Part shown: piece after piece, positions 1-64,000 of the stretch
Layout: every line of letters starts with the position of its first letter
How positions within the stretch are numbered: the stretch's first letter is position 1
From: Bacteroidia bacterium
GTDB lineage: Bacteria > Bacteroidota > Ignavibacteria > SZUA-365
Assembly: GCA_027493955.1 (NCBI GenBank)
Contig: JAOSJT010000001.1
Location: 2,777,131-2,841,130, forward strand
Direction: 5' to 3'
Length of the DNA: 64,000 nt
Program-made: the position numbers and the translations under genes
The notes under the pieces: model-generated
The model's database searches: none
What the model saw: the letters and a program-made list of their open reading frames with translations, nothing else
Told to the model about the DNA's origin: nothing

Positions 1-28
1 GATGCCGGCAAAAAAATGATCTTCTGAT

Positions 29-385
29 ATGACCCCTGTCCCGAAGGAATTCAAACTTCTCGATGGCCGCGACCTGCGCATTACCTGGTCCGATGGCCAT
101 AGTACACGCATTTCCCTGCAGCTCTTCCGTGACGAATGTCCCTGTGCCGGCTGCAAGGGTGAAACCGACATTTTCGGCGATCTCAAAATGCCGCTTCAGC
201 TTCCAATTGCGGTACCCGGCAAGTACGAGCTGAAACGCCTGGCTCCGGTAGGCAACTACGCTGTGGCGGCATCCTGGGGTGATGGCCACGACAGCGGCAT
301 TTACTCCTGGGAATATCTTCTCGAATTGGAGCAGCGCTTGAATCCCGCTCCCGGTGACACACCCGCCCCCTCGTCTCTCGCCTGA
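29..385 (+). CDS. DUF971 domain protein (GBBH-like N-terminal domain)
   Basis: A 118-residue protein consisting of one DUF971 domain, the small zinc-binding fold also found at the N-terminus of gamma-butyrobetaine hydroxylase. The family signature is visible: W20-SDG, the cysteine cluster CPCAGC at residues 37-42, and WGDGHDSGIYSWEYL near residues 83-97. In bacteria the stand-alone form has no settled function; iron-sulfur-related roles have been proposed, but nothing here tests that. An in-frame stop at 17-19 fixes the ATG at 29 as the first possible start, so the gene is complete. No clear ribosome binding site is visible. Its TGA abuts the ATG of the next gene, which suggests co-transcription. 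Confidence 0.88.
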   Translation: MTPVPKEFKLLDGRDLRITWSDGHSTRISLQLFRDECPCAGCKGETDIFGDLKMPLQLPIAVPGKYELKRLAPVGNYAVAASWGDGHDSGIYSWEYLLELEQRLNPAPGDTPAPSSLA

Positions 386-1087
386 ATGATGCTGCGTATC
401 GTTTGCACGGTTTTAGACCCCTCCCTGTACAGCGGCTATGGCGACTGGCTGCGGTCACTTCGCGATGCTGTCGGCGTGACTTTCGTCACCAGGAGGGAAG
501 ATGTCGCGGAAGCGCTTGCGGACGCCCACGGTCTTCTTCTCCCGGGTGGCGGGGATCCCGCACCCGCTCTCTACGGCAGAGCGGACGCGTTGCCGCTCTG
601 CAACGTGGACCAGGATCGGGACGCACTGGAACTGGAAGCCATCGAAATCGCGATCCGGAAAGAAATCCCGATCCTTGGTATCTGCCGTGGATTACAAATC
701 GCTACGGTGGCATTGGGCGGCGTGCTCATCCCGGATCTTCCGGGCGCAGGATACGACGGGCATCACCGCCTGGACAAAACGGATCGTCAGCATGAAGTGC
801 ATATCGATCCCGACAGCATGCTTGCGACTCTCAGTGGTGAACAGTTCGCGATTGTGAACAGCGCGCATCATCAGGGGGTGGAGCAGATTCCGCCGCGACT
901 TCGCGTCACGGCGCGGAGCGCCGACGGCCTGCCGGAAGCACTCGAGTGGGCGCAACCAGACGGGAAACCATTCCTGCTGCTGGTTCACTGGCATCCGGAA
1001 CGTTTGCCCCAGGGCCATGCGCTCAAGGACAGCATAGGGCAGGCCTTTCTGGATGCGTGCAAAGAACGCCTTCTCAAGGGATACTGA
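386..1087 (+). CDS. Class I glutamine amidotransferase, peptidase C26 (gamma-glutamyl-GABA hydrolase-like)
   Basis: A 233-residue class I glutamine amidotransferase-fold protein of the C26 type, the family of PuuD and gamma-glutamyl hydrolases. Visible landmarks are the oxyanion segment LLLPGGGDPAP near 50-60, the nucleophile elbow GICRG with Cys100, the family motif NSAHHQ near 158-163, and the catalytic pair His203/Glu205 in VHWHPE. The enzyme should hydrolyse a gamma-glutamyl amide bond in the cytoplasm; the substrate is not predictable. Two adjacent ATG codons open the gene directly after the DUF971 stop. Its 3' end overlaps the convergent fibronectin gene by 14 bases. No polyamine or GABA catabolic gene lies nearby. 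Confidence 0.9.
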   Translation: MMLRIVCTVLDPSLYSGYGDWLRSLRDAVGVTFVTRREDVAEALADAHGLLLPGGGDPAPALYGRADALPLCNVDQDRDALELEAIEIAIRKEIPILGICRGLQIATVALGGVLIPDLPGAGYDGHHRLDKTDRQHEVHIDPDSMLATLSGEQFAIVNSAHHQGVEQIPPRLRVTARSADGLPEALEWAQPDGKPFLLLVHWHPERLPQGHALKDSIGQAFLDACKERLLKGY

Positions 1088-3224
1088 CGGCCTCGGCCCG
1101 CACAAGCGGCGATTCGCCGCCGTCCGGATACACCACTTTCACAGCATACACATAGGTAGCACCGCTGCGTACGTCGCGATCAGCATAGCCCGACGCAGCA
1201 TCTCCTTCCGTTCTGATCAGCACCTGCGGTGAAGCGGAAGCACCACGGTAGAGGTAAAACTCACAGGGACGATTTCCTGTAAATCGCCACTGAAGCTGCA
1301 CAGCATTGGACTGCGCATCATACCGTGCCACAAGCTGCTCCGCTCCGGGGCGGGTACCCGCTGCCACCTTCCGGGCATTGACGATGTTGGAAAGCGGTGA
1401 CAGCAGCCCGTCCTCGTCACGTGCCTGAACGGCATACTCGTACACTTCTCCCGCGTCGGCCCCCTCGTCCCGATGCGTCGTTCTGGACGCCTCGTCTGTC
1501 CGCAACAGTTCCCTCCACTGCGTCTCCCCCACACGCCGGCGCAGCAGCACGTGCTCGCGTGCATCGGATGTCGGGCTCCGATACCAGGATATGGTCACAG
1601 CGTCCACCGCGCTTTGCACATCGCGTATCACCGGCGCGGAAGGAGGAACGATGTCCGGCTTTTTCACTTCCAGTGCGGGCGTGAACGGAGAGTGGTTGAA
1701 ATTCCAGTCAAGCGCCGTGACCTTATAATAGATGTGCTTCGACAGTGTTTTCAGCGTGAGTGTGTCGGTGTATATGGTATCGGTGCCGATCGTTGTCGTG
1801 AGCTGCTGAAATTCATGCGAGGGATCGTTGGCATAGAACACGCGGTAGCCCTGAAGATCCTGTTCAGTATTCGACGTCCAACGGAGCAGTACGACGCCAC
1901 TTGAGTCCACGGACCCAACCAATCCCGACGGTGTCGCGGGAGGGATGGAATCGGGAAAGACGGCAAACATTGGCGCGGACATGCGCGAATTGCCGGCTGT
2001 ATCAACAGCGGAGACGACATAGTAATGCGGCGGCAGATCGCGCACGTTGCTGTCCGTATATGTGCGTGCACCAACAGGAAGCAGATCGCTGATGATATCA
2101 TAGGGACCATCCGGCGACTCGCTTTTCGCGATGATGAAACCATCGAGATCCTTGTCGGGGGTATCGCGCACCTCCCAGGATATTTTCACGGACACCTCAT
2201 CCACAATCTCATGCGGAAGTATGGCCGGCTGCCGCGGTGCGGTTTTATCCCGGCCCATCGCGGTCACAACCGTTCCCGCCGGCGAGAGCATGCCAAACGC
2301 GTTTACCCCGCTGACGCGGTACTGTGCGGCTTCGTAATTTCGCTGCTGTTTGACGCGGTACTCATGGTAGCTGCCGACGTCCTCCACCGAAGGATTGACC
2401 AGCGGAAGATACGGGAGCGGCGTCACGCGTGTGAAGCTCCCGCCACCATCTTTGGAACGTTCGATGACGAAGCCGCCGTACGCCGCGCTTTCCTCCCTGT
2501 CCCAACGCAACACGACAAGTTTTTCGTCCTCGACCGCAGTGAGTTTTGTGACGGGAGTCAGAGGATTGTCGTCTTTGGCGGTGGCAACGGCAAATGCGGT
2601 ATCCACCGGGTTATCGGGATTCTGTGTCGCCGCATACAGTCTGTAGACATACGGCTTGCCACGCTCGACACTCCTGTCAGCAAAACGCAGCCCGAGACCG
2701 TCCGCGAGATCGGGTCTGATATCGGCAAGAAACAGACCAAAGCCGTGGAGATTCTGCTGCTGGAGATACATTTCATACAGGGATCCAAAAGGATCGTTTG
2801 TCGTACTGATGCTCTCTCCATAGAACGATTGCACAGCGGCTCCGGCAAGCGAATCTTCCGGCGCAAAGCGGAGCTTCCAGTCTTCGATACGCAACGGTTT
2901 CAGCGGCGCTTCGGTCAGACGCTTCCATTGGGGCTCCAGAGAGGCGCCGCCACGTTTCGCGAGTTCCGCCCGCTCGATGACGTACCCGGCCGCTGCGGCG
3001 GTTTTCCATGTGACATAGTCCGTCGTACCCCAACGCAGCACGATGGAATCCGGTGCCGTACGAACAACCAGATGCAGATTTCGTGGAGGCGGAGCTTTTT
3101 CTTCGCTTGCGGTGCCGGTCTGCGCCCCTGCGACGGAGAACGCCGCGCCCAGGAGGAACGGAACCGACATCAGGAAAAAGCCGGTCTGAGTGGCGTGAAC
3201 AAGACCTTTCATGGTGTTCATCAT
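1074..3224 (-). CDS. Secreted fibronectin type III repeat protein
   Basis: About 716 residues. A hydrophobic N-terminal segment ending near AGAQTG looks like a Sec signal peptide. The rest is roughly six fibronectin type III-like modules, recognisable by recurring LRW/ISW strands, PP-x-x-P linkers and VIERS, FIIAKS or RVFYA strands. No T9SS sorting domain is seen: the protein ends in an ordinary strand, EAVSIP. It is the last gene of the minus-strand operon. The ATG at 3224 is preferred because AAGGA lies six bases upstream; a TTG at 3230 overlapping the upstream stop is the alternative. Probably a periplasmic or surface adhesion or scaffold partner of the TANFOR protein, by position only. 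Confidence 0.85.
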   Translation of the reverse strand: MMNTMKGLVHATQTGFFLMSVPFLLGAAFSVAGAQTGTASEEKAPPPRNLHLVVRTAPDSIVLRWGTTDYVTWKTAAAAGYVIERAELAKRGGASLEPQWKRLTEAPLKPLRIEDWKLRFAPEDSLAGAAVQSFYGESISTTNDPFGSLYEMYLQQQNLHGFGLFLADIRPDLADGLGLRFADRSVERGKPYVYRLYAATQNPDNPVDTAFAVATAKDDNPLTPVTKLTAVEDEKLVVLRWDREESAAYGGFVIERSKDGGGSFTRVTPLPYLPLVNPSVEDVGSYHEYRVKQQRNYEAAQYRVSGVNAFGMLSPAGTVVTAMGRDKTAPRQPAILPHEIVDEVSVKISWEVRDTPDKDLDGFIIAKSESPDGPYDIISDLLPVGARTYTDSNVRDLPPHYYVVSAVDTAGNSRMSAPMFAVFPDSIPPATPSGLVGSVDSSGVVLLRWTSNTEQDLQGYRVFYANDPSHEFQQLTTTIGTDTIYTDTLTLKTLSKHIYYKVTALDWNFNHSPFTPALEVKKPDIVPPSAPVIRDVQSAVDAVTISWYRSPTSDAREHVLLRRRVGETQWRELLRTDEASRTTHRDEGADAGEVYEYAVQARDEDGLLSPLSNIVNARKVAAGTRPGAEQLVARYDAQSNAVQLQWRFTGNRPCEFYLYRGASASPQVLIRTEGDAASGYADRDVRSGATYVYAVKVVYPDGGESPLVRAEAVSIP

Positions 3225-3226
3225 TG

Positions 3227-6200
3227 TCAATCCTTGAACGTATAGTCACGTGGCAGGTCGTATCCCATGCCCTCGACGTGGTACTTGAGATAGATCTTTG
3301 CGTTGCTCGGGAATTTCATATCCCAGAAATCATAGTTCTCCACACCGATGGCGCTGGCGCTCTGTGCGTCGAGATTATGACGCATGAAATGCCAGAAGGC
3401 GGGTGTCTGGCCAAGCACGTTTCCATAGCGGCGCATCAGCTCGTCCACGATGAGTCCGCGGTCCTTCTCCAGCACGGCCGGAACGTCGTAGCGAATGACG
3501 AGGTGGTTGATCTCGTTCACTTTGATATTCATGTTCTGGTTGAGCATGGGATTCTGATTGGCGACCTGACCGACCTTGGCATTCACCGTCTTGGATCCGG
3601 CGGGACCTCCCTGCTTCGGCGGGTTATATCCTTTCCAGAACACGGCGTTGATTTCCTCGTTGGTGAGTTTTCCGTCATGCATGTTCCCCTGATAGGAGAT
3701 GTCGGTAGCCCAGTTGGGGAAGCGGACATCGGCGAGCCGCGTCCCGTGCGTCAGGCGGCTGCCCGGACGATACTGATTCTCGCTGGGATACACCCGTACC
3801 GTGTTGGGATTCAACCCCCCATTGAGCGGCAGCGACTGAATATACACGGTCCGAATGTACTGGTCTTCCAGACTATAGCGGTAGTATTCCTCATACAGTT
3901 GTCTCCAGTACTTCGCGATGGTACCGGGTCCGGAGCGGTTCTCCGCTTCCACACGCAACATGGGTGGCACATAGTTGGTGATGGACCCCTTGGACCAGGA
4001 ATACTCCTCGATGTCGTAGGGATCGAGGGGCTCCTTGCCCTTGAATTTGAGGAAGATCTTGTTGTAATCGTGCGAGGACTTGTTCGTGGACATCCTGGAG
4101 AATGTAGGTGGGCTCGACAAATAATCGTCGAGCTTCGCTTTGTACGTCCAAAATTGACTGGTCTTGTATGCCAACTGGTACACGAGGAATTCATCATCGG
4201 CAATGCGTGTGGAGTTGAGCCGGGCGGTTCGCTGCGTCACGGTTTGACCACCGCCTACTGCTTTTTTCTCGTTGACCAGCGCAAAACCGCCCTTGTCCTG
4301 TTTGCCTGCCTTCAGCTCACGCACGCGCACGACCTGCGCGATGTAAATCGTTTCCTTGAGATGCGTCGGGAGATCGAAGCGCACCCCTTTGAAGGATCCA
4401 CTGTTTTCCCACTGCAATGAAGAGGTGTGCACCTGCGATGCACCACCTCCCACCTTGTGGAAGCGCACTTCGTAGCGGTACTGATAATTCGGATCATCGG
4501 GTGTGAGTGCCGGAATATTGCTCGGGTACTGTTTGAAACTGATGTGCCCCTTGCTGTACTGCGAGTACGGATAGTACCGCTGCATGCGCGCGGGGCGCGT
4601 TTCGACGATAAGATCGTTGCGGAAATGCTCCGGCGCGGTGCCGGTCCTGAAATTCACGGTCCGCGATTCGATATGATCTTTCGGACAATTCGCGCATTCC
4701 TTGATGCGAATCCACTGATTGTTCACCATGCGATCGCCGTGGATTTCGATTTTCAACACGAAATCCGTTTTCTCGTCGAACATTTCATCCGCTTCGAATT
4801 GTGCGGACATGGCGTTGTTGAATTTCGCAAAGCTCCCGGCCACTTTCGCGTTGCCGTTTTTCTTGCGGATCTCGAACGTTTTGATGTCAAAACGGAACTT
4901 GATGATTTCCGTCTTGTCCTTGTCCTTGAGCACCTCCACAGCCATGATCTTGTCCTGCCCCACCGGCAGATTGAACGCGACTTCCGGGAAGACGAAGCAG
5001 TCCACATCGTTCCCTTCCGGCGTCACGTCGGAAATGACCTTGAGCCCGCCGAAAGGATCGCCTTCGTTGGGGTCGCAGACGTCGCCATACTTGAACTTGA
5101 ACGAGCAGTGGCCTGTCAGCAGTCCGTCGAGAATGCTGTAATACCCGGCGACTTCACCCTGCAGCCATGTCGGATTCGGAAGGCCGCCCTTCAGCGCGGC
5201 GATGAGACCGACTTCGAGCAGCACGATATCCTTCTTCACAAACCAGAGGTTGATATCGATGCCGACCTTGGCCTCGATGCCGGCGTACACCTGACCCGTA
5301 GCATACCAGCCGTTGAGCCCCATTTTGCCTTCCACATTGGCGCAGGTGGCATCTGTTTGGAGGATGGAGACGTCGTACCCGAACGCGATGGCGATATGGG
5401 CGTAGAACACGAGGAATTTCAGCTTCCCGGTATCCACGCTCAGCATTTGTCCCATCGCGAAACCGCTGCCGCCGTTGACTGCGGGCTTGCGCGCATTCTG
5501 GTCGTTGAAGCTCGGGAGCTTGTTGTAGAAGTCGATGGGACTCGACGGCAGATCCGGCATGCCCGGCAGGCTGTTCTTGCCGATCATGAAATAGGAGTCG
5601 ATGTCGATCAGACCGAGTACCGACAGGGCGAAGCGATTGTCGGGCTCTCCGAACTTTATAAACCACTTGTCCTTGCTGAAATGCATGGATGCGTCGCCGC
5701 CGCCGGCGATCAGTTCCTGATTCCCGGCCTTGACGTTGAAGGTAATCGAAATCAGGCCGTCAAATGTTTTCTGCGCGTTGGAATACTTGAACATCACCGA
5801 AGCTTTGAGTACGGCGTCGTTGCCGGGACGCGCCTTCGGATCGGGGATCTGAACGAAATACCCATTGCCGGAAAGTGCTATTTCATTCAGGCCACCGCCT
5901 TCAAAGAACGACGCTTCGATCGTAATGTCGCCGTTAAAAGCCCTTGGACTGGGCATGGTCCCGAGCACAATGGTGGCCTTGAATCCGAAGGCGATGTTGC
6001 CGTCCGGCTCGTACACAACCTTCGTCGACGTCAGACCCGGCGAATCAAGATCAAAATCATCCACATTATTTGGGTCACCGGAGAGCGACGCCGCCGAGGG
6101 CACCGGGCTGACGGGTTTCATGTGATAATATGCGCCGCCGCCGAAACCGTAAATTCCCAGACCTGGATAGATCGGGATTCCCACACCCATAACGGCCATG

Positions 6201-9160
6201 CCATCGACATACCAGTAACGGTAGGTATTCGCGGATTTGTACTTGGTGCTGCCGAACTGCACCGTCGCCGAAATCTTCACCAGCGGCCTGAACGTTACCT
6301 CCAGCGCGCCGCGGAAGCCATTGCCGTATTTGACATCGCCTTTGTACAAATCTACCGATCCCTTGATCTCGCAGGCCGCGATGCTGGCATCGATCCAGAT
6401 GGAGTTGAGTTCCGGTGTATCGAGTGTCCAGGTCTGCTTATTGTTCTGCTGCACCATCTTTCCCCAGACGGTGAACGCGGTACCACCGCTGAGCGCGCTC
6501 TCCTCGTTTCCGTCCAGTCCGATGTTGAAGGCCAGCTGCAAGCCGACGCGGCTGTCGCCGTCGAATTTGAGCATGATGCCTTTTTCCGGATCGATGGAAA
6601 TGGGGAAACCAGCGAATTTTTTCTCCTCACTCGCGAATTTGAAGTACTCTGCCGAGAGGTAGGGTTTCTTATTCCGGATCGTGAAATCCTTGAACTCCAC
6701 ATCGGGGATGTTCACATTCACGTTTTTCATGTCCGGAAATTCTTTATTGATCGTGAGCTCGCCGCTGAGCACCGCCTGCACAAGCACGTCATTACCCTGT
6801 GCCTCGACGCTTACGGAAGACCCCTCCATGATGGACAAAGTCGCTCCCCACATGTCCACTTCGATATCGCCCAGATTTTCCACAGCAAAGGCTGTTTTCA
6901 GACCCTGTTGCGATGAGGACAACACACAACTGTACCCCAGATCGGTCTTGGATATCGGGATGCGCAGCTTGCCGTTGAACAATCCCTTCGCCAACGTATT
7001 GTTGACGATGTCGATTTCGATTTTATCCATCGAGAATGCCCAACCACCGAGGTTCCCCTGATCGGTGCTGAACACCGGCTGCACCATCAGACTGCCCGTG
7101 AATCCCTGCTTGTTGATCAGGGCATTGCTCATGGTAACGGATACCGGATCGTTCCCTTTCTTCAGATAGTCCGGCAGGACAATGGTCACCTTGTTGAAAT
7201 AGAAACCGCGCCAGTCGTTGCCCTGCGGCCCCTGATAATTCTGCGGGTAGACCATGCCCTCGGGATTGCGCGTGTCCGAGAAGTCCATCACCACTTTATC
7301 GAGCGTGACGTCCATGCCCTCGAAACCCGCAATGCTGAACGGCGTCATGGTGACTTCTCCAAGCAAATCGCCCCAGGTGGTGCCGTTGAATTTAAACGAA
7401 GCGGTCACGGGATCGTTGCCTTGCTTGGCCTTGAGCATTCCCCCCTTGAAGGTGAACATGCCGTCGATCTGTATCTCCTTAAAGCCCTCGCAATCCCAGG
7501 CGACATAGGTCCCGCCATTGTTGCCATTGACGGCTTTGATGGTGCAGTCCACGTTCTGTCCCCAGGGAAAAGTATAGTCATTCCCGAGCATGGTGAGCTT
7601 CTGCAATCCACCGACGCTCAAACCGGTGGGATGGAAGCAGAGGTTTTTCTGTCCGAAGGCGAGGATTTTATTGTTGGCCTCAGGAATCGGCATATCAAAA
7701 AACGCATTGAGGCGCGCGCCATCGGGGGCGAATTCAATCGCCGCAATGTTGATCAATTGGATATTCCCGGACAGCAGCTTGCTCATCGCGAAGGGCAGGC
7801 CCTTCGCTTCGAGATTCACGAAATTCTCGACGTACTTCTGTGCTCCCTTAACATAATCGGTGACGGATTTGACGTACTCTCCGGTGATGTTGTCCAGGTT
7901 GTCCGAAACATCCTTCAGCGCCTGATTGACCTGCGCACCGGGATCGTAGGCGCCGATAACCTTGCCGGAGAACACCTTATTCTCATTGTTCACCTGAAGG
8001 TTGGAGAACGTCGCCTTGAGCTTGGTTTTAAACAGCGGCATGTCCACCTCGCCCTCGCCGCTCAAACTCGCCGCGCTCGATGAGGAAAGCTGGGTCAGAC
8101 GCATGATGAAGTAGCCGATCTGGATTTCATCCCCGAGGTTGAAATTCTTGTTCGCCGCCGGTCCGGTCGCGATGGGTTGCGGCGCACAGTTCAGCACCTC
8201 GCAGTCGCTGGCGTACTGTTCCTCAATATCTACCTGGTCCTGATCCTGGTCGCCCTCACCATCTCCCTGTTGCTGCATGCCATCCTGCCAGAGGAAAAAG
8301 CATGCCCCGCTGTGTCCGTTGTTTTTGAAAAGCAGTTTGGGTGCGCCATCACGGCTTCTGGCGGTGACGCGCCAGGCATAGCGTTTTCCCTTTTCGAGCT
8401 GCGGCGCGTCAGGTCCGAAAAGGAAGGAATTCGTCTGCACCACCGTCGAGAAAAACGGTGGATCTGTAGCCGCGAGAATGGCCTGCGTGGCGTCTATCTG
8501 CTGCGGAATCATTTCCGCCATGGTGATGACGTATTCGATATGCTGCGGCGGAGCTCCGGCGGGGATGGTCCAACTCAGTACAAGATTCTGCGGCGTCTGG
8601 GCCGCGGCGTTGCCATTGCATTCTGGCATGAGAATATCAGGCGGCTCGAAATGCGTGATGGAGAAATACGCGCAACCCGACGGCGCGGGCAGAGACAACG
8701 GTGTGCCGCTCTGATAATCCACCGCCTGAATACAGAAGCTGTAATCGCCCTCGGGGAGGCCGTTCCCCTGCACCACCTGCGCCTTGGTAATGCCGGCGAA
8801 TTGCAGGACATCCGGATTGAGATAGGTCTCGAGATCAAATCCCATCAGTGGGCGGGTTTCGTTCGGCGCGAGATCGATGCTCTGCGGCGGCAAATAATCC
8901 TGTGGAATGGTGATCGTGATTCCGCCCTCGCTTTCGATGCGGCCGACCAGACGGACGCTTTTTGGTGACGGAGTGGTGTTGGTAAGCGTGATCACCACCT
9001 TGTTCTCGATGGTGACGTAGTCCGACAGATAGGGCGAATACGGCGGCAGCACCTGCGTGATGACGGTGATGTCCGTCTGCGCCTGCACGGCCGCAGCCAT
9101 CAGGAGCAGTCCTGCCACGACGGCAACCCATCGGGTCCTTGAATCAGAATGTGTATGCAT
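3227..9160 (-). CDS. Giant TANFOR-domain surface protein
   Basis: About 1977 residues. A signal peptide (hydrophobic core VVAGLLLMAAAVQAQ) is followed by a TANFOR domain over roughly residues 25-230. That domain is named from Tannerella forsythia and is recognisable from LPPYSPYLSDY, VVITLTNT, LPEGDYSFCIQAVDY and the SGCAYFSIT...PPDIL segment. A short acidic Q/D-rich linker near residue 320 leads into about 1500 residues of beta-rich sequence with recurring GND-x-V turns and no domain I can name. There is no T9SS C-terminal domain. The ATG at 9160 is chosen because the signal peptide starts there; the frame extends to 9232 without a better start. It overlaps the barrel gene by 17 bases, implying coupled translation. 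Function unknown; surface adhesion or structural roles are guesses. Confidence 0.85.
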   Translation of the reverse strand: MHTHSDSRTRWVAVVAGLLLMAAAVQAQTDITVITQVLPPYSPYLSDYVTIENKVVITLTNTTPSPKSVRLVGRIESEGGITITIPQDYLPPQSIDLAPNETRPLMGFDLETYLNPDVLQFAGITKAQVVQGNGLPEGDYSFCIQAVDYQSGTPLSLPAPSGCAYFSITHFEPPDILMPECNGNAAAQTPQNLVLSWTIPAGAPPQHIEYVITMAEMIPQQIDATQAILAATDPPFFSTVVQTNSFLFGPDAPQLEKGKRYAWRVTARSRDGAPKLLFKNNGHSGACFFLWQDGMQQQGDGEGDQDQDQVDIEEQYASDCEVLNCAPQPIATGPAANKNFNLGDEIQIGYFIMRLTQLSSSSAASLSGEGEVDMPLFKTKLKATFSNLQVNNENKVFSGKVIGAYDPGAQVNQALKDVSDNLDNITGEYVKSVTDYVKGAQKYVENFVNLEAKGLPFAMSKLLSGNIQLINIAAIEFAPDGARLNAFFDMPIPEANNKILAFGQKNLCFHPTGLSVGGLQKLTMLGNDYTFPWGQNVDCTIKAVNGNNGGTYVAWDCEGFKEIQIDGMFTFKGGMLKAKQGNDPVTASFKFNGTTWGDLLGEVTMTPFSIAGFEGMDVTLDKVVMDFSDTRNPEGMVYPQNYQGPQGNDWRGFYFNKVTIVLPDYLKKGNDPVSVTMSNALINKQGFTGSLMVQPVFSTDQGNLGGWAFSMDKIEIDIVNNTLAKGLFNGKLRIPISKTDLGYSCVLSSSQQGLKTAFAVENLGDIEVDMWGATLSIMEGSSVSVEAQGNDVLVQAVLSGELTINKEFPDMKNVNVNIPDVEFKDFTIRNKKPYLSAEYFKFASEEKKFAGFPISIDPEKGIMLKFDGDSRVGLQLAFNIGLDGNEESALSGGTAFTVWGKMVQQNNKQTWTLDTPELNSIWIDASIAACEIKGSVDLYKGDVKYGNGFRGALEVTFRPLVKISATVQFGSTKYKSANTYRYWYVDGMAVMGVGIPIYPGLGIYGFGGGAYYHMKPVSPVPSAASLSGDPNNVDDFDLDSPGLTSTKVVYEPDGNIAFGFKATIVLGTMPSPRAFNGDITIEASFFEGGGLNEIALSGNGYFVQIPDPKARPGNDAVLKASVMFKYSNAQKTFDGLISITFNVKAGNQELIAGGGDASMHFSKDKWFIKFGEPDNRFALSVLGLIDIDSYFMIGKNSLPGMPDLPSSPIDFYNKLPSFNDQNARKPAVNGGSGFAMGQMLSVDTGKLKFLVFYAHIAIAFGYDVSILQTDATCANVEGKMGLNGWYATGQVYAGIEAKVGIDINLWFVKKDIVLLEVGLIAALKGGLPNPTWLQGEVAGYYSILDGLLTGHCSFKFKYGDVCDPNEGDPFGGLKVISDVTPEGNDVDCFVFPEVAFNLPVGQDKIMAVEVLKDKDKTEIIKFRFDIKTFEIRKKNGNAKVAGSFAKFNNAMSAQFEADEMFDEKTDFVLKIEIHGDRMVNNQWIRIKECANCPKDHIESRTVNFRTGTAPEHFRNDLIVETRPARMQRYYPYSQYSKGHISFKQYPSNIPALTPDDPNYQYRYEVRFHKVGGGASQVHTSSLQWENSGSFKGVRFDLPTHLKETIYIAQVVRVRELKAGKQDKGGFALVNEKKAVGGGQTVTQRTARLNSTRIADDEFLVYQLAYKTSQFWTYKAKLDDYLSSPPTFSRMSTNKSSHDYNKIFLKFKGKEPLDPYDIEEYSWSKGSITNYVPPMLRVEAENRSGPGTIAKYWRQLYEEYYRYSLEDQYIRTVYIQSLPLNGGLNPNTVRVYPSENQYRPGSRLTHGTRLADVRFPNWATDISYQGNMHDGKLTNEEINAVFWKGYNPPKQGGPAGSKTVNAKVGQVANQNPMLNQNMNIKVNEINHLVIRYDVPAVLEKDRGLIVDELMRRYGNVLGQTPAFWHFMRHNLDAQSASAIGVENYDFWDMKFPSNAKIYLKYHVEGMGYDLPRDYTFKD

Positions 9161-10832
9161 AGCCCAACACCAAAGTGATTTCCGAAAATGTCTTTTGCGC
9201 ATAGTAACCGGCATTGGACGACACATGCGCAATTTGTGCGCTGAAATTGTGCCGCCGCTGCACGGAATAGGTGCCCGCGATAGTGCTTGTCATGGTTTCG
9301 CCCGCGGCGTGAAACGACATGCCGAAGCTGCCGTTCAACCGCAGGGCCTGTTCGAGCAAACTTTTTCCCGCGCCGAGCGAGAAGCCGCTGTTCCGGAAAG
9401 TACCCGCGGCGTTCCGCATCTGCGTGGCGTTTCCGGAAAGCGTAAAGGACCAGTGCAGCTTCGGAAGCGACAGCGAGTACGCAAGGTGCATGTTCGTTGT
9501 GCTGTACTCGGAATAGCGGGATGAAAATGTATTGTGGTCGTTCAGCGTCTGATAGGTGACGTTTGCGAGAAATGTATGCGTCCCATCAGTACCGAGAATG
9601 GAGTAGCGCGGTGCGACCGTGAGCATCGGTGTGGAGCTGTCAAGACGCGTCGTATCGCTGAGGGGTTTCCTGCCAGCGGACTGCGAGGTGAGCACATCGC
9701 TGTACTGCACATCGATACCGTAATGCGGCGCGGGCTGCACGCTCACGTTCACCATGGGGAGCAGGCGCGAGGTGGTCGCCGCCTTCTTGTTCTGAAGATT
9801 GTCGTACCGCTGGGTGACGTTGGCGTTCACGCGTACAGCGCCGTTCCAGAGAATAAAGCGCGGCGCGAGACTGAAGCTTTCGATATCGCTGCCCACGTAA
9901 TACGCGCCCATGGACTGATAATCCGGATCGATGCGCGCATAATTGAAGCCGACGCCCCATCGTTGGGCGTTCCAGGCCAGTCCGCCGCGGACAGCGGTGT
10001 AAAACTGTGAAGATCCGCGCTGATCAATCAACGCATCGAAGGCATCGAGGTGCGTGTTGTTCGATGTCTCGATGGACATGGCGCGAACGTCCCTGGTGTA
10101 ATCGCTGGCTGCGGCATCGAGTGTGACACGCAGGCCGCCAAACAGTGTCGCGCCACCCGTGAATCCCAAAACCAGGTTTTCCCCCGGCAGCACCAGACTG
10201 TTGCGGGGCGCGCTGCGCAGACTGGCGGGATCGTCCTTGGCCTTGAGGAAAATGAGATCGATGAATTCGCTCCCGCTCCCGACACCGATTTTTCCGGCAA
10301 AGCCGCTTCGCTCGTACGCCGGCTGCACGAAACGCGAAGCTGCGGTATCCTCCTCCACCGCCCGTTGAAAGCGTCCGTACATGAATCCGGCGCGCACGAT
10401 GCCGGGATTGAGCTCGAATCCCGCCCCCAGCATCTGATGCCCCGAGAGGGTGTACGGAGAAAACGTGAGGTTGCGATAGCCGAAGTGTCCTGTGGCCCAT
10501 TGGTAACGGGGACTCACACCAAACTGATTGAAGGGCTGCGCGAAGCTGCGCTCCTGTTCGCTGAAGGTAAAACTGAATGGCATATCGACATCGTACAGAC
10601 TCACATTGACGGTACCGTTCAACACCCAGGAAAACGGTTGCCGTCGCCCGCGGATTTCACTGGCGGAATACATCACCGTCCTGGCGGAAACGCTTCCACC
10701 CGCACGGATCGGATCGCTGCTCCCGATGGCGCCCAGGTCCTGCGACCATGCACTGTAAGCATGCGCGCAGAACAACAGGATGAAGACCGCCAGACGCGGG
10801 AATCGGGGTGCCGTACTGTACTCTGCGATCAA
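9144..10832 (-). CDS. Outer-membrane beta-barrel-like protein, partner of TANFOR protein
   Basis: 562 residues. The N-terminal hydrophobic stretch LAVFILLFCAHAYSAWSQ looks like a signal peptide. The remainder alternates polar and aromatic or hydrophobic residues in many predicted strands and ends in GYAYTF, a terminal aromatic residue typical of BAM-inserted outer-membrane barrels. No named family is certain. The only upstream start before an in-frame stop at 10881-10883 is the TTG at 10832, which I use with moderate certainty. It is the first gene of the operon and overlaps the giant TANFOR gene by 17 bases, so stoichiometric co-production is likely. It could anchor or export the two downstream products; that is inference. 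Confidence 0.72.
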   Translation of the reverse strand: MIAEYSTAPRFPRLAVFILLFCAHAYSAWSQDLGAIGSSDPIRAGGSVSARTVMYSASEIRGRRQPFSWVLNGTVNVSLYDVDMPFSFTFSEQERSFAQPFNQFGVSPRYQWATGHFGYRNLTFSPYTLSGHQMLGAGFELNPGIVRAGFMYGRFQRAVEEDTAASRFVQPAYERSGFAGKIGVGSGSEFIDLIFLKAKDDPASLRSAPRNSLVLPGENLVLGFTGGATLFGGLRVTLDAAASDYTRDVRAMSIETSNNTHLDAFDALIDQRGSSQFYTAVRGGLAWNAQRWGVGFNYARIDPDYQSMGAYYVGSDIESFSLAPRFILWNGAVRVNANVTQRYDNLQNKKAATTSRLLPMVNVSVQPAPHYGIDVQYSDVLTSQSAGRKPLSDTTRLDSSTPMLTVAPRYSILGTDGTHTFLANVTYQTLNDHNTFSSRYSEYSTTNMHLAYSLSLPKLHWSFTLSGNATQMRNAAGTFRNSGFSLGAGKSLLEQALRLNGSFGMSFHAAGETMTSTIAGTYSVQRRHNFSAQIAHVSSNAGYYAQKTFSEITLVLGYAYTF

Positions 10833-11151
10833 GGGACAAATGGTCCTGTGACTGGTGATGACACTGTTGGCGGTGGAGTTTCATAGGAAACTCCGGCCTG
10901 TCTGTACTCGTGGAATTCGGATAGCATCTATCATAATTAGATTTTTTATTAAATCCAAAAAATATTTTTTCGAAGCTATCAGGAAGAGGAATGCGGCGGC
11001 TCGCACCGACTATCGGAGCGATGAATTCCCAAAGTGCTCTGCGTTTGTTTACCCCGGTTCTTCCCTGTACTGCGGTCGCTCCGCTCCGACTCTCCCTCGC
11101 GACGGCAATCGCGCAACAGCTACTCCACGCAGAAGTGGTTGCGATGGACGG
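10833..11151. other. Intergenic region with AT-rich promoter-like segment
   Basis: 319 bases without a credible gene, upstream of the TANFOR operon and downstream of the first metalloprotease. Bases 10919-10980 are strongly AT-rich against a GC-rich background and are bracketed by GATAGC and GCTATC. This is the likely promoter region for the minus-strand operon, but I find no good TTTG-N20-TAnnTTTG match and no clear terminator for the metalloprotease gene. Confidence 0.4.
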
Positions 11152-14151
11152 CTAGGGCGCGACCATAAAGGGACGGACGGTGCTGCCCGCACCATTGGTC
11201 AGCATCAGCATGTACATACCCGGAAGCAGTCGCGAAACGCCGACGACATGCGCATCAGGAATGACGGCGGACTGAGTGTGTACGGTTCTTCCGAGCAAAT
11301 CCACAATGCGGAGTTCGCCGGAGAAGGGAGAGGTCAATCGTATATGCAACACATCCCGCGCCGGCGATGGATGCAACTCGATCGTGTTTCCCTGCGCGAG
11401 TGCCGGGACGTTCGTGCTCCCGCGCACCTCGATGCGATGCGGCACGAAGGAACTGACGCAGCGACCTTCCACACAGCGCGCGAACACAGTTACGCTGCTC
11501 TGCATCGAGGACAGAAGCAGTACGCGTCCGGTATCTATGAGCGCGCTCCCGTCGTCTTTCGCGTGCCATTCGACGACTCCGCCGCCGCCAACCGCCTCAA
11601 GAGTGACGTCGCCTCCGCGAGTGACCTCGGTGGGACCAGTGATCACCGGATCCTCTGCGAGTACGCGGACGGGGATCGCCCGGCGCGCACTCACGCAACT
11701 GCCGTTCGTCACTTCCGCCCAGTACATTCTGGACCCGGCAAGCGGAGCTGTCTGATACGTTCTGCCCTCGTGCAACACCGGGCCACCACTCTGCTCACCA
11801 TACCAACGGACCGTCGTATTGGTATTGCCCACCTGCAGTATCGCGGACTCACCACGGCACACGGCCACATCCGGTTGCGCAATCGTATAGAGCGCGGGAC
11901 CCTGCGAGCCTTCGCGGGCAAAAAACACCAACTTCTCCGCCAGCATCGTCAGTCCGTCCGGAGAGGACGAAGCTGTACTGTCGATATCCGCCACCAGACG
12001 TGTTCCTTCCACGGTTCCATCGCTGCGCCAGAGTTCGTTTCCGTGTTGCGCATCGTTTGCCGTGAAATACAATTCCGCCCCGGTACTGATCATGGACGCG
12101 ATACCTGATCCGGAGAAGGGATGGATGTCCTTGACGACAGCGGCACCCGCACGTCCGCCGTTGAGCAGCTCCCACAATTCGGCACCGCTTCCGTCGTTGG
12201 CGACACAGAACACGCGGTCCTGCAAGGCAATGAAGTGCTGCGGAAAACTCCCGTTGCCCTTGCGGATGTCGGCTATCATACGCGTACCTTCCGGAGTACC
12301 GTCGCTGATCCAGGGTTCGGGACCGTGCGCACCATCGTCCGCGTAGAGAAAGAGGAAGCCGTTGAGCGCAGTCAAGCCGCCCGGGTTGCCGCTATCCGCG
12401 CCGGGTCGGATATCGGCCGCGAGCCGTGTCCCCTGCGCCGTTCCGTCACTGACCCACAGTTCGCGGCCCGCAGCCCCATCATCCGCCGAAAAATAGAGCA
12501 TACCATCCGACAAGACGAAATCTCCGGGATCACCGTCCGCCGTCCCCGGTGCGATGTCCGCGACCATGTATGTACCCTGCGTGGTGCCGTCGCTGCGCCA
12601 GAGCTCGCTCCCATGCAGAGAGTCGGAGGCCTGATAGTACACCACCCCGCCATCGGAAAGCAGCCCGAAATCGTTGTAGGCGCTGGTATGCGGATGTGAC
12701 ACGACCTTTGCGGTACCGGAAGCGGTGCCATCGCTGCGCCAGATCTCCGCCTTGTCATTACCGTCATTGAGGATGAACACGACCACAGAATCCAGAGCGG
12801 TCAGCATGAAGTTGCTGAATCCGTCCCGACCGGTTATCCTGAGCAGCTCGGTTGTGCCGCTTCCATCGAGCCCGGTACGAAACAGCATGGGACCCGTGCC
12901 GCGGTCGTTCACTCCGTAGAGAACCATCTCTCTCCGGATAATTGCATCCGTCAGGTACACTTCGTTCCCCGCGGGTTTCTGCGCAACTCGCCTTGTACCT
13001 TCGCTCGTGCCATCGCTGGACCATAACGCGCCGTCCGAGGTCTGGAACAGCAGAATATCGTCATTCGCGAATATCCTGAACAGCGATGGTCGCGCGGAGG
13101 TATCCGGCCGCGCGACGACACGGGCAATTTCCGGAATAACTCCCGATGCAAGCGCGATGCGCACAACAACTCTGGCACGATTGCTCACGCAGGAATCCAC
13201 GACCTCCGCATACCAGGCCCGGCTTTCTTCCACGGGCGGTGTGACGAATACCGCCCCGTAACCGACCGGCTGGCCGCCTTCAACCGCATCATACCAGCGT
13301 ATCTCGTTTCCCATGCCGATGGCGGTAAGAATTGCGCTTTCTCCACGGCACACCGTGGTGTCCCGAACCAACGGCGGTGCGACGAAACAGCATTCGCGCT
13401 TCCCCGCAAGCGCGACGGCGCGGACGCGGGCAAGCTGCATCGGCGTCAGAGTGTCCGCGCACGCCGACGACGTATAGGACATGATGTTGTGCGTATTCGG
13501 CCTGTATGCCATGCCGTTTGCGTCGAGCGCGCTGCCGATATAGCCGCAACTGCCGTTCACCTTGCCGAGCAAATTCGGATCTGCCGGTGTATCGCAGAAG
13601 CGGTCGCCATGCGTCGCGCAATTGCTGCCGTCCACAAGTTCGTCTGTCGTGCCGCTGTTGGTGTAGCCATGCGTATGAGGAAGGCCGAGCACATGCCCCA
13701 GCTCGTGGCTCAGGATGTTCTCCAGTGTCCTGTTGCAATTGACGTTGATGTGCACCGAACCGCCCGATTCATAGCCACATCCTGAAGCCGCCTTGTACAT
13801 GCTGACGTTGACCGCGCGATTATTGAACGCCGGCGAGGAGCCCTCCGCGTAATACTGCACCTCGCCACAGCGGACAAAGCGCACACCCGCCGCGAAAAAC
13901 CACTCGTTCGTCGCCCTCAATGCGTCGTTGATACGCTGCAGGGATATCACCGGCGCGGTGTTTTGCGTCTGCACGTGAAACAACACCGGTACATCCACCA
14001 CGCCCGTATCCGCGAACGCGCGGGACACGGGATCGCGTTGCGCCAGCAGCGCATCGAAGCGTGCCGACCACGCGCTGTCTGTCACCGTTTCGCAGAATTG
14101 GGCATTCGCAGACACAGTAAAGAGGATGAAGAGGAGTGGAAGAGCTTTCAT
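11152..14151 (-). CDS. Pappalysin-type M43 metalloprotease with ELWxSDGT repeats and T9SS sorting domain
   Basis: About 999 residues. A signal peptide (cleavage near SANAQ) precedes a zinc metalloprotease domain with the extended metzincin motif HELGHVLGLPH (His149, His153, His159), a CDTPADPN segment and the Met-turn IMSYTS (Met224), as in M43B pappalysins. Next come an Ig-like CHU_C-type module, then several repeats of the form ELWxSDGTxxGTxxVADI with intervening DG-L-YFxADD strands, another Ig-like module near residue 730, and a T9SS type A sorting domain ending PFMVAP. A secreted, probably cell-surface-attached protease. ATG 14151 begins the signal peptide; a TTG at 14166 is possible. The next gene upstream is a full-length paralogue. 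Confidence 0.9.
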   Translation of the reverse strand: MKALPLLFILFTVSANAQFCETVTDSAWSARFDALLAQRDPVSRAFADTGVVDVPVLFHVQTQNTAPVISLQRINDALRATNEWFFAAGVRFVRCGEVQYYAEGSSPAFNNRAVNVSMYKAASGCGYESGGSVHINVNCNRTLENILSHELGHVLGLPHTHGYTNSGTTDELVDGSNCATHGDRFCDTPADPNLLGKVNGSCGYIGSALDANGMAYRPNTHNIMSYTSSACADTLTPMQLARVRAVALAGKRECCFVAPPLVRDTTVCRGESAILTAIGMGNEIRWYDAVEGGQPVGYGAVFVTPPVEESRAWYAEVVDSCVSNRARVVVRIALASGVIPEIARVVARPDTSARPSLFRIFANDDILLFQTSDGALWSSDGTSEGTRRVAQKPAGNEVYLTDAIIRREMVLYGVNDRGTGPMLFRTGLDGSGTTELLRITGRDGFSNFMLTALDSVVVFILNDGNDKAEIWRSDGTASGTAKVVSHPHTSAYNDFGLLSDGGVVYYQASDSLHGSELWRSDGTTQGTYMVADIAPGTADGDPGDFVLSDGMLYFSADDGAAGRELWVSDGTAQGTRLAADIRPGADSGNPGGLTALNGFLFLYADDGAHGPEPWISDGTPEGTRMIADIRKGNGSFPQHFIALQDRVFCVANDGSGAELWELLNGGRAGAAVVKDIHPFSGSGIASMISTGAELYFTANDAQHGNELWRSDGTVEGTRLVADIDSTASSSPDGLTMLAEKLVFFAREGSQGPALYTIAQPDVAVCRGESAILQVGNTNTTVRWYGEQSGGPVLHEGRTYQTAPLAGSRMYWAEVTNGSCVSARRAIPVRVLAEDPVITGPTEVTRGGDVTLEAVGGGGVVEWHAKDDGSALIDTGRVLLLSSMQSSVTVFARCVEGRCVSSFVPHRIEVRGSTNVPALAQGNTIELHPSPARDVLHIRLTSPFSGELRIVDLLGRTVHTQSAVIPDAHVVGVSRLLPGMYMLMLTNGAGSTVRPFMVAP
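14029..14109. repeat. 81-bp exact repeat, copy 1 (5' end of metalloprotease gene)
   Basis: These 81 bases are identical to 17181-17261. They encode the signal-peptide cleavage region and mature N-terminus of the metalloprotease. Flanking sequence of the two paralogues differs at many synonymous sites, so perfect identity over 27 codons points to recent gene conversion. Confidence 0.9.
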
Positions 14152-14309
14152 GATATGTCCCGTCAACGGCTACGACAAATGTGCTTGCATGCGATTCGCT
14201 TCGCGCTGTGCCTGTACAGAGATGTGGGAATGTACGTACTTTCGCCCTCGTGCTATAATCGCGTTTGGCCTTGCAACAGCGTGGCCTTCACAACCATTCC
14301 ATTCATCTC

Positions 14310-17303
14310 CTATCGGGCGACCATAAACATTTTCGCTCTGCGCGAAACGCGATCTGACAATTCCAGAAAGTAGGTCCCGGCACGAAGCTCCGCGACGTTG
14401 AGCTCATACCGACCATCGAATGATACCCGCCGGTGCAGTAGCTCCCTGCCCAGGAGGTCTGTAACCCGAAGGTCCCCGTTGAACACCTCGCCCAGATCAA
14501 CGGTGAGTCGGTCGCTCGCTGGAAAGGGATGCAGATGAAAATGCGCGGCGTGTGTCACGGTGGAGACATCCGTGCCTGTGTGGACAGAGATCCGATGCGG
14601 CACCAGAGCACTGGAGCATGGACCTTCCACCGATCGGGCAAACACGGTGGTATCGCATTGCAAGGAAGAAATATGCAACGTGCTTCCTGTGTCGAGTGGC
14701 GCAGTTCCATCACCCCTCGCATGCCACTCTATCACACCGCCCGGAACAGCGGCCTCGAGCATCACGTCGCTGCCGAGAAGTACAGAAGACGGACCGCTGA
14801 TGCGAGGACGGGAAGCCCGAACGTGAACTCGCAAAGGTTTCCTCGGACTCACGCAGACGCCGTCATCGACTTCCACCCAGAACGTTGCTGATTCCTCAAG
14901 CGGAGGTGTGTCGAATACCCGCCCGCTGCCTATAGGATCGCCTCCGCTCTCGTTGGTATACCAGCGAAGCACACCGGTGGTATGCACAATCATGAGTCGT
15001 GCACGCTCGCCGGAACAAACAGTCGCAGCATCGGAGGAAATGGTATGAAGTGCTGCACCGTGGTGATTCGATGCGATAAAATACAGCTTGCCTCCCAGTG
15101 TCCTGAATCCCTCCGGCCGGGACGAGGACACTGTATCGATATCCGCGTACATCCGTGTCCCGTCTTCCGAACCGTCGCTGCACCAGAGTTCAATCCCGTG
15201 GTCCCTGTCATTCGCTGCAAAGAACAGCAAGGAATCATGGACTGCGAGTTCGGTGATTCGTTGTATGAGAACAGGATCGATGCGTTTCACTAATTTCGCT
15301 CCTTTCACTCCCCTGTCGAGCAATTCCCACAGCTCAGCACCATTCCCTCCGTCAGCGAGGCAGAAAATCCTTTCTCCCAGTGCGGTAAAATGTTCCGGGA
15401 AGCTGCTCCGTCCCGGATTGATGTTCTCGATCCACTGTGTCCCCTCCGACGTGCCATCGCTCACAAAGGGCTCAAATCCTCCGGAACCGTTGTCCGCGCT
15501 CATGAAAAGCAAGCCGTTACGGCTTGTGAGCGAAGCAGGGGAGGAACTTCCCGCCCCCGGATTGATATCCGCCACTCTGTGCGTACCTTCGTGCGTGAAA
15601 TCGGTCACCCACAGCTCTGCGCCTGTGACTCCGTCATCTGCTCTGAAGTACACAAGTCCGTCGGATTGGGCAAACGAAGCCGGGTTGCTGCCATTGAGCC
15701 CCGGCCGGATATCGGCGATCATTCGCGTGCCGGATTCGCTTCCATCCGTAACCCAAAGCTCGGGACCATGCTCGAAGTCGTCCGCACGAAACACCGCTTT
15801 ACCATCAACGGCGGTAATATTAAAAGCGCTGAATATATCTGTGTAGGGAAATTGTTTCACAAGATATGTTCCGGTTGTGGTTCCGTCCGAGCGCCACAAC
15901 TCCGTCTTGTATTCACCTCCGTTGAGAAAAAAGACCACCGCGCCATCAATGGGAGTGAGCCAGAAGTTGCTGGGTCTCCAGCGCTCATTCTGTACGAAAA
16001 TTTCCGTCGTGTTCCCTGATGGCAGATCGACACGATGGAGCGAGGGGCCAAGCACTTCATCGTAGAGGAAGTAGAGCAACATGTTATTCCAGAGGAGAAC
16101 GGAGAGAAGGCTTTTTCCCACAGGGGGCGATGCGGCGAGTTGCCTTCCGCTGCCTGATCTGCCGTCGAAATACCACAGCGCACCACCGTCCGCCTGAAGA
16201 ACAATTCCCAGTGAGTCCGCAGTCAGGATTTTTATGGTGGATTGTTTCGCGGTATCGGGATCGAACACCGCGAGAGCACCCTCGGTAACAACATCAGGCA
16301 TCGATCCAACGGTGACCGTTACGCGGGCACGGCGGCTGATACAGGAATCGACAGCCTCCGCGAACCAGCTCCGGTCCTCGCTGACCGGCGGTGTGACGAA
16401 CACCCGACCGCTTCCCAGCAGTGTACCTCCTTTCGCGGCATCGAACCAGCGTACGTCCGGGGCACTCGTTGTTGCCGTCAATACCACGCTTGTGCCGACG
16501 CAGACGCTGGTATCGTGGAGTTGCGGAGGCGCGACATGACAACAATCGTATCCTGTGCTGAGCGCCACGGCGCGTGCGCGGGCAAGCTGCATCGGTGTGA
16601 GACTATCGGCGCAGTGCGACGCCGTATACGACATGACAGTGTTCGTCAAGGGCTGATATTCCATGCCGCGGAGATCACGGGCGGTACCGGTGTAGCGGCA
16701 CGCGGCATCGACTTTGCCGTTCAGATTCGGATCGGCCGGCGTGTCGCAAAATTTATCGCCCGCCGTTGTGCAATTACTGCCGTCTACGAGTTCGGTGGTT
16801 GTGCCGCTGTTCGTGGGTCCATGTGTATGCGGCAGACCGACGGTATGACCGAGCTCGTGGCTGAGGATATTTTCCAGCGTCCTGGGGCAGGCAATGTTTA
16901 TATACACTCTCCCGCCGACCTCGTACGCACATCCCGTCGAGGAGCGATACACATCGACGTTTACCGCGGGATTGTTACATTCCGGCGATGTTCCTTCGGG
17001 ATAGTACCTGGTTTCGCCGCAGCGCACGAAACGGATTCCTCCCCTGAAATAATACTCGTTAGTCGTCTTCAAAGCATCACCGATTCGCCCGTCACTGACA
17101 ACCGGCGACCCGCCCTGTGTCTGCACATGGAAGATCACCGGCACCTCCACCACGCCCGTATCTGCGAGCGCACGGAACATGGGATCGCGTTGCGCCAGCA
17201 GCGCATCGAAGCGTGCCGACCACGCGCTGTCTGTCACCGTTTCGCAGAATTGGGCATTCGCGGAAGTTGGCAGCAGAAACAGGAGGATGAGTATGTGCTT
17301 CAT
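14310..17303 (-). CDS. Pappalysin-type M43 metalloprotease paralogue with ELWxSDGT repeats and T9SS sorting domain
   Basis: About 997 residues, a tandem paralogue of the downstream gene with the same architecture: signal peptide, M43 domain with HELGHTVGLPH (His149, His153, His159) and Met-turn VMSYTA, Ig-like module (VRWFDA...WFAEAVDSC), ELWxSDGTxxGT repeats, a second Ig-like module and a sorting domain ending KMFMVAR. Catalytic residues are intact, so both copies could be active. The region around the cleavage site is identical in DNA to the other copy, while the repeat region has diverged. ATG 17303 is chosen because it starts the signal peptide and has GGTGA five bases upstream; an ATG at 17315 is the alternative. 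It lies 158 bases upstream of its paralogue's start. Confidence 0.9.
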   Translation of the reverse strand: MKHILILLFLLPTSANAQFCETVTDSAWSARFDALLAQRDPMFRALADTGVVEVPVIFHVQTQGGSPVVSDGRIGDALKTTNEYYFRGGIRFVRCGETRYYPEGTSPECNNPAVNVDVYRSSTGCAYEVGGRVYINIACPRTLENILSHELGHTVGLPHTHGPTNSGTTTELVDGSNCTTAGDKFCDTPADPNLNGKVDAACRYTGTARDLRGMEYQPLTNTVMSYTASHCADSLTPMQLARARAVALSTGYDCCHVAPPQLHDTSVCVGTSVVLTATTSAPDVRWFDAAKGGTLLGSGRVFVTPPVSEDRSWFAEAVDSCISRRARVTVTVGSMPDVVTEGALAVFDPDTAKQSTIKILTADSLGIVLQADGGALWYFDGRSGSGRQLAASPPVGKSLLSVLLWNNMLLYFLYDEVLGPSLHRVDLPSGNTTEIFVQNERWRPSNFWLTPIDGAVVFFLNGGEYKTELWRSDGTTTGTYLVKQFPYTDIFSAFNITAVDGKAVFRADDFEHGPELWVTDGSESGTRMIADIRPGLNGSNPASFAQSDGLVYFRADDGVTGAELWVTDFTHEGTHRVADINPGAGSSSPASLTSRNGLLFMSADNGSGGFEPFVSDGTSEGTQWIENINPGRSSFPEHFTALGERIFCLADGGNGAELWELLDRGVKGAKLVKRIDPVLIQRITELAVHDSLLFFAANDRDHGIELWCSDGSEDGTRMYADIDTVSSSRPEGFRTLGGKLYFIASNHHGAALHTISSDAATVCSGERARLMIVHTTGVLRWYTNESGGDPIGSGRVFDTPPLEESATFWVEVDDGVCVSPRKPLRVHVRASRPRISGPSSVLLGSDVMLEAAVPGGVIEWHARGDGTAPLDTGSTLHISSLQCDTTVFARSVEGPCSSALVPHRISVHTGTDVSTVTHAAHFHLHPFPASDRLTVDLGEVFNGDLRVTDLLGRELLHRRVSFDGRYELNVAELRAGTYFLELSDRVSRRAKMFMVAR
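17181..17261. repeat. 81-bp exact repeat, copy 2 (5' end of metalloprotease paralogue)
   Basis: Second copy of the block at 14029-14109, in the same orientation and at the same codon positions. The two flanking bases differ between copies on each side, which defines the limits. Confidence 0.9.
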
Positions 17304-17456
17304 TGCTATCACCATACGAAATATTCAGGCGACAGAAGGGCTGCAGACGATACGATCAGCGCGACCGGGGCTGCTGGGAATCAGGGGGGAGAGCGGAACC
17401 GGGGGGCCTGCGCCACCCCGGCTCGATCTCATGCGAATCGACGACAGGTTCCCTCG

Positions 17457-18152
17457 TCAAAACGACGGTTTGGCGCCGCTCGTCCCGAATTCCACCAGTT
17501 CCATGGTCGTGCCGTCGTCCTTGGAGACGCTGCGTACGAGGCCATTCAGCGGTACCGAGGGATGATAGAACGCCTCGACGGTATCGGACCAGAACAGAAT
17601 TTCCAGCTCCGTGGTGGCCTTGGTGCAGTCGTTGAACGTCCCGGCGGGTACTTTCACCGCCGCGACGCCCTCATCCTTGTTGAACTTGAGGTACATGCCG
17701 TTGAGCAATTTCTTGTAGCTGCCTTTCATGATGGAGAGCGCGGGGCCTTCGATTTTCTGCACTTCCCCGTCGTCCGCCTTCATTTTCACCCACACGATGT
17801 CGATGCGATCGGGATCCCAGTTCTCCCAGGATTGATCCACGCCTTTAAGCAGCATCTGCGTAACGGACTCGCCTTTGGCGGTGATGGACTGTGTTTCGAA
17901 TATCCAGCCGTCGCCCTCCTTCCCGACCACGGCGTTGCGCATGACCGAGCGATCCTCGCCGTCAATCATCCTGAATACGCAGTACTGACCGACGGCAAGC
18001 GGCATCGGCCGTTGGAACAGTCCCTTTCCGTCGAACATCTGCGACGATCCCTTTGCGTGCCACTCCAACACCTTTCTTTCGAGCACGGGATTTGTGGAGG
18101 AACAGGCGGCGAGCGAGGCCGCGACAACAAGCATGATGGCAATATGACGCAT
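17457..18152 (-). CDS. Predicted lipoprotein of unknown function
   Basis: 231 residues. A lipoprotein signal peptide with lipobox LAAC (Cys17) is followed by a soluble mixed alpha/beta domain with motifs such as WENWDPDRIDIVWVKMK and VPAGTFNDCTKA. I recognise no named family. The start at 18152 is supported by an AAGGAG site five bases upstream; a longer frame to 18209 lacks such support. It should be anchored in the outer membrane or facing the periplasm. It stands alone between the metalloprotease pair and the first duplicated cassette, about 290 bases downstream of the latter's last gene. Confidence 0.75.
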   Translation of the reverse strand: MRHIAIMLVVAASLAACSSTNPVLERKVLEWHAKGSSQMFDGKGLFQRPMPLAVGQYCVFRMIDGEDRSVMRNAVVGKEGDGWIFETQSITAKGESVTQMLLKGVDQSWENWDPDRIDIVWVKMKADDGEVQKIEGPALSIMKGSYKKLLNGMYLKFNKDEGVAAVKVPAGTFNDCTKATTELEILFWSDTVEAFYHPSVPLNGLVRSVSKDDGTTMELVEFGTSGAKPSF

Positions 18153-18261
18153 AGTAACTCCTTTTGATGTGGAAAGAGGAAACTTAGGCATCCGCGACGA
18201 GAAAACCATAGCATACTGAATTGTGAACCCACGAGAGAGCGTGGCACCTGCTCCGACGTAG

Positions 18262-18311
18262 GAATCGTTAATCGAGAATCGTTAATCGAGAATCGCTAAT
18301 CGTAAATCGAG
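18262..18311. repeat. Tandem 14-bp repeat
   Basis: Two exact copies of GAATCGTTAATCGA (18262-18275 and 18276-18289) followed by two decayed copies up to about 18311. It lies in the noncoding gap upstream of the lipoprotein gene at 17457-18152. Function unknown; it could be slippage-derived. Confidence 0.85.
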
Positions 18312-18370
18312 GTGGGAGTATGCCGAGCGGCGAAGGAACGTACTGCTCGGGCTCTGCGCTTTACGGAAAT

Positions 18371-18401
18371 AAAAAAACACCCACGTCTCGCGTGGGTGTT
18401 T
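18371..18401 (-). terminator. Intrinsic terminator of cassette 1
   Basis: A perfect 11-bp stem (18375-18385 with 18391-18401, loop TCTCG) followed on the minus strand by a run of U residues. It lies about 45 bases downstream of the stop of the mini-protein gene at 18447. Confidence 0.85.
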
Positions 18402-18446
18402 GTCTCTCTCTTTCAATCTAATCGCGTACTTCCGGGATCCTCCTTT

Positions 18447-18773
18447 TCAGGATTTACTGGTGGTGAGGATGAGCGTGCGTTGTTGAACTCCGTGGCGTGT
18501 TTCGAGTCTGGCATAACAGCCGCCTGCCGGGAACGCATCGCCGTACAATTTCAATTCATGGTAGCCGGAATTCAGCAGGGCCCTGTCGTAGAGCGTGTGA
18601 ATCACGCGGCCGTATGAATCGTAGATGACGAGTGTGATCTCCTGTTGTTCTTCCAATGTGAATGAGACAGTGGCGCTCGGATTGAGCGGATAGCTTTGTT
18701 GCGAAAACGTAAAGGGTATTTCGCGTCCCGCTGCCCCGTTCCTCGGCTTCCGGAGTATTTGATTGTCGAACAT
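18447..18773 (-). CDS. Stand-alone T9SS sorting-domain-like mini-protein, cassette 1
   Basis: 108 residues. After about 25 residues without any signal peptide, the rest resembles a T9SS type A / FlgD-like C-terminal Ig fold: YPLNPSATVSFTL corresponds to the usual YPNPFNPSTTISFSL, followed by TLVIYDSYGRVIHTLY, SGYHELKLYG and PAGGCYARLETR. The start at 18773 has an AGGAG site six bases upstream. A close paralogue lies at 21444-21773 with the same context, downstream of a related secreted protein. Because no export signal is seen, it may act in the cytoplasm or periplasm, for example as a decoy or partner of sorting domains; this is speculation. Confidence 0.75.
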   Translation of the reverse strand: MFDNQILRKPRNGAAGREIPFTFSQQSYPLNPSATVSFTLEEQQEITLVIYDSYGRVIHTLYDRALLNSGYHELKLYGDAFPAGGCYARLETRHGVQQRTLILTTSKS

Positions 18774-18924
18774 GTGTCGCTCCTCATGGGTGGACCTTCT
18801 TCGGGTTGGCCCCGGATGCGGTGTGGGCAATGCCGCTACTCATCGTTCCCGCATCCGGACTGAGTGTCACTGTTTCCGTCAGTTCGTTCAGTATCCGGGA
18901 TGTCTGCATCCGCGGGCCACACCC

Positions 18925-18947
18925 GAAGAAAGCTTCTCTCTTTCTTC
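18925..18947 (-). other. Hairpin after stop of cassette 1 cargo gene
   Basis: An 8-bp stem (GAAGAAAG/CTTTCTTC, 7-base loop) starts five bases past the cargo gene stop and has no U tract. The same area forms a larger imperfect inverted repeat, 18797-18819 with 18906-18930. It separates the cargo and mini-protein genes, so it may set their expression ratio by attenuation or mRNA stabilisation. Confidence 0.5.
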
Positions 18948-18952
18948 TTGCC

Positions 18953-20896
18953 CTATTTGTTCAGCACCACGCGCTGATAGCGTGTGACGCCCGCCGCGTT
19001 GAGCACGACGATATATGAACCGCTCGGCAAAGCCGATGCGCGGAAGGCCGCGGTATGCACGCCCGCTTCGAGCGCGGCGTTGTCGAGTATGACGGCCACT
19101 TCACGTCCGTAAATATCGAAGACCTTGATCTTCACCGGAGCGGCCGTTCCGAGCGAGAAGCTGACGGTCGTGCTCGGATTGAAGGGATTCGGATAGGCCT
19201 CGTGCAGTTCCACTCCCGTCGGCAGCGCACCCAGAGTCACAAACACGATATTGGAGTATTCCGTGGTCCCGTCGCGGTCTATCTGCCGCAGACGGTAGGC
19301 CAGCCTCGGCGCGCGTTTCGTGGCCGGGTCGAGCAAATCCGTGTAGGTGTAGGATTTCGGGCTGTAGGAGTTGCCCGCGCCGTTGACGAAGTCTATTTCT
19401 TCCCAGATCTCGCCGTCGCGCGAGCGCTCGATGGCGAAGCCGTAGTTGTTGAGCTCCGTCGCCGTCTGCCAGCTCAGCTCCACATTGTCGCGAATATAGC
19501 GTGCGGAGAAGGAGGTGAGTTCGACGGGGACTTGATTGCTGCCCTCGCCGATGGTGAGATCTCCGAAGTAGAAGGTTGGACACATTACAACATAGAGTCG
19601 TCCATTGATGTTATGTCCGCCAAAGATACTCCCATACGTGTACCACGAGGTATCAACTCCAGTGGGAAGCGGATCTGTGATATCCTCGAGATTCTCGGAC
19701 CAAATAGCAGCGTACGCTCCGCTAGGTGTGGAGACGTCACTCGTGTTGAATTCTGCTGCATAACAGATGTCGTTTGTGGGTGGTCCCAAGTACGTCGGGA
19801 AATACGGATTGTTCACTTGCGCAAATCCTACTGGTTGCACAACCCAGTATTTCGCCACGATTTTGTTACCAACCGCCATATTCTTAGGATGTATCTTTTT
19901 TACATATCGAACAGATACACCTCGAAACGGCTTTGTTGCTGAGGGGGTGAACGTCGTTTCATATGCCACATTGATATCCACTCCCATAGACATAGCAGCT
20001 TGCTGGGAAACGTCCTTTCCCGTCTCGAAGATGAAGTATTCGACACTTTCATCCCAAACCTCATACCCATACATGGGATCCGATGGGTCGGTGACCTCCC
20101 TCATCCAATGGCGGGCACTTTTCACCAGTCGGCCAATAGTTGTGTTGGGGAGATGCTCATCCGTGAAGCCAAAGAACGTCTCACCAACGCTGGGAATACT
20201 CAGTTGGATATTCTCAGCCTCTTTTCCTAACCATACGCTGTGCTGGCCAATATTTACACGGGCACCCAAAATCACATCACCTTCAAAGCGTGCATCGCTC
20301 CTAAACTGTCCGGTAAACCGCTCTAATCGCGTGCTCACATTCGGAGTACGATCTAAGGTTCCAATGTAGCTCGTCAGAAGATTATTCATTGAGATTGAAC
20401 CATAGGCACGTATAAGGACGTCTCTCCGGTCGGTATTTGGGTTGGCCGAGTAATACTCGATCTTTGAATTGGTGAGATTTAACTCGGCAGACGGCACTGT
20501 ACTGCTACCAAGCTGTATGATGAATCCATTCGCGGTTGTTCCGTCGTACCCGAGATTCAACGTCGCGTCTGTAAGGGAAAATATGCCGGTAACTGTTAGT
20601 GTAAAGTCGGAAATAAAGGTAACGTTCCCGCTTATACTAAGGTTGGCAATGGTCGCATTCGCATCAAAGGTAACCGTATAGCCGGTGGGAATAACAGCAT
20701 AATCGGTAGCCGTTGGTACTATCCCAGTTCCAGTGCCTCCATCCCAATTTGCGGCTGTTGACCATCGGGTGTCAGTGCCGCCACCACCATCCCACGTCCG
20801 TGTATTCTGCGCCAGCACATTATCCGTTCCAAAAAGGAACACCATCGCTAACAGCAGGGGGAAGGCGATGCTCCGAATAGTCGTTTTTGCTCTCAT
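18953..20896 (-). CDS. T9SS cargo protein, cassette 1 (PVELTSF family)
   Basis: 647 residues: signal peptide (LLLAMVFLFGTDNVLAQ), an N-terminal region beginning with a WSTAANWDGG segment typical of Bacteroidota beta-helix-like surface proteins, and a central domain with conserved VGNKIVAKYWVVQPVGF and RLYVVMCPTFYFGDLTIGEGS segments. A fibronectin-like module starting PVELTSF and NNYGFAIERS follows, and then a type A sorting domain (YPNPFNPSTTVSFSL ... VVLNK). ATG 20896 has GAGGAG eight bases upstream. It is paralogous over its full length to the protein at 21861-23708. Predicted to be exported by T9SS and attached to the cell surface; the molecular function is unknown. Confidence 0.9.
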   Translation of the reverse strand: MRAKTTIRSIAFPLLLAMVFLFGTDNVLAQNTRTWDGGGGTDTRWSTAANWDGGTGTGIVPTATDYAVIPTGYTVTFDANATIANLSISGNVTFISDFTLTVTGIFSLTDATLNLGYDGTTANGFIIQLGSSTVPSAELNLTNSKIEYYSANPNTDRRDVLIRAYGSISMNNLLTSYIGTLDRTPNVSTRLERFTGQFRSDARFEGDVILGARVNIGQHSVWLGKEAENIQLSIPSVGETFFGFTDEHLPNTTIGRLVKSARHWMREVTDPSDPMYGYEVWDESVEYFIFETGKDVSQQAAMSMGVDINVAYETTFTPSATKPFRGVSVRYVKKIHPKNMAVGNKIVAKYWVVQPVGFAQVNNPYFPTYLGPPTNDICYAAEFNTSDVSTPSGAYAAIWSENLEDITDPLPTGVDTSWYTYGSIFGGHNINGRLYVVMCPTFYFGDLTIGEGSNQVPVELTSFSARYIRDNVELSWQTATELNNYGFAIERSRDGEIWEEIDFVNGAGNSYSPKSYTYTDLLDPATKRAPRLAYRLRQIDRDGTTEYSNIVFVTLGALPTGVELHEAYPNPFNPSTTVSFSLGTAAPVKIKVFDIYGREVAVILDNAALEAGVHTAAFRASALPSGSYIVVLNAAGVTRYQRVVLNK

Positions 20897-20953
20897 GAGT
20901 ATCTCTCCTCAAGAAGTTCTGTGATGAGTAACGGTATAAACCGGAAGAGGAGG

Positions 20954-20970
20954 AGCGAAAAGCGTGCCAG
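20954..20970 (-). promoter_or_regulatory. Sigma-54-type promoter of cassette 1
   Basis: The minus strand reads CTGGCACGCTTTTCGCT. This matches the sigma-54 consensus YTGGCACG-N4-TTGCW in all eight positions of the -24 element and four of five in the -12 element, with the obligatory 10-base spacing between GG and GC. It ends 57 bases before the start codon at 20896. Cassette 2 has the same element at nearly the same distance. Confidence 0.7.
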
Positions 20971-21030
20971 ATATTCAGGGTGGGTTATCTTCTGTCCCTG
21001 TTGAAGAGAAATGCTCGCGCTGCGCACGAG

Positions 21031-21202
21031 GTATGCAACAGAATGACAGAATCATCGGTCAATCAGCTAAAGTAACGCTCGAAGTCGGGCGCGACCCCGG
21101 ACGAGGCGGCTACTGAGCGACTGCGACGAGTTTTTCAGCGCAATTGCTATTCAATAGCCGTGAGTGATAGGCAATCGTGTGAATAGGGAATGATTTGCAT
21201 AG
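21031..21202 (-). promoter_or_regulatory. CTATGCAA-type candidate activator sites, cassette 1
   Basis: A 7-of-8 match at 21031-21038 (GTATGCAA, followed by C) and an exact inverted copy at 21195-21202 (TTGCATAG) lie about 65 and 230 bases upstream of the sigma-54-like promoter. The same 8-mer occurs three times upstream of cassette 2. Distances suit an enhancer-binding activator. Confidence 0.4.
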
Positions 21203-21362
21203 GCGCTTCGCTGACCGCGCGTACTGTACCGATTTCGGGCGAAGGGACCTTATGTTTTCAAGAGGATTTCCCGTTTTACGTTTCACTACAAAGAACAATC
21301 GACAGAATGCCTCTCGAAAACCGTATACTTTGACGTTCCTCCCGATGAAAATCCCCAAAAAT

Positions 21363-21397
21363 AAAGAACTCCCTCCTGCTTCCTGCCGGGAGGGAGT
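21363..21397 (-). terminator. Intrinsic terminator of cassette 2
   Basis: A 9-bp stem (21368-21376 with 21389-21397) and a 12-base loop, followed on the minus strand by TCTTTATTTTT. On its upstream side it shares the sequence TGTCTCTCTCTTT with the terminator of cassette 1, showing that the duplication included this region. Confidence 0.78.
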
Positions 21398-21443
21398 CTG
21401 TCTCTCTCTTTAATCTTATCGTTCCATCTGTACCTGTCGTTGT

Positions 21444-21773
21444 TCAGGGGTGTAGTGTTGCATTCAAAATCAAATTTCGCTGCTGTACGCCATATCGGGT
21501 TTGGAGACGTGCGTAGCAACTGCCGGCAGGGAACAGGTCCCCGTACAACTGCAATTCGTGATAGCCCGGCTTCATCATGACGTCTTCATACAGCGTGTGA
21601 ATGACTCTTCCATACGAGTCGTAAATTTTTAAGGTAATTTCCTGCGGTTCTTCGAGTGTGAAGGTGACTGTGGCGCTTGGATTCAACGGCCAGGCCCTTC
21701 GGGAAAATGTGAAGGGTATTTCGGCACCGCGAAGCTTCTGACCTATGTGACCTTCCAGGGGATCTGTAAACAT
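21444..21773 (-). CDS. Stand-alone T9SS sorting-domain-like mini-protein, cassette 2
   Basis: 109 residues, paralogue of the protein at 18447-18773. No signal peptide. Core motifs are EIPFTFS, WPLNPSATVTFTLEEPQEI, IYDSYGRVIHTLY, GYHELQLYG and PAGSCYARLQTRYGVQQR. The cysteine in CYARL is conserved in both copies. ATG 21773 has AAGGAA eight bases upstream; a longer frame to 21857 would run into the intergenic hairpin and is rejected. Two paralogues at identical positions behind paralogous cargo genes argue strongly that this is a real gene rather than a fragment of a decayed sorting domain. Confidence 0.75.
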   Translation of the reverse strand: MFTDPLEGHIGQKLRGAEIPFTFSRRAWPLNPSATVTFTLEEPQEITLKIYDSYGRVIHTLYEDVMMKPGYHELQLYGDLFPAGSCYARLQTRYGVQQRNLILNATLHP

Positions 21774-21814
21774 AACACTGTTTCCTTGCTTCCGTTTCCT
21801 CGTGGGGAGATATT

Positions 21815-21846
21815 CCGGCCGGGGCGCCGCTACACGCCCCGGCCGG
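21815..21846 (-). other. GC-rich hairpin after stop of cassette 2 cargo gene
   Basis: A perfect 12-bp stem (21815-21826 with 21835-21846) with an 8-base loop, 14 bases past the cargo gene stop and without a U tract. It occupies the same position as the hairpin of cassette 1 although the sequences differ, which suggests the structure is what is kept. Confidence 0.65.
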
Positions 21847-21860
21847 AGCGCATTCACATC

Positions 21861-23708
21861 TTACTTGTTGAGGACCAGACGCTGCTGTTTCAGCGCACCG
21901 CCGGCGTTCATTACCACGAGGTAGGAACCGCTGGGCAGATTGTCACCGCGGAAGGCCACCGTGTGGAAGCCGGCCTCGGTCTGCGCGTTCTCCATCAGCG
22001 TCACCACCTCCTGGCCAAAGATGTTGAACACCTTCATGGTGACGGGCTGCGTCTCGCGCAGCGAAAAGCTGATCGTAGTGCTCGGATTGAAAGGATTCGG
22101 ATACGCGTCGTACAGTTCCACGCCGGACGGCATCACACCGGTTTTCACAAACACGATATCGGAGTAGTCCGTGGTGCCGTCGCGGTCGATCTGGCGCAGA
22201 CGGTAGCCGATTTGCGGCACGCGGCGCAGACGATCATCGAGCAAGTCGGTGTAGGAATAGTTGCGCGGACTGTAGGAATTGCCTGCGCCCTGCACGAAGT
22301 CAATTTCTTCCCACACGCGGCCGTCCAGCGAGCGCTCGATGGCGAAGCCGTAGTTGTTCAGCTCCGTCGCGGTCTGCCAGTTGAGTTCCACGTTGTTCCG
22401 CACATAGCGCGCGGCAAAGGAAGTGAGCTCGACGGGAATCTGATTGCTGCCCTCTCCGATGGTGATGTCACCAAAATAGTAGGTGGGACACATGACCACA
22501 TAGAGTCTGCCGCCGATGTTCTGACCGCCGAACTGGCTGCCGTAGCTGTACCAGGCGCCGCCGTTATTATCCTCGTAATTATCCGACCAGATGGCGGCAT
22601 AGGCCTCGGCGGGAGCGGAAACGTCGCTGGTATTGAACTCCACGGCGTAGCAAATGCTGTTCGCCGGAGGGAAGGGCGCAAAAAACGGGTTGCTCTCCTG
22701 CAGGAAACCGACCGGCTGGACGACCCAGTACTTCGCGACGACCTTGTTGCCTGTGGCCTGATTCTCCGGATGGATCTGTCGCACGTAGCGCACGGAAACA
22801 CCGCGGAAGGGTTCAGTGGAAGTGGCGGACCAGCTGTTGTCAAGCTGTGCGACATTGATGTCCACACCCATGGACATATTGCCCTGGCTGACATCGAAGC
22901 CCGTCTCGATGATGAAATAACTCACATTGGGATCCCAGTTGCCGTTTCCGTCCTGCCAATACTTCGCGCTCTTGATAATACGGCCGATGGGGGATCCTGA
23001 CGTGTGTACATCGGTAAAGGTGAAGCAGTCCTGATTGGCGCCCGTGGTGGTGATACGGGAATTGCCCGCGTTCTTGCCAAGCCACACGTTATAGGCGCCG
23101 AGATTCACGCGCGCATTCAGGACAACATTGCCCTCGAAGCGAACATCGCTCGTGAATTGTCCGCTGGAGCGTTCCAGACGACTGAGAATATTGGGACTCG
23201 CATCAAGAGCTCCTATGTGGCACACGCGCAAATCGCCCATATTCACGGAACCGAAAAGACGAATGTTGACATGCTTGCTCGGAGAACCGTTGGGGACGAT
23301 TCTGGAACCAGAAACACCGAGCAGACTCAGCGCTGCGTTTTGCGCGATAACGAGGGGAAAACCGGCGCGGGTCGGGGTGATATAGCCTAATTGCAACAGA
23401 GCGTCTGTGAGAGTCATGGTGGAAGTCACCGTCACGGAGGTGTCGCTCAACAGGGTCACTGTTGCTCCGGTGATGCTGAAGCTCAGGACAGTCACAGCGG
23501 CGGTGACATTGACCGAGGCGTTGCTGCTAAAGAAAGCATCATCGCTGCTGCCGGGCACACCGTTGGGACTCCAGTTGGCGGGGGTGTTCCAGTTACTGTT
23601 GGCCCCGGCTCCTGTCCATGTATAGATCGTCGCCTGAGCCGGTACGGCGCTCAGCAGACAAAGCAGGGACAGTAATCCTGTTGCCAGTTGTATCCTCATT
23701 TTCGACAT
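21861..23708 (-). CDS. T9SS cargo protein, cassette 2 (PVELTSF family)
   Basis: 615 residues, full-length paralogue of the protein at 18953-20896: signal peptide (LLSLLCLLSAVPAQA), a WNTPANWSPNGVPG segment, a central domain with VGVDIN-like and AKYWVVQPVGF motifs, YYFGDITIGEGS, a fibronectin-like module beginning PVELTSF, and a type A sorting domain ending LVLNK. The ATG at 23708 has GAGGAG five bases upstream. It should be secreted through T9SS and displayed on the surface. The central domain is shared by both paralogues but not by any family I can name. Confidence 0.9.
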   Translation of the reverse strand: MSKMRIQLATGLLSLLCLLSAVPAQATIYTWTGAGANSNWNTPANWSPNGVPGSSDDAFFSSNASVNVTAAVTVLSFSITGATVTLLSDTSVTVTSTMTLTDALLQLGYITPTRAGFPLVIAQNAALSLLGVSGSRIVPNGSPSKHVNIRLFGSVNMGDLRVCHIGALDASPNILSRLERSSGQFTSDVRFEGNVVLNARVNLGAYNVWLGKNAGNSRITTTGANQDCFTFTDVHTSGSPIGRIIKSAKYWQDGNGNWDPNVSYFIIETGFDVSQGNMSMGVDINVAQLDNSWSATSTEPFRGVSVRYVRQIHPENQATGNKVVAKYWVVQPVGFLQESNPFFAPFPPANSICYAVEFNTSDVSAPAEAYAAIWSDNYEDNNGGAWYSYGSQFGGQNIGGRLYVVMCPTYYFGDITIGEGSNQIPVELTSFAARYVRNNVELNWQTATELNNYGFAIERSLDGRVWEEIDFVQGAGNSYSPRNYSYTDLLDDRLRRVPQIGYRLRQIDRDGTTDYSDIVFVKTGVMPSGVELYDAYPNPFNPSTTISFSLRETQPVTMKVFNIFGQEVVTLMENAQTEAGFHTVAFRGDNLPSGSYLVVMNAGGALKQQRLVLNK

Positions 23709-23763
23709 AGTGTCTCCTCTAAAAAAAATTTGAAGTAGCGGTTTTCATTCCACGCTACATTGG

Positions 23764-23780
23764 TACACATACCGTGCCAA
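23764..23780 (-). promoter_or_regulatory. Sigma-54-like promoter of cassette 2
   Basis: The minus strand reads TTGGCACGGTATGTGTA: a perfect -24 element (TTGGCACG) and a weak -12 element (GTGTA in place of TTGCW). It ends 55 bases before the start codon, against 57 in cassette 1. The position supports function; the weak -12 element lowers certainty. Confidence 0.5.
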
Positions 23781-23940
23781 ACTTTCTTATTGAGACGTAC
23801 TCCAAATAGCGATTTTCTCTTGATCCCTGTAACTCATTCAAATTGATTGCGTTATGAGTTTTCTACCGACGCCTTCAATCGGATTTTTTTATTGTGGATA
23901 TATTTTCTCCGCTTTTTGCAGCGCCGATTGCAACGCGTTG

Positions 23941-23980
23941 CTATGCAAAACGATGCGCAGCTATGCAACGGGTTGCATAG
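23941..23980 (-). promoter_or_regulatory. Cluster of CTATGCAA sites upstream of cassette 2
   Basis: Three exact copies of CTATGCAA in 40 bases: direct at 23941-23948 and 23961-23968, inverted at 23973-23980. The last two form the palindrome ATGCAACGGGTTGCAT (23963-23978). A related palindrome GCAACGCGTTGC lies at 23930-23941. The cluster is 160-200 bases upstream of the sigma-54-like promoter, a usual distance for NtrC-type enhancer sites. Confidence 0.45.
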
Positions 23981-24265
23981 GGAGCGAATTGAATAAAATA
24001 CAGATTCGATTTTTTCCGGGATTGTCTGTTTATCGGACAGATGTCGCGAAATGCCGGAGTTTTATGGAAACAGGGTCACCGTCAAGGCAGAAAAACAGGA
24101 ATGTGCGATACATGCGGCGTAAATGCGGATACGCTGTGTCCGTTTTGATTTGCTCAGCGACACACGTGAGTGGAAAGTGGTATCGGACTCCCTATCCTGC
24201 TCCAAACAATCCCTAAGGCGCACAGATCCGGGGCAGAAATGATATCAGGTGTCGGTGGTTTCAAC

Positions 24266-24359
24266 GGTCCCTGAGCGAGCTTCGACGGTCCCTGAGCGAA
24301 AGCCGAAGGGACGCTCAACCATCGTCGAAGGGCGGTCCCTGAGTGGAGTCGAAGGGACC
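24266..24359. repeat. Cluster of GGTCCCTGAG palindromic repeats
   Basis: Three units beginning GGTCCCTGAG at 24266, 24287 and 24334. The last two end in GAAGGGAC(C) and are near-perfect palindromes; the first is truncated. From memory, repeats of this kind are scattered in many environmental bacterial genomes, usually intergenic. Part of a noncoding stretch, 23709-24754, in which I see no real gene. Confidence 0.75.
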
Positions 24360-24397
24360 GTCGAAACTCCGCACTCGGGATGGAAAGGGGGGAATGT

Positions 24398-24430
24398 AAC
24401 GCAGAGGCGCAAAGACGCAAAGACGCAGAG
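24398..24430. repeat. Dispersed GCAAAGAC-type repeat
   Basis: A short repeat with the internal tandem GCAAAGAC GCAAAGAC flanked by CGCAGAG on both sides. It resembles intergenic repeats seen widely in bacteria and sits just beside the GGTCCCTGAG cluster. Confidence 0.6.
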
Positions 24431-24641
24431 AATAGCCTATGGGGAAGAAGCAGCACGGACAGCGGAATTTTGGCGCTCACGCTCGCGCTCGTTTGTGCGG
24501 TCCCGATGAACAACTATCGCGGGAGAGTTTCGCGTTGCGATCGCTCTGTGCTCACCGTTCGCGTCGCTCAGGGGCTGGTCAAGTCGTACATCGTCCCGCC
24601 TTCGCCCTCGTCCAACAACACCCGTGCAGCAAAGCTATGCT

Positions 24642-24719
24642 GCTTCGGCGGGCAGGCCCGCCTGCGCTCTCATGCACTGACGGTTGTGCCATGGTCCTAT
24701 GATGCTTCGGCGGGCAGGC
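24642..24719. repeat. Two copies of GCTTCGGCGGGCAGGC
   Basis: The 16-mer occurs at 24642-24657 and 24704-24719. The first continues into CCGCC, giving an inverted repeat. It lies between the repeat cluster and the end of the histidine kinase gene. Confidence 0.65.
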
Positions 24720-24754
24720 GATCGTACAACGTTCCGCTTGAGGCGGATCCTTCG

Positions 24755-27700
24755 TCACCCTGCAGGGAAGGTCAGCAGAAACACCGCGCCCTCCTCGCCG
24801 GCAACCTGTTCGGCCTGAAGTTCGATAGAGCCGTCATGATCGTCCACGATAAAATAGCACAGCGTCAGGCCAAGACCGATGCCCTTGTCGCTTTTGGAAG
24901 CCGTGAAGAAGGGGTCGAAAATGCTGTCCGCGATTTCCTGCGGTATGCCCGGCCCGGTATCGCTGACGCGAATGCGCACCTCGTCTCCACTGCGTCCGCC
25001 TCGCACGTAAATGTTGCCGGGACCGGTAAGCGCGTTGGCCGCGTTCGTAAAGAGATTGTAGAACAATTGCACCAGCATTTCCCGGTTCCCGAAAATCACT
25101 GCGGCGCCGTGCGGGAGATCAATGCTGACCGTCACATTCGCGGCGAGAGGATGCGCCGAAAGCATAGAACGCGCCTCCGCGACCGTATCGGCCAAATCAA
25201 TCTGACCCTTCATCAACTGCCCCTTGGGCTTGCCGATGAGCAGCAGATTCTCGATGATCTTGTTCGCCTTCTCCACTCCCGAATAAATGACTTCGCCATA
25301 CTTGCGAAGCTGCTCCTCCGGGAGATTGTGCTTGGTCAAAAGCAGCTGAGCGGCCGAAGACGCATAGCCGAGGGGATTGCGCAGTTCGTGCGCTATGCCT
25401 TCAGAGAGAATGCCCAGTGAGGCCAGTTTTTGCGACTGCAGCAGTTCGCGTTCCAGCTTTTTCCGCTCCGTCAGATCAATCCCGACGCCGACATAGCCGT
25501 GCACGCGTCCGTCTATCTCAATCACATTCCAGCGGGATTCGACCGGTAGAATGACGCCATCCTTACGCGTGCGCTCGGTCTCCCCTTGCCATGCACCCGT
25601 ACGCCGCAGCGTGGGCATAATCTTTGCTCCGAATTCCTTGCCGAAGGGCGGCAAGTCATCCACCACGCGACCGAGCACTTCCTCGGATTTCCAGCCGTAC
25701 ATTTGCTCCGCAAAAGTATTCCAGTAGATCACACGACCGTTGACATCCACGGCGATGACGGAATTACGGACGATGCGCAACAGGGAGGCCTGAAAATGAA
25801 TGTACTCCTCGCTCTCCTTGCGGGAGGTGATGTCGTTGAAAAAGCTGAGCGTGGCGGGGCGTCCCTCCCAGGCGATGACGACATCGCGCACTTCCATCCA
25901 TTTTATCGTTCCGTTGACGTCGAACATACGCACGTTGTAGCCCTCGGGTGCGGCCTCACCGCGCAGTCGGGTTTCGTACTGCGAGCGCAGGGTGTCGTGA
26001 TCGTCGGGATGGATGAATTCCAGCAGAGGAAGATTCTCGAGCGTCGCCGCATCGAGACCGGTGAGTTCGAGCACTTCATCGTTGAAAAACTTGACCAGCA
26101 AATCCTGGACGACCAGAATACCTTCGCCGGCGTTTTCGAGCACGTTGCGGTATTTCGCCTCGCTCTCGCGCAAGGCGCGCTCTGCCTTCACGCGACGCGA
26201 GATATCGCGCACCGTGGCTACCAGCAGCGGTGTATCGCCGGTGGTGAACTCGCGGATGAGCATTTCCACCGGGAACAGACTTCCATCGTGTCCGACAAAG
26301 CTCGTCTCGAGCACACCCACCGTGAGCTGACCGCTGCGGACATCCTGAATCACCGTGAGCACTCTCGTATGTTCGTCCTCCGGGACGATATCCGTCAGAC
26401 GCAGCGTCAGCAACTCCTCACGGCTGTACCCCAGAGCCGATGCCGCACTGTCGTTGATATCAACATTCGTAAGCGTCGCCGGATCGATGATGTACAGGTT
26501 GTCCGCGGCACTGTCCAGCGCGAAGCGGAAACGACGCAGACGCTCGTTTGCGCGTTCCAGATCGAGCGTTCGGGCTTCGACGAGCTCTTCGAGATGGTTA
26601 CGGTGCCGGTCCAGTTCACGCTGCGTGCGCACACGCTCCGAAATGTCCACCGCCACACCGATCACCTGCTGTACTTTTCCGTGCGCGTCGAATATCGGAG
26701 AGTACCAGGTCTGGAACTGCTTGTCCTCGACTTCCGCGATGGACGCGAGGTGTTCGCCACGCATTACCTGTTCGATATTGCTGAGTATGACGGGATTGCC
26801 GCCATACACCTCGGTGACGCTCCGACCGACGACCTGCCCCGGCTGCAGCCCCAGCGCGTCCAGGCCGCGTCCCTCCGACAGGGTGAAAGCGCCGTTCGCG
26901 TCCAGCGAAAACAGAATGACAGGGAGATTGGAAATCACCGTACGAAGGCGTTTCTCACTGTCGACGAGCGCGAACTCGGCCATTTTTCTTGCGGTGATGT
27001 CGCGCCCTACGCCGACAAGGGCGACAATCTCTCCGTCCTCGTCGAACACGGCAGACTCCGACCAGGCCAGCCAACGCCACCCCTCCACGGTCAAGGCGCG
27101 CTGCTCCACGTACGCGGTGTGCGGCGGACTGAGAATGACCTTCATGGCATCGAGCGTGGCGGCGCGATCATCCTCATGCACCATGGGGATGAAAGTATTG
27201 GCCAGCAATTCCTCTTCCGTTTTCCCGAATGTCCGGCAGTAGGACGGGCTGACGAAGAGAAAACGCCCGTCGAGGTCCATTTTAACGACAAGATCCGTCT
27301 GGTTCTCCACAAGGAGACGATACTTCTCTTCGCTCTCCTGCAATGCGAGCTGGGCGAGCTTGCGATTGTGAATATCGCGCGTGTTTCCGTGGACGGATAC
27401 CAGATTCCCGAGGCGATCGAATATCGGTATGGCCACGACTTCCACCCACAGCGGATCGAGCATGCGGCGCGCGAGTTTCAGCTCGAGGCGCAGACTGCGG
27501 TCCATCGTGCCACCCTGCCGAAGCCTATCGACATGTTCGGAAAACGCATTCTGCAGTCGCTCGAAGTGTTCCTCGACGAACACCCCCTTCAGTCCCATGG
27601 CGAACATATCTTCAGGCAGGAAACCGCTGATGTACTCGACGCTGGGACTGACAAACGTGAGGTTCCAGGCAGCGTCGCTTGTCCAGATGATGTCCGATGA

Positions 27701-29764
27701 ATTTTCCGCGAGGAGGCGGAATTTTTTTTCACTGTCCTCAATGGCGATTTCCGCGTACTTCCGCTCCGTCAGGTCAAGTATGGTGCCGGCAACCCTTCGC
27801 GGAGCGCCGACGGCGTCTCTGAGCACGACTTTCCCGCGTTCGAGTATCCATTTCCATTCGCCGTTTTTGCAGACGATCCAGGTCTCCGCCTGATAGAACG
27901 GCGCCTGTCCCTCGAGATACCGGTCCATTTCCTCGCGTAGTCGTCGGACGTCGTCCTGCGGCAGAATCTCACGCCGCATCGCGCTGTACGAGGGGAGATC
28001 GTCCTGCTCGTATCCCAGGAGGCTGCGTGCCCGGTCATTCAGGATAACTGTGTCGGATTCAACATCCCACTCCCAGGCGCCCAGGTCGCCTCCCCAGAGT
28101 GCGAGGTCGAGCAATTCCCGGGATCCGCGCATTTCGGCTTCTATCTGGCGCTGCTCCGTCACGTCCTCACCGGAACAAAGTACGCCGCTCACGAGTCCGC
28201 TCGCATCATGGATCGGTGAATTGTGCCAGCGGATGATGCGTTGATCGCCGCGACGGGTGAGCACCGCGTTTTCGTGGATTTCCGCGGTCTGGTACTCGCC
28301 GTGCAGGAGAGTATGCAAGGCGGCTCGCGTGTCCTCCCGGATCTCCGGCGGGAGGCAGAGATCGAACCAATCGCGGCCGAGAAGCTGCTGCTCGGTATAC
28401 CCCAGAAGATCACAACCCTTTTTATTGATCAGGGTGATGCTTCCGGTGGCATCGAGTGAGAGAAAGATGACCTCGGCGATGTCGAGATATTGCTGAATCT
28501 CTTTGCGCGCGGAACGGAAAAGATCCGCCATGCGGTGCTGTTCTGTGACGTCGCTGAGCACACCCGCGATACGGCCATGCTCTGCGAGCGGAAGATGGCG
28601 GCCGCAGGAAATATGAACGGAGCGGACCTCGCCGTCGCGGTTGGTCATGAAAAATTCGCATGGCTCGGCGGCGGTTTTCGGCAGATGGTGCAGCGCTTCG
28701 ACGAAATCCCGGCGTTGCTCTTCGACGACGAATTCCGACAACTGCCTGCCGATAAGGAATTCCGGCTCATACCCGAGGATTTTGGAAATGACAGGCGAGA
28801 TGAATGTGATGCGGCCGTTGGTGTCGATTTCGTACACGGCTTCGTTGATGCCGTCGAGTATCGAACTCAGGCGCAGTTCCACTTCTCCCAAACTGTGCTC
28901 GGCTCGTCGTCGTGAACTGATATCCACGAGATAGGATTGCAATTGCACGCTACCGGTCTCATCGAACGACACACGCGTAACGTCGCTGACCCACACGTCC
29001 TCGCCCCGTGCATCCATCAACCGGTATTCATGCTCCATGATGACAGAGTCGGCAGCGAGGCGTTCAAGAATTTTCGCTTGCAGCGCCTCCGTGTCGGCGG
29101 GGTGGACAATGCTTTCGAAGGTCCGGGCACCCGTGATAAAATCCTCCGGCTGGTAGCCGTACCGCATGACGTTCGGCGAAATATAGTCAACGATGCCGGG
29201 CGCTTCCGCCGAACGTTTGACGACTACCACGGGACCCGAGACGAACAGATCACGTTCCCGCTGTATCTCCTCTCTGGCCGCAGTCAATTCACGATTGCGC
29301 TGCTCGAGATCCGTGTTCACTCTGTCCAATTCCATTTTGAGCCGGTGCCGCTCGATGGCATACAAAATGCTGCGGACGAGATGCTCACGGGAACCGATAT
29401 CCTTCACGACATAGTCTTGTGCGCCGGCACGCACCGCATCAACGGCCAAGCCGGTGTCGCGGACGCCGGAATGGATGATGATGGGGACAGAAGGCGCCGC
29501 TGCCGCGATGGCATGGAAGGTATCGAGACCACTACTGTCCCGAATATTCAGATCGAGCAAAACACAGTCCCAGTGCCCGCTCCCAAGCTGGAGCATTGCA
29601 TCGGCAATACTGTCCACATGGACTACGGTCCACTCATGCAATACATCCGCGCCGAGTGTCGCTTTCACGAGCGCGGCGTGGTCGGAATCATCTTCGACAT
29701 GAAGAAGGGAAATTCCCGCGACGTCGTCCATAGGGTGTACGATTGATTGAGTGGAAAAACTCAC
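24755..29764 (-). CDS. Hybrid sensor histidine kinase with N-terminal receiver and ten PAS domains
   Basis: 1669 residues. It opens with a receiver domain (acidic pair near Glu24/Asp25/Asp26, phospho-acceptor Asp71 in CVLLDLN, Lys in YVVKDIG) and a short coiled coil. Then come ten consecutive PAS/PAC modules to about residue 1440, each ending in a DIT- or DLTERK-like linker. The kinase core has an H box GIAHELRNPLG (His1459) and a HATPase domain with DTGPGIP and GIGLGLTL. There is no transmembrane segment, so it should be cytoplasmic and sense soluble or redox cues. GTG 29764 is used; ATG 29731 is the alternative and neither has a clear ribosome binding site. It starts 33 bases after the response regulator gene, its probable partner. 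Confidence 0.92.
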   Translation of the reverse strand: MSFSTQSIVHPMDDVAGISLLHVEDDSDHAALVKATLGADVLHEWTVVHVDSIADAMLQLGSGHWDCVLLDLNIRDSSGLDTFHAIAAAAPSVPIIIHSGVRDTGLAVDAVRAGAQDYVVKDIGSREHLVRSILYAIERHRLKMELDRVNTDLEQRNRELTAAREEIQRERDLFVSGPVVVVKRSAEAPGIVDYISPNVMRYGYQPEDFITGARTFESIVHPADTEALQAKILERLAADSVIMEHEYRLMDARGEDVWVSDVTRVSFDETGSVQLQSYLVDISSRRRAEHSLGEVELRLSSILDGINEAVYEIDTNGRITFISPVISKILGYEPEFLIGRQLSEFVVEEQRRDFVEALHHLPKTAAEPCEFFMTNRDGEVRSVHISCGRHLPLAEHGRIAGVLSDVTEQHRMADLFRSARKEIQQYLDIAEVIFLSLDATGSITLINKKGCDLLGYTEQQLLGRDWFDLCLPPEIREDTRAALHTLLHGEYQTAEIHENAVLTRRGDQRIIRWHNSPIHDASGLVSGVLCSGEDVTEQRQIEAEMRGSRELLDLALWGGDLGAWEWDVESDTVILNDRARSLLGYEQDDLPSYSAMRREILPQDDVRRLREEMDRYLEGQAPFYQAETWIVCKNGEWKWILERGKVVLRDAVGAPRRVAGTILDLTERKYAEIAIEDSEKKFRLLAENSSDIIWTSDAAWNLTFVSPSVEYISGFLPEDMFAMGLKGVFVEEHFERLQNAFSEHVDRLRQGGTMDRSLRLELKLARRMLDPLWVEVVAIPIFDRLGNLVSVHGNTRDIHNRKLAQLALQESEEKYRLLVENQTDLVVKMDLDGRFLFVSPSYCRTFGKTEEELLANTFIPMVHEDDRAATLDAMKVILSPPHTAYVEQRALTVEGWRWLAWSESAVFDEDGEIVALVGVGRDITARKMAEFALVDSEKRLRTVISNLPVILFSLDANGAFTLSEGRGLDALGLQPGQVVGRSVTEVYGGNPVILSNIEQVMRGEHLASIAEVEDKQFQTWYSPIFDAHGKVQQVIGVAVDISERVRTQRELDRHRNHLEELVEARTLDLERANERLRRFRFALDSAADNLYIIDPATLTNVDINDSAASALGYSREELLTLRLTDIVPEDEHTRVLTVIQDVRSGQLTVGVLETSFVGHDGSLFPVEMLIREFTTGDTPLLVATVRDISRRVKAERALRESEAKYRNVLENAGEGILVVQDLLVKFFNDEVLELTGLDAATLENLPLLEFIHPDDHDTLRSQYETRLRGEAAPEGYNVRMFDVNGTIKWMEVRDVVIAWEGRPATLSFFNDITSRKESEEYIHFQASLLRIVRNSVIAVDVNGRVIYWNTFAEQMYGWKSEEVLGRVVDDLPPFGKEFGAKIMPTLRRTGAWQGETERTRKDGVILPVESRWNVIEIDGRVHGYVGVGIDLTERKKLERELLQSQKLASLGILSEGIAHELRNPLGYASSAAQLLLTKHNLPEEQLRKYGEVIYSGVEKANKIIENLLLIGKPKGQLMKGQIDLADTVAEARSMLSAHPLAANVTVSIDLPHGAAVIFGNREMLVQLFYNLFTNAANALTGPGNIYVRGGRSGDEVRIRVSDTGPGIPQEIADSIFDPFFTASKSDKGIGLGLTLCYFIVDDHDGSIELQAEQVAGEEGAVFLLTFPAG

Positions 29765-29797
29765 CCTGTCCGGAAGGGAGGAGTCGTCTGAGCCGGT

Positions 29798-31198
29798 TCA
29801 GCTGTTGGGATTCTGAAGATCATATTCCGCAATCTTCGAAAGCAAGGTGTTGTATGCAATCTGCAGAATCCTCGCGGCCTTGGCCTTGTTCCAACGCGTG
29901 GATTTCAGCGTTTCGTGAATGATCTGTCTTTCGATCTGGGCAATGTGCTTTTTGACGTGGTCCTTCAACGGAGCGCCATTTCCAAGATCCAGTCCCTCCA
30001 GATGTCCTATGCTTTCGCCGCCGTGCATATCCATAAACTCGAGATGCTCGACGTCAATAACATCGCCTGCCTGCAGTACGGCGCTGCGAATGGTTGAGCG
30101 CAATTGCCGCACGTTCCCGGGCCATTCGTACATCATGAGCATATCGAGCGCGGCTGCGGTGCAACCGGACACCTTCTTGTCCAGCTCCAGATTTGTCTGA
30201 TGGATGAACTTATCAATGAGGAAAGGGATGTCCCCGCGGCGCTCTCTGAGAGCCGGTACGTGTATGGAAAATTCGCGCAGACGGTAAAAAAGGTCGGCCC
30301 GGAATGTTTTTCCCTCGATCATCGCATTGAAGTCCGTGTTGCTCGCGGCAATGACGCGTACGTCGACGTTGATGGGTTTCGAGCCTCCGACACGAAAAAT
30401 ACTTCGATCCTGCAAGGCCCGCAGAAGCTTCGCCTGTGAGGACCAGGACATGTTCGGAACTTCGTCGAGAAAGATGGTTCCGCCGTTCGCAAGTTCGAAC
30501 TTCCCCTTTTTTTGCGAACGCGCATCGGTAAAGGCGCCTTCTTCGTGACCGAACAATTCGCTCTCCAGCAGTGAGTCCGGAATGGCCCCGCAATCGAGTG
30601 GAATGAAGGGTTTGTCCGCCCTGCTGCTCATGGAATGAATTGCGCGGGCTATGAGCTCTTTACCCGATCCGGTTTCGCCTGTGATCAGCACATCGAAGTT
30701 GCTTTTCGCGACCCGCCGGGTACGCGCGGCCAGTTCGACAACGACCTCGCTGGTCCCCATATCAAAAAGAATCGGATCACGCACGTCAATTGGGGTGCTG
30801 CGTTTCTCCAGCACTGTTTTGCGCATCTCGCGATCAGTGACAGCCCTGTCCACGACTTTGATCAGCTCGTCGTTGCGAAAGGGCTTGGCTATATAGTCAA
30901 ACGCGCCGCTTCGCATGGCTTCAACGGCACCCGCAACTCCCGCCATGGCAGTCATGAGTATCACCGGGATCCCGTCGTCAATACTTTTAATACGCCGCAG
31001 CACTTCGAGACCACTGAGACCGGGCATGATTATATCCATGAGCAGCACACCCGGCAGGCGTTCGCTGAGGAGTTTCAGCGCCTCCTCCCCCGTCGTTGCT
31101 GTTCGCACGGTATATCCGGCGTCTTCGAAAACACCGGAAAGCACGAGACCCATCATTTCCTCATCATCAACAATCAGAATATCCTTGTTCTCACTCAT
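29798..31198 (-). CDS. NtrC-family sigma-54-dependent response regulator
   Basis: 466 residues from the ATG at 31198: receiver domain (Asp11/12, phospho-acceptor Asp55, Lys105 in YIAKPF), AAA+ domain (Walker A GETGSGK at 174-180, Walker B TIFLDEV at 241-247, R-finger region FRADLFYRL), and a Fis-type helix-turn-helix at the C-terminus (WNKAKAARILQIAYNTLL). The sigma-54 contact loop reads GAFTDA (221-226) rather than the usual GAFTGA. It should be phosphorylated by a kinase, probably the ten-PAS kinase encoded next, and activate sigma-54 promoters. The frame extends to 31426, but the receiver starts at MSENKDILIV, so the longer form is rejected. The divergent SDR gene begins 221 bases away. 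Confidence 0.92.
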   Translation of the reverse strand: MSENKDILIVDDEEMMGLVLSGVFEDAGYTVRTATTGEEALKLLSERLPGVLLMDIIMPGLSGLEVLRRIKSIDDGIPVILMTAMAGVAGAVEAMRSGAFDYIAKPFRNDELIKVVDRAVTDREMRKTVLEKRSTPIDVRDPILFDMGTSEVVVELAARTRRVAKSNFDVLITGETGSGKELIARAIHSMSSRADKPFIPLDCGAIPDSLLESELFGHEEGAFTDARSQKKGKFELANGGTIFLDEVPNMSWSSQAKLLRALQDRSIFRVGGSKPINVDVRVIAASNTDFNAMIEGKTFRADLFYRLREFSIHVPALRERRGDIPFLIDKFIHQTNLELDKKVSGCTAAALDMLMMYEWPGNVRQLRSTIRSAVLQAGDVIDVEHLEFMDMHGGESIGHLEGLDLGNGAPLKDHVKKHIAQIERQIIHETLKSTRWNKAKAARILQIAYNTLLSKIAEYDLQNPNS

Positions 31199-31419
31199 AT
31201 CGGTGCGCAGAAAAAAAGTGTGGAACAGCTCGGGAGAAATTCCGGAATGACTTAAGCATAGGATTTTATACATTTCAGCGATGAATCGCAAGAGGTGAGC
31301 GAAACAATCGTACGAGAATACGATTGGAACCGTCCGCACCACTGTCGCGAAGGACGGAGGGAACCGCGCCTCGCGGGGCCCACGAACGGAACGAGCCACC
31401 ACCATTTCTGGAGAAACAA

Positions 31420-32217
31420 ATGACACGTACTCCGCGTGCCCTTGCGCTCATAACCGGCGCGGGATCAGGAATCGGGAAAGCCGCGGCGCTGCGTTTCGCG
31501 CGCGACGGGTATGATTGCCTCCTGCTCGGGAGAACGCTCCGTTCTCTCGAAGCCGTTATGGAGGAAATCACCACACATGCCGGAGGGGAGCATCGCATCC
31601 TCGTCGCCGACGTCGCGGGCGGTGATGCGTACCTTGCTGCGCTCGGTGAGATGATCAGCACGTATCCGCCGGATGTCGCCATTGTCAACGCGGGAATAGG
31701 GCTGTACGGTCCGGTGGCGGCGACGGAGTGGAAGGACATCGAATCCATCCTACACACCAATATCAGTGGAGCCATCGCGACCGTGCACGCAGTACTCCCA
31801 TCCATGCTGCGACGCGGGAACGGAAGCATCGTTCTCGTTTCCTCCGTGCTCGGGAAGCGTGCGCTGGCCTTCAACGCAGCATACAGCGCGAGCAAAGCCG
31901 CCTTGCATGGTTTTGCGGATGCGCTGCGCCTGGAAGTGCGGCATCGCGGTGTACACGTCGGCGTGGTATGCCCCGCAAGAACCGACACTCCGTTTTTCCG
32001 TTCCATGACTTACGCCGTTCCGCAGACGCGCAGACGCGCCGTACCCACCAGTCCCCCGGAAGTCGCTGCGGAAGCCATTCACCGCTGTGTGCGTCAGCGG
32101 CGGCGTGAAATCGTCGTCTCCGCCGGCGGAAAATTGTATGTGCTCGCCGGAGTGCATTTTCCGCGACTGATGGATTTCGTACTTTCCAGAATGGTCCCAA
32201 CTCCCGAGGAAGCATGA
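31420..32217 (+). CDS. SDR-family NAD(P)-dependent oxidoreductase
   Basis: 265 residues. A classical short-chain dehydrogenase with cofactor motif TGAGSGIG (12-19), NAG at 90-92, catalytic Ser141/142 and the YSASK pair Tyr155/Lys159. It should reduce or oxidise a hydroxyl/keto group using NAD(P)H in the cytoplasm; the substrate cannot be told. The start at 31420 is backed by GGAG six bases upstream; the frame runs open from 31324, but that part has no family similarity. The stop overlaps the next start in ATGA, so translation is probably coupled to the HAD phosphatase. Confidence 0.93.
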   Translation: MTRTPRALALITGAGSGIGKAAALRFARDGYDCLLLGRTLRSLEAVMEEITTHAGGEHRILVADVAGGDAYLAALGEMISTYPPDVAIVNAGIGLYGPVAATEWKDIESILHTNISGAIATVHAVLPSMLRRGNGSIVLVSSVLGKRALAFNAAYSASKAALHGFADALRLEVRHRGVHVGVVCPARTDTPFFRSMTYAVPQTRRRAVPTSPPEVAAEAIHRCVRQRRREIVVSAGGKLYVLAGVHFPRLMDFVLSRMVPTPEEA

Positions 32218-32915
32218 TCCACCAGCAATATCTCCGTCTTGTGCTGTTCGACATTGACGGTACACTGATTTCGACGAACGGCGTCGCGAAACACACCTTT
32301 ATCGAAGCCGCCGGAGAATCGTTCGGTCTCGCGTCCCGGAACTGGGATTACGATTTCGCCGGCAAAACCGATCAGCAGATCTACAACGAGATCACGGAGC
32401 TGGCAGGCATCGCCCCCGAACAACGGGAGCAGCGGAAGGATCAGGTGTTCGATACATTTTTTACCCTGCTCGAACAGCGCCTGACGACGGACAACGTAGC
32501 CATTCTCCCTGGTGTGCGCACACTGCTGGACGCGCTGGAGCAGGAAGAAGCCGCAACCAGCGCGCTGCTTACCGGGAATATGCTGCGCGGCGCGCGTATC
32601 AAACTCACGCCGCCGGATTTACTGCGCTATTTCGCATTCGGCGCTTTCGGCAGCGACGCGTATCACCGGCATGAGCTTCCGGAGATCGCCAAGAGCAGAG
32701 CCTACGACAGACTCGGTGTTGTGTTCCGGGCCAAAGAAATCGTCATCATCGGTGATACGCCGCACGACATAGACTGCGGGCGGCATTTGAACGTACGAAG
32801 CATAGCGGTAGCCACCGGAGGATACAGCCATGAACAGCTGGCCACGCATGGTCCCGATTATCTGTTCGAGAATCTCGCGGATACGGAGCGGGTGCTCGAC
32901 GCAATTTTTGCCTGA
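32214..32915 (+). CDS. HAD-superfamily hydrolase (phosphoglycolate phosphatase-like)
   Basis: 233 residues. HAD subfamily I with a helical cap: motif I DIDGTL (Asp13 nucleophile, Asp15), motif II LLTGN near 119, and motif IV IGDTPHDIDC. It likely dephosphorylates a small sugar or glycolate phosphate; specificity is unknown. It overlaps the SDR gene by four bases upstream and the lectin-like gene by about eight bases downstream, making a tight three-gene unit. Confidence 0.92.
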   Translation: MIHQQYLRLVLFDIDGTLISTNGVAKHTFIEAAGESFGLASRNWDYDFAGKTDQQIYNEITELAGIAPEQREQRKDQVFDTFFTLLEQRLTTDNVAILPGVRTLLDALEQEEAATSALLTGNMLRGARIKLTPPDLLRYFAFGAFGSDAYHRHELPEIAKSRAYDRLGVVFRAKEIVIIGDTPHDIDCGRHLNVRSIAVATGGYSHEQLATHGPDYLFENLADTERVLDAIFA

Positions 32916-34956
32916 GCCGCCGCGACTGACGGTACTCTTGCTGTTTTTGTGCCTGTTCAGTCCGCAGCTTCTTGCGCAGATCGAATTGCCCTGGCATGCC
33001 GATGTCTGGCGCGACGATTTCTCCAATTTCGAGAGCGCGCGCTATTCCACAGGGAGCGCGACGCGGCACGATGCGCTCAACGGCAGAATGATCCTGACAC
33101 CCGCGCAAACAGGACAGGCGGGAAGGATTATCCTGCGCCGCCTGTTGCCCATTTCATCCTTTGACGTTTCTCTGCGCGCGTCCTTCGGTGTGGGAGGTTC
33201 CATGACCAATGGCGGGGGCGATGGGATGGTGTTCGTGTTCGGACCTGTGGACAACTGGCCGGAAGGTGGCGGAGGCACACTCGGTTTCAACAGTTCCCTC
33301 GGGTTTGGTGTGGAGTTCGACACCTATCAAAACACCGAGTACGGCGATCCCACGCACGAGCACATCGCTGTAATCAAGGACGTATCGAGCAATCATCTTC
33401 GCTACGAAACACTCGCTATACCGACGCTGGAGGATGGCCGCATGCACATGCTGCACATTCGACTGCGCGACAAGACGGTGTCTGTATGGATTGACGGCCA
33501 GTTGCGCCTCCGCCACACGATTTCCACTTTCACCGATTTCGATGGCTATCTCGCTGTGACTGCAGCATGCGGATCGGCCTTCAACGAGCATATTCTGGAC
33601 GATATCCGTGTTGCCATGCCCTCGCGCGCGCGCATGGACTTCGGTCCTTATCGCTATTGTACGCCTTTTACCATCGACACGAGCATCATCGTCACGAACG
33701 ATCATGATTTCGGAAACGACCTCACCATCACGCGCATCGACCTTGCCACGGCGACGCCCGGCGTCATTATGCTTCCCTCGGTTCAGATCCCATCCGTGCT
33801 GCCGTGGAAAGGAAAAATTTCCATCCCTGTCCGCATGCAGATTCCGGGTGAGGGAAGCTGGCAGGCGGTGTTGCGGCTGGATTCCGACGAGGGCGAAACG
33901 GTGTACGACACGTTACGCGTGTCGGCGTACACTCCACGAGTCGCATGGAGCGTGGCGGGACTTGTGCTCGATCCCCAGCCCGTCGGTGCGTTGCGCGATA
34001 CCGTCGTGTATCTGATCAACACCGGTATGGTCGAGGCGGAGATTCTCGGCGTCACCGCGACGTCGTCCGCTGTCACGTTCTCACCCGCCTCGCCGTTTCC
34101 GGTCTCGCTTCAACCGGGCGACAGTCTCGCGCTGCGCGTGAGCGTCCGTCCCGGAAGTTCCGGCGTCACGCACGACAGCGCTGTCGTGCGCATGGCCTGC
34201 GGCGCCTCGGAACCATTGCCGTTGCAATTCACCGGCGTTCTGGAACGCATCTCCATGAGCTTCACCCGCCCCGCGCTGATGCTGATACCCGGAGGCAGCG
34301 GCTCGCTCGCCCTGTCGCTGGACACGCTTCCGGAATTCACCCCTGTCTACACACTCGAGGGCACGTTCCGCTACGCGACGCCGGAATTGCGTTTCACAGG
34401 CAACGTCAACCGCGGCGCCGGTCTCCCCGCCGCGGCGACGCTGTCAGTCAGCGAAAGCAGCAACGGAACCGTACAGTGGCGGGTGAGCAGTCCCGCAGCG
34501 CTGCAGAGCACCGGCGCTCTGGTACAGATGGAATTTGTCGCTCTGAGCGACATGCAGGGTTGCCACGATGTGACCGTCGTCGGTGCGACCGCCAATCTTG
34601 CCGTACCCGGTCAGGAGGCCATGCCTGTAAATGCCGCCAACGGCCGCATCTGCATCAATGCCTCCTGCCGGCATCCTGAAGGTCTGCGCTATACGGCCCC
34701 CCCGGAGGTGCGGGTGTATCCGAATCCGTTCACGGATTATGCGATCGCTGAAATAGTGGTGTACGGTGAGGGTCGACTGGATGTGCTCCTCAGCGACCTG
34801 CTGGACAGATCGCAACGAAGCATTTTCTCCGGTGTCATTGAAGCGGGTTCCCTCAGCATCCCCCTTGATCTTGCGGGTACTGCCTCCGGTATGCACTTTC
34901 TCCATATTCATTTCAACGGTATGCGCATGCACAGCACCGCTATCGTGAAACAGTGA
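32908..34956 (+). CDS. Secreted L-type lectin-like protein with T9SS sorting domain
   Basis: About 682 residues. A hydrophobic signal segment (LLLFLCLFSPQLLAQ) precedes an L-type (legume-like) lectin fold: DDFSNFESARYSTG, GGGDGMVFVFG, LGFGVEFDTYQN, a typical carbohydrate-binding jelly roll. ASPM/Ig-like modules, a cohesin-like segment around MLIPGGSGSLALSLD, and a short sorting domain (VRVYPNPF ... MHSTAIVKQ) follow. The start is uncertain: no ATG lies just before the signal peptide. I use TTG 32908, which overlaps the HAD stop; ATG 32830 would bury the signal peptide behind about 30 residues. Probably binds extracellular sugars. Confidence 0.8.
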   Translation: MPEPPRLTVLLLFLCLFSPQLLAQIELPWHADVWRDDFSNFESARYSTGSATRHDALNGRMILTPAQTGQAGRIILRRLLPISSFDVSLRASFGVGGSMTNGGGDGMVFVFGPVDNWPEGGGGTLGFNSSLGFGVEFDTYQNTEYGDPTHEHIAVIKDVSSNHLRYETLAIPTLEDGRMHMLHIRLRDKTVSVWIDGQLRLRHTISTFTDFDGYLAVTAACGSAFNEHILDDIRVAMPSRARMDFGPYRYCTPFTIDTSIIVTNDHDFGNDLTITRIDLATATPGVIMLPSVQIPSVLPWKGKISIPVRMQIPGEGSWQAVLRLDSDEGETVYDTLRVSAYTPRVAWSVAGLVLDPQPVGALRDTVVYLINTGMVEAEILGVTATSSAVTFSPASPFPVSLQPGDSLALRVSVRPGSSGVTHDSAVVRMACGASEPLPLQFTGVLERISMSFTRPALMLIPGGSGSLALSLDTLPEFTPVYTLEGTFRYATPELRFTGNVNRGAGLPAAATLSVSESSNGTVQWRVSSPAALQSTGALVQMEFVALSDMQGCHDVTVVGATANLAVPGQEAMPVNAANGRICINASCRHPEGLRYTAPPEVRVYPNPFTDYAIAEIVVYGEGRLDVLLSDLLDRSQRSIFSGVIEAGSLSIPLDLAGTASGMHFLHIHFNGMRMHSTAIVKQ

Positions 34957-35076
34957 GCTGTCGCCGAGCCGGCGCCGATTCCGCTTCATCAGCGAAACCA
35001 TCGATCACCGCGAACGAACCAATTCATCGCTGTGGAGGTGTTCTTCGCAAGGGGTGTCGCCGTTGTGCGCACGCCC

Positions 35077-36309
35077 TTAGCGAAGGATTTGTATCGGCTG
35101 CATGCGAACTTCATCCCCTGCTGCAAGTCGCACAAAATGCACACCGGTGGAGAGCCCTTCGCCGCTGACGGCAAGCACGCGGTCCCCGGATAATTGTCCA
35201 TCCCACAACTGCGCTACGGTGCGGCCGAGCGCGTCGAGCACGTGAATGCGGACATGCCTTCCCGATTCGGGCACAGTGACGCGCACAAAGAGGCGGCCGC
35301 CGCCCGAAGCGCTGAACGGCTGCGGATAGACCGCCGTGATCGCGAAGGCGGCGGGTGACGCCATTTCATCCGTGATTCCCACGGATCCCACGATACCCAG
35401 ATACTCCGCAGCTCCGCCAAGCAAGGCAAAGGCGGTGCGATCATATTCCCCCGCCGTAACACAGTTCATATCCTCGTAGGTCAGCGCCATCACGTTTTCC
35501 CGGAAATTCATCCAGAACCAGCTCTCCGGGTAGCGGTCGGGGGTTCCGCCTGTCCAGGTCACGAAATAGTCATACGGCTCGATTCCTCCCGGGAAGCGCG
35601 AGCGGACCATGCCGATAAAGCGCTGCTGCAGCGTGGCGAACAGTTCGGAGGTTCCGGCGGGATCGTGATACACGAAATACCTGCGGCACTGATACGCCGA
35701 ATGCAGATTGAGCGCCACCCCGACGGGCGAAGGCGACTGCATGAGCGAAGTGAGTTGCGCGCGCAAGGCCCGCACCTCCGGCTGCGGGGTGGCCGCACCC
35801 CAGTTGCTCTCGATGTCCACGCCGTTTGCATTTTCGCGCGCATTGCCGAGCTGCACTCCATCCGGATTCAGCATGGGTAAAATGTTGACGATGCAATGGT
35901 CGAGAATGGCCGCGGCAAGGGGTGAGGCGGAGAGCAGCTCGTTGACTATGGCGCGCGTCAGCCAGGACGATTCCGCTTCGATGGGATGTGTGCGCGCGTG
36001 TATCCAGATACGCTTTTTCGGAAGCATGGACGATGGGTTTGTCAGCGCGATGTGCAGCAACGGACGTCCCTGCACGCTCAGGCCTATCGTATCCATGCGA
36101 ACCCACGGATGCGCCGTCCAGCGCTGCATATCCGCCTCGAGCGTATCGAGGCCATAGCCCCACAGCAGCGCATGAGCGGACAGCGATAGCAGGTGGTGGC
36201 CGCAGGGGTCCTCCTCCGGCGAGAATTGCTGGGCGTGCAGCGACGATGCGACCATGGATGGCAGCATGGCCGCGACGAGCAGAATGGGAAAGATGTGTTT
36301 TTTCGTCAT
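35077..36309 (-). CDS. M14-family zinc carboxypeptidase with T9SS sorting domain
   Basis: 410 residues. Signal peptide (LLVAAMLPSMVASSLHAQ) and an M14 metallocarboxypeptidase domain with the zinc-binding HPIE (His108, Glu111), LNPDGVQLGNARENANGVDIESNW, the third ligand in NLHSAY and a candidate catalytic Glu in ALTYED. The C-terminal 80 residues form a type A sorting domain (YPQPFSASGGGRLFVRV ... IQILR). A secreted or surface peptidase. ATG 36309 starts the signal peptide. It is divergent from the TIGR03790 gene and convergent with the lectin-like gene; the 120-base gap to the latter holds no obvious terminator. Confidence 0.92.
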   Translation of the reverse strand: MTKKHIFPILLVAAMLPSMVASSLHAQQFSPEEDPCGHHLLSLSAHALLWGYGLDTLEADMQRWTAHPWVRMDTIGLSVQGRPLLHIALTNPSSMLPKKRIWIHARTHPIEAESSWLTRAIVNELLSASPLAAAILDHCIVNILPMLNPDGVQLGNARENANGVDIESNWGAATPQPEVRALRAQLTSLMQSPSPVGVALNLHSAYQCRRYFVYHDPAGTSELFATLQQRFIGMVRSRFPGGIEPYDYFVTWTGGTPDRYPESWFWMNFRENVMALTYEDMNCVTAGEYDRTAFALLGGAAEYLGIVGSVGITDEMASPAAFAITAVYPQPFSASGGGRLFVRVTVPESGRHVRIHVLDALGRTVAQLWDGQLSGDRVLAVSGEGLSTGVHFVRLAAGDEVRMQPIQILR

Positions 36310-36352
36310 GTAAAAATTTCAGGAAATATTAATGTACGACGCAAGCGAAATA

Positions 36353-36384
36353 CTTGCCCCGTGAATCGCTGCGGAGTAATTTTC
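36353..36384 (+). promoter_or_regulatory. Bacteroidota-type promoter for the TIGR03790 gene
   Basis: CTTG (36353-36356), a 20-base spacer and TAATTTTC (36377-36384). This resembles TTTG-N20-TAnnTTTG with one mismatch in each box. Expected transcription start near 36391, leaving a leader of about 75 bases. Confidence 0.45.
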
Positions 36385-36466
36385 GGTTGCGGTGTTCCTG
36401 ATTTCCGTATCCGGAACACTCACTATCGAACACTCCCGTTATCGCCGGAACATCCGAGGACACATT

Positions 36467-38755
36467 ATGCGCACTTGTTTCATCCTGCTGTTTCTGTTCT
36501 GCACCGTCCCGGTGCTGCTTGCCCAGGCGCCGGTGAACTACGACGACGTACTGCTCATTATCAACAGCAACGATACGAACTCCGTCGCCATCGGCGATTA
36601 TTTCGCCGCAAAGCGACAATTCCGTGAGCGAAATATCCTGCGCATCGATGCGCCGGCGAAAGAAACCATAACCTTCGCGGAATTCACCCCGATTCGCACG
36701 CAAATCGAAGAGTATCTGATACAAAGCGGGCTGCGGGACAGCATCAATTATTTTGTCACCACCAAGGGCGTGCCCCTGCGTGTTACGCATGGAGAATCCA
36801 GCGATCCGCGCAACGCGTCCTTCGATGCCGAGATCATGCTGATACTGGGCGTGTATGCTCCGCATATCGGTGAAAACACGCTGTTTCCGACTCCCTCGAC
36901 CTTCCGCATTCATTCGTACTTCAGCAAGACCGCACCCTACCGACGCAAGGATATCGTTCCCTTCAGCAACCCGCAAACGACGTATGATTTGTATTTGACG
37001 ACGCGCCTCATCGGTCTGACAAAGGAGGATGTGTTCGCATTGATTGACCGGAGCGGACCGTTTACGCTCGTCAACAAAGACAGTGCGCTCTTCGTGTTCG
37101 ACCGTGATCCCCGCCCTATACAGCTCACCCCGTACGACAGCAATTTCGCCCTTGCGGGACAGCTCATGGCCAGCCGCGGCTGGAACGTATTGCTCAATGC
37201 CGATTCCGTCTATGTAACGAAGCAGCGGAACGTCATCGGCTACGGCAGTTGGGGCTCCAACGATCATTACGACCACCTTTTCACTCAATTCGCGCGTCCG
37301 CAATCGCATTGGCTGCCCGGCTCCCTTGCCGAGACCTATGTCTCGACATCGGCACGAAACTTCATACCGGGTCAAACCTCGGGACAGTCGCGCATTGCGG
37401 ATCTTATCGCCGAGGGCTGCACCGGTGCCAGCGGTTATGTGTTCGAGCCCTATACCGTCGCCCTCACCTGGGTGAATTACCTGTTTGACCGCTACACCCG
37501 GGGATTCAACCTCGCGGAAAGCTTCTACATGTCGAATCCGACGTTCTCATGGATGGCTGTCGTCGTCGGTGATCCGAAAACTTCGATCATCACGGAGATG
37601 CCGCCGATTCCAACGCCGGCTGTCAGCGGAGGACCCAGCTTCTGCGTCGGAGCACAGGCTACGATACAGGCGGGCAACACGCTTCCCGGCTTGCTGCACT
37701 GGTTCACGGGCGACACGGCAGCCGTTCTCGCTCAAGGTCCCCCCTACGACGCCACACATCCGTTGTGGCTCGCGAGCGGAGCGCAGGCCTCCTTCACGCC
37801 CGACAAGGAAGGTCCGCTGACCGTTTCCCTGCTCAATGAAAATTTCGTCGGCAAAGGCTGGGCACAGACAAGTCTGACCATATTCCCGGAGCTCCGGGTG
37901 ACCCTCGCACTCTCGTCGGACACGCTGTATCTGGATGAAGATCCAACGCTCACCGTCAATGCCATCGCTCCCGGCGCGGAATCCTTCGCATGGGTGTTCG
38001 GCGACGGCGGAACAGCGACCGGAGCGGACGCCTCCCATCTCTATTCGACGACCGGCAACTTCGTCGTACGGTGCACGGCATCGAACGCGCATTGCACCAC
38101 GGTAGAACAGAGAACGGTTGTCGTGAAGCAGAGCAGACCGGGGATACACGTGCAGGAGCAACCGATAGCCTTCGGAAAAGTGCAGGTGCTGACCGACAAA
38201 AGCGCTGATGCGGTAATCCGTAACACACTGCCTTCAGGCATACAACTGACGACGGCCTCCGTCGAGGGCGCGGAAGCCCAGGACTTCATCCTCAGCGCCG
38301 TGCAACTCCCGCTGACCATCCCCTCCATGGGTCAGCAATCGCTGACGGTAAAATTTACGCCTTCGGCCCTGGGGACGCGTCGCGCAACGCTGAAACTGCA
38401 GTTCAACGGCATCGCGGATGCACTGGAAATCGCACTGGAAGGCGAAGGTGTGTCCGATCCGACCGACATCGGCACGATGGCGGGCTCCGTGCTGACGTTC
38501 GACCTCCTGCAGAATTATCCGAATCCCGCGAGCGCCTCGGCCGTGATACCCTTTGCCCTCGGCCGCGCGGCGCATGTGCGTCTCAGCATCGCCGACGCGA
38601 CGGGCCGCGTGCATCGCGTCCTGATTGATGAGATGCGCTCTCCGGGCTTGCACAGCATCCCGCTGCAGGTCAGTGCCTACGAGTCCGGAACATGGTTTAT
38701 CCATCTGAACGTGGATGGTCATCGGAGTGTGCGCGCATTCAGCGTGCTGCGATAA
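36467..38755 (+). CDS. TIGR03790-family secreted protein with PKD and T9SS sorting domains
   Basis: 762 residues. A signal peptide is followed by the TIGR03790 domain (about 30-390), recognised from NYDDVLLIINSND, YFVTTKGVPLRV and the closing IADLIAEGCTGASGYVFEPY. Then come an Ig-like segment, a PKD module (FAWVFGDGGTATGADASHLYS), an ASPM/choice-of-anchor module (IAFGKVQVLTDKSA) and a type A sorting domain (LLQNYPNPASASAVIPFAL ... FSVLR). The family's activity is not established as far as I know. ATG 36467 has GAGGA six bases upstream, so the frame's extension to 36392 is rejected. Its 3' end lies 20 bases from a convergent gene. Confidence 0.88.
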   Translation: MRTCFILLFLFCTVPVLLAQAPVNYDDVLLIINSNDTNSVAIGDYFAAKRQFRERNILRIDAPAKETITFAEFTPIRTQIEEYLIQSGLRDSINYFVTTKGVPLRVTHGESSDPRNASFDAEIMLILGVYAPHIGENTLFPTPSTFRIHSYFSKTAPYRRKDIVPFSNPQTTYDLYLTTRLIGLTKEDVFALIDRSGPFTLVNKDSALFVFDRDPRPIQLTPYDSNFALAGQLMASRGWNVLLNADSVYVTKQRNVIGYGSWGSNDHYDHLFTQFARPQSHWLPGSLAETYVSTSARNFIPGQTSGQSRIADLIAEGCTGASGYVFEPYTVALTWVNYLFDRYTRGFNLAESFYMSNPTFSWMAVVVGDPKTSIITEMPPIPTPAVSGGPSFCVGAQATIQAGNTLPGLLHWFTGDTAAVLAQGPPYDATHPLWLASGAQASFTPDKEGPLTVSLLNENFVGKGWAQTSLTIFPELRVTLALSSDTLYLDEDPTLTVNAIAPGAESFAWVFGDGGTATGADASHLYSTTGNFVVRCTASNAHCTTVEQRTVVVKQSRPGIHVQEQPIAFGKVQVLTDKSADAVIRNTLPSGIQLTTASVEGAEAQDFILSAVQLPLTIPSMGQQSLTVKFTPSALGTRRATLKLQFNGIADALEIALEGEGVSDPTDIGTMAGSVLTFDLLQNYPNPASASAVIPFALGRAAHVRLSIADATGRVHRVLIDEMRSPGLHSIPLQVSAYESGTWFIHLNVDGHRSVRAFSVLR

Positions 38756-38774
38756 GGCGGGTATACGTCGCGGC

Positions 38775-39368
38775 TCAAGCCCTTGCGAAGGTCCCGCCCA
38801 GCTTCCCGCGGCGTAATGAAAGCCTGCGGCTGGGAAAGCGCCCTTTGCTGACCGAACGCACATCCTCGATGGTGTAGAAGGAATTTGCGTCGATAGCCTT
38901 CACCACAGCGGTGATTTGCTCCAGATCCTTGCGCTTCACCACTGCGAGGATAATCGCGCCGGGGCCGCTTTCTCCATGTGCCTCGACATAGGTTACGCCG
39001 TAACCCATCGCCTGAATGGCGATGGCGATTTCCATCACCTCACGCTGCGTGATGATGCGAATAAGTGAGAGACCCATGGCAAGTCTGTTTTCGATCCATA
39101 TCCCCACGTAGTTCCCGACCGCGAATCCCGCCGCATAGGCAAAGTAATTGACGGGGTCATCGAGATGCTGCATGATATGACCGAGCGCGGCCAGCCATAT
39201 CAGTATTTCCACAAAGCCGATAGCGGAGGAAAGCAGCTTCATACCTCTGCTGATGAGAATGATGCGAATCGTCTCGAGGGAGACATCCAGCACGCGGGCC
39301 AGGAAAATCAGAAGCGGGAAGAGCAGGAAGCTCAACAGTCGGGCGTCAGCGTCGAAACCAAATGGCAT
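38775..39368 (-). CDS. UPF0316 membrane protein (DUF5698/DUF2179)
   Basis: 197 residues. Three hydrophobic segments in the first half (LLSFLLFPLLIFLARVLD, the stretch around IGFVEILIWLAALGHIM, and NYFAYAAGFAVGNYVGIWIE) and a soluble DUF2179 domain in the second (VMEIAIAIQAMGYGVTYVEA, GAIILAVVKRKDLEQI). This is the layout of the UPF0316/YebE family. Function unknown; the C-terminal domain resembles small ligand-binding domains. No ribosome binding site is visible, and the C-terminus is rich in Arg and Lys. Confidence 0.88.
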   Translation of the reverse strand: MPFGFDADARLLSFLLFPLLIFLARVLDVSLETIRIILISRGMKLLSSAIGFVEILIWLAALGHIMQHLDDPVNYFAYAAGFAVGNYVGIWIENRLAMGLSLIRIITQREVMEIAIAIQAMGYGVTYVEAHGESGPGAIILAVVKRKDLEQITAVVKAIDANSFYTIEDVRSVSKGRFPSRRLSLRRGKLGGTFARA

Positions 39369-39479
39369 TTTCTGTGTCTATATTGGATATACGAAGTTTT
39401 CGAAATCACACTTCAGCAGCGCCGGCGGCGAACCGGATGATAAAGAATGTCGGTGGTTTTTGACAAGGGCAAGATACGA

Positions 39480-41750
39480 ATGGCAAGGCAGGATACCAAT
39501 TCAACGTGCCGCATGACCGTTGCCTTCAAAATGGCGCTGTGCGCCATGGCGCTGCTTGCGTCGTACGCCGGCACCGCCGACGCGCAATCCCTGCGCATCA
39601 GCGGAACGGTACTGGACGAAAATTCGCGGAGACCGATCGCGGATGTGAATATTTCCTACGGTGAAGATCGCGGAGCATCCACCGACGCGGCGGGACGCTT
39701 CACGCTCACCATTCCCGATGCCGGGCGCGCGGGCGCCGTGCGCTTCCGGCATATCGCGTATGAACCCCGGGAAATCGACGCCACCCAGTTACATGGTACC
39801 GTCACCATACTTCTGCAACCGCGCATCATCCCCCTGCAATCCGCTGAAATTTCCGGACGCCGTCCGGAGGGCATCGCGGCACGCGAAATGCAGATCTCCG
39901 TCAAAGCCATCGAAGCGGATGCGTTCGACGGGCGAGGCTATCTGGACGTTGGCGATCTTTTGCACGCCGAACATGTGCTGCAGGTGGACGAGGAGTTCAG
40001 CGGCAGAAAAACACTGTCCATGCGCGGGGGCAATCCCGACGACGTCATTGTGCTGTTCAATGGCATGAAACTGAACGAGAACAGTGACAACATGTTCGAT
40101 CTTTCCATGATAGACCTTGCGGACATCGAACGCGTGGAGCTTATCAAGGGGAGCAATACGACGCTCTATGGCCCCGACGCATTTTCAGGAGTGATCAACA
40201 TCGTCCCGGCAGACGAGCGGCCGTACACCGTCCGTGTGCAACAACAGATCGGCTCGTATGATGCGGGCATTTGGAGCGGTCAGCTCTATCGCCGCTTCGG
40301 CGCATGGAATGCGGGCTACAGCGTTCGGAACGGCGCGAGCAGCCGCTTCTACGCTGACGTTGCCGATGCTGCCTTACGGAATTCCTTCATCGCGCACGCG
40401 GCGCATATCGGCTGGACTCTCCCGGGCGCGAACGCGCAGACCGCGGGAAAATTTCTTCTCAACTTCCGCTACGCGGATAATGATTACAGCAATGAACGTG
40501 ACGAAGAAAATCTTGACCAGCGCTCGATCATTGCGGTCGGCCAATACAGCGGTAGTGTGTTCGGCTCCGAAGGATTTCTTCTCTCCGCAGGTTGGTCCGG
40601 ATTGCGTCGCGACGTCGCGTTGGGGACGGCGACAAACACGCTCAGCCGTGCGACCGACGATGGGACGGTGCAGGCACGGCTGGAGAAAACCTGGGGCATC
40701 GGTTCAGCGGATATTCTGATCTCCTATCAGTTTTCCGGTGGAGAGCTGGACGCCGAGGAGACGGCAAGCACTATTCTTCGGCAGCCGGTGGGATTTTCCC
40801 GCTACAGCATACAGCGACAGCAACATTCCTTCGTCGGTATCGGGAAACTCCGCGGCGAGACGGGTTCATCGTTTCTGCGGCATTTCCATTTCGACGTCGC
40901 ATTGCGGCACGACATGCTGAACGACCGACTCAGCAACTCCGAACTGCGGGCGGGCAGCAGCGGCGCCGTGCTGCCGACCTTCGGGGATTGGTCGCATTCG
41001 CTCTTCAAGTTCGCTGTCGGGGTATCCGGCATGCGCGACGATATCCTGCTCGACATATTTCTCAGCTATGGCAACAACGTAAAATTCCCGACGCTCGCGC
41101 AACTCGTCAGCGTACCCGCGCTCATCGATCCTACATTGTCCGTGGACCGTCTTGAAGCAGAGACCAATCGCAGCGTCGAATTGGGTGCCTCGCTGACCCG
41201 GACGTTCAGTGGACGGCTCATCTCAGGCTGGGAGTTGAATGGAGGCGTCTTTCAAAACAGCTATACCAACAAACTTCGAAGTATCAGCACGCCCGGACTC
41301 CCATTCGATCTCTACGACAATGTGGACGACGCGTCAATCACCGGTCTCGAGGCCTCCGCGGGAGTGTATTTCGCGGGAAAAGTTGTCCTGGCGGAGGTCG
41401 GCGTCTCGCGATATTTTATCTCCGATCTCGCGGCCTTCCCCTTCCGATCCGAGAGTAAGCAGACTATCAGCGTATCCGCGAATTACTCCGGGCATTCCTT
41501 ACGCATACTCGCCTTTCACGAAGGCGAGCAGATCGGTATCCTGCGTCTACCCGACGGAAGCTTCGCGGAAACCGTCCTGCCCGCGTTCCGCAATCTCGAT
41601 GTACACGTCGCATCCTCCTTTTCTCTCGGCGGGCTGGGTGCTTTTATCACGGTAAGTCTCCGCAATCTGCTCAACGACAGCAGTGTCCTGCTGTCAGGAC
41701 TGGCGTTGCGGGACAGGAGGTACTATGTCACCATCGGCGCCAGATACTGA
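39480..41750 (+). CDS. TonB-dependent receptor with carboxypeptidase-like regulatory domain
   Basis: About 756 residues. A signal peptide (MALLASYAGTADAQ) precedes a carboxypeptidase-like regulatory (CarboxypepD_reg) domain (ISGTVLDENSRRPIADVNIS), a plug domain (LSMRGGNPDDVIVLFNGMKL ... ERVELIKGSNTTLYG) and a beta barrel ending in YYVTIGARY. An energy-coupled outer-membrane importer of unknown substrate. Start choices are 39447, 39480 and 39513; 39480 is a compromise with no strong ribosome binding site. Its last 26 bases overlap a lipoprotein gene. The arrangement recalls other receptor/lipoprotein pairs, but the lipoprotein is not SusD-like. Confidence 0.9.
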   Translation: MARQDTNSTCRMTVAFKMALCAMALLASYAGTADAQSLRISGTVLDENSRRPIADVNISYGEDRGASTDAAGRFTLTIPDAGRAGAVRFRHIAYEPREIDATQLHGTVTILLQPRIIPLQSAEISGRRPEGIAAREMQISVKAIEADAFDGRGYLDVGDLLHAEHVLQVDEEFSGRKTLSMRGGNPDDVIVLFNGMKLNENSDNMFDLSMIDLADIERVELIKGSNTTLYGPDAFSGVINIVPADERPYTVRVQQQIGSYDAGIWSGQLYRRFGAWNAGYSVRNGASSRFYADVADAALRNSFIAHAAHIGWTLPGANAQTAGKFLLNFRYADNDYSNERDEENLDQRSIIAVGQYSGSVFGSEGFLLSAGWSGLRRDVALGTATNTLSRATDDGTVQARLEKTWGIGSADILISYQFSGGELDAEETASTILRQPVGFSRYSIQRQQHSFVGIGKLRGETGSSFLRHFHFDVALRHDMLNDRLSNSELRAGSSGAVLPTFGDWSHSLFKFAVGVSGMRDDILLDIFLSYGNNVKFPTLAQLVSVPALIDPTLSVDRLEAETNRSVELGASLTRTFSGRLISGWELNGGVFQNSYTNKLRSISTPGLPFDLYDNVDDASITGLEASAGVYFAGKVVLAEVGVSRYFISDLAAFPFRSESKQTISVSANYSGHSLRILAFHEGEQIGILRLPDGSFAETVLPAFRNLDVHVASSFSLGGLGAFITVSLRNLLNDSSVLLSGLALRDRRYYVTIGARY

Positions 41751-42642
41751 TTCAACCCTGAGAGCCGGACGGCCGCGCGCTTCGGAAATGATTTCCGCCC
41801 GTATCCTTGCTGCATGCCTTCTGTTTATTGTTGCCGGGGGCTGCACGGACAACCCGTTCGAGAGCGGCGAGCCGGTAAACGGATCCATGCGTCGTGTGAG
41901 CGGCAGCGTAGTGCTGGACGGACAAGCAGATCACTCCGGAGCCCTGCTCTGGCTCGAGGGTTTCGGCACGGCGACGGTCAGCGGAAGCGATGGACGCTTC
42001 GCGTTGCTTCTTCCACCGTCATCCCTGCAAACCACACCTGGCGGGGTAAACGGGATATTCAATCTCTACGCATTTCTTGGTAACTATCGTCCTGTAGCCA
42101 TACGGACCGCAGTGCGGAACGGCACATTCTCCTTCCCCACGGAAAGTATTGATGAAACGGGCCTCGTGCGCAATCCGATGTTCATGCAGGAATTGTTCAC
42201 GACCGAGACCGTACTGAGCCGCGGAAGCATCGAGGAAGATTCGCCGCGCGTCATCACCCTGACCGTGTATCTGAGAACGCGGACGACGGGAACGGAGGTT
42301 TTCTTCCCGCGAATACACAATGGAGTGGAAGGCCCCATCGTGCTCCACAATCTGGAGACCGGCGAGGCGCGCGTAATGAAAACCGTGGTAACCGGCGTCG
42401 AGCAGTCCGACTACATCAAGCTCGGAGCGGTGCCCTATGCGCGTATGATGATGCTCATCATTCCCAAAGGCACGATGAAAGCGGGTCGCTATGAAATCCT
42501 TCCCTACATTCTTCCGCAACGGCAATCGGTGCCGATAGAGCTGCTGAACAGCATCACCGCGAACGTCAGCGACCTGGGACCGGCTTACGCCCTCTATCCC
42601 ATGCGACGAGGTGGCGGCATACTCACCGTCGTACCAAACTGA
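41725..42642 (+). CDS. Predicted lipoprotein coupled to the TonB-dependent receptor
   Basis: 305 residues. A long polar start is followed by a hydrophobic segment and lipobox VAGGC (Cys40). The mature part begins with a small regulatory beta domain (VSGSVVLDGQADHSGALLWLEG), then a beta-rich domain I cannot name. The start at 41725 is supported by AGGAGG four bases upstream, placing it inside the receptor gene with a 26-base overlap. ATG 41788, directly before the hydrophobic segment, is an alternative. Overlap suggests equal production with the receptor, perhaps as a surface-exposed partner for ligand capture; this is inference. Confidence 0.78.
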   Translation: MSPSAPDTDSTLRAGRPRASEMISARILAACLLFIVAGGCTDNPFESGEPVNGSMRRVSGSVVLDGQADHSGALLWLEGFGTATVSGSDGRFALLLPPSSLQTTPGGVNGIFNLYAFLGNYRPVAIRTAVRNGTFSFPTESIDETGLVRNPMFMQELFTTETVLSRGSIEEDSPRVITLTVYLRTRTTGTEVFFPRIHNGVEGPIVLHNLETGEARVMKTVVTGVEQSDYIKLGAVPYARMMMLIIPKGTMKAGRYEILPYILPQRQSVPIELLNSITANVSDLGPAYALYPMRRGGGILTVVPN

Positions 42643-42713
42643 TTCCCTGTACCGGGCGTTAAACCTGGTTTCGCGACGGATGTCCAATGGGAATCACATC
42701 GAAAGGACACTCC

Positions 42714-44655
42714 ATGCTTCATGCGATACCAACGATCCGTACATTGGCACTCTGTATTTGCCTCTCGCTTCCGTCCCTGGCAGCCTTCTCGCAAATACCC
42801 TATCAGGAGACAGATATTCCCGTACGGGACGGGAAAACACTCAAGGCGGATCTGTACATCGGGGGCGGTATCGACAGAAAGCCCGTCATTCTGGTACAGA
42901 CACCGTACAATCGCCTTGTGTACCGCGTAAGTCTTGGGAGGAAGGGATCGAACTTCCCGCTCGACACCAGTGCGTATCACTATGTATTCGTTGATTGGCG
43001 TGGATTCTACGGATCCGCTGCGGCTGCAGTACCGGGCTATGACCGGGGTCTCGACGGCTACGATATCGTTGAATGGCTCGCGGCGCAACCCTGGTGCAAC
43101 GGTAAAATAGGGACCTATGGCGGTTCGGCGCTCGGTATGATTCAGTTTCAAACAGCCCGGCACAAGCCCCCCCATCTCGTCTGCGCGGCACCTGCCATTA
43201 TCGATTACAGGACAGAATACTCGGATTACTATTGTCAGGGCGTTCTGCGGTATGAACACGTGCAATCGCTTGAGCGCCTGGGATTCACCAGCAGCGCTCT
43301 GATCACTTCACGTCCGGCAGAAAACGCCGTGTGGGATCTGATCCGAAATCAGTCGGATTATCCGGAGGAGATTGCCGTTCCACTGCTCATGTGCAGCGGC
43401 TGGTTCGACCACTATCCCGCGGACGTACTTCGCGCATTTGCAGACTTGCGCACCCGCAGTGACGCACGTGTACGGTCGCAGCATAAACTCCTCATGGGGC
43501 CATGGACGCACAGCGAGGTGGATCTGGAGACGCAGGGCGATTTGCGCTTTCCCGAAGCGGTGGATGTGTTTCGCGATGCCGCACTGCAGTTTTTCGCGTA
43601 TCATCTTCTGGGCGCGAAAAATGGCTGGCCCCTTCAACCGGCGCTGCGTTACTTCCAGATGGGAGAAAACAGCTGGGAAACAGCCGACGGATGGGATGCA
43701 AGGCCCGCAATCCCATACACGCTGCATTTGCATTCAGACGGCAGCCCTGGCCGAGCAGATGGAATCGGTTGCCGCGACGCGCATCATGTCCTACGATCCC
43801 CGTGATCCGTCGCCTTCCTTTGGAGGCGCCAGGTTCAATCCCCTTGATCCTACGGCCATCGCGGGTCCGCTGGATATTTCGACCACGGTGGAAAGCCGAC
43901 AGGATGCGTTGGTTTTCTCTTCATCGCCTCTGGGAGCCAACGTTCGCACCGCAGGCCCCATTGAGGTAATCGTCACTCTTTCCTCGAACCGCACCGACAC
44001 CGATATCAGCGTACGCCTGTGCGATGTGTATCCTGATGGACGTTCATATATTCTCGGCGACGGCATTCGGCGCATGCGCTTCCGGGACGGCACGCGCTCC
44101 GAAGTGCTGATGCAACCCGGGGCGCCATACACCACCACTGTGTCGCTGCCCGATATTGCGCATACTTTTCTTCCTGGGCACCGCATCCGTGTCGTGATCG
44201 CTTCTTCCAACTGGCCGCGTTTCGATCGAAATCTCAACAACGGCGGAACAATGTACATCGCCGGCGACACCCTGCTCGCGGAAAACACAGTACATTTCGG
44301 CCCCGGGTCACGCGCTGAGTTGTTGCTGCAATTGAGCTCCCCGCTCTCCTCCGGCGGATATTCTTCGCCAACCGCGGATCACGGCATTCTGGATGTCCAT
44401 CCACATCCCTTGAATCCCGCGGCGACCGCACTCCGCATCGTCCTCGCCGCTACCGCACACGCTGCGACCGTCAGCGTGCATGACATGTTCGGCAGACCGG
44501 TACGGCATCTTCCCTCGCCTGACACAGAGGGTCGCACGGCCGTGCACTGGGATGGCCGGGATACCTCCGGACGTATCGTTGCTGCCGGGACGTACTTCAT
44601 ACGCATGATCGACCGCGGCGTCGTGTATCAAAAACCGCTGCTGATCGTCCGCTGA
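42714..44655 (+). pseudogene. Frameshifted X-Pro/CocE-type serine hydrolase with T9SS sorting domain
   Basis: A single S15/CocE-family hydrolase split by one frameshift. The 5' part (42714-43805) has a signal peptide, nucleophile region IGTYGGSALG, acid in GWFDHYPAD and His in LLMGPWTHSE. The frame then breaks at the CCC of 43745-43747; removing one C joins LHLHSDGS to LAEQMESVAATRIMSYDPRD. The 3' part (about 43747-44655) holds the beta-jelly-roll C-terminal domain (PGHRIRVVIASSNWPRF) and a FlgD-like sorting domain ending KPLLIVR. All catalytic residues lie before the break. It may be a sequencing error in a C run or a recent mutation. ATG 42714 has AAAGGA six bases upstream. Confidence 0.85.
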
Positions 44656-44807
44656 ATCGGACGATCTCCCCGAATGGCGGAATTGAAGCACACGGGGACA
44701 CCATGCGCTGCATGCGCCAGGCTCGAAGGGAGAGGGGAAGGGCACGGGCTGGAATAGGCACGTCTGCATACGGGCGAAATCGCCGGTATGTGCTATATTA
44801 GAGGGTG

Positions 44808-45443
44808 ATGACTGAGAATACCACCCGACCAGAGAGAACGGTTGTGCAAAGCGACATCGAGGTTTCGAACAGGGCTCCCCTCTCCACTTCGGACGGCCCC
44901 GTCACCGCGGTGATTCGCCGCACGGTCAAACCCGGAAAGGAAGCGGAGTTCGAACTGTGGCTTAAAGGTATAGGCGGCGATGCATTGCGATTCCCGGGAC
45001 ATATGGGAACCAACATCATCCGCCCGACCAGCTCATCCCGGCCTGAGTACGTTATTATTTTCCGTTTCGACAGCTATCAGCATCTCGAGGACTGGGAGAC
45101 CTCGGAAATCCGTCACCGCTGGGTACAGCGTGTGCAGGATCTGATCATCGGTGAGACGCACATCCACCGTCTTTCGGGCCTCGAGTACTGGTTTACGGTA
45201 CAGGACCTGCCTGAGTACGATGCACCTCCACGGATAAAAATGGCGGTTGTCACCTGGCTTGCCCTCTTCCCGGTAGTGCTCGTCGTTCAGCCGCTCATGC
45301 TGTGGCTTCTGGATTTTCTGCCGTCGTGGACACAGGTCATGATCATCGCTGCGGTGATGGTCGCTCTCATGACCTACGCGGTCATGCCGGTGATGACAAA
45401 GATTTTCAAGCCCTGGCTGTTCCGGAAGCCCCGGCATTCCTGA
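44808..45443 (+). CDS. Antibiotic biosynthesis monooxygenase (ABM)-domain membrane protein
   Basis: 211 residues. Residues about 30-125 form a ferredoxin-like ABM dimerisation domain (VTAVIRRTVKPGKEAEFELW ... YVIIFRFDSYQHLEDWETS). Two transmembrane helices follow (the stretches around VVTWLALFPVVLVVQPLMLW and VMIIAAVMVALMTYAVMP) and a short basic tail. Proteins of this fused form are known in many bacteria without an assigned substrate. A GTG lies three bases before the ATG and could also be used. Only four bases separate its stop from the next gene. Confidence 0.88.
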   Translation: MTENTTRPERTVVQSDIEVSNRAPLSTSDGPVTAVIRRTVKPGKEAEFELWLKGIGGDALRFPGHMGTNIIRPTSSSRPEYVIIFRFDSYQHLEDWETSEIRHRWVQRVQDLIIGETHIHRLSGLEYWFTVQDLPEYDAPPRIKMAVVTWLALFPVVLVVQPLMLWLLDFLPSWTQVMIIAAVMVALMTYAVMPVMTKIFKPWLFRKPRHS

Positions 45444-45447
45444 TCCC

Positions 45448-46050
45448 ATGGAATTGTCCCTGATTGGTGTCGCCGAACTGCTTTTTCTTCGAACACGGAC
45501 GGGATATCTCGTCCTCGGCGGGGTTTTCCTCCTTTTTGCCTTGCTGAGTACCCGTCGCAGAACACCCCGTCGCATTCTTGCGGCGTTGCTCTGGATCATC
45601 GCGTTCACACTGTACGACGTTTTTGGCTATGATTTCCTGGTCATGACAGACTCCACCGCCTATCGGACTATGGAGCTACTGCCTGAACTGCGTGCGTCGT
45701 ATATGTCCTCGCTGAACGCCTATCGCATCTTGCAGGTAACATTTCAAATCATCCTCACGCTGATGGTGTTTTACGCCGCAGGCAAACGTGCCGCGGTTGC
45801 CGCATTGCTCACCTGGTGGGGTGGATTGTGTGACTTGCTGTACTACGCAATGACGATGCGTGCGTTACCGCCGTCCTGGGACTGGATGTGGTTCACTCCC
45901 CTCGGGATGTTCATTGAAGTCCTTCCTCTCTGGCTTATCATCGCTCAGGCCGGACTCACGACACTTGCCGCTACCGGCCTCATATTCTATAGTCCGGACT
46001 GGCGGCGCCGCCTTCCGTCATTTCTTCGACGGTTCCCAACGCCGCATTGA
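45448..46050 (+). CDS. Small multi-pass membrane protein of unknown function
   Basis: 200 residues with about five hydrophobic segments (for example YLVLGGVFLLFALL, ILAALLWIIAFTLYDVFGY, ILQVTFQIILTLMVFYAAG, LGMFIEVLPLWLIIAQAGL) and basic loops and C-terminus. I recognise no family. It lies four bases after the ABM-domain gene and is probably co-translated with it, so the two may form a membrane complex. The following 296 bases up to the convergent lipoprotein gene contain only a long hairpin. Confidence 0.7.
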   Translation: MELSLIGVAELLFLRTRTGYLVLGGVFLLFALLSTRRRTPRRILAALLWIIAFTLYDVFGYDFLVMTDSTAYRTMELLPELRASYMSSLNAYRILQVTFQIILTLMVFYAAGKRAAVAALLTWWGGLCDLLYYAMTMRALPPSWDWMWFTPLGMFIEVLPLWLIIAQAGLTTLAATGLIFYSPDWRRRLPSFLRRFPTPH

Positions 46051-46286
46051 CACAGATCCCGGAAACCATTTGTGCCGGGCGCTGCATACGTGACATCACG
46101 TTCTGCATCGTGCCGCAGAACCCGATTGCGCACGGATGGACGTCCGACAAGCGCTGATCCCATAGTGCACGTTCCGGGCCGGGACTCGGTGCCAAGGTCA
46201 GACGACATTCGGCGAGGGGACAGTCACGGACGGTATCATGCGCTCATATTTACGGCAAGGCGGTATTTTTTCACAGATAACAGAAC

Positions 46287-46320
46287 AGCGTCCGCGCCGT
46301 GTGAACACGGCGCGGACGCT
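46287..46320 (-). terminator. Long hairpin, likely terminator of the IPT lipoprotein gene
   Basis: A perfect 15-bp GC-rich stem (46287-46301 with 46306-46320, loop TGAA), 26 bases past the stop of the minus-strand gene. The following minus-strand sequence is only moderately U-rich, so termination could also be of another type or bidirectional. Confidence 0.6.
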
Positions 46321-46346
46321 GACAAAAGAGGGACATCGACGAATGG

Positions 46347-47117
46347 TTACTTCAGGTACTTCTGAATATAATTCGGTCCCGCAGAGCCACCGCCGGTGCT
46401 GCCGAATCCCGCTGCGGGGGTCGGTTTCGCGATACCGATCGGCGGATCCGTCTGCACAACTTCGAAATTCATGGATACGCCCGTATCCAGGACGGTGATC
46501 TCATAGATTCCCTCGACGGTGAGCGCATTGGGAGGACTCTGATTGATCACGATGGTACGAATGTTGTTGTTCGGAGCGGGCGCGTTGCCGGCGGCGGCAA
46601 CGTAGGTGCCGGTGAAGGTCTGCGACACGTTGTTACTGTCCGTCCTGACCATGATGTACGAACCATCCGCCTTGAATGTGGCGACGATTTTCCGAATGTT
46701 GAGGGGCGGATCATACAGAAGCGGTGCGACGTTGGCTTGGCCCTGTGAGGTCCAGATACCGACCACGGGGTCTTCCACGGTGAATTGCAGGGTTACCTTT
46801 TTCCCTGTTCCTCGTTGAATTTCAATGTTCGAATTGCCCTTCGGCAGTGCTGCCGGAACGCGAATTTTCATCTCCGTATCGGCAAGCGATGTAGGCGTGA
46901 CCGCGATGCCACCAAACTTGATGGACAATTCACCACTGTTCGTTCCGAAATTCGACCCCTTGATGGTCACGGTAGCCCCAGCGGGACCGGACAGAGGTAC
47001 AACGGACGAAATGCTGACGTTGACGGACGGTGTAAAGGGCGTGGACGTATCGTCGTCGGAGCAGGCCGCGACGAACAGTAATGAGATCACAAGGAGGGAG
47101 AGGAATCGAAGCGTCAT
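46347..47117 (-). CDS. IPT/TIG-domain lipoprotein
   Basis: 256 residues. Lipoprotein signal with lipobox VAAC (near Cys19), a short DDDTSTP linker, and an IPT/TIG Ig-like domain (VSISSVVPLSGPAGATVTIK, GSNFG...IKFGGI). A lipocalin-like or beta domain (GIWTSQGQANVAPLLYDPP ... YEITVLDTGVSMNFEVVQ) and a glycine-rich tail follow. ATG 47117 has GGAG seven bases upstream; the longer frame to 47153 crosses the promoter-proximal leader and is not used. Transcribed from an almost perfect Bacteroidota-type promoter. Probably outer-membrane-anchored; ligand unknown. Confidence 0.85.
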   Translation of the reverse strand: MTLRFLSLLVISLLFVAACSDDDTSTPFTPSVNVSISSVVPLSGPAGATVTIKGSNFGTNSGELSIKFGGIAVTPTSLADTEMKIRVPAALPKGNSNIEIQRGTGKKVTLQFTVEDPVVGIWTSQGQANVAPLLYDPPLNIRKIVATFKADGSYIMVRTDSNNVSQTFTGTYVAAAGNAPAPNNNIRTIVINQSPPNALTVEGIYEITVLDTGVSMNFEVVQTDPPIGIAKPTPAAGFGSTGGGSAGPNYIQKYLK

Positions 47118-47154
47118 GTCGGGGCTCCAGTCTAATGGCGGAAAGACAATCATT

Positions 47155-47186
47155 CAAATGTATGTGCTTCCATCGGCAGAGACAAA
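47155..47186 (-). promoter_or_regulatory. Bacteroidota-type promoter of the IPT lipoprotein gene
   Basis: On the minus strand: TTTG, a 20-base spacer, then TACATTTG, a full match to TTTG-N20-TAnnTTTG. The start site should be near 47148, 30 bases before the ATG. Confidence 0.75.
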
Positions 47187-47322
47187 TGCACCTGCAAGGC
47201 CCTGTAGCCGCACCGGGATTTCGTCCTACCAGTCACAGGGAAGCTCGTCACACCATGAGAATGCCGACGAACGACGCGATCTCCGCTCTGATCCGGGTTC
47301 CCTCTCGTGCTTCGAGGAGACG

Positions 47323-47354
47323 TTTGAATATCCTGATGCGTCGCGCTACATTTC
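47323..47354 (+). promoter_or_regulatory. Bacteroidota-type promoter of hutH
   Basis: TTTG (47323-47326), a 20-base spacer and TACATTTC (47347-47354): one mismatch from TTTG-N20-TAnnTTTG. The start site should be near 47361, about 30 bases before the ATG. It is divergent from the promoter at 47155-47186. Confidence 0.7.
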
Positions 47355-47390
47355 AGAGACAGGTTTTTTTGGACAATTGAATCCGCATCT

Positions 47391-48929
47391 ATGAACTCTC
47401 ATCTGCTTCTCGACGGTAACTCCCTTGCTCTCGATGACATCATGTCCGTTGCAACCGGCAGCACGCAGGTCGCCCTTTCTCCATCGGCACTGCCGCGTAT
47501 GCAGGCATCCCGTGATCTTGTGGACGAATGGGTGCGTGACAAACGCATCATGTACGGTATAACCACCGGCTTCGGTGAATTCGCGAACGTACACATCGGT
47601 GCGGAGTCACTCGGCGAGCTTCAGCGCAATCTCATCCTGAGCCATGCAGTAGGCTGCGGTGATCCCATTCCGAAGGAGATTACGCGTATCCTCATGGTGC
47701 TGCGCGCAAACGCGCTCGCAAAGGGACACTCCGGCATCAGAATATCCACCGTTCAACTGTTACTGGACATGCTGAATCGGGATGTCATTCCCGTACTCCC
47801 GTCCCAGGGTTCTGTGGGATCCAGCGGGGACCTTGTGCAGCTCGCGCACCTCGTCACAGCCATGATGGGGCTGGGTATGTGCTGGAGTGACACCTGCGAC
47901 CACGAGGCCGGAGGTCGTGCACTGCAACGAGCGGGACTCACCCCGGTCGAACTGGCCGCAAAGGAAGGCCTGGCGCTGATCAACGGCACGCAAATGATGA
48001 CGGCCTATCTGACCTTTACGGTGCATCGCGCATTATCCCTCATGCGGCTGGTGGATATCGCCGGCTCCATGTCGCTCGAAGCACTCCTCGGCACGACGAA
48101 TGCCTGCGATCCACTGCTGCACAGTGTACGGCCGCATCCGGGTCAGCAAGCGGTGGCACGGAATATTCTTCGCCTGCTGGAGAACAGCGGGATTCGGGAA
48201 TCGCATCTTTACGACCATGATGCGGTACAGGACAGCTACTCACTGCGCTGCATGCCGCAGGTACACGGCGCCTCACGCGATGCGATACACTATGTGGAAC
48301 AGGTCGTGCTTCGAGAAATCAATTCGGCCACGGACAATCCGCTGATCTTTGCCGATGAGGGGCGTCTGATAGAAGGCGGCAACTTTCACGGGCAACCTGT
48401 AGCGCTGGCCGCGGACTTTCTTGGAATAGCGCTTGCGGAATTCGCCAACATTTCCGAGCGCAGAGTGGAGCGTATGGTTAATGGAAAACTCAGCGGTCTC
48501 CCGCGTTTCCTTACCGAAAAAGGGGGTCTCCACTCCGGTCTTATGATCGCGCAGTATACCGCCGCAGCTCTCGTCTCCGAGAACAAAGTCCTGGCGCATC
48601 CAGCCAGCGTCGATTCCATACCTACCTCTGCAAATCAGGAGGACCACAACAGCATGGGGTCCATCGGCGCAAGAAAGGCCTGGCAGATCATGCGGAATCT
48701 CGAACACGTGAACGCCATCGAATTCCTGACCGCCGCGCAGGCACTCGATTTTCACCACCCCCTGACGCCGGGAAACGGGACTGCGATCGCGCACCGTTGT
48801 ATTCGCGCATCAGTACCACACCTTGCCGCCGACCGCTTCCTGCATGACGACCTCCGGACAATTGCACAGCTCGTGCAAAAAAATGTTATCTTATCGGACG
48901 TTGAAAACGCTATCGGAAATCTGGAATAA
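47391..48929 (+). CDS. hutH: Histidine ammonia-lyase (MIO enzyme, Ser-Ser-Gly variant)
   Basis: 512 residues, the usual length for the family. It deaminates L-histidine to urocanate in the cytoplasm. Evidence: catalytic Tyr55 in YGITTGFG; LQRNLILSHA with the Ser84-His85 pair typical of histidine rather than tyrosine or phenylalanine lyases; TDNPLIF; and NQEDHNSMG, with the Glu typical of HutH. The MIO cofactor triad reads Ser144-Ser145-Gly146 (GSVGSSGDL) where most members have Ala-Ser-Gly, and PLAH is replaced by QLAH. No other hut gene is in the window. It is followed 21 bases later by a CBS-domain gene, probably in one transcript. Another aromatic amino acid lyase or mutase cannot be excluded. 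Confidence 0.85.
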   Translation: MNSHLLLDGNSLALDDIMSVATGSTQVALSPSALPRMQASRDLVDEWVRDKRIMYGITTGFGEFANVHIGAESLGELQRNLILSHAVGCGDPIPKEITRILMVLRANALAKGHSGIRISTVQLLLDMLNRDVIPVLPSQGSVGSSGDLVQLAHLVTAMMGLGMCWSDTCDHEAGGRALQRAGLTPVELAAKEGLALINGTQMMTAYLTFTVHRALSLMRLVDIAGSMSLEALLGTTNACDPLLHSVRPHPGQQAVARNILRLLENSGIRESHLYDHDAVQDSYSLRCMPQVHGASRDAIHYVEQVVLREINSATDNPLIFADEGRLIEGGNFHGQPVALAADFLGIALAEFANISERRVERMVNGKLSGLPRFLTEKGGLHSGLMIAQYTAAALVSENKVLAHPASVDSIPTSANQEDHNSMGSIGARKAWQIMRNLEHVNAIEFLTAAQALDFHHPLTPGNGTAIAHRCIRASVPHLAADRFLHDDLRTIAQLVQKNVILSDVENAIGNLE

Positions 48930-48950
48930 CTCCCGAACGGAAGGGCAGAT

Positions 48951-49502
48951 ATGGACACCAACGCTGATTTTATCAATCCTGACGAATCCACCACATCCGC
49001 TCTGCAGGCGGATGATCTCCGCCGGCCGCTCAGCAGCATCATGAAACCCGCCATCACCGCACCTATCGACGCTTCGGTGCATGAGGCGATTCTGCTTATG
49101 CAGCGCAACCGCATCGGTTGTGTGCTGGTGGTCAGCCACAGAAAATTACTCGGAATTTTCACGGAACGCGACGTACTGAAAAAAATCGTTGGAACGAATT
49201 TCGATATACGCACAACGCCGCTCAGCGAGGTCATGACTATCAATCCGCAGGCGCTCAATGAAGACGACACCATCGCCTATGCGCTGAATTTTCTGGATCT
49301 CGGCGGCTATCGCCACATCCCTATTGTCAACGATCTCTTTGAACCCATCGGCATTGTATCCGTCAAGGCTATCGTTTCCTATCTGGTGCAGCATTTCGCC
49401 GATGAAGTGCTCAATCTGCCTCCGCATCGCATGGCGATTCAGGAGGAGGAGCCCCTCCCGCCCATCGATGACGAGGAGGAATGGAACGACGGGATCATGT
49501 AG
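48951..49502 (+). CDS. Two-CBS-domain protein
   Basis: 183 residues. A tandem CBS pair (about 27-155) with LSSIMKPAITAPIDASVHEAI, GCVLVVSHRKLLGIFTERDV and SEVMTINPQALNEDDTIAYAL, plus RHIPIVND...GIVSVKAIVSY. The C-terminus is strongly acidic (EEEPLPPIDDEEEW). CBS pairs bind adenine nucleotides and regulate partners; here none is fused. An AAGGG lies five bases upstream of the ATG. Shares a transcript with hutH and ends at a good terminator. Confidence 0.9.
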   Translation: MDTNADFINPDESTTSALQADDLRRPLSSIMKPAITAPIDASVHEAILLMQRNRIGCVLVVSHRKLLGIFTERDVLKKIVGTNFDIRTTPLSEVMTINPQALNEDDTIAYALNFLDLGGYRHIPIVNDLFEPIGIVSVKAIVSYLVQHFADEVLNLPPHRMAIQEEEPLPPIDDEEEWNDGIM

Positions 49503-49546
49503 TCCCGACCCGCACGGAAACAGCAGGCGTGTCCCTGCATCTGCAC

Positions 49547-49580
49547 AACGTGGAGGACTATCCTCCACGTTTCATTTTTG
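49547..49580 (+). terminator. Intrinsic terminator of the hutH-CBS operon
   Basis: A perfect 11-bp stem (49547-49557 with 49561-49571, loop CTA) followed by TCATTTTTGG on the plus strand, 45 bases past the CBS gene stop. Confidence 0.85.
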
Positions 49581-49621
49581 GCCATCGCTCCATCAGCCAT
49601 CAGTGGCTGCTACGAACGCTG

Positions 49622-51526
49622 TCATTCCCTGCCTCCCATCGCGCCAGGGCTGCGTAACAGCTTCCGAATATTGGCGAGATCTCTTTGTACGGATGCCCGC
49701 TGCTCCACATCCGTCTCCAATTCCACATACCTCGCGAGTTGCTCCTCTGCCTCGACCAGCTTCCCCGCCCGGAACAGCAACAGGCCAAGATTGCGTCTGG
49801 CCGGAGCGAAGCGGGGATTGGTCTCCACAGCCCGCATCCAACACGCATGGGCTCTGCCCGGAGCCCCGCGCTGCATCCACATATTTCCGTAATTGAACCA
49901 GGTCAGGGCTGACGTGGAATCCATCTTCAGAGCCTGTCGGAAATGAGCTTCAGCTGTTTCAAATTCTCCATGGGCCGCAAGAGCATTTGCATGGTTGACA
50001 TAACCATCCACGGTCGGGCGCTCGTCAACGGACCGGGCGAACAATGCTGCAGCCTCAGTGTACTTGCCCGCGTCGAAAGATATCTGCCCAAGCTTGAGAT
50101 ACTCCTGCTCGAAGCGTTGATCAATGCGCGGTTGTACGAGAAGAACAACCACCGCGATCAACACCCCGAAGACCATCCGTATCCCCTCCCTGCCGAACGC
50201 TTTCATGCGGAACATCCGCCAGAACTGCATGGCACCGTAGCCCGCATACAGATACAACATCGGCAACAGCGGTAAACGGAGTCGCCCACTCACAAAAAAC
50301 AGTGCGGTGGAGAGGAGATACGTGAAGAAAAACAGCCTCAGAGGCCAATCATTCTTCCCGGTTCTGAGCGCCCCGGCCATGCCCGCCAGGCCGAACACAA
50401 GAACGACCGGAAACACCTGCAAAGGCAGGCCCGGAATCGTGCCATATTCCTTCTGTACGAACGCCATACTCAGTCCGACCTGATCGATATCGCCCGTGTG
50501 GAACATCAGGAGAAGTTTCCTGCCCAGTAGCTGCATGAATGCCGCAGGCTCCGCCAGGACCCATTGCACCGCCCGGTCTCTCCACCACGATGATACCTCT
50601 GCAGAATTCATTTCCACACCGGCTCTGGCTTCCGCATACTGATGTCCGTTAGGATCCGAATATAAATCAACCGGCTCCGGCATATGATACAAGCCCATTG
50701 CACCGGGATTGTTTCCGGCATACAAGTTATATCCGAAGGAAGAGGTGACGGGCAGTATAATACCTTCGGCGGAAAAGTTGTGCAGCGTTGATGGAAGCAA
50801 CATGAGTAGTGACATCCCCGTCCACAACCCGACACCACGAAAGTGACCCGGCTCCTTTCCCGAACGAAACATCCATGCGATCAACATCATCGGTAAAAAC
50901 AGCACCGCCGAAGCGCGGGTAAGCACCGCAAGACCAAACAGCGCGCCTGACAGCACCCAATCACGCGATCGTCCCCGTGATATTGCTCGCAGGAGGCAAT
51001 AAAGACTCCCCACCATCAATCCGGTGAGCAGCGAGTCGAGAAGGAACATGTTCTCATAAAAAATCAGATGAACGGAAGCCGCCGTAAGTATCGCTGCGAT
51101 AAAGGCGCTTCCTCTGCCGAAAAGCGACCTCCCCATGTCCCATACGAGATACACCACAACAGAACCGAGGAGTACCTGTATCAGGCGCATCCATAGATCG
51201 ACGTCCTCCGTGATGCGCATGATCAGTGACAGCAACCACGGATACAGCGGCGACATAAAAAACGCTCGATCCGTGTCCTGCCCGGACAGGATGCGTGCAG
51301 CCAGATCGTAGTAGATTTTTGAATCAGAGAAATGTCGTGAGAAGAAAGGAGTTTCCGACCAGGACCAAAGGAAAAGCAGACGGAGAAACAGTGCCCCGGC
51401 AGCAATTGCGATCGCAAAAAGGACATCCCGGCGACGCGTCAGGCGATCAATGCCTTGTTTCCCTTTCGATAGCAACTTCCCCGAACGAGCGTTGTTCTTG
51501 CCCGATGGATTCATGACCTGCGACAT
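49622..51526 (-). CDS. GT39-like membrane glycosyltransferase with C-terminal TPRs
   Basis: 634 residues. About eleven transmembrane helices with the GT39/ArnT-type first periplasmic loop (HFSDSKIYYDLAARILSGQD) carrying the candidate catalytic Asp, then a soluble domain from about 478 with three to four TPR units (YLKLGQISFDAGKYTEAAAL, NHANALAAHGEFETAEAHF, WFNYGNMWMQRGAPGRAHA, NLGLLLFRAGKLVEAEEQL). It should transfer a sugar from a polyprenyl-phosphate donor in the periplasm; acceptor unknown. Its start lies seven bases after a T9SS cargo gene, so the two share a transcript. That is of interest because T9SS cargo is often glycosylated or lipopolysaccharide-linked. ATG 51514 is an alternative start. 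Confidence 0.82.
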   Translation of the reverse strand: MSQVMNPSGKNNARSGKLLSKGKQGIDRLTRRRDVLFAIAIAAGALFLRLLFLWSWSETPFFSRHFSDSKIYYDLAARILSGQDTDRAFFMSPLYPWLLSLIMRITEDVDLWMRLIQVLLGSVVVYLVWDMGRSLFGRGSAFIAAILTAASVHLIFYENMFLLDSLLTGLMVGSLYCLLRAISRGRSRDWVLSGALFGLAVLTRASAVLFLPMMLIAWMFRSGKEPGHFRGVGLWTGMSLLMLLPSTLHNFSAEGIILPVTSSFGYNLYAGNNPGAMGLYHMPEPVDLYSDPNGHQYAEARAGVEMNSAEVSSWWRDRAVQWVLAEPAAFMQLLGRKLLLMFHTGDIDQVGLSMAFVQKEYGTIPGLPLQVFPVVLVFGLAGMAGALRTGKNDWPLRLFFFTYLLSTALFFVSGRLRLPLLPMLYLYAGYGAMQFWRMFRMKAFGREGIRMVFGVLIAVVVLLVQPRIDQRFEQEYLKLGQISFDAGKYTEAAALFARSVDERPTVDGYVNHANALAAHGEFETAEAHFRQALKMDSTSALTWFNYGNMWMQRGAPGRAHACWMRAVETNPRFAPARRNLGLLLFRAGKLVEAEEQLARYVELETDVEQRASVQRDLANIRKLLRSPGAMGGRE

Positions 51527-51533
51527 CGCGGGT

Positions 51534-52757
51534 TTATTCCGTAACGATCATTTTCCGTGTTACCACACCCGTTCCGCTTTGCAGTCGTAAAAAGTAAATG
51601 CCTGGCCGAATTTCGGGGATTGCTGTCTCGATCGAGTGACGACCTGCGGAGAGCGCTTTGTCGATCGGTGCGGCGATCATGCGTCCTAGAGCGTCGTACA
51701 CCTCCAGGCGTGTATGCTGCGCCTCGGGGATGGAGAAAGAAAGTACTGTCGAAGCACTGCCCGCGCGTACCGGATGTGGGTAGTTCTGGTACAGATACAA
51801 ACCGGTAACGGGCGTCGGAGCATGCGCCTCAACGACATGAGATAGTTCTGCGCTGCCGTCGTAGTCCAACTGTCGCAAGCGATACCGGACGATTCCGTGT
51901 GCGTCGGCCGCCGCCTCGGCGGCGATATCATGGAATGCGTACTGTTGTGAACGTGTAGAGGTGCCGTGCCCGGGTACGAAGGCGATACGTTCCCACAACT
52001 TTACCATCTGCTGGTCGGATGGGGTTTGACGCAATATCTCAAAGCCATAATTGTTGACCTCTGTGGCAGTTTCCCAGGAGAGCAGCGCTCCATCATTTTG
52101 CCAGACAGCATGAAACGACACAAGTTCCACTGGTGTCCCGAAAGGGTAACACAGGCGGGCTTCCGCGACGAAGTCCACCGAATCGCCTGCGCCGAGGCCG
52201 AGTTGCGTACGCATGTAATCCGTCGCGAGCACCGTGCTGCCGTTCGAATTAATGATCACAGAGCGGCGGGGTTCTATTGCCGGCTTTTTCACCATGATTC
52301 GCGCCTGGTCTGTGGGCGTTCCCTTGATGCGCCAGCTCAACCAGAACTCACCCGGAGGGTTTATCCAGGCCACCGGTGCGTCGAACTGAAATTCTGCCAC
52401 GTAATAGCCATCGGGAAACAGACCATTGAAATTCGGGATAAGCACAAAATCCATCCGATCGAGCAGAGTAAAGGCCGGCAGAGTGTTCCCGAGCACGCGA
52501 ACCTCGAGCGTATCGCGCTTTGTGGAGGCGGTTGCCCGATGAATCCCAAAACCAAAAAAAGCACTGTCTACGGTCGAAACCCACTCTGTGTACATACGAA
52601 CGCCGAACCAGGGTGTCGGCAAGCTCGAAAGATACATGGAAGTTGGAGCAGACGGATCATAGTAGATGCGCGGCTGGCACGTGTCCTTCTGGCCCACAGC
52701 GGTTTGAGCGGTCACACACAGGATGAAGAGGAAAAAGAACAGAATACCGGTCCGCAT
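51534..52757 (-). CDS. T9SS cargo protein with PVELVSF module
   Basis: 407 residues: signal peptide (ILFFFLFILCVTAQTAVGQ), a beta domain of about 190 residues without a named family, a fibronectin-like module starting PVELVSF with NNYGFEILRQ, and a type A sorting domain (LYQNYPHPVRAGSASTVLSF ... KMIVTE). ATG 52757 begins the signal peptide; the frame continues to 52886 but that part has no signal-like property. First gene of a two-gene unit with the GT39-like protein. It is preceded by the terminator of the next operon. Confidence 0.87.
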   Translation of the reverse strand: MRTGILFFFLFILCVTAQTAVGQKDTCQPRIYYDPSAPTSMYLSSLPTPWFGVRMYTEWVSTVDSAFFGFGIHRATASTKRDTLEVRVLGNTLPAFTLLDRMDFVLIPNFNGLFPDGYYVAEFQFDAPVAWINPPGEFWLSWRIKGTPTDQARIMVKKPAIEPRRSVIINSNGSTVLATDYMRTQLGLGAGDSVDFVAEARLCYPFGTPVELVSFHAVWQNDGALLSWETATEVNNYGFEILRQTPSDQQMVKLWERIAFVPGHGTSTRSQQYAFHDIAAEAAADAHGIVRYRLRQLDYDGSAELSHVVEAHAPTPVTGLYLYQNYPHPVRAGSASTVLSFSIPEAQHTRLEVYDALGRMIAAPIDKALSAGRHSIETAIPEIRPGIYFLRLQSGTGVVTRKMIVTE

Positions 52758-52853
52758 GTCGTCATCCGCAGCGATGATGATACAAAATTGTAGTATACGA
52801 ATTCCAGTCAATAAATCCGACAGGATAAACGAAGCGTCCTGCCTCCAAAATGA

Positions 52854-52883
52854 AAGCGGGCGCCCGTTTCGGGGCGCCCGCTT
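52854..52883 (-). terminator. Intrinsic terminator of the P-domain protein gene
   Basis: A perfect 12-bp GC-rich stem (52854-52865 with 52872-52883, loop of 6) followed on the minus strand by TCATTTTGG. It lies 34 bases past the stop at 52918. Confidence 0.8.
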
Positions 52884-52917
52884 CATTCTGATTTCCGTTC
52901 AGCGCGGAAGCCGCGGC

Positions 52918-55900
52918 TTACTTGGAGAGGAGCATCTTCTTCGTGCTCGTGAAGATCGCACCGCCATTAGACGGGACGGCCTCGAGACGATAGAGATATG
53001 CGCCGGAGGTCAGTTCCTTGCCGTTCTTGTCGAGGCCCTTGAAGCTGACAGTGTAGCTGCCGGCATTCTGGCTTTCGCTGACGAGGGTGGCGACTTCACG
53101 ACCGAGCAGATCGAGGACGCGGAGCGTCACGACACTGGCTTCAGGCAGCGTGTAGGAGATAGCCGTTGTCGGATTGAACGGGTTCGGGTAGTTCTGCTCG
53201 AGAGCGAATGCGGTCGGCACAACTTCGTCGGTGACGATGGAACCGGCCTTGCGGCTGGACGGAATCGTGTAGACGATGTTGATGTTACCGCGCTCGTTGC
53301 TCAGGTAACGGATGGTTCCGAACTTCGAGTTGAGGGCAACGGGAAGTGCGTTTTCGAAGGCCTTGTTGGGCTCGACGTTTTTCTTGAACGAGGGATTCAA
53401 AGGCTTATCCACCTTGAGTTCGGCGGAAGTGACGTACTTGAGCAGCTCTTCCTTGGAGGTGAACTGCGGCAGTTCGATGCCCTGAATACCTTCGTCACTC
53501 TCGGCAACGGCGGTAAAGGTCGGCAGAACTTCGACGTTGTCGTAATCCACCGCGCTCGCGCGCTCGATACCGTAGAGATTGTCGATGTTGCGGATGGTCG
53601 CGCCCGGCTTGGCATTGCGCTCTGCGACGAAAGCAATGTCATTACCGCGGCTCACCGCATCCGTCAGCTGCGCCTGGGCGCTGCCGTTCATCGATCCGAC
53701 GAAATAGATCGTGCTGTTGTTATAGGCCTTCAGCGTCGCCTGGCTGAGATCCACCAATTTCGGCTCGGCGCCGAGATCGCGGATGTTATCAACGGCTTCG
53801 TTGAGCAGCTTGCGATCAACGTCATTATCGAACGCGATCACGGGCTGATTCTGAATGTACAGTGTGTACTCGAGACGGTCGTTGATGGGATTCTGATCGT
53901 CAGGATTGCGTGTGAAATACGCACGCAGTTTGAAGAGGCCACCGGTCTGCGGCGTCCAGGAATCCATGTTCACGGTCAGGGTCTGGTAACCGCCGATGCC
54001 GAAGTACGGCGCATTGGCGACGTTCACCATATCGCTCCAGATCAGATTGTCGCCCTGGTCGAAAACACCGAGGTAGATATTGAAATCTTTCTGGAGGCCG
54101 CCCTGCGTCGAGTACGAAGACACGTTCACGGACGGGGTGACGGGCTGACCGACGGTGATCGCTTCGGTGGGTGACGTCTGGCTGGAGAAGCGGACGAAGT
54201 TCACACCGAAATCGTTCATCGAGGTCATGTTCACGCGCATCGGCAGCGCGCAGTTCGACATGTTGTCGCCGGTTGTGGCGCCCCATGCGAAGGTCGGAGG
54301 ATTGCCGATCGCACCGCTGTAGTAACCCATACGGGTACCGAGAGTGCTGAACGGACCCAGCGGACCATAGTTGTCGCCGAAGATGTAATCCCAGTAACGA
54401 TCCTTGAGAGCAGGAATCGCGCCGTAGGTGTAGGGATAGGATGCGAAGTTGCCTGTGCCGACGTTGTCGAGCACGAACACGTACGTACCCGGGCTGAGAT
54501 TCACGGAGCCGCCTGCATTGACGTCGGGGTTCCCCTGTCCGTCAATCGGGTACAACGCGAAGGTACGCCAGTTGCCGAGACCGACATAGGCGTTTGCGTT
54601 CACCGTCGTTGAGCGTGCGACCAACGTGGCCGGTGCGCCCGTGTAGCCGGTGATACCGTTCACGCGCCAGACGGAGATACGGACGTTCGAACGCGGGTCG
54701 TTGACTGTCTGCGCATCGAACTTGTAATCAACACTGGTGACCTTGGTGAACGGGAATTTGAAGAGCGTGAAGCTCTGGGCAATACCCGTCGTCGGCGTCA
54801 CACCGAAAGCTGCGGTAAGGTTCAGCCTTGCAGGATCGACGAACTTGTTCCAGAATTGGATCTGCTCGCCGAAATACGACATGGACACCGGATTGACATT
54901 GATCTCAGCCGAATTGTATTCGTTGTCGGAGATGTCGTCGTCATAACGCGGTTGAATCATGTTGACACGCAGTCTGTAGTCGCCCTGCGGCACGATAAGC
55001 AGGTCAGCGTTCACAAACGCACCGGCCTTGGTCGGATCGGAATCCAGCGAGGCGGGGTAGGCGTACGGACCGTGATAGTGCGTCGCGGAGGCAGGTGCCA
55101 CATTGCTGCGGTTCACAGCCATGATGCGCTCGGTACCGACCGCATTCTGCGGATACATTTTCTGCGTTGCCCAGAATACGAGGATGGGATCCTGATCCTT
55201 GGAGTTTTCGCGGTACGGCGGGACGGGACCCACGACGTCGGTCAGATAACCGAGCGTCGAGCCCGTGAAGGTACCCGGTACAGGAACACCGGCGAGAGCC
55301 TTGTTGAAGCCCTGATGACGGACGGGATCGGAGATCTCGCCACCACCAACGATGTACTCGACCTGCAGGTACGTGACACGGATGTGGCCGAAACCGGCCT
55401 GCGCATCACCGAAGCAATCGTACACGGTAACGTAGTAGAGACCATCCACAGGCAGACCATTGAGCGTACTCAGGTTCTGCAGCGGCTTGTAGGTACCGGC
55501 AAAACCATTGCTGGGACCGGCGGGGAGATTGTTGGCGATCTGCTCGAGGGCGAAATCGTCGAAGGTCACGCGATCGTAACCGCCATCATCGGCACCCGGG
55601 AGGGGCGAGAGGCAGTTCGTGAGGCGGACGCCGCCCCAGAGACCGCTGGCGCCGCCGAGCAGCGAGTTGACCGTGCCGGCACCGGTTGGCCAACCGGAGG
55701 GATTTTTCGCCTGGAATGCCGGATTCGGAGCTGCGGGAGGCGCGGGCAACGGCGGGGTATACTGAGCATCAGGTACCTTGCCGAAGTAAATCGCGATATC
55801 CTCGGTCAGACCGGGGAGGTACGGCGAACCGGGGAAGTACTGCGTTTCCACGGTGATCGTGATGCGGAAACGGCCGGCGGGGTAGCCATTGGCTGCCTGA

Positions 55901-56670
55901 CCGATGAGCGCACCCGGGTGACCGCTGATCACGACGGGGAAAGCATCGCCATTGCGTCCGAGCACGACGTTCGGATCATTGGGAGCCGGGTTGCACAGCA
56001 GAGCGGCAAACTGCTCGTTCGGGATCTGTGCGCGAAGGGGGTTGGTCGAGGACGCGGCCGAGCCGTTGATCTGACCAAACAACGTAGCACCGCCAGGACG
56101 GAGATAGTTGATCGCCGGATTGAAGGGCTGGACGGGTTCGATGATCTGACGGTTGAAATACAGATGCCATTCCTCGAGGAAACCTTCCTGCGGGATCCAG
56201 GCATTGGGGTTGCGCTCGTCCTGTACACGCAGGGTCCACCAACCGCTGGAGAGATCGCCGTTCAGTGCGGCGAGCGGTGTTGAGGGATTGAGCGGGATGT
56301 TATTCGGCTGCGCACCGAAGGCGTTACCGCCCTGCTGAAACAGCGCGAGGGAGCCCGGTGCTCCGATGGAACCGTACAGCGGGGCAACGGTGATGTTGCC
56401 GCTTTCCGCTTTGAGCACAACCTGACGACCTCGCGGTGAAACGAGCGTGATTCGAAGTGTGGAGTACATCACGGACTTGATGTACAGAGCCACGCGCACA
56501 TCCGCGACGGGAACGTTCACAGGAACGTAAATCGCATCCAGCGTGGTCTGCGCGCTCACAACCGGAAGATGGGGTTTGCTCGTGTACTTGTACGTACCGT
56601 CGGCGTACCCCACCTGCGTCAGCAGTATGCCTAGCAGAAATACCACAGAAAGAAGAGTCAACTTCCTCAT
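52918..56670 (-). CDS. Large T9SS cargo protein with proprotein-convertase P domain
   Basis: 1250 residues. Signal peptide (LTLLSVVFLLGILLTQVGYA), an N-terminal P/Homo B domain (VPVNVPVADVRVALYIKSV ... GDLSSGWWTLRVQDE), several long beta-rich segments including a second P-domain-like region around residue 400 (DGLYYVTVYDCFGD), a possible adhesion region, and a canonical type A sorting domain (LEQNYPNPFNPTTAISYTL ... MLLSK). No protease domain is present although P domains often accompany subtilases. ATG 56670 has AGGAGG six bases upstream, decisive against the longer frame to 56790. Probably an abundant surface protein. Confidence 0.88.
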   Translation of the reverse strand: MRKLTLLSVVFLLGILLTQVGYADGTYKYTSKPHLPVVSAQTTLDAIYVPVNVPVADVRVALYIKSVMYSTLRITLVSPRGRQVVLKAESGNITVAPLYGSIGAPGSLALFQQGGNAFGAQPNNIPLNPSTPLAALNGDLSSGWWTLRVQDERNPNAWIPQEGFLEEWHLYFNRQIIEPVQPFNPAINYLRPGGATLFGQINGSAASSTNPLRAQIPNEQFAALLCNPAPNDPNVVLGRNGDAFPVVISGHPGALIGQAANGYPAGRFRITITVETQYFPGSPYLPGLTEDIAIYFGKVPDAQYTPPLPAPPAAPNPAFQAKNPSGWPTGAGTVNSLLGGASGLWGGVRLTNCLSPLPGADDGGYDRVTFDDFALEQIANNLPAGPSNGFAGTYKPLQNLSTLNGLPVDGLYYVTVYDCFGDAQAGFGHIRVTYLQVEYIVGGGEISDPVRHQGFNKALAGVPVPGTFTGSTLGYLTDVVGPVPPYRENSKDQDPILVFWATQKMYPQNAVGTERIMAVNRSNVAPASATHYHGPYAYPASLDSDPTKAGAFVNADLLIVPQGDYRLRVNMIQPRYDDDISDNEYNSAEINVNPVSMSYFGEQIQFWNKFVDPARLNLTAAFGVTPTTGIAQSFTLFKFPFTKVTSVDYKFDAQTVNDPRSNVRISVWRVNGITGYTGAPATLVARSTTVNANAYVGLGNWRTFALYPIDGQGNPDVNAGGSVNLSPGTYVFVLDNVGTGNFASYPYTYGAIPALKDRYWDYIFGDNYGPLGPFSTLGTRMGYYSGAIGNPPTFAWGATTGDNMSNCALPMRVNMTSMNDFGVNFVRFSSQTSPTEAITVGQPVTPSVNVSSYSTQGGLQKDFNIYLGVFDQGDNLIWSDMVNVANAPYFGIGGYQTLTVNMDSWTPQTGGLFKLRAYFTRNPDDQNPINDRLEYTLYIQNQPVIAFDNDVDRKLLNEAVDNIRDLGAEPKLVDLSQATLKAYNNSTIYFVGSMNGSAQAQLTDAVSRGNDIAFVAERNAKPGATIRNIDNLYGIERASAVDYDNVEVLPTFTAVAESDEGIQGIELPQFTSKEELLKYVTSAELKVDKPLNPSFKKNVEPNKAFENALPVALNSKFGTIRYLSNERGNINIVYTIPSSRKAGSIVTDEVVPTAFALEQNYPNPFNPTTAISYTLPEASVVTLRVLDLLGREVATLVSESQNAGSYTVSFKGLDKNGKELTSGAYLYRLEAVPSNGGAIFTSTKKMLLSK

Positions 56671-56871
56671 GAAATACCTCCTAGCAGTTGGGGAATAAAA
56701 GAGATGATATGGTTCATTTATTGGCTTTTGTGGAAGTGAAAAAGATCGATACGGAGGGACGATTATTGACACACTGATCTTCAACTGCAATACAGCGACA
56801 GGTCAATCGTATCCCGGGTGTGTCTGCTTTGTTACCGCTGATGATTTTCTTCTCACATTAAAGATACAGAC

Positions 56872-56900
56872 AATCTAAACAAGGATCGCGCTAATGTCAA
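56872..56900 (-). promoter_or_regulatory. Candidate promoter upstream of the P-domain protein gene
   Basis: On the minus strand, TTGACA (56895-56900), a 17-base spacer and TAGATT (56872-56877), a classical sigma-70-like pair. TATCTTTA directly downstream also resembles a Bacteroidota -7 box without its TTTG partner. The leader would be about 195 bases. I see nothing else in the 293-base gap, 56671-56963. Confidence 0.35.
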
Positions 56901-56963
56901 GCGCACAATCCGGGCCGCGACACCCTTCCCGCGCCTGTGGCGAAGGTTGGATTCCCGACTGAT

Positions 56964-58745
56964 TTACCGAGCAAGATACATCTTTTTTGTTTGAGAACCA
57001 GCATTTGTTCGCATTTTATAAAAATACATTCCGCCCGGGAGATCCCCGGCAACGAAGGTCACACTGTAGCTTCCCGGCTCTTTTCTGTCCGCGACCAGTT
57101 GCTGTATTTCACGCCCCATCATGTCAAAAACCGCCAATTCCACCTTCGTACGCCGCAACACCGTGTAGGGGATCACCGTGCTGTCCGTAAAAGGATTCGG
57201 GGAATTATCCTCGAGCGTGAAGTTCAGAATATTTTCCGCACCTATGGGAACGTCTGCGGAAAAAATCGCCGAACCGTCGCTGTTGAGCTTCCGCAAACGG
57301 TAATACGCAATCATCTTTCCGTCCCAGGAATCCGTCACGGTGTAGATCTGATGCCGCGAAGGATCGCGCTTCGGCTCAATCTGATGCAGCACGGTATAGC
57401 GGCCAGACTCCAGGCGCTTCTCCACTTCGTACCCGAGCACCTTGGTCTCATCAAAGGTCTCCCAGGTCATGACCACTTCATCCTCCGCCATCGAGGCGCT
57501 GAACGCGAGCAGTTCCAGCCGCAAGGGCGTCGTGGATACGACGAGTCGAGGACGGTTGTACGCATAGGCCAGAAGACCCTCGATCTGCGATTGCGCGGGG
57601 AGCAGGCCGTCGCTCCCTCCGTCGAAAGAAAACAACGCGTGAAGATTGGATTCGAATCCTCCGAGCGGCAAATCGCGGTAATAATCAATTTCTTGTTCGT
57701 TGCGGCAGTTTTCCCAGAATCGCAACTCCTCGAACTCACCCGAAGCGAATTGCTGCCTTGCGCTCGTGGTGCCGAACAGCAACTCCTCTGCGGTGACGCC
57801 GCGCATGGTGGCCGGAAGCCACAGAAATCCCGTGGGGAGACCGTCTACAAAAAGCTGATACCGCGAGCTGTCCGCGCAATAACTCACTGCAAGATGATGC
57901 CAGGTCCCGTCTGCGATGAAGCGGTCGCTGACAGCACGGTAGGTGCGCTGGCCATCCGCACAACGCAGCTCCAATGCACCGGAGTGATTGACGGAAAGAT
58001 CGAATGGATGCGCTCCATGATAGTCGTCGCGTCGGGTACTGAGCAGCGGCGCACCAAAAGAAATGGTGCGGCACCAGAACTCCACGGAAAAATCTTTGTC
58101 AAGCGCAAATCGAAACAGCCCGCTGTCCGGCAAGAGCAGGTACTCGCGTTTTCCTGAAAGCGACAAAGCGGCAGTGCCGTTCCGCTCAGGCACAACCACG
58201 CGAATCTGCCGGATATATCGTTCGTCAACGAGATCCGAAAAATCATCGAACGCCGCAGGATCGGTCATCTTCCAGCTCAATCTCCCCCGCTCTTCCGCCA
58301 CAACGCCGGTCGCGAACTTCAACGCGAAGGTGCCGGTCTTTGTGGGCCTGAAGCGCAACAGAACGCGCAGCGAGGCGTCGCTGATCCGTGTTTGTGGAAT
58401 GGAATCCGCGAGCACGGTCACGACTTGACCTTTTTCCGGCGTAAAGCGCCGGGCGATGGCGGCGTGTTTGCGCAAGGCGCGCCGTACCTGATCACCAACG
58501 TAATGCGCACCCGTCAATTCCAATTCTTCGGGGTGTTGAATTACCAGCGCGGCGATGCCGCCACCATGCCCGACAACGGAGCCATCCACCGCAATGGAGA
58601 ACTCCTGTTCCACCATCACAACTTCCGGAGCGTGAATGACGGAGATCAGTGAGAGACATCCCGGTAAAAGCACTATCGCCCCGAGAAGGGACGATAGCAT
58701 GATCATGCGTCGAACGCCGAATATGACGGGGCGCGCAAGCACCAC
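56964..58745 (-). CDS. LamG-domain surface protein with lipobox and T9SS sorting domain
   Basis: 593 residues. The N-terminus has a hydrophobic stretch ending in LLPGC, a good lipobox. Further on are a LamG/concanavalin-like domain at about 220-390 (FSVEFWCRTISFGAPLLST, DGTWHHLAVSYC, FEELRFWENCRNEQEI), a fibronectin-like module (LRLELLAFSASMAEDEVVMTW), and a type A sorting domain (DNSPNPFTDSTVIPYTV ... KKMYLAR). A lipobox together with a T9SS domain is unusual. The start is uncertain: GTG 58745, just after nuoI, or ATG 58706. It sits where further complex I genes would be expected. Confidence 0.82.
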   Translation of the reverse strand: MVLARPVIFGVRRMIMLSSLLGAIVLLPGCLSLISVIHAPEVVMVEQEFSIAVDGSVVGHGGGIAALVIQHPEELELTGAHYVGDQVRRALRKHAAIARRFTPEKGQVVTVLADSIPQTRISDASLRVLLRFRPTKTGTFALKFATGVVAEERGRLSWKMTDPAAFDDFSDLVDERYIRQIRVVVPERNGTAALSLSGKREYLLLPDSGLFRFALDKDFSVEFWCRTISFGAPLLSTRRDDYHGAHPFDLSVNHSGALELRCADGQRTYRAVSDRFIADGTWHHLAVSYCADSSRYQLFVDGLPTGFLWLPATMRGVTAEELLFGTTSARQQFASGEFEELRFWENCRNEQEIDYYRDLPLGGFESNLHALFSFDGGSDGLLPAQSQIEGLLAYAYNRPRLVVSTTPLRLELLAFSASMAEDEVVMTWETFDETKVLGYEVEKRLESGRYTVLHQIEPKRDPSRHQIYTVTDSWDGKMIAYYRLRKLNSDGSAIFSADVPIGAENILNFTLEDNSPNPFTDSTVIPYTVLRRTKVELAVFDMMGREIQQLVADRKEPGSYSVTFVAGDLPGGMYFYKMRTNAGSQTKKMYLAR

Positions 58746-58746
58746 C

Positions 58747-59244
58747 TTAACGATGCGCCCTCAGATACTCGAGACGCGGACGCAACTCCTCCACGGGAGT
58801 GAGCAGTTTGTCCTTGCCGAAAATTGCATCGCTGTAATTGCGAAAAGCGAGCTCATAGGTCTGGCTCATGACAATGGCCTCTTCCGGACATACCTCCTCG
58901 CAAAATCCGCAGAATATGCAGCGCAGCATGTTGATCTCGAACAAGACGGGATAGCGCTCTTTTTCCAGTTCTGTTTCCGCCGCCTGCACTTCGATGGCGA
59001 GGGCGGGACAGACACGCGAACACAGACCGCAGGCGACGCAGCGTTCTACGCCGTTCTCCTCGAGTACCAGGACGGGAGCACCACGAAACGAAGGCGGCGG
59101 CACCCATTTTTCTTCAGGGTATTCGCGCGTCTCCTTCTTTTTCAGCATCTGTTCGAGCGTGATCTTCATCCCCTTCAGGATTTCGGGGATGTAGATTTTC
59201 TCCCAGAAGGTGAGTTCATATTTATTGACGGCCTGTGTCGACAT
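58747..59244 (-). CDS. nuoI: NADH-quinone oxidoreductase subunit I
   Basis: 165 residues. The peripheral-arm subunit carrying two [4Fe-4S] clusters (N6a/N6b): CVACGLCSRVCP (Cys69, 72, 75, 79) and CIFCGFCEEVCP (Cys109, 112, 115, 119). It passes electrons towards the quinone site at the membrane arm. Gene order nuoG-nuoH-nuoI is kept with gaps of 18 and 25 bases, but the gene following is a surface protein and not nuoJ. Confidence 0.96.
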   Translation of the reverse strand: MSTQAVNKYELTFWEKIYIPEILKGMKITLEQMLKKKETREYPEEKWVPPPSFRGAPVLVLEENGVERCVACGLCSRVCPALAIEVQAAETELEKERYPVLFEINMLRCIFCGFCEEVCPEEAIVMSQTYELAFRNYSDAIFGKDKLLTPVEELRPRLEYLRAHR

Positions 59245-59269
59245 GTCTATCCTTTCGATTCGGTTCGCA

Positions 59270-60295
59270 TTACATCAGAAGCATGACAGCAGCGGTGACC
59301 ATGACGTTCAGCAAGGCGATCGGGAGCATGACTTTCCATCCGAGATCCATAAGCTGATCGTAGCGGAAGCGCGGCACGCTCCAACGTACCCATTGAAAAA
59401 TGAAGAGCAGGAACGCCACCTTGATCACGAACGCCAGGATTTGTGCCGCGATATTTGCCCAGACCGGAAGATGCAGGAGTTCCAGGTACGGGACCTGCCA
59501 CCCGCCGAGGTACAGCGTCGTTACCACCGCGCTGGCGGTGATCATGTTCGCGTATTCCGCAAGGAAAAAGAGGGCGAACTTGAAGCTGCTGTACTCCGTA
59601 TGGTACCCGCCAACCAGTTCGGGCTCCGCTTCGGGAAGATCGAATGGAGTGCGGTTGGTTTCCGCAAACGCCGCAACCAGAAAGGTGATGAAGCCGACTG
59701 GTTGCAGTATGATATTCCATTTCCATCCGGCCTGCGCTTCGACGATTTCGGTGAGCTGCAGTGAGCCGGCGACAAGCACGACACCGATGACGCTCAAACC
59801 CATGGACAGCTCGTAACTGATCATCTGCGCCGAGGAGCGCAATCCGCCGAGTAGCGAGTACTTGTTGTTGGACGCCCATCCGCTCAGGGTGAGACCATAG
59901 ACCCCCATGGAGGTTAAAGCGAGGATGTACAGAATGCCGATATTGACATCGGCGATGACGAGCGAGATCTCGCGGTCGAACAGCGTAAACGTCTGTCCGG
60001 CGAAAGGCACGACGGCGAGCGTACTGAACGCAACTCCGATGGAAATGATCGGCGCAAGAGTGTGAATGAAGCGGTTGGCAGCGACGGGGACAATGTCCTC
60101 TTTCAACAGCAGCTTGATCACATCGGCATAGGGCTGCAGCAAACCGCGCCAGCCGACACGATTCGGTCCGACGCGATTCTGTATCCACGCGCTGATTTTG
60201 CGCTCGGTGTACACGAGTTCCGCTACCGTCAGCAGAACTACGGTGAACACCAGCACGATTTTCGTGAGGGTGATGAGTATGTCGGTCAGATCCAT
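59270..60295 (-). CDS. nuoH: NADH-quinone oxidoreductase subunit H
   Basis: 341 residues with eight predicted transmembrane helices. Family signatures are clear: AELVYTERKISAWIQNRVGPNRVG near 26-48, AETNRTPFDLPEAEPELVGGYHTEYSS in the quinone-site loop (split here only for mention), and RFRYDQLMDLGWKVMLP near the C-terminus. It forms much of the quinone-binding channel at the junction of the peripheral and membrane arms of complex I. Full length and intact. Confidence 0.96.
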   Translation of the reverse strand: MDLTDILITLTKIVLVFTVVLLTVAELVYTERKISAWIQNRVGPNRVGWRGLLQPYADVIKLLLKEDIVPVAANRFIHTLAPIISIGVAFSTLAVVPFAGQTFTLFDREISLVIADVNIGILYILALTSMGVYGLTLSGWASNNKYSLLGGLRSSAQMISYELSMGLSVIGVVLVAGSLQLTEIVEAQAGWKWNIILQPVGFITFLVAAFAETNRTPFDLPEAEPELVGGYHTEYSSFKFALFFLAEYANMITASAVVTTLYLGGWQVPYLELLHLPVWANIAAQILAFVIKVAFLLFIFQWVRWSVPRFRYDQLMDLGWKVMLPIALLNVMVTAAVMLLM

Positions 60296-60313
60296 GGTTC
60301 TCCGCTTCCTGCG

Positions 60314-62017
60314 TCAGGGATGCACGTCAGTGTAAATGTATGGGAGCAGATGTTGCGGTGCCGGGCCCCACAGGCGCACACCCCAGCGTCCGATGCGCTC
60401 GTACGTCAAATCTTTGAGCGGCTCGATGACTCCGGACATTTCTTCGAAAATGTCCTCGGGGTGGTCGTATTTCCATTTGCTCCCGAGCAACATGGCGAGG
60501 TTGGAAAGAATTCGCGCGGTGGTACGGGCATCATACTTTTTGCTTTTCCCCCATCGGTCGAATTCGCTGCCGAACTTGTCCAGCCTGCTCATCGCGAATC
60601 CACCAGCCCAACGCTCATTTTCCGCTGTCGCGATGGCAGGCCGCAGCAACTGAAGCTGCCCGTCGCAATTGATCATGGTACCCAGCACTTCCGCAAAAGT
60701 CGCAGCGGAAAGCACCGCACCGGCGACGTCCGTCACAGCGGATGTATTGCTGACCACAGCGACTACGTATTGTGCCTTCGCGAGAGCGTCAAGCAGACCA
60801 GGATACTCCGCGGCACGCCCGTCAAGCACCACGGCGGCTTTGATTCGTCCGCTCCGAAGGCCGTCAATGATTCCCGGCAATGCGTGGGCGTCATCTTTCG
60901 GTTGAACACCTACGAGCCGTGCACCGGCGCTGTTCGGCGTTTTGTCTTCGCGAAGCAGAAACGCGTCCTGATCGCCCGGAACGACGTGCGGCAGGATGTC
61001 GAGGTACGGCGTCCTGAGCACCTCCTTTGCGAAACGTGCCGCGAGGTAATTCGCTTCACAGGTGTCGAAAGCCGAGGCGATCACAGCGATTTGCTCTCCG
61101 GAATAGCTCTTCAGTTCGGAGGCGACGGCGGCGTAGGCCTCGTCCCAATCCACTGCAAGCAGCGCGCCTTCCTTACGCAGCATGGGCTGGTCAATACGCG
61201 TGTCGGCATTGACGTGACGCCAGCTCTCGAGGCGACCGTGGTCGCACATCCAGAAGTTGTTGACTTCCTGATTCTCGCGCGGTGTGAGGCGCAGGATGGC
61301 GTTTTGCCGCACCCACATATCCACGTTACAACCGCGCGCGCACCCGGTGCACAGAGTCGGTGTGTCGGACATGTCCCAGGCACGCGACTTGAAGCGGAAA
61401 TCCTTACTGGTGAGGGCGCCGACGGGACAGATATCGATAACGTTCATCGAATACGGATTGTCGAGGGATTTTCCCGGGAAGGTTTCGATGGTCACCTTGT
61501 CTCCGCGTTCCACAAAGGTGAGCTGCGGGTAACCGACAATGTCCTCACAGAAACGTATGCAGCGGGAGCAGGAGATACAGCGCTCCGCATCGAACATGAC
61601 ATGCGGGCCAAGTTCATCACGCTTCCTCTTATGCTCCTTTTCCTCGTCGAAGCGGCTCTCACCCACCGAATATTTGTAGGCGTAGTCCTGCAGCTTGCAT
61701 TCACCCGCCTCGTCGCAGATCGGGCAGTCCAGCGGATGATTGATGAGGATAAATTCCATCACGGCCTCACGGGCATTGATGGCCTTCTCCGAATTGACAT
61801 GCACGACCATGCCTTCCATGCATCGGGTGGAACAGGCGATCACCTGCTTGGGCATGTTCTCGATTTCCACGAGACACATGCGGCAATTCCCCGAAATGGA
61901 GAGTCCCGGATGCCAGCAGAAATGCGGAACGTAGATGCCATTCTCGAATGCCGCTTCGATAATGGTTTTCGAAGGGTCGGTCTGAATTTGCTTGCCGTCG
62001 ATGGTGATGGTTATCAT
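60314..62017 (-). CDS. nuoG: NADH-quinone oxidoreductase subunit G
   Basis: 567 residues, a short form compared with about 900 in Escherichia coli. A [2Fe-2S] ferredoxin domain (Cys34, 45, 48, 62) is followed by the His94/Cys98/Cys101/Cys107 cluster ligands (HPLDCPICDEAGEC), a [4Fe-4S] motif CISCSRCIRFC (147-157), and a molybdopterin-oxidoreductase-like domain beginning with CTGCARGCNVDMW. The C-terminal half is reduced and probably lacks any cofactor. Carries electrons from the NADH-oxidising module to nuoI. Nine bases separate it from the aminotransferase gene upstream. Confidence 0.95.
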   Translation of the reverse strand: MITITIDGKQIQTDPSKTIIEAAFENGIYVPHFCWHPGLSISGNCRMCLVEIENMPKQVIACSTRCMEGMVVHVNSEKAINAREAVMEFILINHPLDCPICDEAGECKLQDYAYKYSVGESRFDEEKEHKRKRDELGPHVMFDAERCISCSRCIRFCEDIVGYPQLTFVERGDKVTIETFPGKSLDNPYSMNVIDICPVGALTSKDFRFKSRAWDMSDTPTLCTGCARGCNVDMWVRQNAILRLTPRENQEVNNFWMCDHGRLESWRHVNADTRIDQPMLRKEGALLAVDWDEAYAAVASELKSYSGEQIAVIASAFDTCEANYLAARFAKEVLRTPYLDILPHVVPGDQDAFLLREDKTPNSAGARLVGVQPKDDAHALPGIIDGLRSGRIKAAVVLDGRAAEYPGLLDALAKAQYVVAVVSNTSAVTDVAGAVLSAATFAEVLGTMINCDGQLQLLRPAIATAENERWAGGFAMSRLDKFGSEFDRWGKSKKYDARTTARILSNLAMLLGSKWKYDHPEDIFEEMSGVIEPLKDLTYERIGRWGVRLWGPAPQHLLPYIYTDVHP

Positions 62018-62026
62018 GCCGCTCGG

Positions 62027-63238
62027 TCAGTCCTTTCTGTTCACGCTGTTAAACTCGGCGATGCCCTTTCCTATGAGTTCTACCGCACGGCGACAGGAGG
62101 TGTCATTCAGCACGTATGCGAGCCGTGCTTCGTTGAGCCCGCGGCCGGCTGACGCATAGAAGCCGGGACCCGGTGCGATCATGGTGGTTTCGCCTCCGTC
62201 ACTGAAATCTGTCAGCATCCAAGATGCTAAGGCCTCGATGTCGTCAACCGGGAATTGCGCCATAATGTAGAACGCGCCGCTGGGTTTGCGGCACAGTACA
62301 CCGGGTATGGCGAGAAGTTCGTCATATGTTGCATCGCGCCGTCCGCGATATTCCGCGATCATCGAATCGAAGTACTTCGCTCCTTCGGCGACCAGCGCCG
62401 CGGATCCAATCTGCTCAAGTGTGGCCGAGCAAAGTCGGGCCTGGCCAAAGCGTAACATCACGTCCATGAAGCCGCGATTGCGGCTGATGACGCAGCCCAT
62501 GCGTCCACCGCAGAGACTGTACCGCTTCGAGAGACTGTCCATGACGATGGCCTGCTGTTCGAGACCCTCGATCTCGAGGACGCTTTTCGCGCGGCCTTCA
62601 TACACAAATTCGCGATAGACTTCATCCGATAACACGTACAGCCCATGCCGGAGAGATACGTCGCGGATCGTATCGAGTTCGTCCTCCCGCAGCACCGTAC
62701 CGGTGGGATTGTTGGGATTGCAGATGATGATGCCACGCGTGCGCGGGGTGATATGCGACTCGATAACATCCTGTGCGGGAAGATGGAAACCATCCCCGGC
62801 TTCCGTGGCGATGGGGACCAGGGTGATCCCGGCCATAATGGCGAAACCGTTGTAGTTCGTGTAGAACGGCTCGAATACGATGATCTCCTCGCCGGGCTCC
62901 GCAATCGCCATCATGGAGAACATGATGGCCTCGGAACCACCGGTGGTGATGAGGATGTCGTCGTATCGCAGCGGAATGTCGAGCGTCTGATAGTACTGCT
63001 GCAGACTTTCAATGAACGGGCGTATCCCCTGCGAGTTGCCGTAGGCAATCACTTTTTCCTGGAAACCCCTGACGGCGTCGAAAAACTCGACCGGCGTCTC
63101 GATGTCGGGCTGCCCGATGTTGAGATGATAGACATGTGTCCCGCGCTTCTTCGCTTCATCGCCCAAGGGGACGAGTTTCCGGATGGGCGATGCGGGCATG
63201 AGAGCTGCGCGGCGGGATAGTTGAGGTGCGGATGTCAT
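62027..63238 (-). CDS. PLP-dependent class I/II aminotransferase (aspartate aminotransferase-like)
   Basis: 403 residues. Fold-type I aminotransferase of the aspartate/alanine group: LNIGQPDIETP near the N-terminus, TTGGSEAIMFSM, NPNNPTGTV, SDEVYREFVYEG, and the Schiff-base lysine in DSLSKRYSLCGGRMG. The usual C-terminal Arg region lies in GLNEARLAYV. Amino acid specificity cannot be assigned. ATG 63238 fits the family start; an upstream frame to 63292 is rejected. It is the first gene of an operon with nuoGHI and has a near-perfect Bacteroidota-type promoter. Confidence 0.93.
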   Translation of the reverse strand: MTSAPQLSRRAALMPASPIRKLVPLGDEAKKRGTHVYHLNIGQPDIETPVEFFDAVRGFQEKVIAYGNSQGIRPFIESLQQYYQTLDIPLRYDDILITTGGSEAIMFSMMAIAEPGEEIIVFEPFYTNYNGFAIMAGITLVPIATEAGDGFHLPAQDVIESHITPRTRGIIICNPNNPTGTVLREDELDTIRDVSLRHGLYVLSDEVYREFVYEGRAKSVLEIEGLEQQAIVMDSLSKRYSLCGGRMGCVISRNRGFMDVMLRFGQARLCSATLEQIGSAALVAEGAKYFDSMIAEYRGRRDATYDELLAIPGVLCRKPSGAFYIMAQFPVDDIEALASWMLTDFSDGGETTMIAPGPGFYASAGRGLNEARLAYVLNDTSCRRAVELIGKGIAEFNSVNRKD

Positions 63239-63319
63239 GTGAGAACCGGTAACGGTGACAGAAAGATTCGCTCCCGACACGCACAAGAGCATATGTCGAG
63301 TGGAATCATGCTATTCTGT

Positions 63320-63351
63320 CAAATGTAACGAGACAGGGCCCAAATCGCAAA
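63320..63351 (-). promoter_or_regulatory. Bacteroidota-type promoter of the aminotransferase-nuoGHI operon
   Basis: On the minus strand: TTTG (63348-63351), a 20-base spacer and TACATTTG (63320-63327), an exact match to TTTG-N20-TAnnTTTG. The start site should be near 63313, about 75 bases before the ATG. The rest of the 302-base gap 63239-63540 shows no gene or terminator. Confidence 0.75.
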
Positions 63352-63540
63352 ACGGGATGCACGGACGACGAATCACCGCTGGATGCGCAACGTCAGAACG
63401 AACAGACGCACGCCGCAGAAATTGCGATGCGGCTCCTCCTTCACCCTCGCTAAAACATCCCGCTGCCCGACTGTGCCAGGTCCTGCTGGCGGAGTGTGTG
63501 CGTTTCCGCTGCACGGAGGCGCTGCGGTTGTTCGGCAGAC

Positions 63541-64000
63541 CTACTCCCGAGGGAGAAGCATCGCAACCGCGGGTCCCTCATTCGCGAAAAACGCAGTCGC
63601 GATGGTACGCATATCATCCGGCGACAGCTCGCGGATATTGCGAACGAGCAGTGACAAAGGGACATCCCGTCCGGGGCCCAACTCATCTTTGCCAAGCCGC
63701 GTCATGCGTGAGCTCATACTTTCCAGGCCAAGCAACATGCTGCCGATCACCTGCTCCTTCGCCCTGTTGAGTTCGCGCATGGATACAGGCTTGACAGCGA
63801 GTTCCTCAATTTCACGCCGCACGAGATCCACGGCGCGCTGCTCACGCCCCTGCTCCACCGCAAGATAGACCCCCAGGGTGGATACGTCCGTGTACGGATT
63901 GACGAAGGAGTACACGTTATACGCAAAGCCGTGCCGTTCCCGAATGCGCTGAAACAACCTGCTGCTCATGCCTTCCCCGAGCAATGCGCTGAATACCTGC
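63541..64000 (-). CDS. M16-family zinc peptidase, C-terminal part (partial)
   Basis: About 153 residues, open at the window edge; the frame runs on past 64000 with no stop, so the apparent TTG start at 63984 is internal. The sequence QVFSALLGEGMSSRLFQ matches the C-terminal domain of M16 (insulinase/pitrilysin) peptidases, as do the following ERHGFAYNVYSF and LNRAKEQVIGSMLLGLESMSSRM segments. The catalytic HxxEH would lie outside the window. Ends in AVAMLLPRE. Confidence 0.9.
   Translation of the reverse strand, partial: QVFSALLGEGMSSRLFQRIRERHGFAYNVYSFVNPYTDVSTLGVYLAVEQGREQRAVDLVRREIEELAVKPVSMRELNRAKEQVIGSMLLGLESMSSRMTRLGKDELGPGRDVPLSLLVRNIRELSPDDMRTIATAFFANEGPAVAMLLPRE

Follow-up and report, generated by a model that had tools for sequence, protein, structure and literature searches.

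T9SS sorting domains are known as tags with a function in the periplasm and at the outer membrane. In the effector–chaperone pairs of type III secretion, a small leaderless protein is encoded beside the secreted protein, one per cargo. NtrC-type sigma-54 operons have a regulator of receiver-AAA+-Fis architecture, a PAS kinase, an upstream dyad and a −24/−12 promoter. In P. gingivalis the T9SS signal is within the last 22 residues, and loss of the last few strands cargo in the periplasm; the sorting domains of RgpB dimerise through β-strand swapping (PMC4804311). PorA (PGN_0123), from the same organism, has a CTD and affects signalling through PorXY-SigP (PMC7712824).

The stretch of DNA analysed here (the window, 64 kb of a 5.24-Mb genome assembled as one contig) carries two cassettes, in each of which a gene for a small leaderless protein, the mini-protein, sits downstream of a signal-peptide-bearing T9SS cargo gene. 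The leaderless, cargo-adjacent, one-per-cargo layout is that of type III chaperones, but T9SS cargo goes through Sec first and the mini-protein is homologous to part of its cargo; it matches no chaperone family. What PorA has in common with the mini-protein is its small size, its CTD and its link to a two-component system, one by which the expression of T9SS genes is controlled (PMC7712824). However, PorA is a cell surface protein with a signal peptide, a real CTD and, in addition, a FimH-like domain, whereas the mini-protein is a CTD-like domain only, and the PorA pathway is PorXY-SigP, not sigma-54. PorA is the nearest precedent, if a loose one in view of its export and its additional domain. 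All four elements of NtrC-type sigma-54 operons have counterparts at the cassettes. Here, though, the genes apparently controlled are those of T9SS cargo, and a second regulator, RR2, lacks the GAFTGA loop. No published case of NtrC-type sigma-54 control of T9SS cargo was found in the literature searched.

The cassettes

An earlier note, made from the letters of the window, had proposed a duplicated cargo/mini-protein pair. All four ORFs are present where it placed them, on the minus strand and with the sizes it gave (Table 1), and both cargos match Por_Secre_tail above the curated cut-off. The two mini-proteins are paralogous as claimed (64% identity), with the cysteine of CYARL conserved. 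That they are without signal peptide is borne out well beyond the window: a hydrophobic N-terminal segment is absent from all 13 mini-proteins now known, whose 15-residue Kyte-Doolittle maximum within the first 40 residues is 0.07–0.63 as against 1.96–2.68 for ten cargos. Two further features fared less evenly. The good ribosome binding sites attributed to both mini-protein genes hold for the first, which has AGGAG six bases 5′ of its ATG; the second has the weaker GGAAAC. An intrinsic terminator ending each unit is found by both approaches used for unit 1, while for unit 2 a stem with a T-rich tail is seen by folding but not by the consensus scan.

The window also encodes, at 11152–17315, a tandem pair of secreted paralogues, each about 1000 aa long, that have a HELGH motif like that of zinc proteases and ends resembling sorting domains.

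Table 1. Location of the features discussed. Positions are those of the window except for RR2, where the locus is named.
Feature	Position	Strand	Description
Cargo 1	18953..20896	−	647 aa; signal peptide and type A sorting domain ending RVVLNK
Mini-protein 1	18447..18773	−	108 aa; leaderless, T9SS-CTD-like; core common to 12 other copies
Cargo 2	21861..23708	−	615 aa; signal peptide and type A sorting domain ending RLVLNK
Mini-protein 2	21444..21773	−	109 aa; leaderless, T9SS-CTD-like
Intrinsic terminator 3′ of mini-protein 1	18375..18401	−	fold and consensus scan
Terminator-like hairpin 3′ of mini-protein 2	about 21357..21397	−	strong stem with T-rich tail; fold; missed by consensus scan
Hairpin between cargo 2 and mini-protein 2	21814..21847	−	perfect, GC-rich, CCGGCCGGGGCG..CGCCCCGGCCGG, without T-run; fold
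Hairpin between cargo 1 and mini-protein 1	18794..18933	−	long, imperfect; fold
Predicted sigma-54 promoter, cassette 1	20954..20969	−	TGGCACGCTTTTCGCT; ends 57 nt 5′ of cargo ATG; only 1-mismatch match in window
Predicted sigma-54 promoter, cassette 2	23764..23779	−	TGGCACGGTATGTGTA; two mismatches; ends 55 nt 5′ of cargo ATG
Predicted enhancer dyad	23962..23979	.	TATGCAACGGGTTGCATA; about 200 bp upstream of cassette 2 promoter; one of the genome's two sites with at most 1 mismatch
HK1	24755..29764	−	1669 aa; receiver, many PAS domains, HisKA, HATPase; transmembrane segment not apparent
RR1	29798..31426	−	NtrC-type: receiver, activator domain for sigma-54 (loop GAFTDA) and Fis-type HTH
RR2	L050 5303-6823		
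RR2	L052 6409-7962		
RR2	L053 9754-11136		
RR2	L054 5842-7209		
RR2	L055 11395-12942		
RR2	L056 1-1104		

Relation of the mini-protein to sorting domains

By sequence comparison the mini-protein is homologous to type A sorting domains (PF18962, TIGR04183). The best match of mini-protein 2 in a search of the genome, other mini-proteins apart, is the C-terminal domain of its own cargo (33% identity, E 7e-13), and the top non-mini matches of a mini-protein profile are mostly the sorting domains of partner cargos, followed by many further CTD matches. The homology spans about 80 residues. It upholds the earlier description of the mini-protein as sorting-domain-like, but plain Pfam/NCBIfam scans do not reach the cut-off: the best score is 14.1 bits against the required 23 (P0002), with weak matches only for the other copies.

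A β-sandwich prediction and the NPSxT and PxG-Y motifs are shared with the type A domain; unlike it the mini-protein stands alone without signal peptide and has a conserved CYARL containing its single cysteine. The joint alignment of ten mini-proteins with ten cargo CTDs shows where else the two part. The YPNPFNPST of the cargos is shortened in the mini-proteins to YPLNPSAT (YPLNP in place of YPNPFNP), LPSGxY is replaced by FPxGGCY, and the terminal VLNK, with its lysine, is swapped for an extra tail that is variable. Neither the YPNPF motif nor a C-terminal last strand of KLVLxK type is present in any mini-protein aligned. As the residues that form the terminal signal are replaced, the mini-protein is unlikely to be a substrate of T9SS.

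Its predicted structure is a seven-stranded β sandwich, with a mean pLDDT of 73 from aligned input (67 from single sequence). No solved structure related by sequence was found, and a fold search gave generic β-sandwich matches only (best Foldseek E 1.6e-3; VIA Z no higher than 9.2, many unrelated folds being tied), so nothing about function is deduced from it. One of the top fold matches, though not a significant one, is 3isy, an intracellular proteinase inhibitor. The mini-proteins are small and look soluble.

Distribution

The 13 mini-proteins come from seven genomes, which belong to three genera of one family of ‘Ignavibacteria’ MAGs, and always occupy the same position. Besides the two in the window, the same genome has a third cargo–mini-protein pair of the same kind 0.47 Mb away (locus L050), and six other genomes of the family hold the remaining ten. 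[The seven genomes are mostly MAGs, and the named records are labelled Bacteroidetes or uncultured Ignavibacteria.] A weak additional match at 197.5 kb of the genome has a short open frame, with neither a mini-like ORF nor a PNPF motif. In searches that scored the best 13–15 candidates per genome, a depth at which remote relatives could escape, no mini-protein was found beyond the seven genomes among 341 of the class, nor outside the window's own genome among 395 of the phylum. The conserved pairing with PVELTSF-type cargo genes that the earlier note would take as support for a system is seen within one family; in these searches none was found outside it. Within the family, three members (G001, G004 and G010) lack both the mini-protein and, at the cut-off used, the kinase HK1. 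In two others (G008 and G009) RR1 and HK1 are present, and the absence of the mini-protein is probably an assembly gap since their contigs stop within or ahead of the cargo or cassette.

Predicted sigma-54 promoters and enhancer dyads, and the two-component island

The strongest clue to function comes from features that the earlier note did not have, namely the predicted sigma-54 promoters and enhancer dyads together with the two-component genes that flank the cassettes. Every cargo start with a readable upstream region is preceded, at about 54–62 nt, by a match to the −24/−12 consensus, and the cargo 1 site is the best such match in the window. No sigma-70-like site was found at the cargo starts. 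[Matches to the sigma-54 promoter pattern over the whole genome are no commoner than in the control.] About 200–225 bp upstream of the promoter is a dyad, the best form of which is CTATGCAAY..RTTGCATAG. With at most one mismatch allowed it occurs at two sites in the 5.24-Mb genome, both of them upstream of cassettes, as against none for the reversed control. It is exact or near-exact in six units and degenerate in both units of G007, in copy a of G005 and in unit 1 of the window, the last having scattered half-sites only. One copy of RpoN is encoded in the genome, as is the T9SS translocon protein SprA. Judged from these sites, the best explanation of the cassette is a sigma-54, enhancer-dependent operon.

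G005 has in addition, at positions 1804–15680 of locus L092 (contig C132), a second T9SS cargo-like cluster with perfect or near-perfect sigma-54 sites, near-dyads and another long kinase, and without mini-proteins.

The order RR1-HK1-cargo-mini-RR2-HK2 is kept across the three genera, and the island continues with mrp, nifU-like and NAD kinase genes. It is most complete in G005; HK1, the cassettes and RR2 are in the same order in G006 and G007, for G003 the order was joined across two contigs, and only part of it is visible in G011 and G002. The window's own genome has the island in two parts: the window contains RR1-HK1 with two cassettes, and the third cassette, with RR2-HK2-mrp, is at 2.33 Mb. 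[Upstream of that third cassette, at 10534–12939 of L050, is a lipoprotein-like TPR-CHAT protein.] The kinases and regulators all appear soluble and so share the likely compartment of the mini-protein. RR2 is also NtrC-type and its gene is directly downstream of the last mini-protein gene, but the GAFTGA loop is lost in all six sequences available. Without this contact loop RR2 probably cannot activate sigma-54, and it may antagonise RR1; from its sequence, it may be an anti-activator beside the intact activator.

The gap between cargo and mini-protein

On folding, a GC-rich and stable hairpin forms in nearly every cargo–mini-protein gap. A T-run comes after it in G003, G006 and G011, an attenuator-like arrangement. 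Among the gaps at L051–L056, those of genera g3 and g4 have a GUGCUC...GAGCAC stem across or after the cargo stop, and beyond it a GC hairpin that is perfectly paired but varies in sequence. The gap element matched no Rfam family. These hairpins, some with T-runs, suggest that more cargo than mini-protein is made from one transcript, and the stem is possibly an mRNA stabiliser or an attenuator that sets the cargo to mini-protein ratio.

Selection and a unit without its cargo

An 87-residue core is common to all 13 mini-proteins, which have a conserved QEISLKIY/YHELKLYGE/CYARL face. Alignments of these 87 codons give dN/dS of 0.045–0.08 for the four pairs with unsaturated synonymous sites, and on this measure the mini-protein is under strong purifying selection. 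Among the ten complete cargo–mini-protein pairs, mean identity falls from 71% for the mini-protein, through 62% for the cargo sorting domain, to 39% for the cargo body. The mini-protein is the more conserved in 45 of 45 comparisons with the body and in 38 of 45 with the sorting domain. That it is no decayed tail but is kept by selection, as the earlier note argued from the two window copies, agrees with these ratios and with 13 intact copies in the same place in seven genomes.

In the second unit of G005 (copy b) the dyad, a sigma-54 site reading TGGCGCGCTTTTTGCT, the hairpin between the two cistrons and the mini-protein are all retained, but the cargo is cut to about the last 40 codons. A complete cargo still adjoins this cargo-less unit. 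The mini-protein frame there, which has a stop ahead of it, spans only 97 codons and leaves MEIPF as the necessary start, in keeping with the view that the mini-protein is a stand-alone product and not merely the C-terminal part of a longer protein. With the cargo nearly lost and the promoter and mini-protein intact, the mini-protein would seem to be useful without a neighbouring cargo, though such a unit is known from this single MAG, where assembly error is possible in principle.

What the mini-protein may do

The earlier note named chaperone, decoy and regulator for sorting domains as candidate roles. Our tentative choice, the likeliest single reading of the genes and sites described though well short of a probable one, is that the mini-protein is a cytosolic mimic of the sorting domain that reports on, or tunes, cargo production within a dedicated sigma-54 two-component circuit. 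The operon would be enhancer-dependent, with the outer-surface T9SS cargo first and then the small leaderless paralogue of its sorting domain, and would be switched by the dedicated island, with RR1-HK1 upstream and RR2-HK2 downstream. RR1 would bind the enhancer dyad. The mini-protein, presumably cytosolic, would accumulate with the cargo from what is probably one transcript. By conjecture, it might then bind a soluble partner from the island (RR2 or a kinase) or the cargo sorting domain, and, once bound, exert feedback on operon expression, whose direction is likewise a guess. In favour of this reading are the predicted sigma-54 sites at the readable cargo starts, the presence of RpoN, the restriction of the near-exact dyad to cassettes, the conserved order of the island, the joint absence of HK1 and mini-protein from G001, G004 and G010, the apparent solubility of the kinases and regulators, the retention of the mini-protein in G005 copy b and its conservation relative to the cargo. 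Two findings go against this reading. The mini-less cluster of G005 has sigma-54 sites, and sigma-54 control of cargos thus does not need a mini-protein; and one mini-protein per cargo is equally what a dedicated cargo partner would give.

Such a partner is the substance of the next most plausible, if rather unlikely, explanation, that the mini-protein is a dedicated cytosolic chaperone or cap. By β-strand swapping or donation, for example, it would bind the sorting domain of new cargo and stop it folding or pairing early, before Sec export. The strand-swapped dimerisation of RgpB sorting domains (PMC4804311) counts for this, as do the pairing of one mini-protein with each cargo on a likely common transcript and the closeness of mini-protein 2 to its own cargo's sorting domain. 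Mini-protein divergence also tracks that of the cargo CTD (r 0.56) better than that of the cargo body (r 0.28), in comparisons whose pairs are not independent. However, other cargos with such a sorting domain (the genome has more than 100 CTD matches) have no mini-protein, the mini-protein is kept where the cargo is lost in G005, and the gap hairpins suggest less mini-protein than cargo. The regulatory mimic is preferred to the chaperone, by a small margin, because the mini-protein outlives its cargo, is better conserved than it and is likely to occur in the same compartment as four signalling proteins that appear soluble.

It is improbable that the role is cytosolic but unrelated to secretion, an Ig-like domain having been borrowed from the cargo gene and reused, for instance as a scaffold or inhibitor that works inside the cell and responds to the same inducing condition. 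Loss of the secretion motifs, the plain β-sandwich fold and the presence of 3isy among its non-significant fold matches would fit, but in the genomes searched the mini-protein is always linked to the cargo island and never alone. Slightly less probable again is exit from the cell by a signal-peptide-free route, after which the mini-protein would join its cargo on the outside. That it is probably co-expressed with a surface protein and has the single conserved cysteine of CYARL is in favour of this, but a leader is missing from all 13 copies, and the last-strand export motif and the terminal lysine are also gone.

The remaining two explanations have next to no claim. A decayed cargo tail or non-coding remnant would suit a small CTD-derived ORF, but is ruled out by the dN/dS values, provided that the codon alignment is right, and 13 intact copies with their own starts and a conservation exceeding that of the cargo also oppose it. 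A cargo lengthened into a double sorting domain, through readthrough of its stop codon or through frameshifting, could be imagined for unit 2, where the frame is open from the cargo stop into the mini-protein, but a shared fusion of this kind is excluded by the differing frames of the mini-protein relative to the cargo stop among units, and upstream of the mini-protein in G005 copy b no intact cargo is left.

Whether it regulates its cargo or escorts it, we lean, by a little, towards seeing in this leaderless copy of a sorting domain, set in a devoted sigma-54 two-component island, the first case of a T9SS cargo with a dedicated partner in the cytosol. A conserved leaderless copy of the tag beside the cargo in a dedicated sigma-54 circuit implies that the tag is read, bound or imitated inside the cell. 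If true, this would give a handle on how surface-protein production is matched to export, a poorly understood part of T9SS biology.
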